DNA of 38,684 bases from a virus: IMG/VR virus record IMGVR_UViG_3300045286_000083, positions 1 through 38,684 of that record. One strand, given 5' to 3'. Positions 1-38,684 of the stretch are shown here, piece after piece. Both the position numbers and the translations under genes were made by a program. The notes beneath the pieces were generated by a model, which was not told the origin of the DNA, ran no database searches, and saw nothing but the letters and a program-made list of their open reading frames with translations. How positions within the stretch are numbered: the stretch's first letter is position 1; every line of letters starts with the position of its first letter.

Positions 1-127
1 CCGGGCGGTAGGGCGACGGCGATGCGACGCGGCGGAACACGCTTCGGCGGTGCGGGCAACGGTGGCCGCTGGGTGCGCACCGGGAACGCCCACATGATGT
101 TCTGGCGTCCGGGCGGTAGTGCGACCG
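1..127. repeat. Left copy of the 127-bp terminal overlap
   Basis: Bases 1-127 are identical to bases 38558-38684. This is the signature of a circular assembly cut at a k-mer of 127, so the unique genome is about 38,557 bp. The open reading frame continues through the join, which supports closure. The overlap sits inside a 108-bp coding repeat, so one or more repeat copies could have been collapsed. Confidence 0.9.
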
Positions 128-890
128 CGATGCGACGGGCCGGCAGACGCTTCGGCGGTGCGGGCAGCGGTGGCCGCTGGGTGCGCACCGGGAACGCCCA
201 CATGATGTTCTGGCGTCCGGGCGGCAACGCGACCGGGGTGCGACGCAGGTTGCGCGGGCGCGTGACGATGCCACGGTTCGGCTTCGTCGCCGGGGCGTAT
301 ACCACCGACGCTGTCGTGTTCGCCTCGAGCAGGTATTCGGTGACCGCGAGCGACTGGGCGGTGGTGCCGGTCTGGATGAGCGCGCTGGTGTAGTTGCCGG
401 TCGCCCAGTTCGTCACCGTCTGCGTGTCGACGAGCGTCCCGTTGATCGACACCTTCAGCGTGGTGCCCAGGATCTCGGTGGTGAGCGTCCACGTCGCGCC
501 GTTGGCACCGAGTCCGGCGACGCTGATCGACGTGAACGTGATCAGCGTCGAGGCGCCACCCGAGTAGCTGTAGTAGAGCAGCGTGTCGGCGGTGCCGTTC
601 GTGATGTTGCACCGGATCTGGTACCCGTTGTTGATCGCCCCGGTGTTCGTGTCGCGGCGGAGCTCGATGTCGAGCAGGTTCGTTTGCGATGTGTTGGCGA
701 TCTCGTTGAGCGCGGTGACGGTGACCCGCTGGTCGGCACTGCCGGCCGACGTGAGACATGTCATGCGGCCGCCGATGCCGGTGTTGTTGTAGTCGACGTA
801 GCCGCCGGCCTGCCACGACATGAGCGCGGCGAGGTCGAAGTTCGAGGCGTTCGACGTCAGGAGGTCGTCGAGGACCGTTGACCAGGCCAC
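1..890 (-). CDS. LamG-like / Pro-Arg repeat structural protein, 5' part (gene crosses contig ends)
   Basis: This is the N-terminal part of a protein that continues across the circular junction into 37492-38557. The start is GTG at 890, preceded by a strong AAGGAGG about 5 nt upstream. Frame is kept across the join, giving about 651 aa. Residues 1 to about 200 look like an all-beta LamG/concanavalin-like jelly roll (for example TNTGAINNGYQIRCNIT and ILGTTLKVSINGTLVDTQ), a fold often used by phage tails or capsid decorations to bind glycans. From about residue 205 it changes to a Pro/Arg-rich region with 36-residue repeats (ALPPGRQNIMWAFPVRTQRP). As the last gene of the late unit it is probably a virion surface or receptor-binding protein; that role is inferred from position and fold. 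Confidence 0.8.
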   Translation of the reverse strand, partial: MAWSTVLDDLLTSNASNFDLAALMSWQAGGYVDYNNTGIGGRMTCLTSAGSADQRVTVTALNEIANTSQTNLLDIELRRDTNTGAINNGYQIRCNITNGTADTLLYYSYSGGASTLITFTSISVAGLGANGATWTLTTEILGTTLKVSINGTLVDTQTVTNWATGNYTSALIQTGTTAQSLAVTEYLLEANTTASVVYAPATKPNRGIVTRPRNLRRTPVALPPGRQNIMWAFPVRTQRPPLPAPPKRLPARRIAVALPPGRQNIMWAFPVRTQRPPLPAPPKRVPPRRIAVALPP

Positions 891-907
891 GTCGACCTCC
901 TTCTACG

Positions 908-2272
908 TCACGGGTGCGGCGGGATCGGCACGACCTGCGGGGTCACTGTGGCCTGCGGGTAGGCGGTGGCACCGGTGAGCCGGCTGCCGGTGCCGATGGC
1001 GCCGTTCTGGCAGTCCCGCATGGCGTCGATGCACGACGCGACGAACGTCGACAGGACCGTGGGATCCCAGGCGCCGAACCAGTCGGAGTGGAACGACTGG
1101 CCGTTGGCGAACACCGGCATCCCGGGCATCTGGTCGGACGAGAGGTGCCAGTTGATCGAGTTGCCGTCGTTGACGAACCAGAAGCCGAGAGAGATCTGCG
1201 GGATCTGCACCGGGTGATCGGCCGGGCAGACGCCGGTGAAGTCGTTCCCGACCGTGTACGCCATGTGCGATCGGTGGTCGGCGGAGTCGAGGTGGAGGCC
1301 GTCCCAGCAGTTCGGGAACCGGATGAACACACCGACATGCTCACCCGCCGGGCAGGCGGGGATCGACTGCTGCTTGTTCTGTGTGACCTCGCAGTACCAG
1401 TCGAAGTGTGTCGGCTGGGTCGGGTCGGCCATGTTGAAGCCGGCGATCATCTTCAGCCCGGCCGGTGGTGCGACGATGCTGGTGATGGTCTGCGCTGTCC
1501 CGAAGCCCTTGTAGTAGACGGCGACGAAGTCCGGGAGCACGACCTGGTCGGTGGCGTTGATGACCGCGGGCGCCCAGTAGGCGGTGCGGTTCAACGGGCC
1601 CCCCTGGCAGGTGCCGTCGCCGGTGGTGCGCAGCGACGCATAGGTGCTGTTCGCGTCCGCCAGCGAGTTGCCGAAGAACATGTGCAAGTGGGAGCGGCCG
1701 GGCTGGCCGGGGAACACGATCGGGTCGTCGTACGCGAGGTGCGAGTAGTTGCAGATCGTGCGGAAGTTCCCCGAGGGTTCCGCCGCGGACGACGCCGGCA
1801 CCGGGTCGCCGTTGATGAGGAACGGGGCGGTGTTGAAGTTCGACGGGATCGACGCGAGAGGTCCGGTGGCTGGCACGGTGGAGCCCGGCACGGTGGTGGT
1901 CATCACCATCGTCGTCGACGTCGTGCTCGTGGAGCTCGTCGTCGTGCTGCTGCTCGTGCTGGTCGTCGCCGATGCCGCGGCGGCAGCGACGTCGGCCTGG
2001 TCGTAGACGAGGATGCGGCCGGCGGTGAGCGTCGACGACGAGGACGCGAACCCGTTCGCCTTGGCAAGCGCGGTGGCGAGGACGGCACGCGCGCTGGCGT
2101 TGGCGTCTGGTGCGAGTTGCGCGGCGATGCCGGAGAAGGTGTCGCCCGTCTTGACCTTGTAGTACGCGACCTGCACGGTCGGCGGCGCGGCCGTCGACGA
2201 CTGTGTCGCCAGGTTGACCCCGACGACGCCAGAAAGGACGACGGCCGCGACGAGCGACACCTTCTTCAGCAT
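908..2272 (-). CDS. Secreted LysM-DUF1996 protein
   Basis: 454 aa. Residues 1-28 form a signal-like segment (MLKKVSLVAAVVLSGVVG, then Ala-rich). Residues about 35-90 read as a LysM module (YYKVKTGDTFSGIAAQL ... RILVY), which binds peptidoglycan or chitin. A Ser/Thr linker at about 101-137 leads into a DUF1996-like domain (about 168-420) with its hallmarks DDPIVFPGQPGRSHLHMFFG, FPNCWDGLHLDSADHRSHMAY and several Cys. DUF1996 is known mainly from fungi and actinobacteria, and its activity is unknown to me. The ATG at 2272 lies 7 nt after the upstream stop; the longer open frame upstream is discarded as a shadow. It follows the lysis genes, so it may be a wall-active or exported virion protein; this is inference. 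Confidence 0.8.
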   Translation of the reverse strand: MLKKVSLVAAVVLSGVVGVNLATQSSTAAPPTVQVAYYKVKTGDTFSGIAAQLAPDANASARAVLATALAKANGFASSSSTLTAGRILVYDQADVAAAAASATTSTSSSTTTSSTSTTSTTMVMTTTVPGSTVPATGPLASIPSNFNTAPFLINGDPVPASSAAEPSGNFRTICNYSHLAYDDPIVFPGQPGRSHLHMFFGNSLADANSTYASLRTTGDGTCQGGPLNRTAYWAPAVINATDQVVLPDFVAVYYKGFGTAQTITSIVAPPAGLKMIAGFNMADPTQPTHFDWYCEVTQNKQQSIPACPAGEHVGVFIRFPNCWDGLHLDSADHRSHMAYTVGNDFTGVCPADHPVQIPQISLGFWFVNDGNSINWHLSSDQMPGMPVFANGQSFHSDWFGAWDPTVLSTFVASCIDAMRDCQNGAIGTGSRLTGATAYPQATVTPQVVPIPPHP

Positions 2273-2279
2273 GACGGGG

Positions 2280-2759
2280 TCACTCGTCCCACTCGACTGT
2301 CCAGGTGATCGAGTGGTTCGCCGGCAGGGCGGCACCCGAACGCTGGACGAGTACGATCGGGTTGGCCGTGCCGATGGTGGAGAGCAACGCGTCGGCGCCG
2401 GGGACGGTGCCGAAAGGCGAGTCGACGCCGCCGCGGCTGTTGAAGCCGAACTGGGTGACGTCGGTGGCGGCGAGGGTCGGCTGCACCGACCACGCGTTGT
2501 CGACGGCGGTGATGACGCTGGCGGACGAGTTCGGGTCGAACTTCTGCACGGTCGCCGTACCGCTCGAGGTGCCACGCGCGGTGGCGCGGTTGATGCCGAC
2601 GCCGACCTGGAAGTCGGTCGGCGTGTTGCCGGCGGTGGTAACACCGAGGACGACGCGGCGCAGCACGAAGTTCGTGCTGGCGGCAGGAACGATGGCGGCG
2701 ATGGCGCCGCCGTTGGCGAGTGCCGCCGCGGTGGTGCCGGATGCCGAGAAACGGGCCAT
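2280..2759 (-). CDS. Putative virion surface or decoration protein, unknown family
   Basis: 159 aa, rich in Ala, Thr, Val and Gly with alternating beta-like segments (NFVLRRVVLGVTTAGNTPTD; PIVLVQRSGAALP; ITWTVEWDE at the end). The ATG has a good AAGGAG upstream. The composition is typical of small phage surface or fibre-associated proteins made late; no enzymatic motif is visible. It sits between the small membrane proteins of the lysis cassette and the LysM-DUF1996 gene. I do not recognise the family. Confidence 0.75.
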   Translation of the reverse strand: MARFSASGTTAAALANGGAIAAIVPAASTNFVLRRVVLGVTTAGNTPTDFQVGVGINRATARGTSSGTATVQKFDPNSSASVITAVDNAWSVQPTLAATDVTQFGFNSRGGVDSPFGTVPGADALLSTIGTANPIVLVQRSGAALPANHSITWTVEWDE

Positions 2760-2789
2760 GTGGGGTATTGCTCCTTCGTGATCCGGGGT

Positions 2790-3002
2790 TCAGGCCGGGG
2801 GGTTGGGGGTGTTCGGGATGGTGTGGACCGCGAGCGCGACGAACGCGGCGCCGATCAGCTGCTCGACCATGCTCGAGTCGGGCAGCGGAAGCGACGGGAA
2901 CAGACGAGCGATCTGGGCGAGGATGAGCGGCGTCACGAACGCGGCGATCGACTTGCGTCGGGCGACGATCAGCTTCTCCAGCTGGATGAGGTACTTGTTC
3001 AC
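2790..3002 (-). CDS. Small membrane protein, holin candidate
   Basis: 70 aa from GTG at 3002, with GGAGGAACCC directly upstream. A basic N-terminus (LEKLIVARRKS) precedes a hydrophobic helix at about residues 17-35 and a second at about 47-62 (MVEQLIGAAFVALAVHTIPN). Size, two membrane segments and position two genes after the lysin fit a class II-like holin. The GTG overlaps the upstream stop in a GTGA, implying translational coupling. Sequence alone cannot tell holin from antiholin. Confidence 0.7.
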   Translation of the reverse strand: MNKYLIQLEKLIVARRKSIAAFVTPLILAQIARLFPSLPLPDSSMVEQLIGAAFVALAVHTIPNTPNPPA

Positions 3003-3331
3003 GGGTTCCTCCGGGGGTTGGTGAGGTCGTCGAGGCGTTCGCCCATGCGGTCGACGCGCTGGGTGAGCCCGTCCATACGGTCGTCGATGCGGTCGAAGCG
3101 CACGTTCTGTTCGTCGTGCTGGGCCTTCGCTGCGTTCATCGCGACCTGCACCGAGTCGTGGACGATGCCGCGGATCTCGCGAGCGAACCGACGTCGGAAC
3201 CATGCGGTGAGTCCGAGCACGGCGCCGGCGATGGTGACGATGCGGATGACGTCGTCCAGGTTGGCCTCGGCGGTGTTCGACAGGAACGTGAGCGCCCATG
3301 GCACGATCGGGAGGATCGTGGGCGTGATCAT
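2999..3331 (-). CDS. Membrane-anchored coiled-coil protein, lysis-associated (DUF2746-like)
   Basis: 110 aa. The ATG at 3331 lies 2 nt after the lysin stop. One likely transmembrane segment at about residues 27-45 (VIRIVTIAGAVLGLTAWF) is followed by a basic stretch (RRRFAREIR) and a C-terminal coiled coil (VRFDRIDDRMDGLTQRVDRM). Many actinophages carry a similar one-TM, coiled-coil protein beside the lysin (DUF2746 type), thought to help lysis as a holin or spanin-like factor. The assignment rests on topology and place, not on a clear motif. Confidence 0.7.
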   Translation of the reverse strand: MITPTILPIVPWALTFLSNTAEANLDDVIRIVTIAGAVLGLTAWFRRRFAREIRGIVHDSVQVAMNAAKAQHDEQNVRFDRIDDRMDGLTQRVDRMGERLDDLTNPRRNP

Positions 3332-3333
3332 CG

Positions 3334-4281
3334 TCAGGCATGGATCCACGACGCGAACGCGCCGCCACTGGTGTGCCACACCGTGTCCGCCCCGTACACC
3401 GGCTGCGGACCGACGAGGTTGAACAGCGCGAGGTCGGCGCGCTTGATCAGGAACGGGGTGCCGCTGTTCGTCGCCAGATAGCCGTCCGAGACCAGACGGT
3501 TGCGGATCGCGCTCGTCGGGATCCAGGTGAAGTTCATCCCGGACTGCACGAACTGGGCGAGGTCGTGAGGCGTCCAGTCGGTGTCGGACTCGATGATGCG
3601 AACCCAACGGTTCTCGCCAGCCATGATTGCCTCCGGGGTGATGATCTGAGGGGGAACGGGGTCGGGTGCGCTGCCGGCCCATGCGCCGAACGGCAGCAGC
3701 GTCAGGTCCGGGTCGATGGTGCCGACGCCGGCGATCGTGGTCTGCGCCTGCTGCCGCAGGTGCGCGGTCGGGTGGGTGCGCTTAAACCAGTGGGTGAAGA
3801 TCCGCAGCCACGACCAGCCGGCGGCGTTCGGTTGCACGTTCAGCGTCGACTCGGCACCGACGACGTCGAGCATGTCATAGTCGCCGTAGCAGCCGCAGCC
3901 GTACGCTCCGGCGAGCGCTCGCTTGAACGCTCGCCAGTAGGCGACACAGGCGGTCAGGTTCGACTTGACGACGTCGAGGTCGATGGCGACGACGATCGGG
4001 AAACCGTGCGGGTAGCCGAGCACTTCAGCCTGTGCCTTCGCGATCATCCCGTCGGCGGCACCGGCCTGCGCGCCGTCGAGCGGGCGGGTCGCGGACGACT
4101 CGAAGATCATCACCAGCCCGAGCCCGGCGGCGTGGATCGCTGCCACCTCGTCACGGCTGGTGTTCTTCAGGTAGCGGAACGCGACGGTGAAGCCGTGCGC
4201 GCGCAGCGCCTTCGGGTTGATCGTCGGGTTCAAGTAGTCCGCGCCGAGCTCGCTCTTGCGGGCCGTGTAGATCGTCTCCAT
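3334..4281 (-). CDS. Endolysin with DUF1906 glycoside-hydrolase-like domain
   Basis: 315 aa. Residues 1 to about 220 match the DUF1906 / Rv2525c-like TIM-barrel: ADYLNPTINPKALRAHGFTV, an FRYL strand, AAGLGLVMIFESSA and FPIVVAIDLD, whose Asp is a likely active-site residue. A proline linker (APDPVPPQ) separates a C-terminal module (about 225-315, WVRIIESDTDWTPHDL ... HTSGGAFASWIHA) that may bind the wall. The family cleaves or binds cell-wall glycan. The start at 4281 gives a complete domain. Inside the gene an ATG at 3624 has GGAGG 5 nt upstream and would make the C-terminal module alone (96 aa). It is followed immediately by two membrane-protein genes, so it heads a lysis cassette set among tail genes. 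Confidence 0.82.
   Translation of the reverse strand: METIYTARKSELGADYLNPTINPKALRAHGFTVAFRYLKNTSRDEVAAIHAAGLGLVMIFESSATRPLDGAQAGAADGMIAKAQAEVLGYPHGFPIVVAIDLDVVKSNLTACVAYWRAFKRALAGAYGCGCYGDYDMLDVVGAESTLNVQPNAAGWSWLRIFTHWFKRTHPTAHLRQQAQTTIAGVGTIDPDLTLLPFGAWAGSAPDPVPPQIITPEAIMAGENRWVRIIESDTDWTPHDLAQFVQSGMNFTWIPTSAIRNRLVSDGYLATNSGTPFLIKRADLALFNLVGPQPVYGADTVWHTSGGAFASWIHA
3624..3634 (-). promoter_or_regulatory. Possible internal ribosome binding site and start in the endolysin gene
   Basis: On the minus strand GGAGG (3634-3630), a 5-nt spacer CAATC and ATG (3624-3622) lie in the lysin frame, exactly at the linker between the catalytic and C-terminal modules. The product would be a free 96-aa C-terminal domain. 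Such internal starts are established for several Gram-positive phage endolysins that assemble as heteromers. Chance is possible, because GAG GCA is also ordinary coding sequence. Confidence 0.45.
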
Positions 4282-4286
4282 GTGCC

Positions 4287-5405
4287 TCAGCTCGTCTCGT
4301 AGAGGACCGACCACTCGTAGCGGGTGCCGGCGATCGGTGCGCCGGGTGCCGCGGCGCCGACGAGGGTGTCGGCACCGATCGGCCATGCCGACGGGTAGCG
4401 GAACGTGACGCCGGTCGATGAGAGGACGGCGCCGTCGAAGTAGCCGGCGTTGCTCGACGCGAGGGCGGAGATGCGCAGGTTGCCGAGCCCGAGCGCGGTC
4501 GAGATGCCGGTGAGTTTCGGGGTCGTCGGCAGCGCGAACGTGTAGTTGCCAGAACCGGCGGCGTTGCCGGTGTTGCCGAACGTGATCGACGCACGGGCCC
4601 ATACGAGCTTGCCGATCTGGATGTACTCGCCCTGCGTCTGGAACGAGCCGCCGGTGCCGAGCGTCGGGTTCGTCACGGACCCGACGATCCACGTGCCCGC
4701 CGACCAAGTCTGCAGGTTGCGCAGGTCGAACGCGACCTGCCATGCGGCGCCGTCCCACGCCATGCCGCGAATGGTGTCGGTTTCGCCGATCAGCTGCGTC
4801 GTGTACGGCGACGACGGGCGCAGGCTGGAGATCGTCACTCCGGTGCCGCCGAGCGCGTAGGCGCGCACGCGCAGGTCGGTGATGTTGGCGTTGACGATGC
4901 TCGACGTGGCGGCGTTGACGCGCACGCGAGCGAGCACGACACAGTTCGGGTAGCTGGTCAGCGACGGGTCGGCCGGCGACGCCGCGGGGGTGCCGGTGAT
5001 GACGGTGAGACGGGCGTCGGCGGCGGCTTCGCTGTAGTTCGAGTCACGCACCTGGGCGACGACGAGGTCGTTGCGCGGATTTGTCGGGTCGGCAGCGGCG
5101 ATCGCCAGGTTCACGGTGGCGTCGTTGAGGAAGCTGTAACAGCCCTGCAGGATCGTCGACGACCCGCCGGATCGGATGATGGCGCGCCCGGCGGCGACGT
5201 TGACCGACATGTTCGGCGTGCCGTTCTGCGCCACGACGAGGTCACCGGAACCGACGACACCGTGCGAGCCGAACACGCCGGTCGGCTGGTTCGCTGCCGA
5301 AAAGGCGGCGACCGGGGCGCCGAACATGGCGGCGATCAGGTTGCGTGCCACCTCACCGGAGTGCGACTGGCCCTGGATGGCCCACGGCAACGCTTGAACG
5401 GTCAC
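4287..5405 (-). CDS. Minor tail protein / fibre (receptor-binding candidate)
   Basis: 372 aa, GTG start with AAGGAG upstream. The N-terminal region (WAIQGQSHSGEVARNLIAAM ... GVFGSHGVVGSGDLVV ... NVAAGRAII) matches a widespread actinophage minor tail protein layout in which an attachment domain leads to a beta-rich distal part. The middle has tandem beta strands with Asp-rich turns (ADPTNPRNDLVVAQVRDSNY). The C-terminal half (WVGSVTNPTLGTGG-like; VWARASITFGNTG; YEWSVLYETS) looks like a jelly-roll tip. It lies after the tail-tip genes and before the lysin. Host-binding is inferred from position. Confidence 0.75.
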   Translation of the reverse strand: MTVQALPWAIQGQSHSGEVARNLIAAMFGAPVAAFSAANQPTGVFGSHGVVGSGDLVVAQNGTPNMSVNVAAGRAIIRSGGSSTILQGCYSFLNDATVNLAIAAADPTNPRNDLVVAQVRDSNYSEAAADARLTVITGTPAASPADPSLTSYPNCVVLARVRVNAATSSIVNANITDLRVRAYALGGTGVTISSLRPSSPYTTQLIGETDTIRGMAWDGAAWQVAFDLRNLQTWSAGTWIVGSVTNPTLGTGGSFQTQGEYIQIGKLVWARASITFGNTGNAAGSGNYTFALPTTPKLTGISTALGLGNLRISALASSNAGYFDGAVLSSTGVTFRYPSAWPIGADTLVGAAAPGAPIAGTRYEWSVLYETS

Positions 5406-5415
5406 GGGGTCTCCT

Positions 5416-5988
5416 TCAGGGGAGGTCGAGCGGAAGCACGATCAACGAGATGTCGAGGAGCTGCGGCGAAGTCGGTGCGGACGGCGCCGTGACGGTCCAG
5501 AAGGCGCCAACGCGGAACGTGTGCGGGCCCGGCGTGAGGTCCGTGCGCACCACTGCGAGACAGATCGTCGTCGGCGCGATCTTGGCGTTGTCCTGCTCGT
5601 GGAAGGCGTACATGCGCGGGTTCGTCCACGAGCCCGGGTCGCCGGTGGTATCAGCCACCCCCACGTATGCTTGCTGCGCTTTCCAGGTCGTGCCGGCGTC
5701 ATTGCCGATGTTCCACGGGGTAGCGGTGAGCATGAAGAGGGCGCGTTGGCCGGTCGTGAGCGTGAGTTGCGGGTAGCCGGTGCCGGTGTTGCTCTGATCG
5801 TCGGCCCATGTCGTGCCGACCGGGCCGAACTCGTACGTGTTGAAGGTCGTTGCCAACGCTCCGGCCGTGAGTCGAGCGTGTCGCACCCGGTTCAGTCCGA
5901 CGCGCGGCGTGTTCTCCAGCACCTTCAACCTGTTGTCGAACTCGGCGAGGATCGTCGCCAAGTTGTCCGGGAACACGGGCAGCGCCAC
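5416..5988 (-). CDS. Minor tail protein with N-terminal coil, unknown family
   Basis: 190 aa, GTG start with GGAGG about 7 nt upstream. The first 25 residues (LATILAEFDNRLKVLENTPR) form an amphipathic, probably trimerising, helix. The rest is beta-rich (TGYPQLTLTTGQRALFMLTA; HTFRVGAFWTVTAPSA; LLDISLIVLPLDLP). The short helix plus jelly-roll layout is common in small actinophage tail-tip or fibre proteins. No enzymatic motif is seen. It lies between the Gp37-like tail protein and the larger minor tail protein. Confidence 0.7.
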   Translation of the reverse strand: MALPVFPDNLATILAEFDNRLKVLENTPRVGLNRVRHARLTAGALATTFNTYEFGPVGTTWADDQSNTGTGYPQLTLTTGQRALFMLTATPWNIGNDAGTTWKAQQAYVGVADTTGDPGSWTNPRMYAFHEQDNAKIAPTTICLAVVRTDLTPGPHTFRVGAFWTVTAPSAPTSPQLLDISLIVLPLDLP

Positions 5989-6000
5989 GAGCGGCCTCCG

Positions 6001-7113
6001 TCAGTTCAACGTGAGCTTCACCAACTCCTGCCCCTCCGTGCCGGGGGTGCATTCGTAGGCGACGATGCGGGCGACGACTTCGGTGCGCGACGGGAACCGT
6101 GGATCGAACGACGACGTCGACGACCCGAAGATGAACCGGGCATAGTCGCCGAGCACCCACTGGCCGATCGCCGGATCACCACCGGCGGTCACCGTCACCT
6201 GCGGCAACGCCGCCGGCAGACCGAGCGCGTTCACCTTCGCACGACCACGCTGGTCGAGCAGCGTCGTGTTCGACGTGTCCTTCGCCGAAAGCTGATCCTC
6301 GAGCAGCGGCCACCCGAGAGCGAGCACGTCGGTGCGCACCGACGTCACGGTGCGCATGTCGGCACCGTCCCCGGCGCCGACCACGTACAAGCGGTTCACC
6401 TGTTTCGTCGCATCCTCCGGGTACGCGTACTCCAGCAGGTTGCGACCCATCTCGAACACGTGCCCCGAGTCGCCGATGTTGCGGCCGGCACGCGGGTACG
6501 AGCACACCAGCGTCTTGGCCGGCACGCCCGACGAGTAGGCGACACTGATCCCGAAGTCGAAGCCGTTCTCCTGCCCGGACAGCTCTTCGACGGCGGTGCC
6601 GATGTTCTTGTGCTCGTAGCCGTTGTAGGTGACCGACATGGTCACCCCGGACGTCTCCGAGCCGACGGTGACCCCGATGCTGCCGCCGGTCTGCGCCTGC
6701 GCGACGTTGATCAGCGTGCGAGCGATGGTGACGATGTCGGCGCCCGAGAACACCTGGTCGACGTTGTTGAGGCGGCGCCCGAAGTAGGACCACAGGCTGT
6801 TGCCGCCGATCGTGCACTTCGTGCCCGACGACGAGTAGTCGTAGCTACGGGTCCACAGGATGAACCCGTCGAGCAGCACCCCGTCACGTTCGACGTAGAC
6901 GACGGTGCGACCGCACTGGGTGGCGGCGAGCAGCGCCGCGGCTTTCGACGCGTACACGCCCGGGCTGGTCTGTACCTGCACGTTCAGCTGCAGTTCGGCG
7001 GAGAACGAGCCAGCACGGTTCAGCTGGCCGGTGAACTTCACGTCGCGCAGCGGCAGTTCTTCGAGCAGCGTGTTCGTCACCAGGTCGTAGGCGAGGTAGC
7101 GCCAGACAGCCAT
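6001..7113 (-). CDS. Tail-tip protein, Gp37-like (ReqiPepy6-type)
   Basis: 370 aa. The start is ATG 7113 with GAGGAG 6 nt upstream; the longer open frame to 7179 lacks a good site. Opening WRYLAYDLVTNTLLEELPLR, then LNRAGSFSAELQLN, VVYVERDGVLLDGFILWTRS and a closing AYECTPGTEGQELVKLTL match the Siphovirus Gp37-like tail protein family, a hub protein at the tail tip comparable to the Tal/gp27 fold. It follows the Dit-like protein directly, as usual for siphovirus baseplates. Confidence 0.8.
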   Translation of the reverse strand: MAVWRYLAYDLVTNTLLEELPLRDVKFTGQLNRAGSFSAELQLNVQVQTSPGVYASKAAALLAATQCGRTVVYVERDGVLLDGFILWTRSYDYSSSGTKCTIGGNSLWSYFGRRLNNVDQVFSGADIVTIARTLINVAQAQTGGSIGVTVGSETSGVTMSVTYNGYEHKNIGTAVEELSGQENGFDFGISVAYSSGVPAKTLVCSYPRAGRNIGDSGHVFEMGRNLLEYAYPEDATKQVNRLYVVGAGDGADMRTVTSVRTDVLALGWPLLEDQLSAKDTSNTTLLDQRGRAKVNALGLPAALPQVTVTAGGDPAIGQWVLGDYARFIFGSSTSSFDPRFPSRTEVVARIVAYECTPGTEGQELVKLTLN

Positions 7114-7123
7114 CGTCGGCTCC

Positions 7124-7963
7124 TCAGATCCAGCAGGACCGGTAGGCGAACGTGCACGTGCCGGACCCGGAGGCGGCACCGAAGGTGACGGTGCTGTTGC
7201 CGACCGGCAGGTCGAACCACACCGAGCCAGCGCCGATCCAGCTGTACCGGGAGGCGGTGCCGTTGTAGAGCACGCTGCGACCCAAGCTGTCGACGACGAG
7301 GGTGTCGCCGGCGCTGACGGTGCCGTTGAACGTCAGCTGCTGCCCGGAGCCGAGCAGGGTGAGAACCGGGGTGACGACCGGGCCGTAGATCGTGGCGACC
7401 CACGGTGCCGGGAAGTTGCCGTTGTTGGCGACGCCGATGCTGCCACCGGAGAGCGCCGAGCCGAACACGAACGGCGCGGTGGCGGCGAACGTGAGCCCGG
7501 TCGTCGCCGACGGCAGACCGGCGCTGATCGAGGTGAACGAGGCGTCGTAGATGCGCGGGTCGGTGGCGTGGAACTCGATCATCGCGTTGCCCTTGCGGAA
7601 CGAGTATTCGAGGTCGACGGGCAGCGACCGGCGGCGCGGGCGGCAGTTGAGCGCGCGCTGAGCGCGCCCGGGCAGCTGGTAGAGGAACGACGACTCGGTG
7701 GTCGCCGGGACCGTCATCGCCTTCAAGCGTTCGACGTTGGCGGCGAAGTCGCCGGCACCCGAGTCGAACACGGTGATATCAACGGTGACGGTGCGCCCGG
7801 CGAGCAGGTCGAGGCCGGGGACTTCGCCGTGCGCGTAGCCGCGTGCCGTGTCGCCGGTGCGGACGTCCGGGAGCTCTTCGAGGCCGGTGGCCTTCATGAT
7901 CTGCCAGACGGTGCCGGCGCCGATGGTGAGCCCACCGTAGGTGATCGAGTAGTCGACGGCCAC
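7124..7963 (-). CDS. Distal tail (Dit-like) protein
   Basis: 279 aa, GTG start behind GGAGGGGGTGAG. The N-terminal half resembles the siphovirus Dit/sipho-tail family: YGGLTIGAGTVWQIMKATGL, then GEVPGLDLLAGRTVTVDITV, FDSGAGDFAANVERL and RRRSLPVDLEYSFRKGNAMI. The C-terminal half is a beta-sandwich-like region ending at CTFAYRSCWI. It sits immediately after the tape measure gene, the canonical Dit position. It should form the ring joining tail tube and tip. Confidence 0.82.
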   Translation of the reverse strand: MAVDYSITYGGLTIGAGTVWQIMKATGLEELPDVRTGDTARGYAHGEVPGLDLLAGRTVTVDITVFDSGAGDFAANVERLKAMTVPATTESSFLYQLPGRAQRALNCRPRRRSLPVDLEYSFRKGNAMIEFHATDPRIYDASFTSISAGLPSATTGLTFAATAPFVFGSALSGGSIGVANNGNFPAPWVATIYGPVVTPVLTLLGSGQQLTFNGTVSAGDTLVVDSLGRSVLYNGTASRYSWIGAGSVWFDLPVGNSTVTFGAASGSGTCTFAYRSCWI

Positions 7964-7970
7964 GACGGGC

Positions 7971-9845
7971 TCACCCCCTCCAGGTCTTCATCGCCCACGC
8001 GGTCTCGGCGCTCTGCTTGCGGGCGAGCTCGTGGTGGTCGGTGATGCCGTAGAAGTTGTTGACCTGCTGCAGACCGGGCCCCTGCGGGGCGGCGTTCGAC
8101 AGTTCGTCGCGCACCACTTGGCGCATCAACTCCTCCGGGGTGACGATCTCCGGGTTCGACGCCGCACCCGGGTATTCGCCGCCGACGAACATCGTCGGAC
8201 CGGTGAGCACGCCACCCTTGGCGAGGTGCGGCAGGATGGAGATGGTGCCACCACCGATGTCGCCGACGCCGAGGATGTGGATCTTCGGCAGTTTGAACGT
8301 CGCCTTGTCGGCGAGCCAGTTCCATGCCGACTTCATACCGTCCCACAGCGACTTGATCGCGTCGGAGCCCAGGTTCCACAGCTTCGTCGCGAACCCGGAG
8401 AGGGCGTTGCCGATTTTGCCGGGGATGCCGGTGATGAACGACCAGCCGGCGTTCCAGGCGTCCTGGAGGCCGTTCCACAGGTACTGCATCGCGGACTGCG
8501 CCAGGTTGTAGAGCTTCACCGCGAGGTTCGACAGGCCGTCGAGCATCTTCTTGGGGAGGCCCTTCACGAAGTCAACCGCGGTGGTGATGTTGTTCGAGAT
8601 GACGGTGACCAGCCCGTGCCAGGCGGCGGACACGGCGGCCTTGATGACCTTCCACGCCGCCGACAGCAGGTTGGTGATCAGGTTCAGCGCCTCGGACAGG
8701 ATGCTCTTGATGGCGTCCCATACGCCACCGAAGATGTCCTTGATCCCGTTCCACACCTTGCCCCAGTCGCCGTGGATGATGCCGGTGATCACTTCGATGA
8801 TGCCGTGGATGAACTCCATGGCGGCCTGCACGATGCCCTTGATGAACGACCAGGCGTGCTCGATGACCGACATGATGTTGTCGCCGAAGTGCGACCAGAT
8901 GGCCTTGATCACCTGCACCGTGGTCTCGATGACCTGGCGGACGAAGTTGATCGCCTTCTGCACGTCGGCCTTGATCGTGTCCCAGTGGTTGCGGATCCAT
9001 CCCGCCAGCCACGACACCACTTCACCGATGGCATGGAACACGGGCTGCAGCCCCTGCATCACGCGCTTCACGACCGCGACCGCGGCCGGCATGTGCTCGG
9101 CGAGCCAGCCGGTCAGCTTGGCGACGACCGGCAGCAGATACTGCCCGATCTGCACCTTGATGCCCTCCATCGCCGCGTGCATCTGACGCTGCGCGACGGT
9201 GTTCTTGCGCATCGAATCGACGCCATCCTGACCGATGGTGACGCCGAACTTGTCGGCCTCGTCGCCGAGCTCCTTCAGCCCGGCGCTGCCCTTGTTGAGC
9301 ATCGGGATCAGGTCGGCGCCGGTGCGGCCGAACAGCTGCATGGCGAGCGCGTTCTTCTCGACACCGTCGGGCATCTTGGCGAAGACGTCCGCGGCGTTGC
9401 CGAGGATCTGCGACATCGACAGCATGTGGCCCTGGGCGTCGCGGGTCGCGATGCCGTGCTCTTCAAACGCTTTCGAGTTCGCCGCCGCACCCTTCGACAG
9501 GCGCAAGATCGCCTTGTTCAACCCGTCGGCCGAGACCCCGGACTCCTGTGCCTCGAACGCGAGCCGGCTCATCGACTGCGCGCCCTCACCGGTGAGCCGT
9601 TCCAGCTTCGACACCTGACCGGCAAGATCCGAATAGGTCTTGATGCTGTCACCGGCGAACGCCACCGCGGCGCCGCCGACGGCCGCCAGACCGCCCGCTG
9701 CCGCCAGACCAAGGCCACCGAAGTGCGACTTGCCGGCGCTCTCGGTGTCCTGCATCTCCTTGCGGGCTTCGGACATCTTCGACTTGAAGCCCTCGATGGA
9801 GGCCTTCAGTTCCGCGACGACCGGCGGCAACATCTGTCCGCTCAC
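7971..9845 (-). CDS. Tail tape measure protein
   Basis: 624 aa, GTG start behind AGGAGG. The N-terminal coil (AELKASIEGFKSKMSEARKE) and a glycine/alanine hydrophobic segment (about residues 43-65) lead into TMP-like helical sequence with FGRTGADLIPMLNKG. The middle has repeated Trp-containing helices (IKAIWSHFGDN; WSFIKGIVQAAMEF; WGKVWNGIKDIFGGVWDAI; AWNAGWSFITGIPGKI). The C-terminus may be processed. By the usual 0.15 nm per residue the tail would be about 90-95 nm. It lies between the gp10-like protein and the Dit-like gene. Confidence 0.93.
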   Translation of the reverse strand: MSGQMLPPVVAELKASIEGFKSKMSEARKEMQDTESAGKSHFGGLGLAAAGGLAAVGGAAVAFAGDSIKTYSDLAGQVSKLERLTGEGAQSMSRLAFEAQESGVSADGLNKAILRLSKGAAANSKAFEEHGIATRDAQGHMLSMSQILGNAADVFAKMPDGVEKNALAMQLFGRTGADLIPMLNKGSAGLKELGDEADKFGVTIGQDGVDSMRKNTVAQRQMHAAMEGIKVQIGQYLLPVVAKLTGWLAEHMPAAVAVVKRVMQGLQPVFHAIGEVVSWLAGWIRNHWDTIKADVQKAINFVRQVIETTVQVIKAIWSHFGDNIMSVIEHAWSFIKGIVQAAMEFIHGIIEVITGIIHGDWGKVWNGIKDIFGGVWDAIKSILSEALNLITNLLSAAWKVIKAAVSAAWHGLVTVISNNITTAVDFVKGLPKKMLDGLSNLAVKLYNLAQSAMQYLWNGLQDAWNAGWSFITGIPGKIGNALSGFATKLWNLGSDAIKSLWDGMKSAWNWLADKATFKLPKIHILGVGDIGGGTISILPHLAKGGVLTGPTMFVGGEYPGAASNPEIVTPEELMRQVVRDELSNAAPQGPGLQQVNNFYGITDHHELARKQSAETAWAMKTWRG

Positions 9846-9855
9846 GGGGCGCCTC

Positions 9856-10263
9856 CTACTGTTCGCCTCCCCGCCACGCCTTGATGAACGCGTCGATGAA
9901 GCGGTTGCCGACCCGCTTCAACGCGGGCGACAGGTACGGGTGCGGGGCAGCCGAATGGGCGCCACGCTTGCCGAGCTCGACCCGTCGCGCATACTCGACG
10001 CCCTGCGGGCCGACTTGGATGCTGTACTCGGGGAAGCCTTTCACCACCGGCGTCGCCTGCACGCTGCCGACGAGCTTGCCGCTGCGGTTCGTCGGGCCCG
10101 GCGGACCGGTGAACGACTGGCCGGTCTCGGCGATGAGCAGCTTCGCCGCTTCCTCAAGCGCGGTGATCGTCGCCGCCTCCATGTCCTTCACCAGGTGGTC
10201 GAACGCTGCGAAGAATGCCGCGTCCTTGAAGTCGAACTTCACCTCATCAGCCACGGCGACCAC
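9856..10263 (-). CDS. HK97 gp10-like tail-completion protein
   Basis: 135 aa (132 if the GTG at 10254 is used). The layout matches the HK97 gp10 / tail-terminator-adaptor group: N-terminal helix (FFAAFDHLVKDMEAATITAL), RSGKLVGSVQATPVV, IQVGPQGVEYARRVELGKRG, HPYLSPALKRV and a terminal helix. Such proteins normally sit in the head-tail connector cluster; here the gene lies between the tail chaperone and the tape measure. It overlaps the end of the chaperone downstream frame by 17 or 8 nt. Confidence 0.72.
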   Translation of the reverse strand: MVAVADEVKFDFKDAAFFAAFDHLVKDMEAATITALEEAAKLLIAETGQSFTGPPGPTNRSGKLVGSVQATPVVKGFPEYSIQVGPQGVEYARRVELGKRGAHSAAPHPYLSPALKRVGNRFIDAFIKAWRGGEQ

Positions 10264-10492
10264 CGCCCCACATCGAGTTCAAGCGGGCGTTCTCGCGTTC
10301 GACCGCTGCCGCCTCTTCGATCGAATACAGACGGATCAGCCAGTCGCACAGGTCGGCGGGTGCGGCGTCGATCTCGGCGAGCGTCCAGCCGGTGATCTTG
10401 ACGAGCAGATAGATCCGCCATTCGTCCGGCAGCGGGTTCCTGGCGGTGATGCTGTGCCCTCGCAGCGCTTGCTCGACACGCCGCGAGGTCAC
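10247..10492 (-). CDS. Tail assembly chaperone, downstream frame (-1 frameshift extension)
   Basis: This frame is open through the end of the preceding tail gene and could be read two ways. A -1 slip at the five-G run (10509-10513) would join it to the upstream chaperone as a roughly 210-aa product ending LNSMWGGGRRG. Alternatively a GTG at 10492 in a GTGA overlap gives an 81-aa protein. The frame relation is exactly -1, matching the G/GT arrangement of siphovirus tail chaperones. The sequence is helical (DEWRIYLLVKITGWTLAEID), typical of the T part that recruits the tape measure. Confidence 0.75.
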   Translation of the reverse strand: MTSRRVEQALRGHSITARNPLPDEWRIYLLVKITGWTLAEIDAAPADLCDWLIRLYSIEEAAAVERENARLNSMWGGGRRG

Positions 10493-10878
10493 GTAGGGGA
10501 ATTGCGGTCCCCCGGAGTCGGTTCGTCGAACGCGACGCCCATCAGCGCACCGACGTATGGTGCCGACAGCGCCTGCAGGGCGTCGTAGTCGGGGCCCGGC
10601 AGGTCGAGCAGCCGATCGACGGTCAGCGTCTCGCCGTCGGCGAGGAACGAGGCCGCGGCGACGATGCCGACGATGCACAGGTCGTTGAGTCCGAGCATGA
10701 TCGCCATGTCGTCGTCCGACATGTCGGTGACGTCCTGCTGGCTGTCGAGCCGCGCCCGGGTGTCCGGGGTGAGCTTGAGGATCTGCAGGCGCACCGGGCG
10801 CCGGTCGCGTTCACGGATCTCGCTGCGGTCCTTGAACTCGACCCAGCCACCCGACGGCAGGTTGTGGCGCTCGCTCAT
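10489..10878 (-). CDS. Tail assembly chaperone (G-like)
   Basis: 129 aa. The ATG overlaps the major tail protein stop in ATGA. It opens MSERHNLPSGGWVEFKDRSE and continues with a helical acidic region (DDDMAIMLGLNDLCIVG) and a short C-terminus at the slip site. Position after the major tail protein and before the tape measure, together with an overlapping -1 frame, identifies it as the tail assembly chaperone. Normal termination is TGA at 10489-10491. Confidence 0.82.
   Translation of the reverse strand: MSERHNLPSGGWVEFKDRSEIRERDRRPVRLQILKLTPDTRARLDSQQDVTDMSDDDMAIMLGLNDLCIVGIVAAASFLADGETLTVDRLLDLPGPDYDALQALSAPYVGALMGVAFDEPTPGDRNSPT
10509..10513 (-). promoter_or_regulatory. Probable -1 ribosomal frameshift site
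   Basis: The minus strand reads CCG GGG GAC in the upstream frame, a run of five G. A tRNA on GGG can re-pair perfectly after a -1 step. Shifting gives GGA CCG CAA TTC, entering the open downstream frame. It is not a textbook X-XXY-YYZ heptamer, and a +1 slip is also chemically possible, but only -1 leads to the conserved chaperone position. Confidence 0.6.
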
Positions 10879-11840
10879 GCGTACGTACCCGACGGCTTCG
10901 AGTTCGTGATCGAGAACTTCACCTGGCCGTAGCCACCCGAGGCGCCGACGTCGGTGGTGTTCGCGACCGCCACGTACTCGATCTCGGTGGTGATGTAGTC
11001 CTTGCCGCGCTTGACGTCGGCCGTCTTGTACTGCGGCTTCGTCATCGTCACCTGCACGACGTTCGTGCCCGACGTCCACGACAACACGATCGCCGCCTGC
11101 GTCGACTGCAGCATGCGCTGCAGTTCGGTGTCGTCCTCGTGGACGAACGTCAGCTTGCCGGACACGCCGAGCGGGCCGACCCAGATCTGGTAGGGCGCCT
11201 GCGTGCCGTCGACGGTGTGAATCGGGGTGCCGGCGCGCTTCAAGTTCATCTGCCCGGACTCCATGAACAGCTTTGATGAGCCGCCGATGGTGAGCGTGCC
11301 CAGGTAGGCGGGCAGCGGGGTGACCGTCGAGAACGACGCGGTCGGCTTCGCGACCTGCGCCGACTGGAAGCCGAGCGTCTTGGCGGTCCACTCGAACATG
11401 CCGTCGCCCTGCCACTTGAGCGACAGGTCGGTGAACTGGCAGCCCGGCTGCCGGCGAGCCGGCGTGCCGCCGGAGAGGCCGTAGAAGTCGGTGAGGCTGT
11501 AGCTGACCGGCTGTCCGTCGCCCGAGTTCTTGACACCGATGGCGTGCGTGAACGGACCGATGCCGCTGGTGCTGACGTCGCCCATGATGCCAGCGATCGG
11601 GTAACCGATCGTGTCGGGGAACACGTCGCCGGCGAGGTCGAACGACGCGGACGCCGGACCGGCGACCTCGTTGTAGATGTCGACCATCGCGCCGCGCATG
11701 CCGGTGTCCTCGAAGTACATGATCGTGTCGGACGGGTCGATGCTCTTCACCGGGATGAAGTCGGTGGCGGCGGCAGCGGTGCCCTTCGTGGTCTCCTTGG
11801 CGATGCCAAGGAAGGACAGGTTGGTGGGGTTCGCGGTCAC
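10875..11840 (-). CDS. Major tail (tube) protein
   Basis: 321 aa, GTG start overlapping the previous stop. N-terminal KETTKGTAAAATDFIPVKSI, a long beta domain and a C-terminal Ig-like part (TTEIEYVAVANTTDVGASGG) fit the siphovirus major tail protein family. Position between the head-tail connectors and the tail chaperones agrees. It should polymerise into the tail tube. Confidence 0.88.
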   Translation of the reverse strand: MTANPTNLSFLGIAKETTKGTAAAATDFIPVKSIDPSDTIMYFEDTGMRGAMVDIYNEVAGPASASFDLAGDVFPDTIGYPIAGIMGDVSTSGIGPFTHAIGVKNSGDGQPVSYSLTDFYGLSGGTPARRQPGCQFTDLSLKWQGDGMFEWTAKTLGFQSAQVAKPTASFSTVTPLPAYLGTLTIGGSSKLFMESGQMNLKRAGTPIHTVDGTQAPYQIWVGPLGVSGKLTFVHEDDTELQRMLQSTQAAIVLSWTSGTNVVQVTMTKPQYKTADVKRGKDYITTEIEYVAVANTTDVGASGGYGQVKFSITNSKPSGTYA

Positions 11841-12064
11841 GGCTGCGGCTCCTCAGCGGGCTGATCGACGGTGGGTTCGTCGTTGACGTACGTGGCGGTG
11901 ATGGCGTCCGGCGACAGCTGCTGCACGGGCTGCAGGCGCGGGTGGTCGACGTCGAACCCGTCGAGGTCGACGACGTCGCCCGGGTTGCAGACGAGCGACC
12001 CGGTCGCGGTGACGATCGACGGGAACACCTCGGTGTCGATGCCGGTGAACTGGTAGCTGCCCAT
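11837..12064 (-). CDS. Small head-tail/tail protein of unknown family
   Basis: 75 aa, ATG with GAGGAGG upstream. It opens MGSYQFTGIDTEVFPSIVTA and includes PGDVVDLDGFDVDHPRLQPV, a beta-rich core, and ends in an acidic Pro tail (PTVDQPAEEPQP). Short proteins with PGD(x)VD motifs commonly precede the major tail protein in actinophages. Function is unknown. It overlaps the major tail gene by 4 nt, suggesting coupling. Confidence 0.7.
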   Translation of the reverse strand: MGSYQFTGIDTEVFPSIVTATGSLVCNPGDVVDLDGFDVDHPRLQPVQQLSPDAITATYVNDEPTVDQPAEEPQP

Positions 12065-12076
12065 GTCGGAGCCTCC

Positions 12077-12574
12077 TCAGGCTTGGAACCATTCGCTGGC
12101 GGTGAGCGTGAGCGCACCCCAGGTTTCGACGCCGTTCGCGGTCAGGTCCGGGTCGCCGAAACGCCCGTCGATCTCCTGCCCCCACTGCCACAGCGCGCCA
12201 CCGCACGTCGGGTCGGCGCGGATCTTCACCTTCAACGCGTCGATGACGGCGTCGAAGTTCGCCATCGCGTCGATCATGGCGTCACCGCCGACGGTCTGCG
12301 ATGGGGCGACCCAGCGGTGAAACAGGTTCAGTTCGACCTCGTGGTCGACGCGCTTCCATCCGCCGGCGACCGCCGGGGACGTCTTGCGCATCTCAGGGCT
12401 GGCGACGATGTGGACGACGAGCGCCGCGCCGCCGCCGGCACCGATGGCGCTGCTGGCGAAGAACGCCGCAGCGGGGATGATCTTCGGGTAGCTGGTGTAG
12501 ACCGTGTTGATGCCGGTGACCGCGGGTGGCGCCAGGTACGCAGCGATCCCGGCGCGTACCGTCGCCCGGCTCAT
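12077..12574 (-). CDS. Head-tail connector / tail-terminator-like protein
   Basis: 165 aa from ATG 12574, overlapping the previous stop in ATGA. It opens MSRATVRAGIAAYLAPPAVT and continues with IPAAAFFASSAIGAG, WKRVDHEVELNLFHRWVAPS and MIDAMANFDAVIDALKVKI. The pattern of a helix, beta strands and a final helix is like tail-terminator or minor head-tail proteins that sit here in siphoviruses. The longer open frame upstream is a shadow of the connector gene. Confidence 0.7.
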   Translation of the reverse strand: MSRATVRAGIAAYLAPPAVTGINTVYTSYPKIIPAAAFFASSAIGAGGGAALVVHIVASPEMRKTSPAVAGGWKRVDHEVELNLFHRWVAPSQTVGGDAMIDAMANFDAVIDALKVKIRADPTCGGALWQWGQEIDGRFGDPDLTANGVETWGALTLTASEWFQA

Positions 12575-13395
12575 CGGACACGCTCGTAAGCGGACAGGAT
12601 GCTGGCGGCGAGCGACAGTTGCGACCGCACCGTCGGATCGAAGCTGCCGGGCAACGGCAGGTCGGTCGGCGCGCTGGTCGCCATGACGAGCGCGCCGGAG
12701 CCGACCGGGGTGCCGCGCAGGAACGCGTTCGTCACCATGATCGCCACCTGCTTGATGTCGCCGGGCAGCATCGACACGCAGGCGCCGGCGGTGTGCGCGT
12801 TGACGGTGGCGCTGCAGGTGACGTTCGAGCCGGACACACCGGTGAGCGTCACCGTCTCCGTCTTGTCGGCGTCGTAGATCGTCAGTTGGCTGCCGATCGC
12901 GAACGCGCCCAGGGAGGGGGAGAACCCGGTGACGTCCGCGACCGGCAACGACGTGGCACCGGCGGTGGTCGAACCGGTGAGCGTGGTGTTGCCCCAGCCG
13001 GACACGTACGTCGGTTGTACGACGACGTTGCCCTGCCAGTAGACCGGCACCTGGAACTGGCCGCGTTCGATCCAGGCGCCCGAGATGTCGACGAGCGACA
13101 GGTCGGACGCTTCGGTGCCGACCTTGAGCGATACCAGCTGGTTCAGCGGCCCGATGTCGGGGTGCAGCGAGAGCAGGTTCGTCGCTGGCGGCACGTAGCT
13201 GGAGAGGATCTGCGTGTGCTGCGCGGCGACGAGCGGCTGGTTGCACTGGTTGTCGATCCAGCCGCTCGCGCGAGCGATGACGTTGACGAGCTCGGCGGTC
13301 TGCGCGTTGGCGTTCGCGTTCCCGTACACGAGGTTCAGGGTGTCGGCGCCGGTGGGTGCGTTACGGAACTCGGTTGCGGTCAAGTAGGCGCCCAC
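12571..13395 (-). CDS. Head-tail connector, gp6-like, with beta-domain insertion
   Basis: 274 aa, GTG start. The N-terminal helices (YLTATEFRNAPTGADTL ... IARASGWIDNQCNQPLVAAQ) and the C-terminal helices (IKQVAIMVTNAFLRG ... LAASILSAYERVR) form a gp6-like head-tail adaptor. Between them (about residues 135-205) is a small all-beta insertion (TTAGATSLPVADVTGF; GSQLTIYDADKTETVTLTG), a domain type found widely in phage structural proteins. The insertion is likely exposed at the neck. Confidence 0.75.
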   Translation of the reverse strand: MGAYLTATEFRNAPTGADTLNLVYGNANANAQTAELVNVIARASGWIDNQCNQPLVAAQHTQILSSYVPPATNLLSLHPDIGPLNQLVSLKVGTEASDLSLVDISGAWIERGQFQVPVYWQGNVVVQPTYVSGWGNTTLTGSTTAGATSLPVADVTGFSPSLGAFAIGSQLTIYDADKTETVTLTGVSGSNVTCSATVNAHTAGACVSMLPGDIKQVAIMVTNAFLRGTPVGSGALVMATSAPTDLPLPGSFDPTVRSQLSLAASILSAYERVR

Positions 13396-13428
13396 GGGTC
13401 ACCCCCTTCAGTGCACGGGATGCGGCGA

Positions 13429-13617
13429 TCAGGCCGCGGCGAGGATGACGCCGGTCTCCGGGTCGACCTTGAAGGTGCCGAGGTCACCGACCACGCACTC
13501 CTCGACGCCGAAGCCGACAAAGCGGCCCAGCGGGTAGTCCTGCGGCAACGCCGGAGCCGGCGCAGCCTCCTCGACGACCTCGTCGACGGCGTCAGGGGTG
13601 TCAGCGTTCTTGGGCAT
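13429..13617 (-). CDS. Small acidic protein, unknown
   Basis: 62 aa from ATG 13617 with AAGGAG upstream. An acidic, disordered-looking N-terminal half (DTPDAVDEVVEEAAPAPA) is followed by a small beta part (FVGFGVEECVVGDLGTFKVD). It lies between the head-tail connector and the zinc-ribbon-like gene. I do not recognise it; a minor head or neck role is possible by location. Confidence 0.6.
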   Translation of the reverse strand: MPKNADTPDAVDEVVEEAAPAPALPQDYPLGRFVGFGVEECVVGDLGTFKVDPETGVILAAA

Positions 13618-13879
13618 GTTGATGCTCCTTGGGGATGGCGGGGCGCTCGCAGGCGCCCCCGCAGCGACCGCATGTGCGGAAGAAACCGTGAAAGCCGCAC
13701 GCCTGGCAGATGAAGCCTTCGGCGCCACGCGGCTGGTTCGCGGGATAAAAGCACTCGTCGTGCTTCACGAGATCTCGGGCGACGTGCGACGGCACGTCGA
13801 GGATGCCGTCCTTGGCGATGTAGCGCCGGCCACCGTGGTCGATGCCGGCGATCGCCGCCTGCGGAACGCACACCTTCAC
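13601..13879 (-). CDS. Small zinc-ribbon-like protein
   Basis: 92 aa from GTG 13879 with AAGGAG upstream. Two CxxC pairs (ICQAC and CGRC, then GGAC) near the C-terminus look like a zinc ribbon. The middle has a basic segment (GGRRYIAKDGILDVPSHVAR). It lies directly downstream of the capsid gene and its hairpin, and its end overlaps the next gene by 17 nt. Function unknown. Confidence 0.65.
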   Translation of the reverse strand: MKVCVPQAAIAGIDHGGRRYIAKDGILDVPSHVARDLVKHDECFYPANQPRGAEGFICQACGFHGFFRTCGRCGGACERPAIPKEHQHAQER

Positions 13880-13906
13880 AGGGGTACTCCTTCGATGAGG
13901 ACGCGC

Positions 13907-13944
13907 GGCCAGCACCACCCGCGTGAGGTCGGGTGGTGCTGGCC
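13907..13944 (-). terminator. Perfect 15-bp stem hairpin after the major capsid gene
   Basis: GGCCAGCACCACCCG (13907-13921) pairs perfectly with 13930-13944, leaving an 8-nt loop. It lies 21 nt beyond the capsid stop. There is no T-run after it on the minus strand, so it may be a partial terminator or an mRNA-stabilising end that raises capsid expression relative to downstream genes. GC-rich actinobacterial terminators often lack a U-tract. Confidence 0.6.
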
Positions 13945-13965
13945 TACGTCAGCAGCTGGTCAGGA

Positions 13966-15765
13966 TCAGCGCGGGGCGATGCCCATGAGCGCACCCGAGA
14001 ACATCGGGGCGGCGTGGATCAGCGCGTTGAACCAGTAGGTCGACACGTCGTACGTGTTCGAGATCACCGGCCAGTTGATCGCCATGTAGTCCTGCGGACC
14101 AGCGACGTACGTGGTGTTCGACACCTCGCTGTTCGGGATCGGCAGCTGCTCCGACATCACCAGCGCGACGCCCTGGTTGAAGTACGGGTGGACGTTGATG
14201 TCCAGCAGGTCGCCGGTCAGCTCGTTGTAGATGCCCGACACCATGCCGCCCAGCTTGTAGCTGGGGTCGTTCGGGTTGAGCGCCGTCCCCGCCTGGCTGG
14301 TGTAGATGAACGCCGGGTTCGTCGACGCGCCGATCTTGAGGGCGTCCGACAGCTGCTTGCGGTCCAGCGCGTGCAGCCACACCACGTTCGGACGGGCCTT
14401 CACGCCCGAACCGCCGGTGATGGTGCCGGTCACGTTGTTGACGCCGCCGACGTACAGCGCGGCGAACAGGTTCTGGAACTCGACACCTGGGTTCGACGTC
14501 GAGAAACCCTGCGCGGCGCCGCCGAGCGGGCTCACGTTCAGGATGCCGCCCGAGCGTGCCGGGTCCAGCTGCACGGTGAGCAGACCGTCGTAGGCGTTCG
14601 CCGACGACGTCGTGTCCGCACCGGGTGCGGTCGTGCCGGTGATGATCGCACCGCCGGTGCCGCCACCGGTGAACTGCAGGGTGAACCCGGCCTGCGTGTA
14701 GCCGCTGGCGAAGCCGCTGGTGCCGGAGAACACGGCGCTGCGACCGTACTGGTAGTAGTTCGTGGCGTCGATCGACGCGTACACCACGTAGCCGGTCACG
14801 CCAGCCGGGACCGAACCGGCGGTCACGGTGATGTCCACGACCTTGCCGGTCGCAGCCGACATGCCGGTGATCGCCGACGACGCAGCCGACGCAGCCGACG
14901 TGCCGAAGATGCCTTCCCAGGCGATCTTAAACGTGAGGCTGGCGATGTTCGCCGTGTTGCCGACCTCACCGGTGTTGGCGGTGCGGACGGTGCCGGTGAA
15001 GTTGCCGACCGTCGGCGCGCTCGGGGCGCCCAGGTAGACGCCGGCGTCGGTACCGCGACCGCCGATCAACGCCAGTTCTTCGGCGAGCATCGACGCGAGC
15101 AGCAGCGACGTCTGCGACAGCTGGCGAGGATCCTGGAAGCCCTGACCGGCGAACTCCGCCGACCACAGCACGCTATCGGACAGACCGCCCTGCTTGTAGT
15201 TGAACGTGACGTCGGCCGCGTTGTAGCTGATCTTCTTCGGGCGCTGCAGCGTCAGACCGGCGAACGTGTCGGTCGTCGTGTCGGCCAGGAACGGCGACAG
15301 GCGGGCGACGCCGCCGGTGCCGGAGTTGCTGATGCCGGTGATCTGCTTGATGCGCCGGGTGAGACCCTGACCCTTGACGCGCGGGGTGCGGTTGCGGACC
15401 GGCGTGTAGGCCGGGATGAGGAACTTCGCCGGGGCCTCGAGGTCGTACGGCACGAGACCGGTCGACAGCGGGCTGGTGATCGAGATGTCCTTCGTCAGGT
15501 CGGCGTCGATCTTCGACAGCGAGTCGCGCAAGCTGACGAGCGTGTCGGCGCCCACCGTCTTCGTGATCTCCTGGACGGCGGCCGTCTTCACGGCGTCGCG
15601 ACCGGCGGTCCACGTGGCGGTGGCCTGATCGAACGCCATCTCGGCGTTCATGCGGGCGTTGCGGACGAGCGCAGACTTGTCGAGGGCGTCCTTGTACTCC
15701 TCGAAGCGGCGGGCACGCTCGACCTCCGGCAGACCCGGGAACAGGGTCGATGCGGTGATGGTCAT
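13966..15765 (-). CDS. Major capsid protein (HK97-like fold) with Ig/Fn3-like insertion
   Basis: 599 aa, ATG 15765 with AAAGGA upstream. N-terminal helices (about residues 10-60) precede the HK97-type core (FLIPAYTPVRNRTPRVKGQG; ISYNAADVTFNYKQGGLSDS; QTSLLLASMLAEELALIGG; the closing NEL...DILDINVHPYFN-like region). At about 300-365 there is an Ig/Fn3-like insertion (VDITVTAGSVPAGVTGYVVY ... QAGFTLQFTGGG), a decoration common in siphovirus capsids. It follows the protease-scaffold gene. The size is large because of the insertion. Confidence 0.88.
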   Translation of the reverse strand: MTITASTLFPGLPEVERARRFEEYKDALDKSALVRNARMNAEMAFDQATATWTAGRDAVKTAAVQEITKTVGADTLVSLRDSLSKIDADLTKDISITSPLSTGLVPYDLEAPAKFLIPAYTPVRNRTPRVKGQGLTRRIKQITGISNSGTGGVARLSPFLADTTTDTFAGLTLQRPKKISYNAADVTFNYKQGGLSDSVLWSAEFAGQGFQDPRQLSQTSLLLASMLAEELALIGGRGTDAGVYLGAPSAPTVGNFTGTVRTANTGEVGNTANIASLTFKIAWEGIFGTSAASAASSAITGMSAATGKVVDITVTAGSVPAGVTGYVVYASIDATNYYQYGRSAVFSGTSGFASGYTQAGFTLQFTGGGTGGAIITGTTAPGADTTSSANAYDGLLTVQLDPARSGGILNVSPLGGAAQGFSTSNPGVEFQNLFAALYVGGVNNVTGTITGGSGVKARPNVVWLHALDRKQLSDALKIGASTNPAFIYTSQAGTALNPNDPSYKLGGMVSGIYNELTGDLLDINVHPYFNQGVALVMSEQLPIPNSEVSNTTYVAGPQDYMAINWPVISNTYDVSTYWFNALIHAAPMFSGALMGIAPR

Positions 15766-15802
15766 GATGGTCCTTTGCAGGTGATGGGGGGTGTCGTGAA
15801 GG

Positions 15803-16966
15803 TCAGAGGGTCGCCAGTTCGGCGAGCGCCTCATCGGCGAGCTTCAGGTAGGCGGACGCCTCGTTCCGATCGGTGACCTGGGCGGACATCCGTCGGTAGT
15901 GCGCGGCCTTGCTCGTCAGCTCGTCACGTCGTGCCGCGCTCTGTGCGGCGACGGCGGGTCGCAGGCGCGCGGGCGCGCCCACCTCGACGACCGTGTCCTT
16001 GACCTTCACGACCTCGGCCGTGAGCAGATCGATCTGCTCCTTCACGGCGGTCGTCTCTGCCTTGGCGGTGTCGATCTCGGACCGGGCGTCAGCGAGCAGC
16101 TGTTCCGCCTCGGTCAACTTGGCGCGCAGGTCGTCCACGCCGAGCGTCTTGGTGAGTTCGGCGAGGTCGGCCTTCGCGGCGTCGGGGGCGTCGTCGGCGG
16201 TTGCCGCCTTGACGACGCTGGTGATCTGGGTGAGGTCCACGGGCTCCTCCTGGCGGGGGCTGATGAGGGCGGTCTTGAGGGCGTCCATCGCCGCGCTGAC
16301 GTCGTCGGCGGCGTCGACCTGCGCCGCCCAGTCGAGGTCGGCGAGGAGATTGGCGAGCAACTGCACGACGTACGTGCCGCCGGTACCGGCGGCGACCTCA
16401 GCGGCCTCATTGGCGAGCCAGTTGGCGAGCGCGTCACGTGCCGCCTGCAGCCAGTCGACCTCTTCGGCCTCGGCGTCCTTGTGCAGGTCGTCCTCGGTCT
16501 GCACGAGCGTGTCGCCGGCCAGCTTCGCCAACACCAGCTTCGCCGACTCGTTGCACGGGCGGTCGACCAGCGACACCTCGATGATCTTCCCGCCGATGAT
16601 GCGCCCGTTCGGGGCGCTCGCGTCCTTGACGACCTTCGGTGCCTTGATGCCGATCGAGTAGCCCTGGTAGACGCCGGTGTCGACCTTGAGCACGGCGTTC
16701 GGATCGACGACCTTCGACGTCAGCCAGTGGTCGTCGCCCATCTGCTCGAGCTCGGTGCCGACACCGACCGCGGACGGCTGGTGCATCTCGCGCACGTTGG
16801 CACCCGACTCGAACCAGGCCGGCATCGCCGACTTCAGCCAGTCGGGGTCGCAGATCTGGCCGTCGAGGTCCAACTGCGGGCCGGTCGCCATGCCGTACAC
16901 GAGGATCGAGCCGTCGTCGGCCTTCTCGGTCTTGACGATGGGCGCGAAGGCGTGGATGAGGTCCAT
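15803..16966 (-). CDS. Prohead protease with fused scaffold-like coil
   Basis: 387 aa, ATG 16966 with GGAGGG upstream. Residues 1 to about 145 look like a phage prohead (U35-type) serine protease: GYMATGPQLDLDGQICD-like strand, His62 in VREMHQPSAVGVG, GYSIGI and Ser132 in IIEVSLVDRPCNESA, the likely catalytic His/Ser pair. The rest is alanine/glutamate-rich and helical, including a coiled coil (about 290-345), fitting a scaffold fused to the protease. It lies between portal and capsid, as expected for procapsid assembly. Confidence 0.82.
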   Translation of the reverse strand: MDLIHAFAPIVKTEKADDGSILVYGMATGPQLDLDGQICDPDWLKSAMPAWFESGANVREMHQPSAVGVGTELEQMGDDHWLTSKVVDPNAVLKVDTGVYQGYSIGIKAPKVVKDASAPNGRIIGGKIIEVSLVDRPCNESAKLVLAKLAGDTLVQTEDDLHKDAEAEEVDWLQAARDALANWLANEAAEVAAGTGGTYVVQLLANLLADLDWAAQVDAADDVSAAMDALKTALISPRQEEPVDLTQITSVVKAATADDAPDAAKADLAELTKTLGVDDLRAKLTEAEQLLADARSEIDTAKAETTAVKEQIDLLTAEVVKVKDTVVEVGAPARLRPAVAAQSAARRDELTSKAAHYRRMSAQVTDRNEASAYLKLADEALAELATL

Positions 16967-16985
16967 GAAGGTGCCCTCCAGGGGT

Positions 16986-19559
16986 TCAGGTGAGGGGTTC
17001 GATGTCGCACTGGCACCCGTTGTGCAAGGGCGGCATGCCGTCGGTGTCGTCGACGGCCATGATTCGGCCGTCGTACCCGGCGCAGAAGTCGCACTCGTCG
17101 GCACTGGCGACCAGTTGCACGTAGCGCGAGCCGGCGGCGTCGGCGCCGTCGAGGGTTCCGGCGGTGTACGCGGTGGTCAGCTGCACGCTGGCGAACGTCT
17201 CGTACCGGTCGGTGTCGTCGAGCGCCGCCTGGACGGCGGCTTGCGGGTCGTCGGAGAGCAGTGCGCCGGCGATCGCCGCCGTCGCGCCCCCGATCAGTGC
17301 CGTGCGCAATCCGGGGACCGAGTCGAGCAGCGACGAGAGACGAGAACGATCGGGAGAATCGTCGTCGTCGTCCTCGTCGTCCCAGTCGGAGCCGGTGGCG
17401 GCACCGAATGCGGCGTTGTGACCGTCGGCGAGCATGTCGCCGAGGTCGTCGTCGACGTCATCGAAGACGTCGTCGTCCTCGATGTCGATCTGCTCCGCCA
17501 CGAACGCACGCGCAGCGGACGTCCCGGCACTCTTGGTGGCATTGTCGCGGGCGATCCACCCGTCGACCAGGTCAGCGGCCGACGGGAACAGGTTCGCGAC
17601 GCTCGACTGCAGCGCGCGCCCGTGACGGGCGGTGAGCGTGGCCTTGGTCGCCCGGCTCACTCGCCGGGCCCGGGCTTTTCCCAGGTCGCCGACCAGCGCC
17701 TTGGCCGCATCCAGGTCGCCGAGGCGACCGAGACGGTTCAACTCGTCACCGAGCGTGGCGGGCAGCTGCTCGAACGTGAAGTCACGCCACGAGCGGCCCT
17801 GCCGCGCCGTCGCGAACTTCAGGAACTTCGCCGCCTCGTCGCCGCCCTTCGACGGCTTCGCCCGCAGATGCCCGGCGACACGGACGAAGCCGTCCGGTAC
17901 CGGCGCGTTGTCGGCGATCGGCGCGCCATCCTCCGGCACCGGCGCGTCAGCGACGGCTGACACCGGGGTGGCATGCGGTTCGACCGGGGCCTCGCCGGGC
18001 GCCGGCACGCTGTCGGTCGTCGGACCTTCCATCGCGCCCCGCAGGAACACCATGCCCGACGGCGTCATCATCATGACCTCGTCGGCCTCGGGGAACTCGA
18101 GCAGCGGCATGCCGCGCATGCCACGGTCCTCGTTCACCGTCAGCCCGGCGCGACGGATCTGGCTGTTCGCCACCGTCTCCGCGTCGACCTGGTCCTCGAT
18201 CTGGTAGCCGAGCAGCGTGAACCGCAACCCGGCGGGCATGCGCAGGAACTGGCGGGACAGGTCGGTGCAGATCGACTCCGCCCAACGGCACGTCGGGCGC
18301 GTCGCCTTGCGCCACGCGCTGTTCGCCTCGCCTTCCTGGTGGCCCTTGCCGCCGATGCCCGACGACGGCGGGAAGCCGATCTCGGTGGGCATCACGTCGA
18401 AGCACGAACAGATGAGCTTGATCAGGTACTCGTCGAGCTCCGGCTTGTAGAGCTCGGCGAAGTTGCGCAGCTGGTCCGGCTCGACGCCGGGCGGCGTCAG
18501 ACGGATCGCGCGGCGCAGACGCGGATCGGCATACTCGGCGTTAATCGCCTGCTCATACTCGAGCAGTTGCGACGGCGTGAACTTCGACGTCTCCGGCACC
18601 TTCCACACCTGATCCGGCGTGCGCCCGTCGATGAACTCGCTACGGATCCACGCCTGACGCTTCAAGTAGATGTCCGCCGCGGCCAGCGCCTGCTCCACCT
18701 CCGGGTTCCCGTACGGAGTCCACGAGCGCCGATGGCGCGGACGGTAGACCAGCTGGCCGGCCGTCAGGTTCGTCACCTCGTCGTCGTCGGCATCCGCCGT
18801 AAACTCGCCACGCGGGAAGCCGTACAGCACCTGCTGGAACGCCGGTGCCGGCGCCGCAGGACGGTTCCCACGGAAGTCCAGCAGCGGCTTAATCGTCGCG
18901 CCGTCCAGGATCTCGAAGCCGACCGTCTCACCACCGAGGGTGCGGCGCGGCCAGATCGACAAGGCGTCGACCACCAGCTGCTCCTCGAGCAGCATCCCGA
19001 GCCAGGTCGTGAAGTCCAGCCCGTTCAACCGGTCCGGCTTCGACCACCACTCGCGCAGCCGCACGATCTCCGGCTCCAGCTGCTCGCGCACCACCTTCGC
19101 CGCCGCACCCGGCGCCGAGATGCCCTGGTCGCGCATCACCTGCAGTGTCGCCGCAGGATCGACCGTAATGTCCCAGTCGTAGCCGAGGATCTGCGCCTTG
19201 CGCACCTCGATGCACCGTCGGATCACCTCGACCTTATCGGCCACGTCGCGCAGCATGGTGAACGGCACCAGCCCACGCGACGAGTTGACCTGCATGTTCA
19301 CCGTCGCCGCGAACTCCGACCGGCGAGGGTCGATGATCCCGGTCTGCGGGTCGCGCGGATCGAGCGCCACCGGCCGCAACGGCACACCGGGGGCGAACAT
19401 CTGCGTCACGAACGCCTGATCGCGCGCCGGGTCCGGCGCAGCGACCGCCGGTGACGTCGGCATCGCCGCCGGCAGCACCGCCTTAATCTTCTCGACGACC
19501 TGATCGGCGATCTCGTCCACATTCGGCGCCGGCGGAGCGGTGCGACGGAAGATACCCAC
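16986..19559 (-). CDS. Portal protein fused to a MuF-like head morphogenesis domain
   Basis: 857 aa, GTG start with AAGGAGG. The first ~500 residues match phage portal (RRCIEVRKAQILGYDWDITV; WLGMLLEEQLVVDALSIWPR; YGNPEVEQALAAADIYLKRQ; EIGFPPSSGIGGKGHQEGEA). An acidic, Pro/Ala linker follows (about 515-560). The C-terminal part ends with a MuF-like signature (ADECDFCAGYDGRIMA ... LHNGCQCDIEPL), four Cys arranged as CxxC...HxxCxC. A highly acidic block (DWDDEDDDDDSP) lies in between. Portal and MuF are usually separate genes; here they are one polypeptide. Confidence 0.85.
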   Translation of the reverse strand: MGIFRRTAPPAPNVDEIADQVVEKIKAVLPAAMPTSPAVAAPDPARDQAFVTQMFAPGVPLRPVALDPRDPQTGIIDPRRSEFAATVNMQVNSSRGLVPFTMLRDVADKVEVIRRCIEVRKAQILGYDWDITVDPAATLQVMRDQGISAPGAAAKVVREQLEPEIVRLREWWSKPDRLNGLDFTTWLGMLLEEQLVVDALSIWPRRTLGGETVGFEILDGATIKPLLDFRGNRPAAPAPAFQQVLYGFPRGEFTADADDDEVTNLTAGQLVYRPRHRRSWTPYGNPEVEQALAAADIYLKRQAWIRSEFIDGRTPDQVWKVPETSKFTPSQLLEYEQAINAEYADPRLRRAIRLTPPGVEPDQLRNFAELYKPELDEYLIKLICSCFDVMPTEIGFPPSSGIGGKGHQEGEANSAWRKATRPTCRWAESICTDLSRQFLRMPAGLRFTLLGYQIEDQVDAETVANSQIRRAGLTVNEDRGMRGMPLLEFPEADEVMMMTPSGMVFLRGAMEGPTTDSVPAPGEAPVEPHATPVSAVADAPVPEDGAPIADNAPVPDGFVRVAGHLRAKPSKGGDEAAKFLKFATARQGRSWRDFTFEQLPATLGDELNRLGRLGDLDAAKALVGDLGKARARRVSRATKATLTARHGRALQSSVANLFPSAADLVDGWIARDNATKSAGTSAARAFVAEQIDIEDDDVFDDVDDDLGDMLADGHNAAFGAATGSDWDDEDDDDDSPDRSRLSSLLDSVPGLRTALIGGATAAIAGALLSDDPQAAVQAALDDTDRYETFASVQLTTAYTAGTLDGADAAGSRYVQLVASADECDFCAGYDGRIMAVDDTDGMPPLHNGCQCDIEPLT

Positions 19560-19578
19560 GCGCCCCTCCTTCAGGGTG

Positions 19579-21321
19579 TCAGGTGGAATCGGCGGACCGG
19601 CGAGCGGCCACGGCGGCGAAGAACTCGTCCACCGGCGACGACTCCTCGGCCAGACCGGCGATCAACTCGCGCTCGGCCATGATCAGCGCCACGATGCCGT
19701 CGATGCGCTTCGCCGACTTCACACGATCCGGCTTCACCGGCTTGATGTTCCCGTTGTCGTCCTGGCGCACCTCGACACAGTCGGCCATCCAGCGCAGCAC
19801 CGGGTTGCCGTTCGTGCGCAACAGCGGCGCCGCCGGCGTCGACCCGAGCACCAGCCGCTCCAGCGACTTCGCCGGCGCCGACAGGTTCGAGTAGCCCTGC
19901 GTGATCGGCACCATCTGGAACCCGGCGTCGGCCAACTTCTGCACCGTCTCCGACGCGTTCCACGGGTCGTAACCGATCGACTGCACCACACACTCGAGCC
20001 GATCCACCTCGGCCTCGATGTCGGCACGCACCCGGGCGTAGTCGACCACGTTGCCCTCCGTGAACCGCAGCCAGCCCATGTCGTGCCAGCGGCGCAACGG
20101 GGCGCCCGTCTGGCGCGCCAGCGCGTTCACGTTCTCCTCCGGCACCCAGCACAGCACGTGCGCCATGTCGGCGCCACGCAACGCGAACGCCGTGAAGTCC
20201 GACGCCGTCGACAAGTCGAGACCGCCGAACACCGTCAAGCCACGCCACTCGGCGTCCCCCACCAGCTGCCCCGTCGCATCCCAGCGCCCGAGCGGCAGCC
20301 ACTTCACCACGTCCGAGATGCGCACCCCGAGATGCAAACGCATGAACTTCGCCAGCTCCGCAGGGCTGTTCTGCGCCGCCTGCGACGCCGACCGCATGTA
20401 GGCCCGCGTCGGCGACACACCGAAGCCCGGGTTCGCCTTGCGCCACGTCTCCTCGACGAACGGGTCGTCGTCGCGGTCCGCGCACCACACGACGCCGTAC
20501 TGGTCCGGCTCGCGGATCGTGCCGGCCGACAACTGCTCGATCTTCACCCGGCGCGCGTCGTACACCGAGCCCTGACGGTTCTCGTCGGCGGTGGTGATGA
20601 TTGCGATCAACGGCTGCGCACGCGACCCGGTGCCCGTCTCCAGCACGTCGACCATGTCCGACGTCTTGTACACGTGGAGCTCATCGAGGATCGCCCCGTG
20701 GATGTTCGCACCGTGCTGCGCGTCGGACACCGACGAGATCGCCTGCATGTAGCTGCCCGACTTCGGGTGGTGGATGTTCATCCCGACCGCCCGGAAGTTG
20801 CCCTTCAGGCCCGGCGACTTCTCCACCAGCGTCTTGATCGGCTTGAACACGAAGCCAGCCTGATCCTTCGTCGTCGCCGCGACCAGCACCTGCGCGCCCG
20901 CCTCGCCGTCCGCACCCGTCAGGTACAGACCGATTCCGCCGAGCAGCGTCGACTTGCCGTTCTTGCGCGGCACCTCGACGAACAGCTTGCGGATGACCCG
21001 CACCAGCTGCTCCGGGTTGTCAGGATCGGGGTGCACCCAGCCGAACACCGGCGCCAAGATGTACGCCACCTGCCACGGATCCGGCTTCAACGGCATCCCG
21101 GCCCAACGACCTTGCGTGTGGCGTAGATGGGCGAACGCGGTCATCACCCAATCCACCCGATCCGGGTCGAACCGGGCGCCTTTCACCTTCGACGGCTCCG
21201 GCGTCTTGAACCGCGGCGGGCAGTCCGGCAGCGGGATGCCGCGCGACTCCATGTACCAGGCGACCTCGGGCGAGATCTTCAACGCCGACAGATCGGCGGG
21301 GACGCTCTTCTTGCCGGCCAT
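19579..21321 (-). CDS. Terminase large subunit
   Basis: 580 aa from ATG 21321 (GAGGTG about 6 nt upstream; an in-frame GTG at 21333 has a poor site). Walker A-like EVPRKNGKST is at about 116-125, Walker B ILDE at 211-214, and nuclease acidic residues lie in GLDLSTASDF (D369, D375) and probably D563 near the C-terminus (SPVDEFFAAV). This is the packaging motor ATPase and nuclease. It directly follows the small subunit gene. The length is typical for siphovirus TerL. Confidence 0.93.
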   Translation of the reverse strand: MAGKKSVPADLSALKISPEVAWYMESRGIPLPDCPPRFKTPEPSKVKGARFDPDRVDWVMTAFAHLRHTQGRWAGMPLKPDPWQVAYILAPVFGWVHPDPDNPEQLVRVIRKLFVEVPRKNGKSTLLGGIGLYLTGADGEAGAQVLVAATTKDQAGFVFKPIKTLVEKSPGLKGNFRAVGMNIHHPKSGSYMQAISSVSDAQHGANIHGAILDELHVYKTSDMVDVLETGTGSRAQPLIAIITTADENRQGSVYDARRVKIEQLSAGTIREPDQYGVVWCADRDDDPFVEETWRKANPGFGVSPTRAYMRSASQAAQNSPAELAKFMRLHLGVRISDVVKWLPLGRWDATGQLVGDAEWRGLTVFGGLDLSTASDFTAFALRGADMAHVLCWVPEENVNALARQTGAPLRRWHDMGWLRFTEGNVVDYARVRADIEAEVDRLECVVQSIGYDPWNASETVQKLADAGFQMVPITQGYSNLSAPAKSLERLVLGSTPAAPLLRTNGNPVLRWMADCVEVRQDDNGNIKPVKPDRVKSAKRIDGIVALIMAERELIAGLAEESSPVDEFFAAVAARRSADST

Positions 21322-21329
21322 CGCCCACC

Positions 21330-21803
21330 TCACCCGAACGGGTTGTCGCTGTCCTCCCCGGACTCACCCGACGCCGCCTTCGACACCTTCTGCTCGGCAG
21401 CCGGCGAGAACCCGAACTCGGACGCCCAGGCCCGCAACAGCGACGACGCCGTCAACATCACCCGCACCGACGGATTCGCCACCGTCGACACGCCATCCTT
21501 CGACACCTTCTCCACCGTCACGCCACGCTGCTGCACATCCAGCGACGCCGCCTTGAACACGGCGAACGTCTCGCAGTACGTCGCCAGCGACGAGCCGTCG
21601 AGCTCCTTCGTCAGATCGAGCCGCATCAACTCCGGCAAAACCCGCTTCCACTCGTCGAGCGCGTCACCGCTCAACCACTCCGGCGGCGACGGCGGCAACC
21701 GGACGAACGACGGCGGCTTCTTCACCAACCGACCACCGCTGTCGCGCCCGTGGCCGCGACCCTCGATGATCTTCAACGCTGCCGGGCGCGCCGGACGTGC
21801 CAT
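21330..21803 (-). CDS. Terminase small subunit (P27-like)
   Basis: 157 aa from ATG 21803 with AAGGAGG 6 nt upstream. The N-terminal basic segment (ARPARPAALKIIEGRGHGRD) and the conserved core (PPEWLSGDALDEWKRVLPEL; ATYCETFAVFKAASLDVQQR; MLTASSLLRAWASEFGFSP) fit the P27 family of small terminases. It binds the packaging site and recruits the large subunit. The dyad-rich intergenic region just upstream is a candidate packaging site. Confidence 0.85.
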   Translation of the reverse strand: MARPARPAALKIIEGRGHGRDSGGRLVKKPPSFVRLPPSPPEWLSGDALDEWKRVLPELMRLDLTKELDGSSLATYCETFAVFKAASLDVQQRGVTVEKVSKDGVSTVANPSVRVMLTASSLLRAWASEFGFSPAAEQKVSKAASGESGEDSDNPFG

Positions 21804-21981
21804 CGCTGGCCTCCTTCGTTGCTCAACGCGGCCACGCACCGTCCCAATTCCCACCGAGCGTGAACCCGGCGCTACGCTGCGCGAGTTGTAGCGATCCCTA
21901 CGATTGTGAGACGCTGAACGCGCTTCGACTCTGACGGGTCATGCCCCTACGCAGAGTGAGAAAAAACGGACAGGGGTCGTA
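21804..21981. other. 178-bp non-coding interval with dyads: possible packaging or regulatory region
   Basis: No gene is seen here. It contains CGCTAC (21870-21875) and its inverted mate GTAGCG (21888-21893), separated by 12 bases, plus GTAG...CTAC at 21888-21902. A packaging (cos/pac) site usually lies next to terS. A late promoter is not obvious inside this interval. Confidence 0.4.
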
Positions 21982-21990
21982 TCAAGCCCC
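21961..21990 (-). terminator. Weak terminator-like hairpin after the HNH gene
   Basis: On the minus strand GGGG (21990-21987), a 10-nt loop and CCCC (21976-21973) form a short stem; six T follow at 21966-21961 after a 6-nt gap. It overlaps the HNH stop. The stem is short, so this is a weak call. Confidence 0.3.
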
Positions 21991-22302
21991 ATCCCGCTCC
22001 GGAATGTGACGGTTCTGGCACGAGGCACACGATGGAACGAGCAGCCCGGCCCACAGCGACGGATCGTCGACGGTGCGCAGCGGTGGGACGTGGTCGACGC
22101 TCGTCGCCAGCGCCCCACACCATGCGCACTCGGGATGGTTGGCGAGGACTCTCGCACGCTGCACCCGATAGGCGCTGGTGTAGCCACGCTGTGCCGTGGT
22201 CCGCTGGTGTGGCACTCGCACTCGAGGCCGTGCGTGTGTCGGGCACGGGCGCAGGTGCGGGCAGCCGGGTGTGCTGCAGCGTGGGACGGGCTTGCGTGGC
22301 AT
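21982..22302 (-). CDS. HNH homing-type endonuclease next to terminase
   Basis: 106 aa. The HNH zinc finger is visible: C59 and C62 (CAWC), catalytic D70-H71 (SVDHVPPL), then SCASC (C92, C95) and H99. An N-terminal Cys cluster (CSTPGCPHLRPC) may bind a second zinc. HNH proteins beside the terminase are frequent in cos and headful phages and can help terminase cleave concatemers. The start has GAGGT about 7 nt upstream and lies 38 nt after the predicted start site of the promoter at 22347-22375. Confidence 0.88.
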   Translation of the reverse strand: MPRKPVPRCSTPGCPHLRPCPTHARPRVRVPHQRTTAQRGYTSAYRVQRARVLANHPECAWCGALATSVDHVPPLRTVDDPSLWAGLLVPSCASCQNRHIPERDGA

Positions 22303-22346
22303 CGCTCTACCTCGCAGTCTGCGGGGAACGATACGGATTCACCAGA

Positions 22347-22375
22347 AGCATGGCAGCCCCGGTCGCGCGTGTCAA
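22347..22375 (-). promoter_or_regulatory. Sigma70-like late promoter candidate
   Basis: TTGACA (22375-22370), a 17-nt spacer and CATGCT (22352-22347) on the minus strand. The expected start near 22340 gives a 38-nt leader before the HNH gene. The -35 overlaps the end of the 102-aa gene. The near-consensus -35 and the 17-nt spacing resemble the early promoter at 36787-36815. Confidence 0.65.
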
Positions 22376-22680
22376 GCATCCTCGTCGACATGCCCGGAGA
22401 TGCCACTGCCCCGCGGAACCTCGTACACCAACGACTCGTGGGGGCCGAAGCGGTAGGTGAAGTCGGGGCCTGCTGACTTCAGGATCCTCTCGGCTTCTCG
22501 GGTGTACTTGTCACGGTATCCGTCGTGGGCGAGCAGCACGGTTTCGCGCAGATGCCCGACGTTGACGCTGGGTGCTTTGCAGCGGCGCAGGACGCCGGCG
22601 AGCACGAGTGCGAGTTCGCGTGCGTCGGCGAGCTCGTCGGCGAGCTGGCGTTCGCGGTCGGTGATCTTCGATCGGCGCAT
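22372..22680 (-). CDS. Hypothetical helical protein
   Basis: 102 aa from ATG 22680, overlapping the previous stop (TGATG). The first half is charged and helical (SKITDRERQLADELADAREL ... VLAGVLRRCKAPSVNVG). The second half (HLRETVLLAHDGYRDKYTRE ... VYEVPRGSG) is mixed. No known motif. It closes the early DNA-metabolism operon; its end overlaps the -35 of the late promoter. Confidence 0.65.
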   Translation of the reverse strand: MRRSKITDRERQLADELADARELALVLAGVLRRCKAPSVNVGHLRETVLLAHDGYRDKYTREAERILKSAGPDFTYRFGPHESLVYEVPRGSGISGHVDEDA

Positions 22681-23297
22681 CACGCCACGTCGCCTTTCGC
22701 TCGGCGCTGTTTCGCTTCGTTGCGTTCGGCGGCGAGGATGCGCAGGATGTGCCGTCGGTCGATGCTGCCCCCGTTGGCGACGCGGTAGTCGAGGATGCGT
22801 TTCGACGGCAGCTGGTCGTACTTGGAGCGGAACTGGGCGCACCAGTCGCACATGACGCCTTTCGGGGCCCGGGTGACGAGGTGCCCGTGGCGCAGGTGGT
22901 TGTCGCACCACACGTGGTCGTCGGGTGAGACGCGCCGGCGGACGGGCAGGACTTGGCCGTCATCGTCGAGTTCGGGCGCAGGGGTCGTCCAGCGGGCGGC
23001 GATGGATGCGGCGAGGGTGAGCTGGTGGTACGACTGCTCGAGGGCGCGCCGGTAGGTGCGCAGGTCGTGTGCGGCGCGGTCGCGGGTGATGGCGAGGCGT
23101 TCGGGTTGGGTGAGTTGCACGTCCGCGTCCGGGTCGAAACGGCGTGAGGCGGGGGTGTCGGGGTTGGCGCCGAGGACGTGAGTGGGGTAGCCGTTGCGTG
23201 CGTTCTTCATCGCCGCGACCGCTTGGATCGTGAGATCGTTCACCAGGTGGGCGTCGTGGACGATGACGGCAAGGAGACGGGCCTGCTGGGTGGTCAC
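22680..23297 (-). CDS. Hypothetical protein with zinc-binding Cys/His cluster
   Basis: 205 aa from GTG 23297, overlapping the helicase stop. A helical N-terminal half (TQQARLLAVIVHDAHLVNDL; HDLRTYRRALEQSYHQLTLA) precedes a Cys/His site (WCDNHLRHGHLVTRAPKGV, then MCDWC), a likely zinc finger, and a basic C-terminus (RRHILRILAAERNEAKQRRA). It lies right after the helicase, so DNA binding or a replication accessory role is plausible, but the family is not recognised. Confidence 0.68.
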   Translation of the reverse strand: MTTQQARLLAVIVHDAHLVNDLTIQAVAAMKNARNGYPTHVLGANPDTPASRRFDPDADVQLTQPERLAITRDRAAHDLRTYRRALEQSYHQLTLAASIAARWTTPAPELDDDGQVLPVRRRVSPDDHVWCDNHLRHGHLVTRAPKGVMCDWCAQFRSKYDQLPSKRILDYRVANGGSIDRRHILRILAAERNEAKQRRAKGDVA

Positions 23298-25162
23298 GTG
23301 GAGGGCCTTTCAGGGTTGGTGGTTCCGAACAGGAAGTCGTCGTCGAAGTCGACCGCGGGACCGCGGGACCTTGACGGCTCGTCGGGGGCAACGATTGGTG
23401 TGTCGTCGTCAACCGCGGGACCGCGGGAAACGCGGGACCGATCCCAGCCGCTGCTACCCAAAAATTCTTCTTCATTTTTCTCACCCGCGAGATGAGTAGA
23501 AGTGGTCCCGCGGTCCCGCGCTTGCAATGCATCACCGCAGGTCAGCGAGTTGACGCCGCGCGGGACCTCGCCAGGTCCCGCGGCAGGTCCCGCGGTCAGA
23601 GGGCTGTTCGCCCGTTCGGCGACGGTGAAGATGGCGACGCGACGCCGGTCGCGGGGCATCTCGACGAGGTGCAACCCGTCCGGTCCGTAGTGTCTGCCGA
23701 CCCGTTTGCGCAGCGCCATGCCGAGCCTCTTGGAGAACTGTGGGCGGTCGAATTCGCCGGCAAGCTCGTCGGGGAGGGCGTCGCGCAGCGTCATCCCGTA
23801 GTGATCGCCCATGTGCGAGATGAGCTCGGCGACGGTGACGGAGCGGTCTTGGAGGCTGCCGCTCCAGGCGGTGAGGAAGCCTTCCCATGCGCCGGCTTCG
23901 CGGTCGGCGGTGGCGTGGAAGTCGGCGAGGTTGTCGAGGAACCCGTCGATGCCGGCGTGGTGCAGGATGCCGCCGACGACACGCACCCATTGGCTGTAGC
24001 CGCCCATCGCGGGCAGCAGCTCGGCTTTGGGTTGCCCGGCGTTCCACCAGCTGCGCACGATGGTGCACAGCGCCCCGAGCAGCTGGCTGCGTTGTTCGTT
24101 GGTCCAGCGTTCGAGGTCAGGGTGGCGGAAGTTGGCGCGCAGCCACGGTTGGGCGGTGCGCGCGTCGAGACGGATGCGGTAGCAGCGTCGTGCGAGGTCG
24201 CCGCCGACGTCGATGTTGTTGCCGGTGGCTGCCCAGGTGGCACGGTTGGGGACGGTGGTGACTTCGGAACGCCCGAGGACTCGTCCTTGCCACGTGTCGG
24301 CGGTGAGGACGGCGGCGAGGGTGGCGGAGCGGATGACTCCGTCGACGTTGTCGAAAACGACGACGGTGTGCCCGGCCATCAACATCGCGGTGACCTTCTT
24401 CTCAAGTTCTTCGTCGCTGGACGGCCAGGCCATGAGGGCGGCGCCGCGGCCGGTGGTGACGATCGAGCAGGCTTTGACGAGGAGGCCTTTGCCGGTGCCG
24501 GGCTCAGGGGCGTCGATGAGCGCCATCGGAACCTGTCCGACGATGGCGCGCACGAGCGGGGTGAGCAGGAGCGCCCAGGCGTTCGCGCGGTCGGCGGTGG
24601 TGTCCCACGGGAAGTCGCAGAACAGCTCGTTGATGAGCGCGACGGCGCTCGCCAGCTGTTCGCCGGTCGGCTGGTCGGGGATCGGCGGGTACTCGGGGCC
24701 GCGGTGCCAGTGGTAGAGCTTGGTGGCCGGGTCGTAGCCGTGGCCGGTGTGGAAGGTGCCGTCGGGGCGCAGGACCGGGAGTTCGACGACGCCGGCGAGG
24801 GCGGGCATGTTCCATTTGCCGGCGGCGAGGACGCTGACGGCGACGTCGACGGGTGGCCCGGTGGCGCTGAGCCCGCCGTCCTTGAGTGCGCGCCACCAGG
24901 TGCCGGCTTGGGCGAGCAGCATGCGCACGTGTTCGGAGCGTGTGGTTTCGATGATCGGGCGAGCAAGCTCGTCTTCGCGCAGGCGTGTGAGCTGCCCGGC
25001 GCGCACGAACAGTGTCGGCGGGTCGTTGGCGTTGACGAGGGCGTCGGTGGCGTCCTGGACGACGTCGACGTGCTGGCGCCCGTTGACGATCACCTGCGGG
25101 GCGCTGGTGGGCTGCTGGTCAGTCCAGTGGTGGCCGCAGTCCAGGCATTCCAGGGCGGTCAT
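23294..25162 (-). CDS. Replicative P-loop helicase/primase-associated ATPase
   Basis: 622 aa from ATG 25162 (ATGA overlap). An N-terminal zinc-finger-like CLDCGHHW is followed by a D5-like or DUF927-like middle part and a P-loop core: Walker A APEPGTGKGL (about 218-227), Walker B VVVFDNVD (about 267-274), sensor-like ATWAATGNNID. The last ~100 residues are low-complexity and contain repeated RGPAVD and DDD motifs. It likely works with the prim-pol gene four genes upstream. The DNA encoding the tail carries nine GGTCCCGC/GCGGGACC repeats around an AT-rich patch, listed separately. Confidence 0.8.
   Translation of the reverse strand: MTALECLDCGHHWTDQQPTSAPQVIVNGRQHVDVVQDATDALVNANDPPTLFVRAGQLTRLREDELARPIIETTRSEHVRMLLAQAGTWWRALKDGGLSATGPPVDVAVSVLAAGKWNMPALAGVVELPVLRPDGTFHTGHGYDPATKLYHWHRGPEYPPIPDQPTGEQLASAVALINELFCDFPWDTTADRANAWALLLTPLVRAIVGQVPMALIDAPEPGTGKGLLVKACSIVTTGRGAALMAWPSSDEELEKKVTAMLMAGHTVVVFDNVDGVIRSATLAAVLTADTWQGRVLGRSEVTTVPNRATWAATGNNIDVGGDLARRCYRIRLDARTAQPWLRANFRHPDLERWTNEQRSQLLGALCTIVRSWWNAGQPKAELLPAMGGYSQWVRVVGGILHHAGIDGFLDNLADFHATADREAGAWEGFLTAWSGSLQDRSVTVAELISHMGDHYGMTLRDALPDELAGEFDRPQFSKRLGMALRKRVGRHYGPDGLHLVEMPRDRRRVAIFTVAERANSPLTAGPAAGPGEVPRGVNSLTCGDALQARDRGTTSTHLAGEKNEEEFLGSSGWDRSRVSRGPAVDDDTPIVAPDEPSRSRGPAVDFDDDFLFGTTNPERPST
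23355..23593. repeat. GGTCCCGC / GCGGGACC repeat cluster around an AT-rich patch: candidate replication origin
   Basis: Nine exact copies of GCGGGACC or its complement lie in 239 bp: plus orientation at 23355, 23363, 23415, 23432 and 23560, inverted at 23504, 23512, 23574 and 23586; a degenerate copy lies at 23423. Tandem pairs abut exactly at 8-bp spacing. Between the plus-oriented set and the inverted set is a T/A-rich stretch (23459-23483) unusual for this GC-rich genome. Iterated sites flanking an AT-rich segment inside a replication gene resemble the lambda ori inside gene O. Confidence 0.6.
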
Positions 25163-25908
25163 GTTGCCTCGCTGAACAGGTCGAGTGTGCTTTGCGAGAG
25201 TCGTGAGGCCGCGATCTCGCAATAGCGCTCGTCCAGTTCGATGCCGATCGCCTTGCGGCCCATCATCTTCGCGGCTACAAGAGTTGAACCGCTACCCATG
25301 AACGGGTCAAGCACTAACCCAGCTTTCGGCGCATGCCGCTCAATCATCTCCGCAAGAAGCGATACGGGCTTTTCAAACGGCAGGTGGCGCTGTGTTGGGG
25401 GCACGCGCTTGTGGCCACTAATAACCGCGCCTGTGCGCTTGCCGGCCATCTCTCGCCCTCTGCTGCGTGCGCCGTACAGGATGACTTCGTAGTCTTTCGC
25501 GTACTCGTGACGAAGGTCGCCCATGCCGCCGCCGCCCTTATTCCAGATGAGGGCATTGCGAATGGTGAAGAGGTGACAAAGATTGTCGTAGAAATCCGGC
25601 CAGCTTTCCCAGTGGCAGAACACCGCTGCGTGCATGTCCTCGTGGAAGGTGTAAGCGAGGTGGTTCAGCGCCCCGCGCACGACCCTGACCCCTTGACGGA
25701 CCCCATCGTTCTTGACGGTCTGTTTCGCTGCGGTCCAACCGCTCACGAATGCCATTCCGTAGGGGGGATCTGTCAACAGGAAATCTACGCTGTTGGGAGC
25801 TATGACATCCAGGTCGCGGCAGTCGCCGTGGTAAATCGTCACGAGCTTGTCGTGGTAGTACGGCTTCATGTCGACTCTTTCGTGTTCATGGATCCGCAGT
25901 GCGATCAT
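25159..25908 (-). CDS. DNA adenine/cytosine-N4 methyltransferase (paralogue A)
   Basis: 249 aa from ATG 25908, which overlaps the upstream stop in ATGA (an ATG at 25869 is an alternative). Motif IV DPPY is at 47-50 (VDFLLTDPPYGM) and the SAM-binding motif I is late (LVLDPFMGSGSTLVAAKMMG, about 204), i.e. a beta-class order. The opening KPYYHDKLVTIYHGDCRD and the region around the DPPY are very like the second MTase at 30003-30752. It probably modifies phage DNA against restriction. Confidence 0.88.
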   Translation of the reverse strand: MIALRIHEHERVDMKPYYHDKLVTIYHGDCRDLDVIAPNSVDFLLTDPPYGMAFVSGWTAAKQTVKNDGVRQGVRVVRGALNHLAYTFHEDMHAAVFCHWESWPDFYDNLCHLFTIRNALIWNKGGGGMGDLRHEYAKDYEVILYGARSRGREMAGKRTGAVISGHKRVPPTQRHLPFEKPVSLLAEMIERHAPKAGLVLDPFMGSGSTLVAAKMMGRKAIGIELDERYCEIAASRLSQSTLDLFSEAT

Positions 25909-26762
25909 CGGTTCAGCCGTTTCACGAGTTGGTCCCATGCTGCGCGGGCGGCTTGGGGGACGAGGCCGTTGCCGCCGAGACGGAGGGCGTCAGCCAGCCA
26001 CTCGGGAGCCCCATGAGCGACGCGACGAACTCCGGGTTCAGGTCCACCCGCGGCGACCCATCGTTCCCATCCGGCACGGTCGTCCGGTGATGGTGGGAAG
26101 CGGTAGCCCATCGGCTCACCTCGTCGCGCAGGTCGGGCGACTGCCGCGACGAATCGGCGCTGCGCGACCACATCTTCACCTGCACCGTCAGCGATGTCGC
26201 CGTGCTGCGGCCCATGCGGGCTTTCATCGCCATGTGCGCTTGGGGTGTTTTCTGGTCGTCGCGTGCTGTGGGCGTGCCCCACACACCACCAGCGGTCTCG
26301 GCGGTGAGGGGCTCCAACGGCGGCCGCAGAGAACAGACCCCATTCCGCATCGAACCCGAGGCGGGCAAGGTCATCGAGGACAGCGGGTAGTCCTGCTCGA
26401 ACAAGGCCGGGAACGTTCTCCAGGAACACGAACCGGGGTCGTACCTCACCGATGATGCGGGCAATGTCAGGCCACAACCATCGGTCGTCGTCGAGGCCGC
26501 GTCGTTGGCCGGCGATGCTGAACGGTTGGCAGGGGAAACCGGCAGTGATGAGATCCACGCGGCCGCCCCATGGGCGACCGTCGAAGGTGGTGAGGTCAGA
26601 CCAGATAGGAGCCTGATCCAGCCGCGCCTCTGCCATCCGCGCCACGAGAGTGGCCGCTGCGTAGGCATCCCGCTCAACGTGAGCCACGGTTCGGGCGACG
26701 CCGCGCAGGGCAAGCTCGAATCCTCCGTAGCCGGAGCAGAGGTGGAGGGCACGTAGTACCAC
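25905..26762 (-). CDS. DNA (cytosine-5) methyltransferase
   Basis: 285 aa from GTG 26762. Motif I LHLCSGYGGFELAL, catalytic motif IV GFPCQPFSIAGQ (C78), motif VI FVFLENVPGL, motif VIII-like APHRRDRWWCVG and a late LGGNGLVPQAARAAW (motif X) identify a C5-MTase. The variable region between VIII and IX (STRRPENTPSAHGDESPHG...) is the target-recognition part. No partner endonuclease is present, so it is an orphan MTase. Confidence 0.9.
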   Translation of the reverse strand: MVLRALHLCSGYGGFELALRGVARTVAHVERDAYAAATLVARMAEARLDQAPIWSDLTTFDGRPWGGRVDLITAGFPCQPFSIAGQRRGLDDDRWLWPDIARIIGEVRPRFVFLENVPGLVRAGLPAVLDDLARLGFDAEWGLFSAAAVGAPHRRDRWWCVGHAHSTRRPENTPSAHGDESPHGPQHGDIADGAGEDVVAQRRFVAAVARPARRGEPMGYRFPPSPDDRAGWERWVAAGGPEPGVRRVAHGAPEWLADALRLGGNGLVPQAARAAWDQLVKRLNR

Positions 26763-26763
26763 G

Positions 26764-27801
26764 TCATGACGCCTCTCTGATGTTCGTCGACCCGCAGCAC
26801 GGGCATGCGGGCACCACGGGCTCGCTGAACCGTGCCGGCCGCAGCGCACCGTTCAGTTCCTGTCGTGCCGAGCGTGCGCAGGCGCTGCGGTCGCCGCGGT
26901 GGCGTGTGGCGGCGATGTACCCGAACATCGAGTAGGACCACGAGCTGCGGTCGGCGCTGGACGCCCACGGCTGTTGCAGTTCGGGCACGGAGGTGGTGAA
27001 GACGACGAACGGGCCGTCGGGTTCGTGGAGGACGGCGCTGGTGCCGCTGCGCGGGTCTTTGCCGCTGCGTGTCCAGTGGCTGTCGTCGCCGTGCTGGTGG
27101 TGCAGGTGCCAGCCGTCGGCGTGGAGGGTGCTGTGCCAGTCGTGCTGGCGGTTGATGTGTTCGGCGATCGAGTCGTCGTTGAGCGACGCCCTGGGCGGTG
27201 GTGCCGGGTTGCCGAGCGGTGTCGGCGGTGCGGGTGGCTGCAGGGCGAGCGCGTCGATCCATGGTTGTGGCAGCCAGGCGAGTTCGTCGACACGCGGTGG
27301 GCGCCGCGACATCTCGCCGTCGGGCTGGTACCAGCGGTAACGCCCGTTGGTGTCGCGGCGTGTGGAGGGGGCGACGACGGCGAAGCGGTGGTGGCGTTGG
27401 ATGACGTCGATGCCGGCGGCGATGTTGCCGGGGAACTCGACGTTGTCAGGGATGCGGTAGAAGCTGATGCGCGACGGCTGCTGACTGCCGCGGCTGGTGC
27501 TCGACCACGTGTCGGGGAGCGTCCCGTGTTCGAGCTGGAGGGCGTGTAGTTCGTCGGCCCCGTGCTTGTCGTCGTAGTGGTCGACGTCGATGCCGATCAC
27601 CCCGACCGGCATGCGTACCCCGACGTTGGCGTGCGCGTCGGTGGCGGCCCATGAGTCGATGTCGTCGACGGTGGGATCCTTACCGTCGCGCCCGGTGAGC
27701 CCGCTGGGTGGCGGGCTTTTTTCGCCGCGTGGGAGCGGGAACGGGTGCCAGCCTGCGTCGTGGTAGGCGCGGGCGACGTCGGCAAAACCTGGGGTCGTCA
27801 T
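26764..27801 (-). CDS. Bifunctional primase/polymerase (prim-pol)-like protein
   Basis: 345 aa from ATG 27801, overlapping the MTase stop in ATGA. FADVARAYHDAGWHPFPLPRGEKSP, VGVRMPVGVIGIDVDHYDD (metal-binding D72, D74), then IDVIQRHHRFAVVAPSTR and WYQPDGE fit the prim-pol (AEP superfamily) fold. A C-terminal Cys cluster (CPCCG) probably binds zinc. It likely primes or initiates phage replication together with the helicase. Confidence 0.83.
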   Translation of the reverse strand: MTTPGFADVARAYHDAGWHPFPLPRGEKSPPPSGLTGRDGKDPTVDDIDSWAATDAHANVGVRMPVGVIGIDVDHYDDKHGADELHALQLEHGTLPDTWSSTSRGSQQPSRISFYRIPDNVEFPGNIAAGIDVIQRHHRFAVVAPSTRRDTNGRYRWYQPDGEMSRRPPRVDELAWLPQPWIDALALQPPAPPTPLGNPAPPPRASLNDDSIAEHINRQHDWHSTLHADGWHLHHQHGDDSHWTRSGKDPRSGTSAVLHEPDGPFVVFTTSVPELQQPWASSADRSSWSYSMFGYIAATRHRGDRSACARSARQELNGALRPARFSEPVVPACPCCGSTNIREAS

Positions 27802-29117
27802 GCGGTGGCCTCGTCGAACAGGGAGACCTGGCCGGGGAGTTCGGGGCGGGTGTCGAACAGGTTGCGCGCACACTCCACACGCCGCGCCGGGTAGAGGTCA
27901 CGGTTGCGGGGGTCGATGTCGATGCCGATGGCGTCGCGGCCGTGGAGGTCGGCGACGGCGAGCGTGGTGCCGGTTCCGGCGAACGGGTCGAGCACCAGCC
28001 CGGGCTGGTAGGCGTCGTGGCCGCAATCGGTCCAGTCGAGGGTGGTAGGGATCTTGGTCGCGCGGCCGTGCTTGAAGGAGGCGCCAACGCCGAGAATCGT
28101 CGAGCCCTGTGCGGCGATGGCGCGAGGCATGGCGTGTTGGCGGCCGATGTCGCCGCCGTGTGGCACGTACTCGGCCGACTCGATGCGTCGGCGGGGTTCG
28201 CCGCACTGGGCGCACACCTCGCGGGGGCACATGGACAGGATGAGGCGTTCGGCGATCTTGGCGGGCCACATCGCATAATGTGCCAACCGGCTGGGTTGGG
28301 TGGTGATCGTCCACGTGTCCGGGGTGCCGTCCCATTCGTCGAACCAACAGTCCAACGGCGGCGCACCGGCGTGCGTGGCGCGGCTGGTGGCCATCGGGTT
28401 GCCGGTCTGGCCGCTTTCGGTGTTCTTGGGTCCGTTGTCAAATGACGTTTCGCCACGCACCCACGCGTCGCCCTTGACCTTGACGGTCAGCGGTGCGTAG
28501 GCGGTGCGAACGGCGGTGAGGTCGAACCAGCGTTTCGGATGGCGGGTGGCGACAACGATCTGTGACGTGGACGGCCGGAACTTGTCGCCGAGCGCGCCGA
28601 CGCCGGGGTTGGGGCGGTGCCAGGTGATGACGTTGCGGACGAGCCACCGGCCGGCCGGTGAGGGTTGGCCGTTGAGGACGTTGCGCCCGTAGGCGAGCGA
28701 CAGGCGGTAGGCCTCGGGGACGAGTGCCAGCGACTTCGCACGCGGCCATTCGGCGGTCGGTTGGTTCTTGGCGCGCCAGTGGGCTGCGTTCGATTCGCGC
28801 ATGGTGGCGGTGCTGCCAGCGAACTGCTGCTGGCCGTCGCGAAATCCACCCGGCAGGTAGTCGCCACCGCCACCGCCACCGCCGGCGTAGGTGTCGCCGA
28901 GTTCGATGGCGATGCTGCCCCAGGGTGCAAGCACACGACCCCATTCGGCAGTCAATGCGAGCAGGGTGTCGACGAACGTGGCGGGGTCAGGTTCGCTGCC
29001 GATCTCGCGGTGCTTGTCCGGGTGGTCGGCGGGCAGGTAGGAGCGGAGCGCGACGAACGGTGGGGAGCAGGTGGCGATGATGTCGCGGGTGTCGCCGACG
29101 AGGTAGGTGACGGTCAT
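27798..29117 (-). CDS. DNA methyltransferase (N4-cytosine type likely)
   Basis: 439 aa from ATG 29117. Motif IV is ATCSPPFVALRS (SPPF near residues 18-21), the form typical of N4-cytosine MTases (TSPPY), and motif I is late (GLVLDPFAGTGTTLAVADLH, about 372-382). A glycine-rich insertion (YAGGGGGGGDYLPGG) and a Zn-like CAQCGEPRRR lie between. Order and overlap suggest co-transcription with the prim-pol gene. Confidence 0.85.
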   Translation of the reverse strand: MTVTYLVGDTRDIIATCSPPFVALRSYLPADHPDKHREIGSEPDPATFVDTLLALTAEWGRVLAPWGSIAIELGDTYAGGGGGGGDYLPGGFRDGQQQFAGSTATMRESNAAHWRAKNQPTAEWPRAKSLALVPEAYRLSLAYGRNVLNGQPSPAGRWLVRNVITWHRPNPGVGALGDKFRPSTSQIVVATRHPKRWFDLTAVRTAYAPLTVKVKGDAWVRGETSFDNGPKNTESGQTGNPMATSRATHAGAPPLDCWFDEWDGTPDTWTITTQPSRLAHYAMWPAKIAERLILSMCPREVCAQCGEPRRRIESAEYVPHGGDIGRQHAMPRAIAAQGSTILGVGASFKHGRATKIPTTLDWTDCGHDAYQPGLVLDPFAGTGTTLAVADLHGRDAIGIDIDPRNRDLYPARRVECARNLFDTRPELPGQVSLFDEATA

Positions 29118-29566
29118 GCGGTGGCCTCCCACAGTGTCCGGGCGACGCCCTCCACACCGCGATCCTCACGCGGGCGGCTCGGTGCATTCCAGCCCTTACG
29201 CGGAGGACGCTGGGCGACAACGCGCCAACCTGCCGCGCGGAGTGATGAGCCTGATTCGCCTTCCTGCGTGTAGGTGACGACGCGTCGGTAGCCCTTGGCG
29301 AACGCGGCTCGTGCGACGGCGCCATAGAGCATCGAGTTCGCGTGCGGGGTACCGTCGACGACTGAGCGGGTGACTTCCACCGTGCGACCGTCATCGAAGT
29401 GACGTGCCGATGGTCGGCCGACGATGGCGACACCGATGAGCGTTTCGCCGTCGGCCACACCGTGCGCCCACAGGTAGCCAGCAGGTCGGCGGTGGTGACG
29501 GTGCCACAGGGTGACCATTCCGCACGCGGTCTGCCAGTCGACCGGAACGAGCTGCAGGTCGCTCAT
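29114..29566 (-). CDS. XF1762-like phage protein (GNAT-like fold candidate)
   Basis: 150 aa. Motifs WHRHHRRPAGYLWAHGVADG, LIGVAIVGRPSARHFDDGRT, VTRSVVDGTPHANSMLYGAV and RRVVTYTQEGESGSSLRAAG match the XF1762 family, which is widespread in actinophages, and the layout resembles an acetyltransferase. The substrate is unknown. It is embedded among the MTases and the RusA gene, so DNA-modification or host-takeover roles are possible. Confidence 0.78.
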   Translation of the reverse strand: MSDLQLVPVDWQTACGMVTLWHRHHRRPAGYLWAHGVADGETLIGVAIVGRPSARHFDDGRTVEVTRSVVDGTPHANSMLYGAVARAAFAKGYRRVVTYTQEGESGSSLRAAGWRVVAQRPPRKGWNAPSRPREDRGVEGVARTLWEATA

Positions 29567-30006
29567 GACGTCACCTCACCGAGGATCATGATGCAGGCGC
29601 CGGTCCAGCCGGTCGTTTCGATCTTGGAGGCTGTGATGCTGACGAAGCGTGCGTCGTCGGCGATGAATGCGGCGGCGGTGAGGGCGTCGCCGACGGCGCG
29701 GACGAGCTTGTCGAGGTCGGGGGCGGTGGTCTTCCATGCCCAGCCTGCGTCGCGCGTCTTCTTGGGTCGTGAGGCGCGCATCGGGAAGCGGAACACGATG
29801 TTGAGCGACAGCGGCCCGTCGTGCGGGGTGTCGGGGGCGTGCTGGCGTGCGGTTTCGCTGACCGCGTTGCGCCATTGGGCGAAACCTGCCCCGCCGGATG
29901 GCTTGACGCGTGCCTTTCCGCCGACGCTGAACGCTTTCATCGACCCTTGTGGCATGGGGATGCCGATGACGTCGAACTTGACGAGGATCTCAGCCGCGGC
30001 AGTCAT
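29563..30006 (-). CDS. rusA: RusA-family Holliday junction resolvase
   Basis: 147 aa. GIPMPQGSMKAFSVGGKARV at the start, KKTRDAGWAWKTTAPDLDKL (acidic pair in APDLDKLVRAVGDAL) and FIADDARFVSITASK (second acidic pair) are RusA hallmarks. The enzyme resolves branched DNA during recombination or before packaging. It lies between two methyltransferase-type genes, overlapping both by 4 nt. Confidence 0.88.
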   Translation of the reverse strand: MTAAAEILVKFDVIGIPMPQGSMKAFSVGGKARVKPSGGAGFAQWRNAVSETARQHAPDTPHDGPLSLNIVFRFPMRASRPKKTRDAGWAWKTTAPDLDKLVRAVGDALTAAAFIADDARFVSITASKIETTGWTGACIMILGEVTS

Positions 30007-30752
30007 CCGGCCACCTCAGACGATCCGAGGTCGAGGACTTCCTGCGCCAACCGGTTAGCGGCCATCTCGCAATACCGCTCCTCGGCTTCAATGCCGACAG
30101 CACGGAAACCGGCATCTTTCGCGGCACGCAGCGTTGTTCCACTCCCAGCGAACGGATCGACGATCAACGCTCCGAGGGGCAAAGCGGAGATCGAAATTAG
30201 GCGCGCTAACAGTTTCACTGGCTTCTCGGCAGGATGTCCCGAGACCTTGTCGGAGCCGACCTTCGATTGCAGCACGTCAGGGATTCCACGGTCAGGGACG
30301 CTGTATGCCTGCTGGCACATGAGAGCGATCATCTCGTAGGACGGCCTCAACCCCTGGGGGCCGCCCTGACCGAGCCGCTGTTTGTCCCATACGGCGCACG
30401 ATGTGATCGGCAGCTGTGCGTCCAGTGCGGCGCGCATGACAACCGGCAGTGAGCGCCAGTTGCAGAATGTCCAGAACACTCCCGATGAACGCAGGATGCG
30501 GTCAACCTCGCGATACCAGCTAGCGAACCAAAGAGCGCTGTTCATCATGTCCTGCCACCCGCCCGCCTTACTTGCCATGTTGCCAGCACTAACCGCACCG
30601 ATGCCGTAGGGCGGGTCAGTGATAACGGCATCAACCGAACCGGCACGCAGGGTGGGCAGGATGTCCAACGCGTCGCCGTGGTAGATCGTCACGGCGTCGT
30701 CTTGGTAGTAGGGCCTCGCGTCCGCGACATGGTTCTGATGGTCAGGGGACAT
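30003..30752 (-). CDS. DNA adenine/cytosine-N4 methyltransferase (paralogue B)
   Basis: 249 aa from ATG 30752, with GGAGG 6 nt upstream; a TTG one codon earlier is less likely. RPYYQDDAVTIYHGDALDIL and VDAVITDPPYGIGAVSAGNM (DPPY at 46-49) and a late VDPFAGSGTTLRAAKDAG give a beta-class MTase. It resembles the MTase at 25159-25908 along its length, both 249 aa, so the two are probably paralogues with different target parts. Confidence 0.88.
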   Translation of the reverse strand: MSPDHQNHVADARPYYQDDAVTIYHGDALDILPTLRAGSVDAVITDPPYGIGAVSAGNMASKAGGWQDMMNSALWFASWYREVDRILRSSGVFWTFCNWRSLPVVMRAALDAQLPITSCAVWDKQRLGQGGPQGLRPSYEMIALMCQQAYSVPDRGIPDVLQSKVGSDKVSGHPAEKPVKLLARLISISALPLGALIVDPFAGSGTTLRAAKDAGFRAVGIEAEERYCEMAANRLAQEVLDLGSSEVAG

Positions 30753-30780
30753 CAACCACCTCCCAGGACGAGCACTTCAT
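30742..30780 (-). CDS. Possible 12-aa bridging peptide
   Basis: ATG AAG TGC ... CCC TGA encodes MKCSSWEVVDVP. Its ATG overlaps the WhiB stop (ATGA) and its own stop lies 8 nt inside the next MTase gene. It has no good independent ribosome site. It may couple translation of the MTase to WhiB; chance is equally possible. Confidence 0.25.
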   Translation of the reverse strand: MKCSSWEVVDVP

Positions 30781-31094
30781 CGGTTGGCCTTTCGTTCGAG
30801 GGTCATTCGGTCTCGTGGGGTGACGCCACCCCAGATGCCGAAGCGTTCTTCGTTGTTGATCGCGTAGGTGAGGCATTCGGCTTGCACTTCGCAGCGGCGG
30901 CAGATGGCTGTGGCTCGGCGCGACAGGCGTTCGCTGCCGGGCCGGTGGGGCGCGGGGAGCGCGCTGGTCGGGTAGAACAGCTCGGCGTCGAGCCCTCGGC
31001 ATTCGGCGAGTTCCATCCAGGTGGGCCGGTCCAGTTGCCGTTCGAGGTCGTTGCGGAGCGTGGTGAGCGCCTCGATGTGGTCGGCGATGTTCAT
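30777..31094 (-). CDS. whiB: WhiB-family Fe-S regulator
   Basis: 105 aa, ATG with GGGAGG upstream. Four conserved Cys are present (C32 in AECRG, then C65, C68 and C74 in AICRRCEVQAEC), followed by the turn GIWGGVTPRDR and a basic C-terminus. WhiB proteins bind a [4Fe-4S] cluster and the sigma factor and are confined to Actinobacteria and their phages; phage versions can inhibit host WhiB and block superinfection. It follows a structured intergenic region. Confidence 0.93.
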   Translation of the reverse strand: MNIADHIEALTTLRNDLERQLDRPTWMELAECRGLDAELFYPTSALPAPHRPGSERLSRRATAICRRCEVQAECLTYAINNEERFGIWGGVTPRDRMTLERKANR

Positions 31095-31118
31095 TGGTCC
31101 TCCCCTGTTGTTGTTGTG

Positions 31119-31183
31119 TGGGCCTCGTGCCCGGTGTCGAACCGGGGACTCGCTGCCGTGCGTATCGTCCCTGGACCACGAGG
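31119..31183 (-). other. tRNA-like element (acceptor and T-arm, no anticodon arm)
   Basis: On the minus strand a 7-bp stem CCTCGTG/CACGAGG encloses 30 nt and a perfect T-arm: CCCGG, loop TTCGACA, CCGGG, followed by CCCA (discriminator C plus CCA). Only 30 nt replace the usual ~42 of the D, anticodon and variable parts, and I find no 5-bp anticodon stem. It ends 25 nt before the WhiB start codon. It could be a tRNA remnant, a tRNA mimic, an attachment-like sequence or a leader structure. Confidence 0.45.
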
Positions 31184-31204
31184 TGCCCGTCTCTCCGAGC
31201 TGTC

Positions 31205-31236
31205 ACGACGCTTCGCCGAGCGCTTCGGCGCGTCGT
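31205..31236 (-). terminator. Hairpin after the SSB-like gene
   Basis: ACGACGC (31205-31211) pairs with GCGTCGT (31230-31236), and the inner GCCGA/TCGGC (31215-31219 / 31225-31229) continues the stem after a 3-nt bulge. No T-run follows on the minus strand. It may end or attenuate transcription before the tRNA-like element and WhiB. Confidence 0.35.
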
Positions 31237-31284
31237 CCGCCTACTGCCACACGGGCGGGGGTTGCCCGTCCTCGGCGCGATGGG

Positions 31285-31854
31285 TCAGAACGGTCCGAAG
31301 TCGTCGGCGGGTGCGCCGGCGGTGCTGGCGACGAGCGGGGTGCCGTTGCGGTGCAGTTCTTCGCAGCGTGCCGTGGTGGCGGCCTCTTCGGGCTTGGCGC
31401 GGCGGATCTTGAACAGGCGCAGCTTGCGCGGCACTGCCCCTTTGCCGGGGCGGTCGGCTTCGTACATCCAGCGGACGACGTCGCCGACTTCGGGCGACAG
31501 GTCGGTGGTCGCGCCGGCCCACGACTTGAACGCGCCCTTGTCGCGCGACTTGTCGAGGTCCGGGTCGTACCAGTCCTGGCCGTCGATGTAGATCGTGGCC
31601 AGGTCACCGGGCTGGACGACGCGACGGGTCTCCCCGTCCTTGATCTGTCCGGTGCCTTGGACGACGATGCAGGTGAGGACGAGCTTCGTCTTCGGGGTGC
31701 CGTCGGCGCGCATGGCGGGTTCGTTGGTGCCGTACACGTAGGCGGGAACCTTGTCGAGCTTGGCGACAGCGACGTCGACCCATTCGCCGATGGTGGCGAG
31801 GGTGATCGCCGGCGAGCGTCGTGATTCGTTGGGCGTGCTCAGGGGTGTGCCCAT
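31285..31854 (-). CDS. ssDNA-binding-like protein with SSB-type acidic tail
   Basis: 189 aa, ATG with AAAGGAA upstream. The body has OB-like beta strands (KLVLTCIVVQGTGQIKDGET; VVQPGDLATIYIDGQDWY; GDVVRWMYEADRPG). The last six residues DDFGPF closely mimic the DDDIPF tail by which bacterial SSB recruits partner proteins. It directly follows the exonuclease, so it may be the recombination or annealing partner. The fold is not confirmed. Confidence 0.65.
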   Translation of the reverse strand: MGTPLSTPNESRRSPAITLATIGEWVDVAVAKLDKVPAYVYGTNEPAMRADGTPKTKLVLTCIVVQGTGQIKDGETRRVVQPGDLATIYIDGQDWYDPDLDKSRDKGAFKSWAGATTDLSPEVGDVVRWMYEADRPGKGAVPRKLRLFKIRRAKPEEAATTARCEELHRNGTPLVASTAGAPADDFGPF

Positions 31855-31884
31855 GGGGCTGGTTCCTTTCGTTGCTTGGTTGGT

Positions 31885-33390
31885 TCAGGCTGCGAGGCGC
31901 AGCGAGAAGCGTCCGTCGCCGACGATGTGGGCGACGTAGCGGCCGTCGGCGAAGTCCGAGCAGCGTTGTGCGAACGCTGCGGCTTCGGTGGCCGACAGGG
32001 AGCCGACGAGCGCCCCTGGGGTGACGGCGGCGAAGTGCGCGGGCTCGCCGATGACGTGCTCGAGCAGCGCGCGCAGCACCTCGTCGTCGCAAGCGTCGTT
32101 CGAAGCGGCGAGCAGCAGCAGCCCGCGCAGGATCTCGAAGCGGCGCACGCTCTTGACGTCCTTGGCGTGGAAGCTGACGTGCGCGGTCATCGCGTCGCGG
32201 GCCAGCCTGGTGATCCATGCCCGAGCGTCGGGCAGCAGCGCCGCGTAGGCGATCTCGGCGGCCGTGAAGTCGGCACCTGCGCCTTCCTCGGGCGGCACCT
32301 TGGCCTGCACCCATGCGCGCTGCGCGCCGTCGTCGCTGACGGGCGGCGTGGCGAACTCGGGCGGCGCGGCATCGGCTGACGAATCAACCGGCGCGCCGCC
32401 CTTTCCCGGTGCCACCGTGGGCGGGACGGGCACCGGGAGATCGAAGTCGGGCGGAGGTTGCGCCGGCCCCTGCGAGGATGGCACGGATGCCGTGGGGCTG
32501 TCGCTGCCCGACGAAGGGGCAGTGGTCGCCAATGCAGGGACCGGCGCGAACGTGTGCTGGCGGGCGATGTCGCGGCGCGCGCGCCATTTCCTCGTCATCA
32601 TCGACATCTCGAACGCCTCCCAGCCGGCGACCAGGTCGACCAGGTACAGGTCGCAGCGGGCCTCGCCGGCAGGCAGATGGATGACGAGCCCGACCTCTTG
32701 CGACAGGGTCGGCATCGGCAGCCGTTCGTCGCGCGACCCGTCGGGGGCGTCGCCCTGCTGGTACACGTTGTCGGCGTGCGCGTAGGCGGCGAGCTGGATG
32801 GCGATCGCCTGCCACGAGTACTTGAGCTCGGTGCCGGTCTTGAGGTCGCTGACGACGTGCCCGATGCCGGGGACGTACGCCTGCAACTGGTCGGCGGTCC
32901 CGGCGACCTGCGGGCCGTCGAGGACGACGATGGCTTCAATCAGGTCCGGGTTGAACGTGATCCCCGACGCGCCGATCGTCGCGTGGAAGGCGTCGATGTC
33001 GGATTGCATGCCGGGCTGCAGCAGCGGGTTGGCGCCAGGGTGGCGCAGCTGCTGTTCGATGAGCGCATGCAGGGCGGTCCCGACCTCGGCGCGGTCGCTG
33101 GACCCGCCGGCGGTCGCGCATTCTTCGACGAGCTTCTTCGCCCGTTCCTTCGACTGCGGTGACGCATACCACGGGTCCGGGTGTTCGGCGGTGAGCGCCT
33201 GCCATGAGGCGTGCAGCCCTGGCCGGCGCAGCATGCCGACGACCGTCGCGCAGGCTTTCCACGGAATCAGACCGCCCCCGTCGTCGAGGGTCTTGGCGAC
33301 GGTCGTGACGCGCGTGTAGCCGCGCGGCTCGCTGCCGTCGGGTGGGACGACGCTGTAGCAGCCCCACTGGTCCCTGCGTGCCTCAGCCAT
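31885..33390 (-). CDS. PD-(D/E)XK exonuclease (Cas4/RecB-like)
   Basis: 501 aa, ATG with AAGGAG upstream. RAEVGTALHALIEQQL, LIEAIVVLDGPQVAGTADQL (D167), HVVSDLKTGTEL (D182 and K184) and IAIQLAAYAHADNV (Gln motif) match the PD-(D/E)XK / Cas4-RecB nuclease fold. A Pro/Ser-rich linker (about 285-340) leads to a C-terminal helical domain (AWITRLARDAMTAHVSFHAK) of unknown role. Likely a 5'-3' exonuclease for phage recombination, with the SSB-like gene behind it. Confidence 0.82.
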   Translation of the reverse strand: MAEARRDQWGCYSVVPPDGSEPRGYTRVTTVAKTLDDGGGLIPWKACATVVGMLRRPGLHASWQALTAEHPDPWYASPQSKERAKKLVEECATAGGSSDRAEVGTALHALIEQQLRHPGANPLLQPGMQSDIDAFHATIGASGITFNPDLIEAIVVLDGPQVAGTADQLQAYVPGIGHVVSDLKTGTELKYSWQAIAIQLAAYAHADNVYQQGDAPDGSRDERLPMPTLSQEVGLVIHLPAGEARCDLYLVDLVAGWEAFEMSMMTRKWRARRDIARQHTFAPVPALATTAPSSGSDSPTASVPSSQGPAQPPPDFDLPVPVPPTVAPGKGGAPVDSSADAAPPEFATPPVSDDGAQRAWVQAKVPPEEGAGADFTAAEIAYAALLPDARAWITRLARDAMTAHVSFHAKDVKSVRRFEILRGLLLLAASNDACDDEVLRALLEHVIGEPAHFAAVTPGALVGSLSATEAAAFAQRCSDFADGRYVAHIVGDGRFSLRLAA

Positions 33391-33520
33391 CGTCGGTCTC
33401 CTTGCGGGCGCGTCGGCGCGCCCAACGGTCGATCAGGTCGCTCACGGTCACGGCAGCGAACAAGACGGCAAGGATGAGGGTGGGCCACAGCAGCCACGGC
33501 GACACGGTGACGGCGATCAT
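33383..33520 (-). CDS. Small single-TM membrane protein
   Basis: 45 aa: a strong hydrophobic helix (WLLWPTLILAVLFAAVTV) then a basic tail (RWARRRARKETDDG). It overlaps the exonuclease start by 8 nt, so translation is probably coupled. Function is unknown; small early membrane proteins can affect host entry or exclusion, but nothing specific is seen. Confidence 0.6.
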   Translation of the reverse strand: MIAVTVSPWLLWPTLILAVLFAAVTVSDLIDRWARRRARKETDDG

Positions 33521-33524
33521 CACG

Positions 33525-33950
33525 TCAGTCCGCGACTCGTCGGATCTCGTCGGCTTGTTCGCGCTTGCCGTGCAGGACGTAGGTGCCGGGGCCGATCGCG
33601 TTGCAACCGTGTTCGCCGGTGTGCAACAGATGCGCGACCGCGCCGGGTTCGATGTGCAGGACACCGAGCCGTACATCCCGGGGCACCGGGGTCGCGGGTG
33701 CCCACAGGACGGTGCCTTCGACGGCGTCGAGCAGGTGGGTGTTGCCGGTCGCTTCGCCGCGCACCACCGGGACACCTTCACGGCCGACGACGGTCATGGT
33801 GGCCCGTTCGGCTTTGCCGAGCTTCGGGCGGGGGATGATGAGCACGTCGCCTTGGCGTTGCGGGCCGCACAGGACCGGGACGTCGATGGTGGCGAGCAGT
33901 TCGTCCGCGACCTGGATGTCGTGACGGGCAAGTGCTTCGGACAGGATCAT
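33525..33950 (-). CDS. Conserved hypothetical protein, partner of the DUF6745-like gene
   Basis: 141 aa, ATG with AAGGAA upstream. It has repeated short beta strands: DVPVLCGPQRQGDVLIIPRP; GVPVVRGEATGNTHLLDAVE; DVRLGVLHIEPGAVAHLLHT; a closing GTYVLHGKREQADEIRRVAD. I recall similar small proteins ending in R-RE-...-RRVAD beside DUF6745-type genes in Streptomyces and related phages. Its function is unknown; pairing with the next gene is the main clue. Confidence 0.65.
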   Translation of the reverse strand: MILSEALARHDIQVADELLATIDVPVLCGPQRQGDVLIIPRPKLGKAERATMTVVGREGVPVVRGEATGNTHLLDAVEGTVLWAPATPVPRDVRLGVLHIEPGAVAHLLHTGEHGCNAIGPGTYVLHGKREQADEIRRVAD

Positions 33951-33966
33951 GGGTTGGGGTTCCTTT

Positions 33967-35349
33967 TCAGGTGGCACGCTGGAGCGCGCGGTAGACGGTC
34001 GGGTCGATGTTGAACTGCCATGCCGCGGCGTCGACCGCTGTCGTGCAGTCGACGGGCACGGTTTCGGCGAAGGTGCGGCGGCGGCCGTCACGGTCACGGG
34101 AAGCGTTCTGCATCACCAGCAACCGCACTCGAATCGAGCCGCGGTAGCCGCGTGGGATGTCGTACAGCGCGAGCTGATGGCCGGGGTTGCCGGGATCGTC
34201 GGCCATGTCGACGGGTTCAGCGTGCAACGCTTCGAGGAACTCGGCCCAACCGAACGCTTCGATCGCACACCGGCGGATCTCGGTGTTCTTCTCGGCACCG
34301 ATGTGTTCCAACGTCGGATGGAGCGCCCATTCGGGCACGCGGGTGCCGTGCCATGCGTAGATGGCTTCGCCGGTCGGCCATACCCACGCGGGCCCGGTTG
34401 GGCAGTGCAGTTGACGGTTGTTGTCGAACTCGACCGCGACGTGTGGGCCGAGTCCGATCACAATCCCGCGAAGGGGAATGGTGAACGTAGGGACGCAGAA
34501 CGTCTGGTAGGCGGTCAGTGTGGCCACGAGATCGGCGGGCGCGGGCTGGATGCCGGTGAGCGTGTTGATGGTGAGCCAGTGGGTTTGCCACGCCTGTCGC
34601 CACCCCGACCAGTGCAGGCCGTTGAGCTGGTCGCCGAGCTGGTCGCCGAGCTGGTCGCTGAGCTGGGCGTTGAGCTGGCCGCCGAGCTGGCCGCCGAGCT
34701 GGGCGCCGAGCTGGGCGCTGAGCTGGGCGCTGAGCTGGCCGCCGAGCTGGCCGTAGAGCTGGCCGCTGAGCTGGACGCTGAGCTGGGCGCCGAGCTGGCC
34801 GCCGAGCTGGCCGTAGAGCTGGGCGCTGAGCTGGTCGTCGAGCTGGGCGCCGAGCTGGCCGCCGAGTTGGCCGTAGAGCTGATCGCTGAGCTGGCCGCTG
34901 AGCTGGCCGTCGAGCTGGCCGTAGAGCTGGCCGTAGAGCTGGTCGTCGAGCTGGGCGCCGAGCTGGGCGCCGAGCTGGGCGCTGAGCTGGGCGTCGAGCC
35001 GGCCGTAGAGCCGGCGGAGTTGGTCGTAGAGCTGGCCGCTGAGCTGGCCGCTGAGCTGGAAGCCGAGCTGGCCGCCGAGGCCGCCGAGCTGGCTGCCGAG
35101 CTGGCCGCCGAGTTGGCCGTCGATGCTGCTGCGCAGCATGGCCGACCAGAGCAGCGCCACGAGAGGCGACGGCGCGACCACAACCGCAGGAGCAGGCTCG
35201 TTGATCGCCGCGTAGCAGACCGCTGCGGCTTGCTTGAACTCGTCGAACGGTACTCCAGTGACCGTGACGCGTCGGATGGTGGCGTCGCGTGCTTCGGCGA
35301 CGCGCGCCCAGTCGTCGGGCGGGATGGACGTGAGCCGTGCGGCGGTCAT
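33967..35349 (-). CDS. DUF6745-like protein with about 40 QLxx tetrapeptide repeats
   Basis: 460 aa from ATG 35349 (ATGA overlap with the previous stop). A short N-terminal helix region (ARLTSIPPDDWARVAEARDA) leads to a long tetrapeptide array: QLGG, QLGA, QLSD, QLYG and so on, roughly 40 units (about residues 76-243). The C-terminal ~200 residues (FCVPTFTIPLRGIVIGLG; PTGPAWVWPTGEAIYAWHGT; VRLLVMQNASRDRDG; DAAAWQFNIDPTVYRALQ) resemble DUF6745. The array would form a Leu/Gln solenoid or helix. No function is known. Confidence 0.75.
   Translation of the reverse strand: MTAARLTSIPPDDWARVAEARDATIRRVTVTGVPFDEFKQAAAVCYAAINEPAPAVVVAPSPLVALLWSAMLRSSIDGQLGGQLGSQLGGLGGQLGFQLSGQLSGQLYDQLRRLYGRLDAQLSAQLGAQLGAQLDDQLYGQLYGQLDGQLSGQLSDQLYGQLGGQLGAQLDDQLSAQLYGQLGGQLGAQLSVQLSGQLYGQLGGQLSAQLSAQLGAQLGGQLGGQLNAQLSDQLGDQLGDQLNGLHWSGWRQAWQTHWLTINTLTGIQPAPADLVATLTAYQTFCVPTFTIPLRGIVIGLGPHVAVEFDNNRQLHCPTGPAWVWPTGEAIYAWHGTRVPEWALHPTLEHIGAEKNTEIRRCAIEAFGWAEFLEALHAEPVDMADDPGNPGHQLALYDIPRGYRGSIRVRLLVMQNASRDRDGRRRTFAETVPVDCTTAVDAAAWQFNIDPTVYRALQRAT
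34621..35125 (-). repeat. 12-bp tandem repeat encoding QLxx units
   Basis: A GAGCTGG-type 12-bp period recurs about 40 times on the plus strand, giving QLxx on the minus strand. The third and fourth residues vary (GG, GA, SA, SD, YG, DD). The units are interrupted by LGG and RRLYGRL. The period also keeps a long antisense frame open, which explains the spurious plus-strand ORF. Confidence 0.85.
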
Positions 35350-35924
35350 CCGCGGCCGCCCCAGGGTCGGTAGCAGCTGCGGCCGGCAGTGCGCCAGTAG
35401 GTGCACAGGGCTGCGGCGGCACGGATGTTTTGCGTGATGTCCTGCAACGACCAGCGGTCCACCCTTTCGCCAAGCGACTTGCGGAGGTACTGGTAGGTGA
35501 TGCTGTTGACCTGGAGCGCGCCGGAGTCGATCGAGCCGTTCCGGTTGTGGTGGATGGCGGTGGGGGTGCAGCGGGATTCGCGCCACATGAGGCGGGACAT
35601 GCGCACCACCGACCAGCCGCCCTTCGGCGCCAACTGAGCCAGGAGGGGTTCGTATTGGGTGCAGCGGCCGGTGATCGTGGTGTGGAGTGCGGTGGCCGTG
35701 GCGGAGGCCGAGTTGTACGGCCGGGCGGGGGATGCCGTGTCGGCGTTGAGGTGGGAAGCCGTGGACTGTTGCACCTCTCCCCCGCCTGTTTCCGTCACGG
35801 CCACCGCGACCGGTTGCCAGTTGGCGTTATCGCTGGCGATCGCGTCATCCATCCGACGGCCACCAACATGCGCACTCACCAACAGAAACGCGACCATCGC
35901 CAACTTCCCAAGATGACGCGTCAT
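35346..35924 (-). CDS. Secreted SLT-like muramidase candidate (early)
   Basis: 192 aa from ATG 35924. Residues 1-21 form a signal peptide (RHLGKLAMVAFLLVSAHVGG). The domain core (VVRMSRLMWRESRCTPTAIH, with candidate catalytic E116; SIDSGALQVNSITYQYL; the helical ALCTYWRTAGRSC) resembles lysozyme/SLT transglycosylases. Two or more Cys pairs suggest secretion. It lies in the early region, far from the lysis cassette, so it may act on the wall after infection rather than at lysis. Confidence 0.75.
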   Translation of the reverse strand: MTRHLGKLAMVAFLLVSAHVGGRRMDDAIASDNANWQPVAVAVTETGGGEVQQSTASHLNADTASPARPYNSASATATALHTTITGRCTQYEPLLAQLAPKGGWSVVRMSRLMWRESRCTPTAIHHNRNGSIDSGALQVNSITYQYLRKSLGERVDRWSLQDITQNIRAAAALCTYWRTAGRSCYRPWGGRG

Positions 35925-36235
35925 GCCACACCGCCGTCGCCGAGGGCCGCGCGGCGTCGTGCGCGGATCGCGTTCAGTAGTGCGATCGTCGGGTGCAGGG
36001 TGACCGGCACACGCTCGCTCTCGGGACGGTCGACGGGCTGGAGCTCCCAGCCGCTGCCGTGGTCGACTTCGTGGAAGATGCCGAGCGGGTTGACGGGGAT
36101 CTGCATGCGCCCGGTGTCCAGGTTGTCGATGCAGCCGACGGTCATCGACGGGTGGATGGTCCCGTTGAACACCGGCCGGCGGCTGGGGAACGGGTAGGTG
36201 GCGAGGTCGATGACGCGACCGATCTGAGCGGACAT
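35921..36235 (-). CDS. Hypothetical protein
   Basis: 104 aa from ATG 36235 (GTG 36238 is an alternative). It includes PSRRPVFNGTIHPSMTVGCI, GRMQIPVNPLGIFHEVDHGS and a terminal helix (TIALLNAIRARRRAALGDGG). No motif is recognised. It overlaps the neighbours on both sides, so it belongs to the early operon. Confidence 0.6.
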   Translation of the reverse strand: MSAQIGRVIDLATYPFPSRRPVFNGTIHPSMTVGCIDNLDTGRMQIPVNPLGIFHEVDHGSGWELQPVDRPESERVPVTLHPTIALLNAIRARRRAALGDGGVA

Positions 36236-36561
36236 CACGAGATCACCTCGCGGAGTGGTCGGAAGTCGTTCGGTGCCACGCCGTGTGCTGGTCGAACTTC
36301 CTCGTGCATTGTGCCGGTCTGGAGGTCACCGACGAGCCACGTGATGCTGCTGGGGAGACCTTCGTCCTGATCGATCGCATCGGGTAGCAGCTGGCTGACG
36401 TCGACGCCCTGCTCCTTGCGCAGATCGCCGTACTCGACGATGGTCTCCATCACGTCGTCACCTCCGTAGAGGCAGCCGTATTGCGCAGCTCGGTGGATCA
36501 GGATGACGAGGTGGCGGAACAGCTCGTCGGCCAGCCGCGGAAGGTCATCTTCGGTGCTCAC
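36235..36561 (-). CDS. Hypothetical protein
   Basis: 108 aa, GTG start overlapping the HTH gene stop (GTGA). Acidic N-terminus (STEDDLPRLADELFRHLVIL) with helices, then MHEEVRPAHGVAPNDFRPLR near the end. No motif is recognised. It is probably translationally coupled to the HTH gene. Confidence 0.6.
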   Translation of the reverse strand: MSTEDDLPRLADELFRHLVILIHRAAQYGCLYGGDDVMETIVEYGDLRKEQGVDVSQLLPDAIDQDEGLPSSITWLVGDLQTGTMHEEVRPAHGVAPNDFRPLREVIS

Positions 36562-36779
36562 GCTGCCCCCTTGCGGCGACGGTAGGCGTCGCGCTGGTAG
36601 TCGTGCCGTTTCAGGTACCGGTCGAGGTCGCGGGGATGGAACAGGTAGGCGCCGGTGTCACCAGGCAGCTTCAACGCCGTCTTCAACTTCCCGGCCGCCA
36701 CAAGGCGATGAACGGTCCGCACCGACACTCCCAGCTTGCGGGCGGCCTCAGCGGTACCGTCGTATTCGGGGTGACTCAT
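36558..36779 (-). CDS. Small HTH DNA-binding protein (MerR/excisionase-like)
   Basis: 73 aa from ATG 36779. The helix-turn-helix is clear: TAEAARKLGVSVRTVHRLVA, followed by a beta wing (LKTALKLPGDTGAYLFHPRD) and DLDRYLKR. The last residues YQRDAYRRRKGAA copy the neighbouring gene, via a 38-bp perfect repeat. The transcript from the promoter at 36787-36815 would begin at or just before the ATG, so the mRNA is leaderless. The protein could be autoregulatory. Confidence 0.8.
   Translation of the reverse strand: MSHPEYDGTAEAARKLGVSVRTVHRLVAAGKLKTALKLPGDTGAYLFHPRDLDRYLKRHDYQRDAYRRRKGAA
36567..36604. repeat. 38-bp perfect direct repeat, copy 1
   Basis: CCCCTTGCGGCGACGGTAGG onward at 36567-36604 is identical to 36847-36884. 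Copy 1 encodes the end of the HTH gene (YQRDAYRRRKG). It is spaced 280 bp from copy 2. Confidence 0.9.
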
Positions 36780-37065
36780 GCAGGTCAGTATGTGACCAAA
36801 GTAAGACATTGTCAAGTGATCCTCCGGCGAGAAATCTGACCGACCGCCCCTTGCGGCGACGGTAGGCGTCGCGCTGGTAGTCGTTCCAGGCCATCATGCA
36901 CGCCTCGTCGACGGGTTCGCCGCGGCGCCGATGACGTTTGTAGGCGGCGACGGTGCCGGGCCGCGGCCTTGGCCGACGCGCGCGCCGTGGCGTTGACGCC
37001 AGGCGCGCTGGTGGTCGGCGTTGGTGGCCACGCGGCGGAGTCTGCCCCAGCAGCGCCGCCACCAC
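36748..37065 (-). CDS. Small Arg-rich protein of the GT-AxYKRHRRRGEP type
   Basis: The frame is open from a GTG at 37065 to a stop at 36748. The convincing part is GTVAAYKRHRRRGEPVDEAC and MMAWNDYQRDAYRRRKG, which matches a small protein widely seen in actinophages and their hosts (pattern GTxxxYxxHxRRGExxxxAC). The start is uncertain (no good ribosome site), and the C-terminal ~30 residues after RRRKG are probably spurious, reading through the HTH promoter. The real gene may end or begin elsewhere. It overlaps the HTH gene by 32 nt. Confidence 0.5.
   Translation of the reverse strand: MVAALLGQTPPRGHQRRPPARLASTPRRARRPRPRPGTVAAYKRHRRRGEPVDEACMMAWNDYQRDAYRRRKGRSVRFLAGGSLDNVLLWSHTDLHESPRIRRYR
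36783..36797 (-). promoter_or_regulatory. Operator-like dyad over the early promoter
   Basis: GGTCA, a 5-nt spacer GTATG and TGACC form a perfect inverted repeat that covers the -10 hexamer. It is a plausible site for the HTH protein encoded immediately downstream, or for a host regulator. A GGTCAC half-site also occurs inside the lipoprotein promoter. Confidence 0.5.
36787..36815 (-). promoter_or_regulatory. Early promoter with leaderless start
   Basis: TTGACA (36815-36810), a 17-nt spacer and CATACT (36792-36787). The expected start lies at about 36779-36780, i.e. at the ATG of the HTH gene, so the transcript would be leaderless. This agrees with the absence of a Shine-Dalgarno sequence there. 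Confidence 0.7.
36847..36884. repeat. 38-bp perfect direct repeat, copy 2
   Basis: Identical to 36567-36604. It encodes the YQRDAYRRRKG stretch of the small Arg-rich protein. The duplication flanks the HTH gene and its promoter and is a candidate recombination scar. Confidence 0.9.
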
Positions 37066-37075
37066 GCGGATGGTG

Positions 37076-37384
37076 CTACTTCGACAAGCATGTGATCCTT
37101 GCCGTGGCGCCGGCCGGGAGGAAGACTTCGATGTCCCAGTGGCCGGGGCCGTTGAGGACGCTGCTGTAGCCGTCGAGCGGGTCGTTGGTGCCGAAGGAGG
37201 TGCAGGTGGTTGCCCAGTCGACGATCACGGCGTGCGGGTTGTCGTGGTCGGTGTTGGTGAGCGTGAGGCTGGTCGGGGTGGCGGTCGTGGTCACCCATGC
37301 TGGCAGGTGGCGGGCGCTGGTGTCGCTGCAGGCGGTGATCGCGAGCGCTGCGATCGCGAGGGCGGGAAAGGTGTGCTTCGTCAT
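37076..37384 (-). CDS. Small early lipoprotein
   Basis: 102 aa from ATG 37384. It has a signal peptide with lipobox: KHTFPALAIAALAITAC (ITAC, Cys19) followed by SDTSARHLPAWV. The mature part is beta-rich (TPTSLTLTNTDHDNPHAVIV; GHWDIEVFLPAGATARIT) with two further Cys. It has its own promoter and a leaderless start. Secreted phage lipoproteins often block superinfection by masking receptors; that role is inferred. Confidence 0.72.
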   Translation of the reverse strand: MTKHTFPALAIAALAITACSDTSARHLPAWVTTTATPTSLTLTNTDHDNPHAVIVDWATTCTSFGTNDPLDGYSSVLNGPGHWDIEVFLPAGATARITCLSK

Positions 37385-37390
37385 GACCGA

Positions 37391-37420
37391 ATCATACCCA
37401 CGGTGACCTAACTTAGTCAA
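37391..37420 (-). promoter_or_regulatory. Promoter of the lipoprotein gene
   Basis: TTGACT (37420-37415), 18-nt spacer, TATGAT (37396-37391). The start would be at or 1-2 nt before ATG 37384, giving a leaderless mRNA. The spacer contains GGTCACC. It lies just downstream of the terminator of the late operon. Confidence 0.68.
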
Positions 37421-37430
37421 GAGCGAACCG

Positions 37431-37485
37431 AAAAACGCGAAGAAGCCCCCCGCACGCTGCCCTGGACGGGCTGCGGCGGGGGGCT
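37431..37485 (-). terminator. Strong intrinsic terminator at the end of the late operon
   Basis: AGCCCCCCGC (minus-strand reading of 37485-37476) pairs perfectly with GCGGGGGGCT (37453-37444), with an inner CCC/GGG stem in the loop. TCTTCGCG and five T (37435-37431) follow. It begins 6 nt after the stop of the junction-spanning gene and precedes the lipoprotein promoter. Confidence 0.85.
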
Positions 37486-37491
37486 GATCGT

Positions 37492-38684
37492 TCAGACGCG
37501 CCCGAGGGCACGCTTGCGGTAGGTGATGGTCGTCAACGGGCCTTGCGGGTAGGTGATGACCTCGCCGAGCGACGTCGGTGCCGGCGGTGGCGGTGGCACC
37601 GGGGTGATGTACGGGGCGATCCCCCAACGTGGCACCGGGTGTCGGGCGACGCTGACCCGTCGTGGTCGTCCTCGGCCGGCGGTCGCCGGGGCGAAGATGA
37701 CCACCGGCGGCGGTCCAGCGGCGGCGCTGTAGCCGAACAGGATGCGCGTCCCGCGTCGCCCGAGGATCGGGCTGCGACGGTCGGCAACCCTCGGCGGCGG
37801 CACCCACACCAGCGGTCGGTACCCGAGGCGTATCGTCGGCGCGACACGCCGGGCGACGACCGGGGTGGGGCGGCGGTGCAGGAAGGTCGCCGCCATCGGC
37901 TGCTGACCGGTGAGGACCGGTTGCCGGCGCGTGCACGGGCGTCCCCGAGCAACCCACGACGGCACATCGGCACGCAGGAACGGCGGCGCCCAAATGACCG
38001 CCGGCGCCGACACGGAACCGGGGATCGGGGGATCGTTGCGACGGTGCGGGATCTGGCCGTAGCGGCGCACCTGCGGGCGCAGGGTGAGCACCGGGGGCGC
38101 CCACTGGACGACCGGTAGGCCGGCGGGGAGTGCGACGGCGATGCGACGCGGCGGGATCCGGCGCAACGGCTGCGGCAGCTGGCGTTGCGTGATCGTCGCC
38201 GGGGCGATGACGGCCGGGATGACCGTCGGGGCGACGTAGATGACCTGCTGACGTCGAGGCGGCAGCCGACGTGCCGGTGCGGGCTGCGGCAGCTGGCGTT
38301 GCGTGATCGTCGCCGGGGCGATGACGGCCGGGATGACCGTCGGGGCGACGTAGATGACCTGCTGACGTCGAGGCGGCAGCCGACGTGCCGGTGCGGGCAG
38401 CGCAGGACGCTGGGTGCGCACCGGGAACGCCCAGCGGATGTTCTGCAGCCCGGGCGGTAGGGCGACGGCGATGCGACGCGGCGGAACACGCTTCGGGGGC
38501 GCCGGCAGCGGTGGGCGTTGCGTCCTGACCGGGAACGCCCAGCGGATGTTCTGCAGCCCGGGCGGTAGGGCGACGGCGATGCGACGCGGCGGAACACGCT
38601 TCGGCGGTGCGGGCAACGGTGGCCGCTGGGTGCGCACCGGGAACGCCCACATGATGTTCTGGCGTCCGGGCGGTAGTGCGACCG
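37492..38684 (-). CDS. LamG-like / Pro-Arg repeat structural protein, 3' part
   Basis: This is the C-terminal part of the junction-spanning gene. Bases 38558-38684 repeat bases 1-127. The sequence is almost entirely degenerate Pro/Arg-rich repeats: 36-aa units with PPRRIAVALPPG and WAFPVRTQRP, then two 38-aa units with PPRRQQVIYVAPTVIPAVIA, then more divergent WAPP-type units. The tail ends TITYRKRALGRV and a TGA, about 6 nt before a strong terminator hairpin. The composition is very basic, with few acidic residues. Similar Pro/Arg repeats next to a LamG domain suggest an extended fibre or a nucleic-acid or wall-binding appendage, but I know of no assigned function. Because the contig ends lie inside the repeat array, the repeat copy number may be wrong. 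Confidence 0.75.
   Translation of the reverse strand, partial: VALPPGRQNIMWAFPVRTQRPPLPAPPKRVPPRRIAVALPPGLQNIRWAFPVRTQRPPLPAPPKRVPPRRIAVALPPGLQNIRWAFPVRTQRPALPAPARRLPPRRQQVIYVAPTVIPAVIAPATITQRQLPQPAPARRLPPRRQQVIYVAPTVIPAVIAPATITQRQLPQPLRRIPPRRIAVALPAGLPVVQWAPPVLTLRPQVRRYGQIPHRRNDPPIPGSVSAPAVIWAPPFLRADVPSWVARGRPCTRRQPVLTGQQPMAATFLHRRPTPVVARRVAPTIRLGYRPLVWVPPPRVADRRSPILGRRGTRILFGYSAAAGPPPVVIFAPATAGRGRPRRVSVARHPVPRWGIAPYITPVPPPPPAPTSLGEVITYPQGPLTTITYRKRALGRV
38168..38395 (-). repeat. 114-bp (38-aa) tandem duplication
   Basis: The sequence starting GGCTGCGGCAGCTGGCG at 38168 recurs at 38282, and the following roughly 114 bp are nearly identical. It encodes two copies of a unit holding RRLPPRRQQVIYVAPTVIPA and ITQRQLPQP. 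The period is a whole number of codons, so the reading frame is kept. Confidence 0.85.
38400..38684 (-). repeat. 108-bp (36-aa) tandem coding repeats, continuing into 1-240
   Basis: The phrase CGGGCGGTAG (or a close variant) recurs at 38451, 38559, 38667 (same as 110) and 218, a period of exactly 108 bp or 36 codons. The unit encodes PPG-QNI-WAFPVRTQRP followed by LPAP-KR-PPRR. About four well-conserved units are seen across the contig join. Near-identity between units suggests recent expansion. Confidence 0.85.
38558..38684. repeat. Right copy of the 127-bp terminal overlap
   Basis: Identical to bases 1-127; see the left copy. It marks the contig closure rather than a biological terminal repeat, although a true short terminal redundancy cannot be excluded from sequence alone. 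Confidence 0.9.

Follow-up and report, generated by a model that had tools for sequence, protein, structure and literature searches.

The described DUF1996 (PF09362) proteins include the fungal Vlp1-3, which, according to the available part of the report on them, are located in the vacuole and influence the response to stress and to metal ions (PMC4738358). More generally, the accessible text of two papers connects DUF1996 proteins of fungi with the response to metal-ion and cell-wall stress (PMC4738358, PMC9148135), and a third source, available as an extract, describes CBM1, CBM6 and WSC as frequent companions of the domain and suggests a possible part in polysaccharide degradation (PMC7679414). 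In the literature on DUF1996 we found no activity reported for any protein that carries it. Among partly accessible records, a search for DUF1996 together with "phage" returned only a fungal transcriptome study, and one together with "bacteriophage" returned none. DUF1996 is a domain without a named activity, and the phage-borne, LysM-fused form described here is new within a known domain family.

The stretch of DNA analyzed here (the window) comes from IMG/VR, where it is a virus record of 38,684 bases; its G+C content is 68%. Its DUF1996 gene lies at 908-2272, exactly where the preliminary description had placed it; that description gave no strand, and the gene is on the minus strand, with its ATG at 2270-2272 and its stop codon at 908-910. 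It starts 7 bases past the stop of the upstream gene and encodes 454 amino acids. The order of parts that had been proposed for the protein (signal peptide, LysM, Ser/Thr-rich linker, DUF1996) is borne out by Pfam and by the predicted structure, and by inspection in the case of the signal peptide. The putative Sec-type signal peptide covers about residues 1-29 (2186-2272, minus strand, as are all features below) and is recognizable from a KK pair, a hydrophobic run and STAA, in a segment where the model's pLDDT is under 50. It is followed by the LysM domain at about residues 35-93 (1994-2170), where PF01476 matches about residues 38-89 with an E-value of 2.2e-5 and 24.7 bits against a cut-off of 20.9, and by the flexible linker at about residues 100-133 (1874-1975), which is evident from its composition and from pLDDT values under 50 at residues 105-113 and 115-132. 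The remainder, residues 140-454 (911-1855), is a folded C-terminal domain that includes the DUF1996 match at residues 183-402 (1067-1726): PF09362 aligns over all of its profile positions (1-237 of 237) with an E-value of 2.4e-38 (4.2e-41 in a repeat) and 133 bits against a curated cut-off of 27. (Pfam residue numbers are those of a 578-amino-acid open frame minus 124.) Beyond LysM and DUF1996 the Pfam scan of this protein was empty, as was the PHROGs scan; neither contained a known lytic domain, and the endolysin is a separate gene at 3334-4281.

In the full-length structural model, the LysM domain is ordered (about residues 35-93, pLDDT mostly 71-88), linker residues 105-132 are disordered (pLDDT under 50), and the C-terminal domain is well ordered from about residue 140, with ten-residue block means of 73-98. 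When modeled by itself (residues 134-454), that domain reached a pLDDT of 95.5 and a pTM of 0.93. The modeled N-terminal part has a LysM fold, as judged from its superposition on solved LysM structures (4uz2_D, Z 5.4, rmsd 1.8 Å over 48 residues; 4xcm_B, Z 5.2, rmsd 1.7 Å over 49 residues; 8zex, Z 5.5, rmsd 4.6 Å over 62 residues). For the full-length model, the only notable VIA-align matches were in this LysM region, and the best Foldseek match in the PDB had an E-value of 0.11 and a probability of 0.01. The domain-only model gave similarly weak results: in Foldseek against the PDB, a best E-value of 0.023 (probability 0.02, TM 0.1), with GH16-type enzymes (3juu, 4bpz, 4awd) appearing at E-values of only 0.8-1.0; in VIA-align, a best match to 8feh (Z 2.5, rmsd 7.4 Å over 133 residues); and against a viral structure library, a best E-value of 8.1e-3 with a probability of 0.03. 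A profile search of PDB sequences with the DUF1996 alignment returned 0 matches. All of these fold matches for the predicted DUF1996 domain are too weak to use, and the lack of a match is not in itself evidence of a new fold.

All genes called in the window (by a purpose-written script rather than a standard gene finder, as in the other loci) lie on the minus strand, and family matches identify small and large terminase subunits, portal, head maturation protease, minor tail proteins, tape measure, Dit and a virion structural protein. The virion genes are followed by the endolysin, two short membrane-protein genes, a 159-amino-acid gene, the DUF1996 gene and a gene at the contig end. The endolysin (3334-4281) has an Rv2525c-like glycoside-hydrolase-like domain (PF08924, E 4e-20; phrog_13480 endolysin, E 3.1e-14); when used as a query against the viral contigs, it found no relative. 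The two short genes encode a 110-amino-acid protein with hydrophobic stretches near its N-terminus (2999-3331) and a 70-amino-acid protein with hydrophobic stretches (2790-3002) that is holin-like by inspection only, the longer frame at 2790-3368 having no family match. The immediate upstream neighbor (2280-2759, 159 amino acids) matched no family in our scan. The DUF1996 gene thus lies at the end of a tailed phage's late gene block, in an operon-like arrangement with the endolysin, and the late position beside lysis genes noted in the preliminary description holds for this phage, where endolysin and membrane-protein genes form one strand run with it. Because the terminase, portal, tape measure, Dit and endolysin genes share the contig and the strand, host-gene contamination was ruled out.

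Other features of the window are recorded here as separate observations. The downstream gene (3-890), cut by the contig end, has no Pfam match, is preceded by AGGAGG before a GTG start, and ends in tandem repeats of the VALPPGRQNIMWAFPVRTQRPPLPAPPKR type that run off the contig. Three separate genes (25159-25938, 27798-29132 and 30003-30755) match DNA methyltransferase families, and two separate genes (23294-25222 and 26764-27873) have DNA polymerase/primase-type PHROG matches, one to a C-terminal and one to an N-terminal part, as if the protein were split. Relatives of the window terminase (E <= 1e-10) were found in 7 of 296 genomes of the Acidimicrobiia, the one class scanned, at 40% identity for the best; the host of the window phage may be an actinobacterium.

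A location just downstream of tail and virion genes would also suit an enzyme or fiber component on the virion surface, directed against the wall or glycan coat during entry, and the LysM part of the model does match phage or phage-tail-like baseplate structures (6rbk_A, Z 4.3, rmsd 2.1 Å over 49 residues; 8kea_J, Z 4.0, rmsd 7.0 Å over 70 residues). We nevertheless consider this role improbable. The export signal makes it less likely: beside the putative Sec-type signal peptide of the window protein, 62 of 69 viral copies (drawn from the best 80 of 119) begin with a hydrophobic, export-like segment according to a simple hydrophobicity rule. The N-terminal modules also differ greatly among relatives, and a phage with a homologous tail module (L162) showed no DUF1996 in the 21 kb available. 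Of the two roles initially proposed, virion surface enzyme or secreted factor, the first is accordingly weakened by an export signal that was recognized by inspection, and the second is the reading we favor.

Two comparisons bear on how the gene travels. The phage contig IMGVR_UViG_3300015255_000007 (L014), which carries portal- and capsid-type genes, encodes a protein with the same signal-LysM-linker-DUF1996 order that is collinear with ours over the available parts (41% identity over 362 aligned columns), and the fusion is therefore present in another phage, contrary to an absence that had been set beforehand as a test of the proposal. The two loci otherwise differ: no other window protein matches the L014 locus, where the gene adjoins a capsid-type module and its end is cut by the contig. 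L014 is also the nearest row to the window in the tree by path, with a support of only 35 for the joining branch. The search for further fusions returned, besides L014, two relatives, L168 and L169, with tblastn alignments that start at query residues 128 and 158 and so leave the LysM region uncovered. The second comparison is with L162, a phage that has five tail-region genes in common with the window and carries an integrase; we found no DUF1996 in the 21 kb available. With the fusion in a dissimilar phage and no DUF1996 in the available part of a tail-related one, the gene behaves as mobile cargo.

Mobility of this kind fits a different function, that of a surface-altering moron. The product, secreted or lipid-anchored, would then mask or remodel the surface of the host and keep competing phages out, by superinfection exclusion or lysogenic conversion, rather than serving as a release factor. 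A tree with 73 viral and 87 cellular rows (built by a quick method, with several long branches) requires 14 viral/cellular changes, of which well-supported branches force at least 7. A lipobox-like motif was found by a simple rule in 14 of 69 viral copies (from the best 80 of 119). Of 49 records that contain a viral copy, 15 have an integrase match at E <= 0.001, and L162 has one too. One phage copy, that of MW202423.1, lies amid replication/accessory-type genes and away from annotated lysis or tail genes, which shows that late timing is not general for phage DUF1996. The accessory nature of the gene, seen in its absence from the available 21 kb of L162, points the same way. The window itself speaks against this reading: it contains no integrase match, the protein has no lipobox by inspection, and the gene follows its neighbor by 7 bases and shares a strand run with the endolysin. 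We regard the moron as possible but rather unlikely for the window protein.

Profile scans found 119 DUF1996 relatives in viral contigs and, separately, 372 in genome contigs, from which we analyzed the best 80 of each (77 loci for the genomes). The best-scoring bacterial relatives (best 80 of 372) are mostly from Sphingomonadales, with Acidimicrobiia and scattered others, and so the earlier characterization of the domain as mainly fungal and actinobacterial was too narrow. Its occurrence is sporadic: among evenly drawn genomes it was present in 6 of 79 from the family around a Sphingomonas genome and in 14 of 80 from the class around an Acidimicrobiales genome, each count including the center genome, which had been selected for its DUF1996 copy. 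Copies also occur in 26 plasmid records, from Streptomyces and others. Of the copies in the collection of phage records, only one is convincing: it lies, annotated as hypothetical, in the complete phage genome MW202423.1 (36.8 kb, from Manatee Spring). Two other candidates were rejected: AFYI01000007, a supposed Salmonella "phage" copy, is a chromosomal contig with STM4309, and OR851644.1 (L011; OR851644) is a 1.6-kb unverified, unannotated piece whose gene is close to the chromosomal STM4309 and which is probably host DNA that entered a Salmonella phage assembly. Among the viral contigs, two carry a pair of DUF1996 genes each (L006 at 2885-4333 and 6855-8786; L051 at 5952-7253 and 7257-8837).

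The regions N-terminal to DUF1996 in the viral copies are variable, with Calx-beta, LysM and carbohydrate-binding modules recognized by profile. When 80 whole proteins (70 viral, including ours, and 10 bacterial) were scanned with Pfam, all 80 had DUF1996, 10 had Calx-beta and 2 (the window protein and L014) had LysM; CBM6, CBM10, CBM35 (weak, E 0.00066), CBM4_9 (weak, E 0.0049), RTX and PKD-type modules were each matched once. Among 79 further bacterial copies, 0 had LysM or a CBM. Five loci (L006, L029, L048, L052 and L056) have a short repeated module before DUF1996, with the pattern W..V..E...F...VRYG...W..K...G.C....FG.DP.PG..K.C, that no listed family accounts for. As for genomic context, we scanned 142 of 159 listed neighbors of viral copies (a list filtered by length, distance and strand): the commonest families were phage lysozyme (7 members) and endolysin PHROGs (7), and there were also tail-fiber-like families, GDSL lipase and single instances of GH19, GH108 and amidase. 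By these counts, a recognizable lysis gene lies near a minority of viral copies. The integrase scan and a scan for Terminase_6N took in 50 of 67 viral records; 7 of these 50 matched Terminase_6N, and since only this one terminase family was scanned, the remainder may still be phages.

We aligned 171 DUF1996 domains from phages and distant bacteria, including Salmonella STM4309 at about 28% identity, and found 17 positions invariant in 171 of 171: C174, D183, H197, G201, C222, Y232, W233, P235, Y253, Y254, C294, C322, G325, C349, D380, H395 and D397. Both motifs that had been singled out beforehand are present in the protein, SHLH at residues 194-197 (1682-1693) and HRSH at residues 333-336 (1265-1276). 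In SHLH, H197 occurs in every row and H195 in 98.8%; in HRSH, H333 (97.7%) and H336 (98.2%) are near-invariant, as is H195, and all three are replaced in the divergent STM4309. D183, D380 (1133-1135), H395 and D397 (HSD, 1082-1090) had not been named, yet each is kept in 171/171 rows. The invariant cysteines would fit an exported, disulfide-bonded protein, to judge from the sequences.

This His/Asp-rich set could also, in principle, hold a metal, and the domain might then be a non-enzymatic binder of a glycan or metal ion with a protective or sensing role, as suggested for the fungal relatives, which the available text of PMC4738358 and PMC9148135 links to metal-ion and cell-wall stress responses. 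The retention of enzyme-like residues in all 171 rows, across phages and distant bacteria, argues against this, and a further binder would be partly redundant beside the separate binding modules to which the domain is fused. On balance, we think a purely binding function improbable.

The neighbors of chromosomal copies offer a different kind of evidence. Pfam matches among 132 of the 138 listed proteins include glycosyltransferases, GDP-mannose dehydratase, WecG, the sugar transferase PF02397, exosortase EpsH, DUF3485 and PEP-CTERM. On this basis, we measured distances between DUF1996 and PF02397 in 49 genomes (32 Sphingomonadales, grouped by record title with two of the names checked, and 17 others), leaving out 4 DUF1996 rows under the curated cut-off. 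Only the PF02397 matches listed were counted, so that observed and expected numbers are both slightly low. In the Sphingomonadales, at least 29 of 88 DUF1996 places, in 18 genomes, lie within 5 kb of a listed PF02397 match, compared with 0.76 expected from uniform placement when relatedness is ignored, and at least 42 of 88, in 25 of the 32 genomes, lie within 20 kb, compared with 2.8 expected on the same terms. In the 17 other genomes, the 45 DUF1996 places include 1 that lies within 5 kb of a listed PF02397 match (0.48 expected) and 2 that do so within 20 kb (1.8 expected). Linkage to this exopolysaccharide priming transferase is thus confined to Sphingomonadales among the 49 genomes. The Sphingomonadales genome loci concerned are L085-L156; many of the DUF1996-PF02397 spacings differ (0.7 to 5 kb), which implies more than one inherited arrangement.

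Taken together, these observations lead us to favor, tentatively, an accessory cargo of a tailed phage that is exported, tethered to the wall and active on envelope polysaccharide, an account to which we attach a little less than even confidence. The protein would be exported by the host Sec system and held on the cell wall by LysM through the flexible linker, as its domains suggest, and DUF1996 would act on a host envelope or extracellular polysaccharide, most likely by catalysis through the invariant Asp/His set (D183, H197, D380, H395, D397) together with aromatic residues. Presumably made with the late genes, it may loosen or alter surface polysaccharide around the dying or infected cell, and either progeny would leave more easily or the surface met by other phages would change. 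We count in favor of this account the domains, the late strand run with the endolysin, the hydrophobic N-termini, the companion modules, the PF02397 linkage, the invariant residues, the endolysin families near viral copies and the extract of PMC7679414. The wall or glycan-active role first proposed survives as the best current guess, given the Sphingomonadales linkage, the carbohydrate-binding companions and the CBM/WSC companions in fungi (as excerpted from PMC7679414), with the activity itself a supposition. Against it, the linkage is confined to Sphingomonadales while the host may be an actinobacterium, bacterial copies rarely have binding modules, the MW202423.1 copy lies outside lysis and tail genes, and the vacuolar and stress role of Vlp1-3, in the available part of PMC4738358, does not point to polysaccharide cleavage.

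A broader proposal, which we consider doubtful although possible, is that DUF1996 represents an uncharacterized class of enzymes that act on polysaccharides outside the cell, perhaps with a fold not represented among solved structures. Phages of several bacterial groups would have acquired such an enzyme repeatedly, either as a late or as an accessory factor, exported and tethered to the surface; on this view, the fusion to LysM would yield a polysaccharide-cleaving factor anchored to the wall and unlike the known endolysins and tail-spike depolymerases. If the window protein does cleave host polysaccharide, it would represent a new kind of phage envelope factor, and if it masks the surface, it would belong to a widespread moron family. 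In either case, a compact and well-predicted phage version, its conserved residues and the link to exopolysaccharide loci narrow "function unknown" to a few assays.

Besides L014, the window protein can be placed among three sets of known relatives. STM4309 of Salmonella is a distant homolog that keeps the invariant D/H/Y/W/C set; it differs in lacking H195, H333 and H336 and in lying on a chromosomal genomic island rather than in a phage late region. The chromosomal proteins of Sphingomonadales and Acidimicrobiia have the same domain, at about 36-45% identity to ours, and many have Ser/Thr/Pro-rich linkers, but none of the 79 scanned has LysM or a CBM, and those of Sphingomonadales often stand beside exopolysaccharide genes. 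With the fungal Vlp1-3 and Wsc1I of Beauveria bassiana (PF09362), the window protein has in common the signature D-x4-P-x6-H-x-H-x3-G ... YW-x-P ... CP ... H-x-D-x3-(A/G)W, as given in the accessible text of PMC4738358: its elements DxxxxP, HxH, YWxP, CP and HxDxxxGW are found at D183 and P188, H195/H197, Y232-W233-P235, C349-P350 and H395/D397/W402, the HSD motif corresponding to HxD and an A replacing the G before W402. By the same text, residue 228 is Asn here and Asp in the fungal formula, and the stretch from YWxP to CP is shorter (113 residues, versus 123-203 in the fungal proteins). Unlike those proteins, the window protein is phage-borne, predicted to be exported and tethered by LysM.

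Follow-up and report, generated by a model that had tools for sequence, protein, structure and literature searches.

The 3' end of the helicase gene in this viral DNA very probably holds an iteron replication origin (23355-23593), which the helicase would bind by its C-terminal winged helix, with melting of an AT-rich centre and priming by the Prim-Pol of the phage. The window referred to below is the whole stretch of DNA that was analysed, a 38,684-bp IMG/VR virus record. The array stands out by its position, by its statistics, by a layout that is conserved among relatives although the 8-mer itself changes, and by covariation of the 8-mer with a predicted winged helix. The design as such is known from the origins of the SaPI/PICI elements and of the Streptomyces plasmid pWTY27. 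Different here is the location of the proposed origin inside the reading frame of the helicase, in a phage that has its own terminase, portal, protease, tape measure, endolysin and tail genes; the wider family may have been recognised earlier, in that the literature search covered largely papers available outside subscription. The record may be a fragment of a genome, and the reading as an origin draws on sequence, on predicted structure and on published work with a homologue.

The iteron array

The word GCGGGACC occurs nine times in the window, counting either strand, and all nine exact copies lie within 23355-23593 (Table 1), with none elsewhere in the record. Their total is ordinary (9 against 5.5 expected, with 11% of shuffles reaching 9), but their clustering is extraordinary. 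When the whole record was simulated 20 times with an order-5 Markov model, no 8-mer had more than 4 copies per 240 bp, and when the codons of the helicase ORF were shuffled synonymously 2000 times, GCGGGACC reached at most 4 copies and mostly had 0. On the + strand, four + copies are found left of an AT-rich patch (24% GC over 25 bp, in surroundings of 67-69% GC), and four - copies together with one + copy right of it. The third iteron is directly followed by a copy with two mismatches (GCGGGAAA at 23423-23430). The copy of odd sense in the right arm has counterparts in the relative L009 and in pWTY27.

Relative to the helicase stop, the array extends from -300 to -61 and is thus inside the ORF. 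The iterons are found in codon phases 0, 1 and 2 and on both strands, and the nine copies encode AGPA, AGPG, ARDR, RGTT, EVPR, RSRV, GPAV, RSRG and GPAV. Since all codon phases and many tetrapeptides are involved, the array is a feature of the DNA and not of the peptide. The original prediction had described nine exact copies of one 8-mer in 239 bp, two exactly abutting pairs, plus copies mainly to one side of an AT-rich patch and inverted ones to the other, and a density beyond chance. Exact search confirms the coordinates, the count, both pairs (23355/23363 and 23504/23512) and the orientations; the patch is real, and the simulations and codon shuffles agree with the claim of non-random clustering. 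Two observations had been named that would speak against it, namely an equal density of the 8-mer elsewhere and repeats conserved only as codons for RGPAVD. Neither was made: copies are restricted to the array, and they occupy three phases, while relatives change both word and peptide and keep place and layout.

Table 1. Positions of the helicase gene, its neighbours and the elements of the array in the window
Feature	Position	Strand	Basis
Gene following the helicase; GTG start overlaps helicase stop (GTGA)	22680..23297	-	sequence
D5-type SF3/AAA+ replication helicase (Rep), 642 aa, start codon uncertain	23294..25222	-	homology, fold match
Disordered C-terminal coding tail, residues 543-642, pLDDT <50, holds whole array	23297..23596	-	AlphaFold2
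Iteron 1, GCGGGACC	23355..23362	+	exact word count
Iteron 2, abutting iteron 1	23363..23370	+	exact word count
Iteron 3	23415..23422	+	exact word count
Iteron 4	23432..23439	+	exact word count
AT-rich centre between the two iteron arms, presumed unwinding element	23460..23484	.	24% GC
Iteron 5	23504..23511	-	exact word count
Iteron 6, abutting iteron 5	23512..23519	-	exact word count
TGACCTGC box, spacer between inner and outer iterons	23537..23544	-	top non-iteron word in related origins
Iteron 7, sole opposite-sense copy in its arm	23560..23567	+	exact word count
Iteron 8	23574..23581	-	exact word count
Iteron 9	23586..23593	-	exact word count
Predicted winged-helix domain, residues 441-540, presumed iteron reader	23603..23902	-	AlphaFold2, covariation
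Prim-Pol, PF09250 (E 4.7e-23), helicase partner, separate gene	26764..27873	-	profile match

One other 8-mer cluster of comparable density exists in the window, at 34.6-35.0 kb, and it stems from a coding (peptide) repeat. The ORF concerned (33967-35586, - strand) repeats short peptide units, GQLGA/GQLSA among them, over a long stretch, which explains the local 8-mer density. Long near-identical peptide repeats are also found in the ORF at 37492-38652 (- strand), at the right end of the record. The sign of the GC skew is unchanged at 23.4 kb, which neither helps nor hurts the origin reading. For DnaA boxes, the whole window has two with one mismatch, neither of them near the array, and a DnaA-dependent origin was rejected on this ground.

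The helicase and its neighbours

The helicase ORF matches phage families that are annotated as DNA polymerase/primase or as of unknown function, and no Pfam or NCBIfam model was found for it. When solved structures were searched by sequence, the only matches were design proteins (short repeats or P-loops), so that a fold search was needed. The AlphaFold2 model (66 sequences, mean pLDDT 83.5) has an ordered core, a winged helix and a disordered tail. Its best match among solved folds is the primase-helicase of SaPI5 (7ola, Z 14.8, rmsd 5.5, 321 residues aligned), and further matches are vaccinia D5, its mpox homologue, and the helicase regions of the NrS-1 and ASFV PrimPols. Modelled alone, the winged helix has a pLDDT of 91.6; its matches are weak (Z 4.4-5.8), on a list made up mostly of winged-helix DNA-binding domains, and Foldseek gave nothing below E 0.1 for it. 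The origin-binding domain of P4 alpha is absent from the structural match lists, which excludes nothing.

The gene just downstream of the helicase matched no PHROGs family. Its start overlaps the helicase stop, and therefore the disordered coding tail is apparently translated, as the overlap suggests. Prim-Pol and helicase are fused in the relative L009 and separate in the window. The region at 25159-30755, around these two genes, also contains four DNA methyltransferase genes (three of the N6/N4 type, one of the C5 type), two of which stand between the Prim-Pol and the helicase that L009 has fused.

Related loci

The closest comparison comes from relatives whose helicase is 66% identical. These have nine copies of GCGGGGCT in the same place, in nearly the same order and at nearly the same spacing: read in the sense of the helicase, the layout is ++-++[AT]---- in the window and +-++[AT]----- in the relatives, with spacings of 48/46 and 52/52 bp. 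The two words differ at two positions, and they do so in all nine copies. An exact DnaA box (TTATCCACA, L009 5608-5616) is present in the array centre of these relatives; the window has none there. Arrays in the coding tail are also found in L045 (GCGGGACT) and L042 (CGCGAGT, five copies). Three close relatives with a helicase about 61% identical (L039-L041) have no array near the helicase, in L039 not even when one mismatch is allowed, and their origin must be elsewhere or degenerate. Between L053 and L033 substitutions avoid all nine iterons, in small numbers. That the array is unchanged from L009 to L010 was considered as a sign of purifying selection, a reading that was dropped, as these loci are identical until a downstream indel and hence uninformative.

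For a wider survey, 175 loci were picked by helicase sequence alone, blind to repeats. (A contig search with the single helicase protein gave no matches, and an alignment query succeeded.) The densest 8-mer cluster is at the 3' end of the helicase gene in 125 of the 175 loci and elsewhere in 8; after 90% redundancy reduction, 82 of 118 loci have a cluster at the 3' end. About a quarter of the surveyed loci have no clear array, and several loci below the threshold carry shorter or variant ones. The arms show a dyad symmetry of 0.67, against 0.48 in shuffles, and the array centre is richer in AT than the locus in 73 of 76 cases. Among 83 non-redundant loci the array is noncoding in 59, partly coding in 15 and wholly coding in 9. 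The iteron words of other lineages include TGCGGGGA, TGCGGAGA, GCGGGGTT, CCGGGTTT, GTGGGTTT and TGCAGGGA, and an archaeal virus assigned to Methanosarcinales has TGCGGGTA. The word thus varies by lineage while its placement at the 3' end of the helicase is constant, and the array in the window is one case of an architecture that recurs in phages and plasmids, in integrated actinobacterial elements and in an archaeal virus.

Comparison with known systems

The original prediction had likened the array to the origin of phage lambda, in which iterons beside an AT-rich stretch are found inside gene O. This general resemblance, of iterons beside an AT-rich stretch in a replication gene, holds. However, lambda O, which loads the DnaB of the host, has no relationship to the helicase in the window, and the lambda origin is in the middle of its gene, whereas the array is at the 3' end; SaPI/PICI and pWTY27 are the closer match.

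In pWTY27 a homologous helicase (RepA, 32% identity over residues 14-535, 81% of the query) is likewise accompanied by a Prim-Pol (RepB). Its 8-bp iterons, GTGGGAAC, also form two inverted sets at the 3' end of the helicase gene, in a symmetric layout (++-++/--+--) over about 230 bp. The inner pairs are 72 bp apart, exactly as in the window, and TGACCTGC is present in the spacers of pWTY27 too. RepA binds the array in gel shifts, with a footprint on a 105-bp inverted repeat within it that may depend on the long inverted repeat instead of on single iterons (PMC3583192). To replicate in S. lividans, the plasmid needs a 300-bp fragment that contains the array, and replication is bidirectional (PMC3583192). 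In contrast to the array in the coding tail of a tailed phage, that of pWTY27 lies in noncoding plasmid DNA, 52-283 bp past the stop; nor does pWTY27 have the two DNA methyltransferase genes between Prim-Pol and helicase.

The SaPI/PICI elements (PMC6092414, PMC7581432) share with the window a D5-type Rep helicase, an origin at the 3' end of rep and lineage-specific iterons. SaPI Rep uses its C-terminal domain to read iterons that follow directly on the rep gene (PMC7581432), and the helicase in the window, as a D5-type SF3 protein matching 7ola, has a predicted C-terminal DNA-binding domain as well. The SaPI/PICI origin is outside the rep gene, however, and its carrier is a satellite without structural genes. 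Because the array in the window is inside the ORF and the phage has structural genes, the proposed origin would work like those of SaPI/PICI but is a variant and not a member of that class.

Two other systems are more distant. P4 alpha is a helicase whose C-terminal winged helix binds origin repeats (ori/crr, discussed in PMC4234260), but it has a fused TOPRIM primase of the bacterial type, whereas the window has a separate archaeo-eukaryotic Prim-Pol. In pRN1 (PMC4234260), orf904 likewise combines Prim-Pol, SF3 helicase and winged helix, with an origin just 3' of the replication gene; that origin is a 100-nt stem-loop without iterons, in contrast to the nine iterons found here.

The reader of the iterons and alternative explanations

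Over the 83 non-redundant loci, the correlation between iteron-profile similarity and domain identity is 0.50 for the winged helix, 0.43 for the ATPase and 0.38 for the N-terminal part. The partial correlation of the winged helix, controlling for the other domains, is 0.27 (a value reached in 0 of 300 permutations), and that of the ATPase given the winged helix is 0.03. In sliding windows the correlation is highest at residues 495-554, where the recognition helix and wing are predicted. A Mantel-type test separates covariation from shared ancestry only partly, and the covariation is therefore strong support, short of proof, for the winged helix as the iteron reader. The original prediction had proposed binding by the phage initiator in general terms. 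This is now narrowed to the helicase and its own C-terminal winged helix, which we infer to be the binding partner in this phage from the footprints of the pWTY27 homologue and from the covariation.

A different reader would leave the array an origin. Prim-Pol instead of the helicase might recognise the iterons, as template start sites, in the way that the NrS-1 PrimPol begins synthesis at an 8-nt motif that it recognises (TTTGGTTA; PMC8718748); priming by CCPol-MP also maps to the iteron of the SCCmec origin (PMC7581432), and a Prim-Pol gene is upstream in the window. We consider this very improbable, as pWTY27 RepA, the helicase homologue, binds its array alone, the covariation peaks in the winged helix of the helicase, and duplex inverted arrays fit a loader that binds dsDNA. 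In addition, GCGGGACC contains neither TTTGGTTA nor the GTG core used by the PrimPols of pRN1 and NrS-1, although the same reader with a different motif is conceivable.

Clusters of short inverted or direct repeats are also typical of operators and centromeres, and the array could be of this operator or partition type, bound by another phage protein and present in the helicase gene by accident. Against such an accident, which we hold to be highly improbable, the array goes with the helicase family in phages and plasmids as well as in mobile elements and an archaeal virus, despite otherwise differing gene content, and its word tracks a domain of the helicase itself; the lack of a PHROGs match for the downstream gene also argues against it. 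If it were a hairpin that terminates or attenuates transcription where an operon segment ends, the array would account for the stability of its single-strand fold (-77 against -56 kcal/mol in shuffles, DNA parameters). This is extremely improbable: the fold is a consequence of the inverted iterons, the stop of the ORF overlaps the start of the next gene, so that a terminator within this ORF would cut its own operon, and both the distinct 8-mer of each lineage and the covariation with a DNA-binding domain would be left unexplained. That selection on a repeated peptide (RGPAV etc.) generated the word has practically no probability left, in spite of the two occurrences each of GPAV and RSR, the location entirely within an ORF and the dense 8-mers that a peptide repeat does yield in the gene at 34-35 kb, and is refuted by the codon phases, strands and many peptides, by the synonymous shuffles and by the relatives with noncoding arrays.

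Proposed mechanism

In the proposed origin, copies of the D5-type helicase would bind the nine 8-bp iterons via the C-terminal winged helix; each of the two inverted arms would probably hold one set of helicase copies, the two sets facing in opposite directions. The bound helicase would melt the AT-rich centre and load as hexamers, in two rings, and the phage Prim-Pol would prime both exposed strands, leading to bidirectional replication. Melting, ring loading and priming are carried over here from SaPI, P4 and D5 systems. The origin would reside inside the helicase reading frame, in a disordered tail that tolerates any peptide dictated by the iterons. The coding overlap would then place a replication origin within a translated but disordered protein tail, with the same bases encoding this tail and providing initiator binding sites.

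A constant box and the wider family

After masking of the iterons, the most over-represented word in the 83 origin spans is CAGGTCA/TGACCTG, found in 31 of 83 loci against 3.6 expected; CCGCAGGTCA is found in 12 loci against 0.4 expected. The box TGACCTGC/GCAGGTCA accompanies at least eight different iteron words, usually in the spacer between inner and outer iterons, and is also present in the origin spans of L019, L020, L021, L062, L084, L087, L174 and others. Enrichment is also seen for another word outside the iterons, GCTGAAAC(A), which occurs in 17 of 83 origins, against 0.2 expected. Five more copies of TGACCTGC exist elsewhere in the window, and a single copy is therefore not diagnostic. 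TGACCTGC and GCTGAAAC are candidate sites for a second factor, or may have a fixed structural role.

A single design might underlie all of these loci, which we put forward tentatively, as a serious possibility that falls just short of being the expected one. The winged helix of a D5-type helicase would read a lineage-specific 8-bp word at the 3' end of its own gene, and a conserved second factor would read the fixed TGACCTGC box. Tailed phages and theta plasmids would share this design with integrated actinobacterial elements and with at least one archaeal virus, and the origin would have been absorbed into the helicase frame in some lineages, the one in the window included. All copies of the word would change in concert, and the reading domain with them, so that cross-recognition between related replicons could be avoided.

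Replication origins are known for a minority of sequenced phages, and the array suggests a rule for finding a broad class of them: where a D5-type helicase gene has a Prim-Pol gene beside it, its 3' end is searched for 5-14 copies of one 8-mer. One scheme would then cover uncultured phages together with the SaPI/PICI origins and a plasmid origin known from footprints, and the recognition code of the winged helix could be learned from the roughly 80 natural pairings of a reading domain with its iteron word. Within the family, the polarity of the arms can be flipped. In L130 and L140-L192 (Micromonospora, Actinomadura and related genomes) the - copies are on the left and the + copies on the right, the reverse of the window, L019, L033 and pWTY27, and the overall symmetry is alike.
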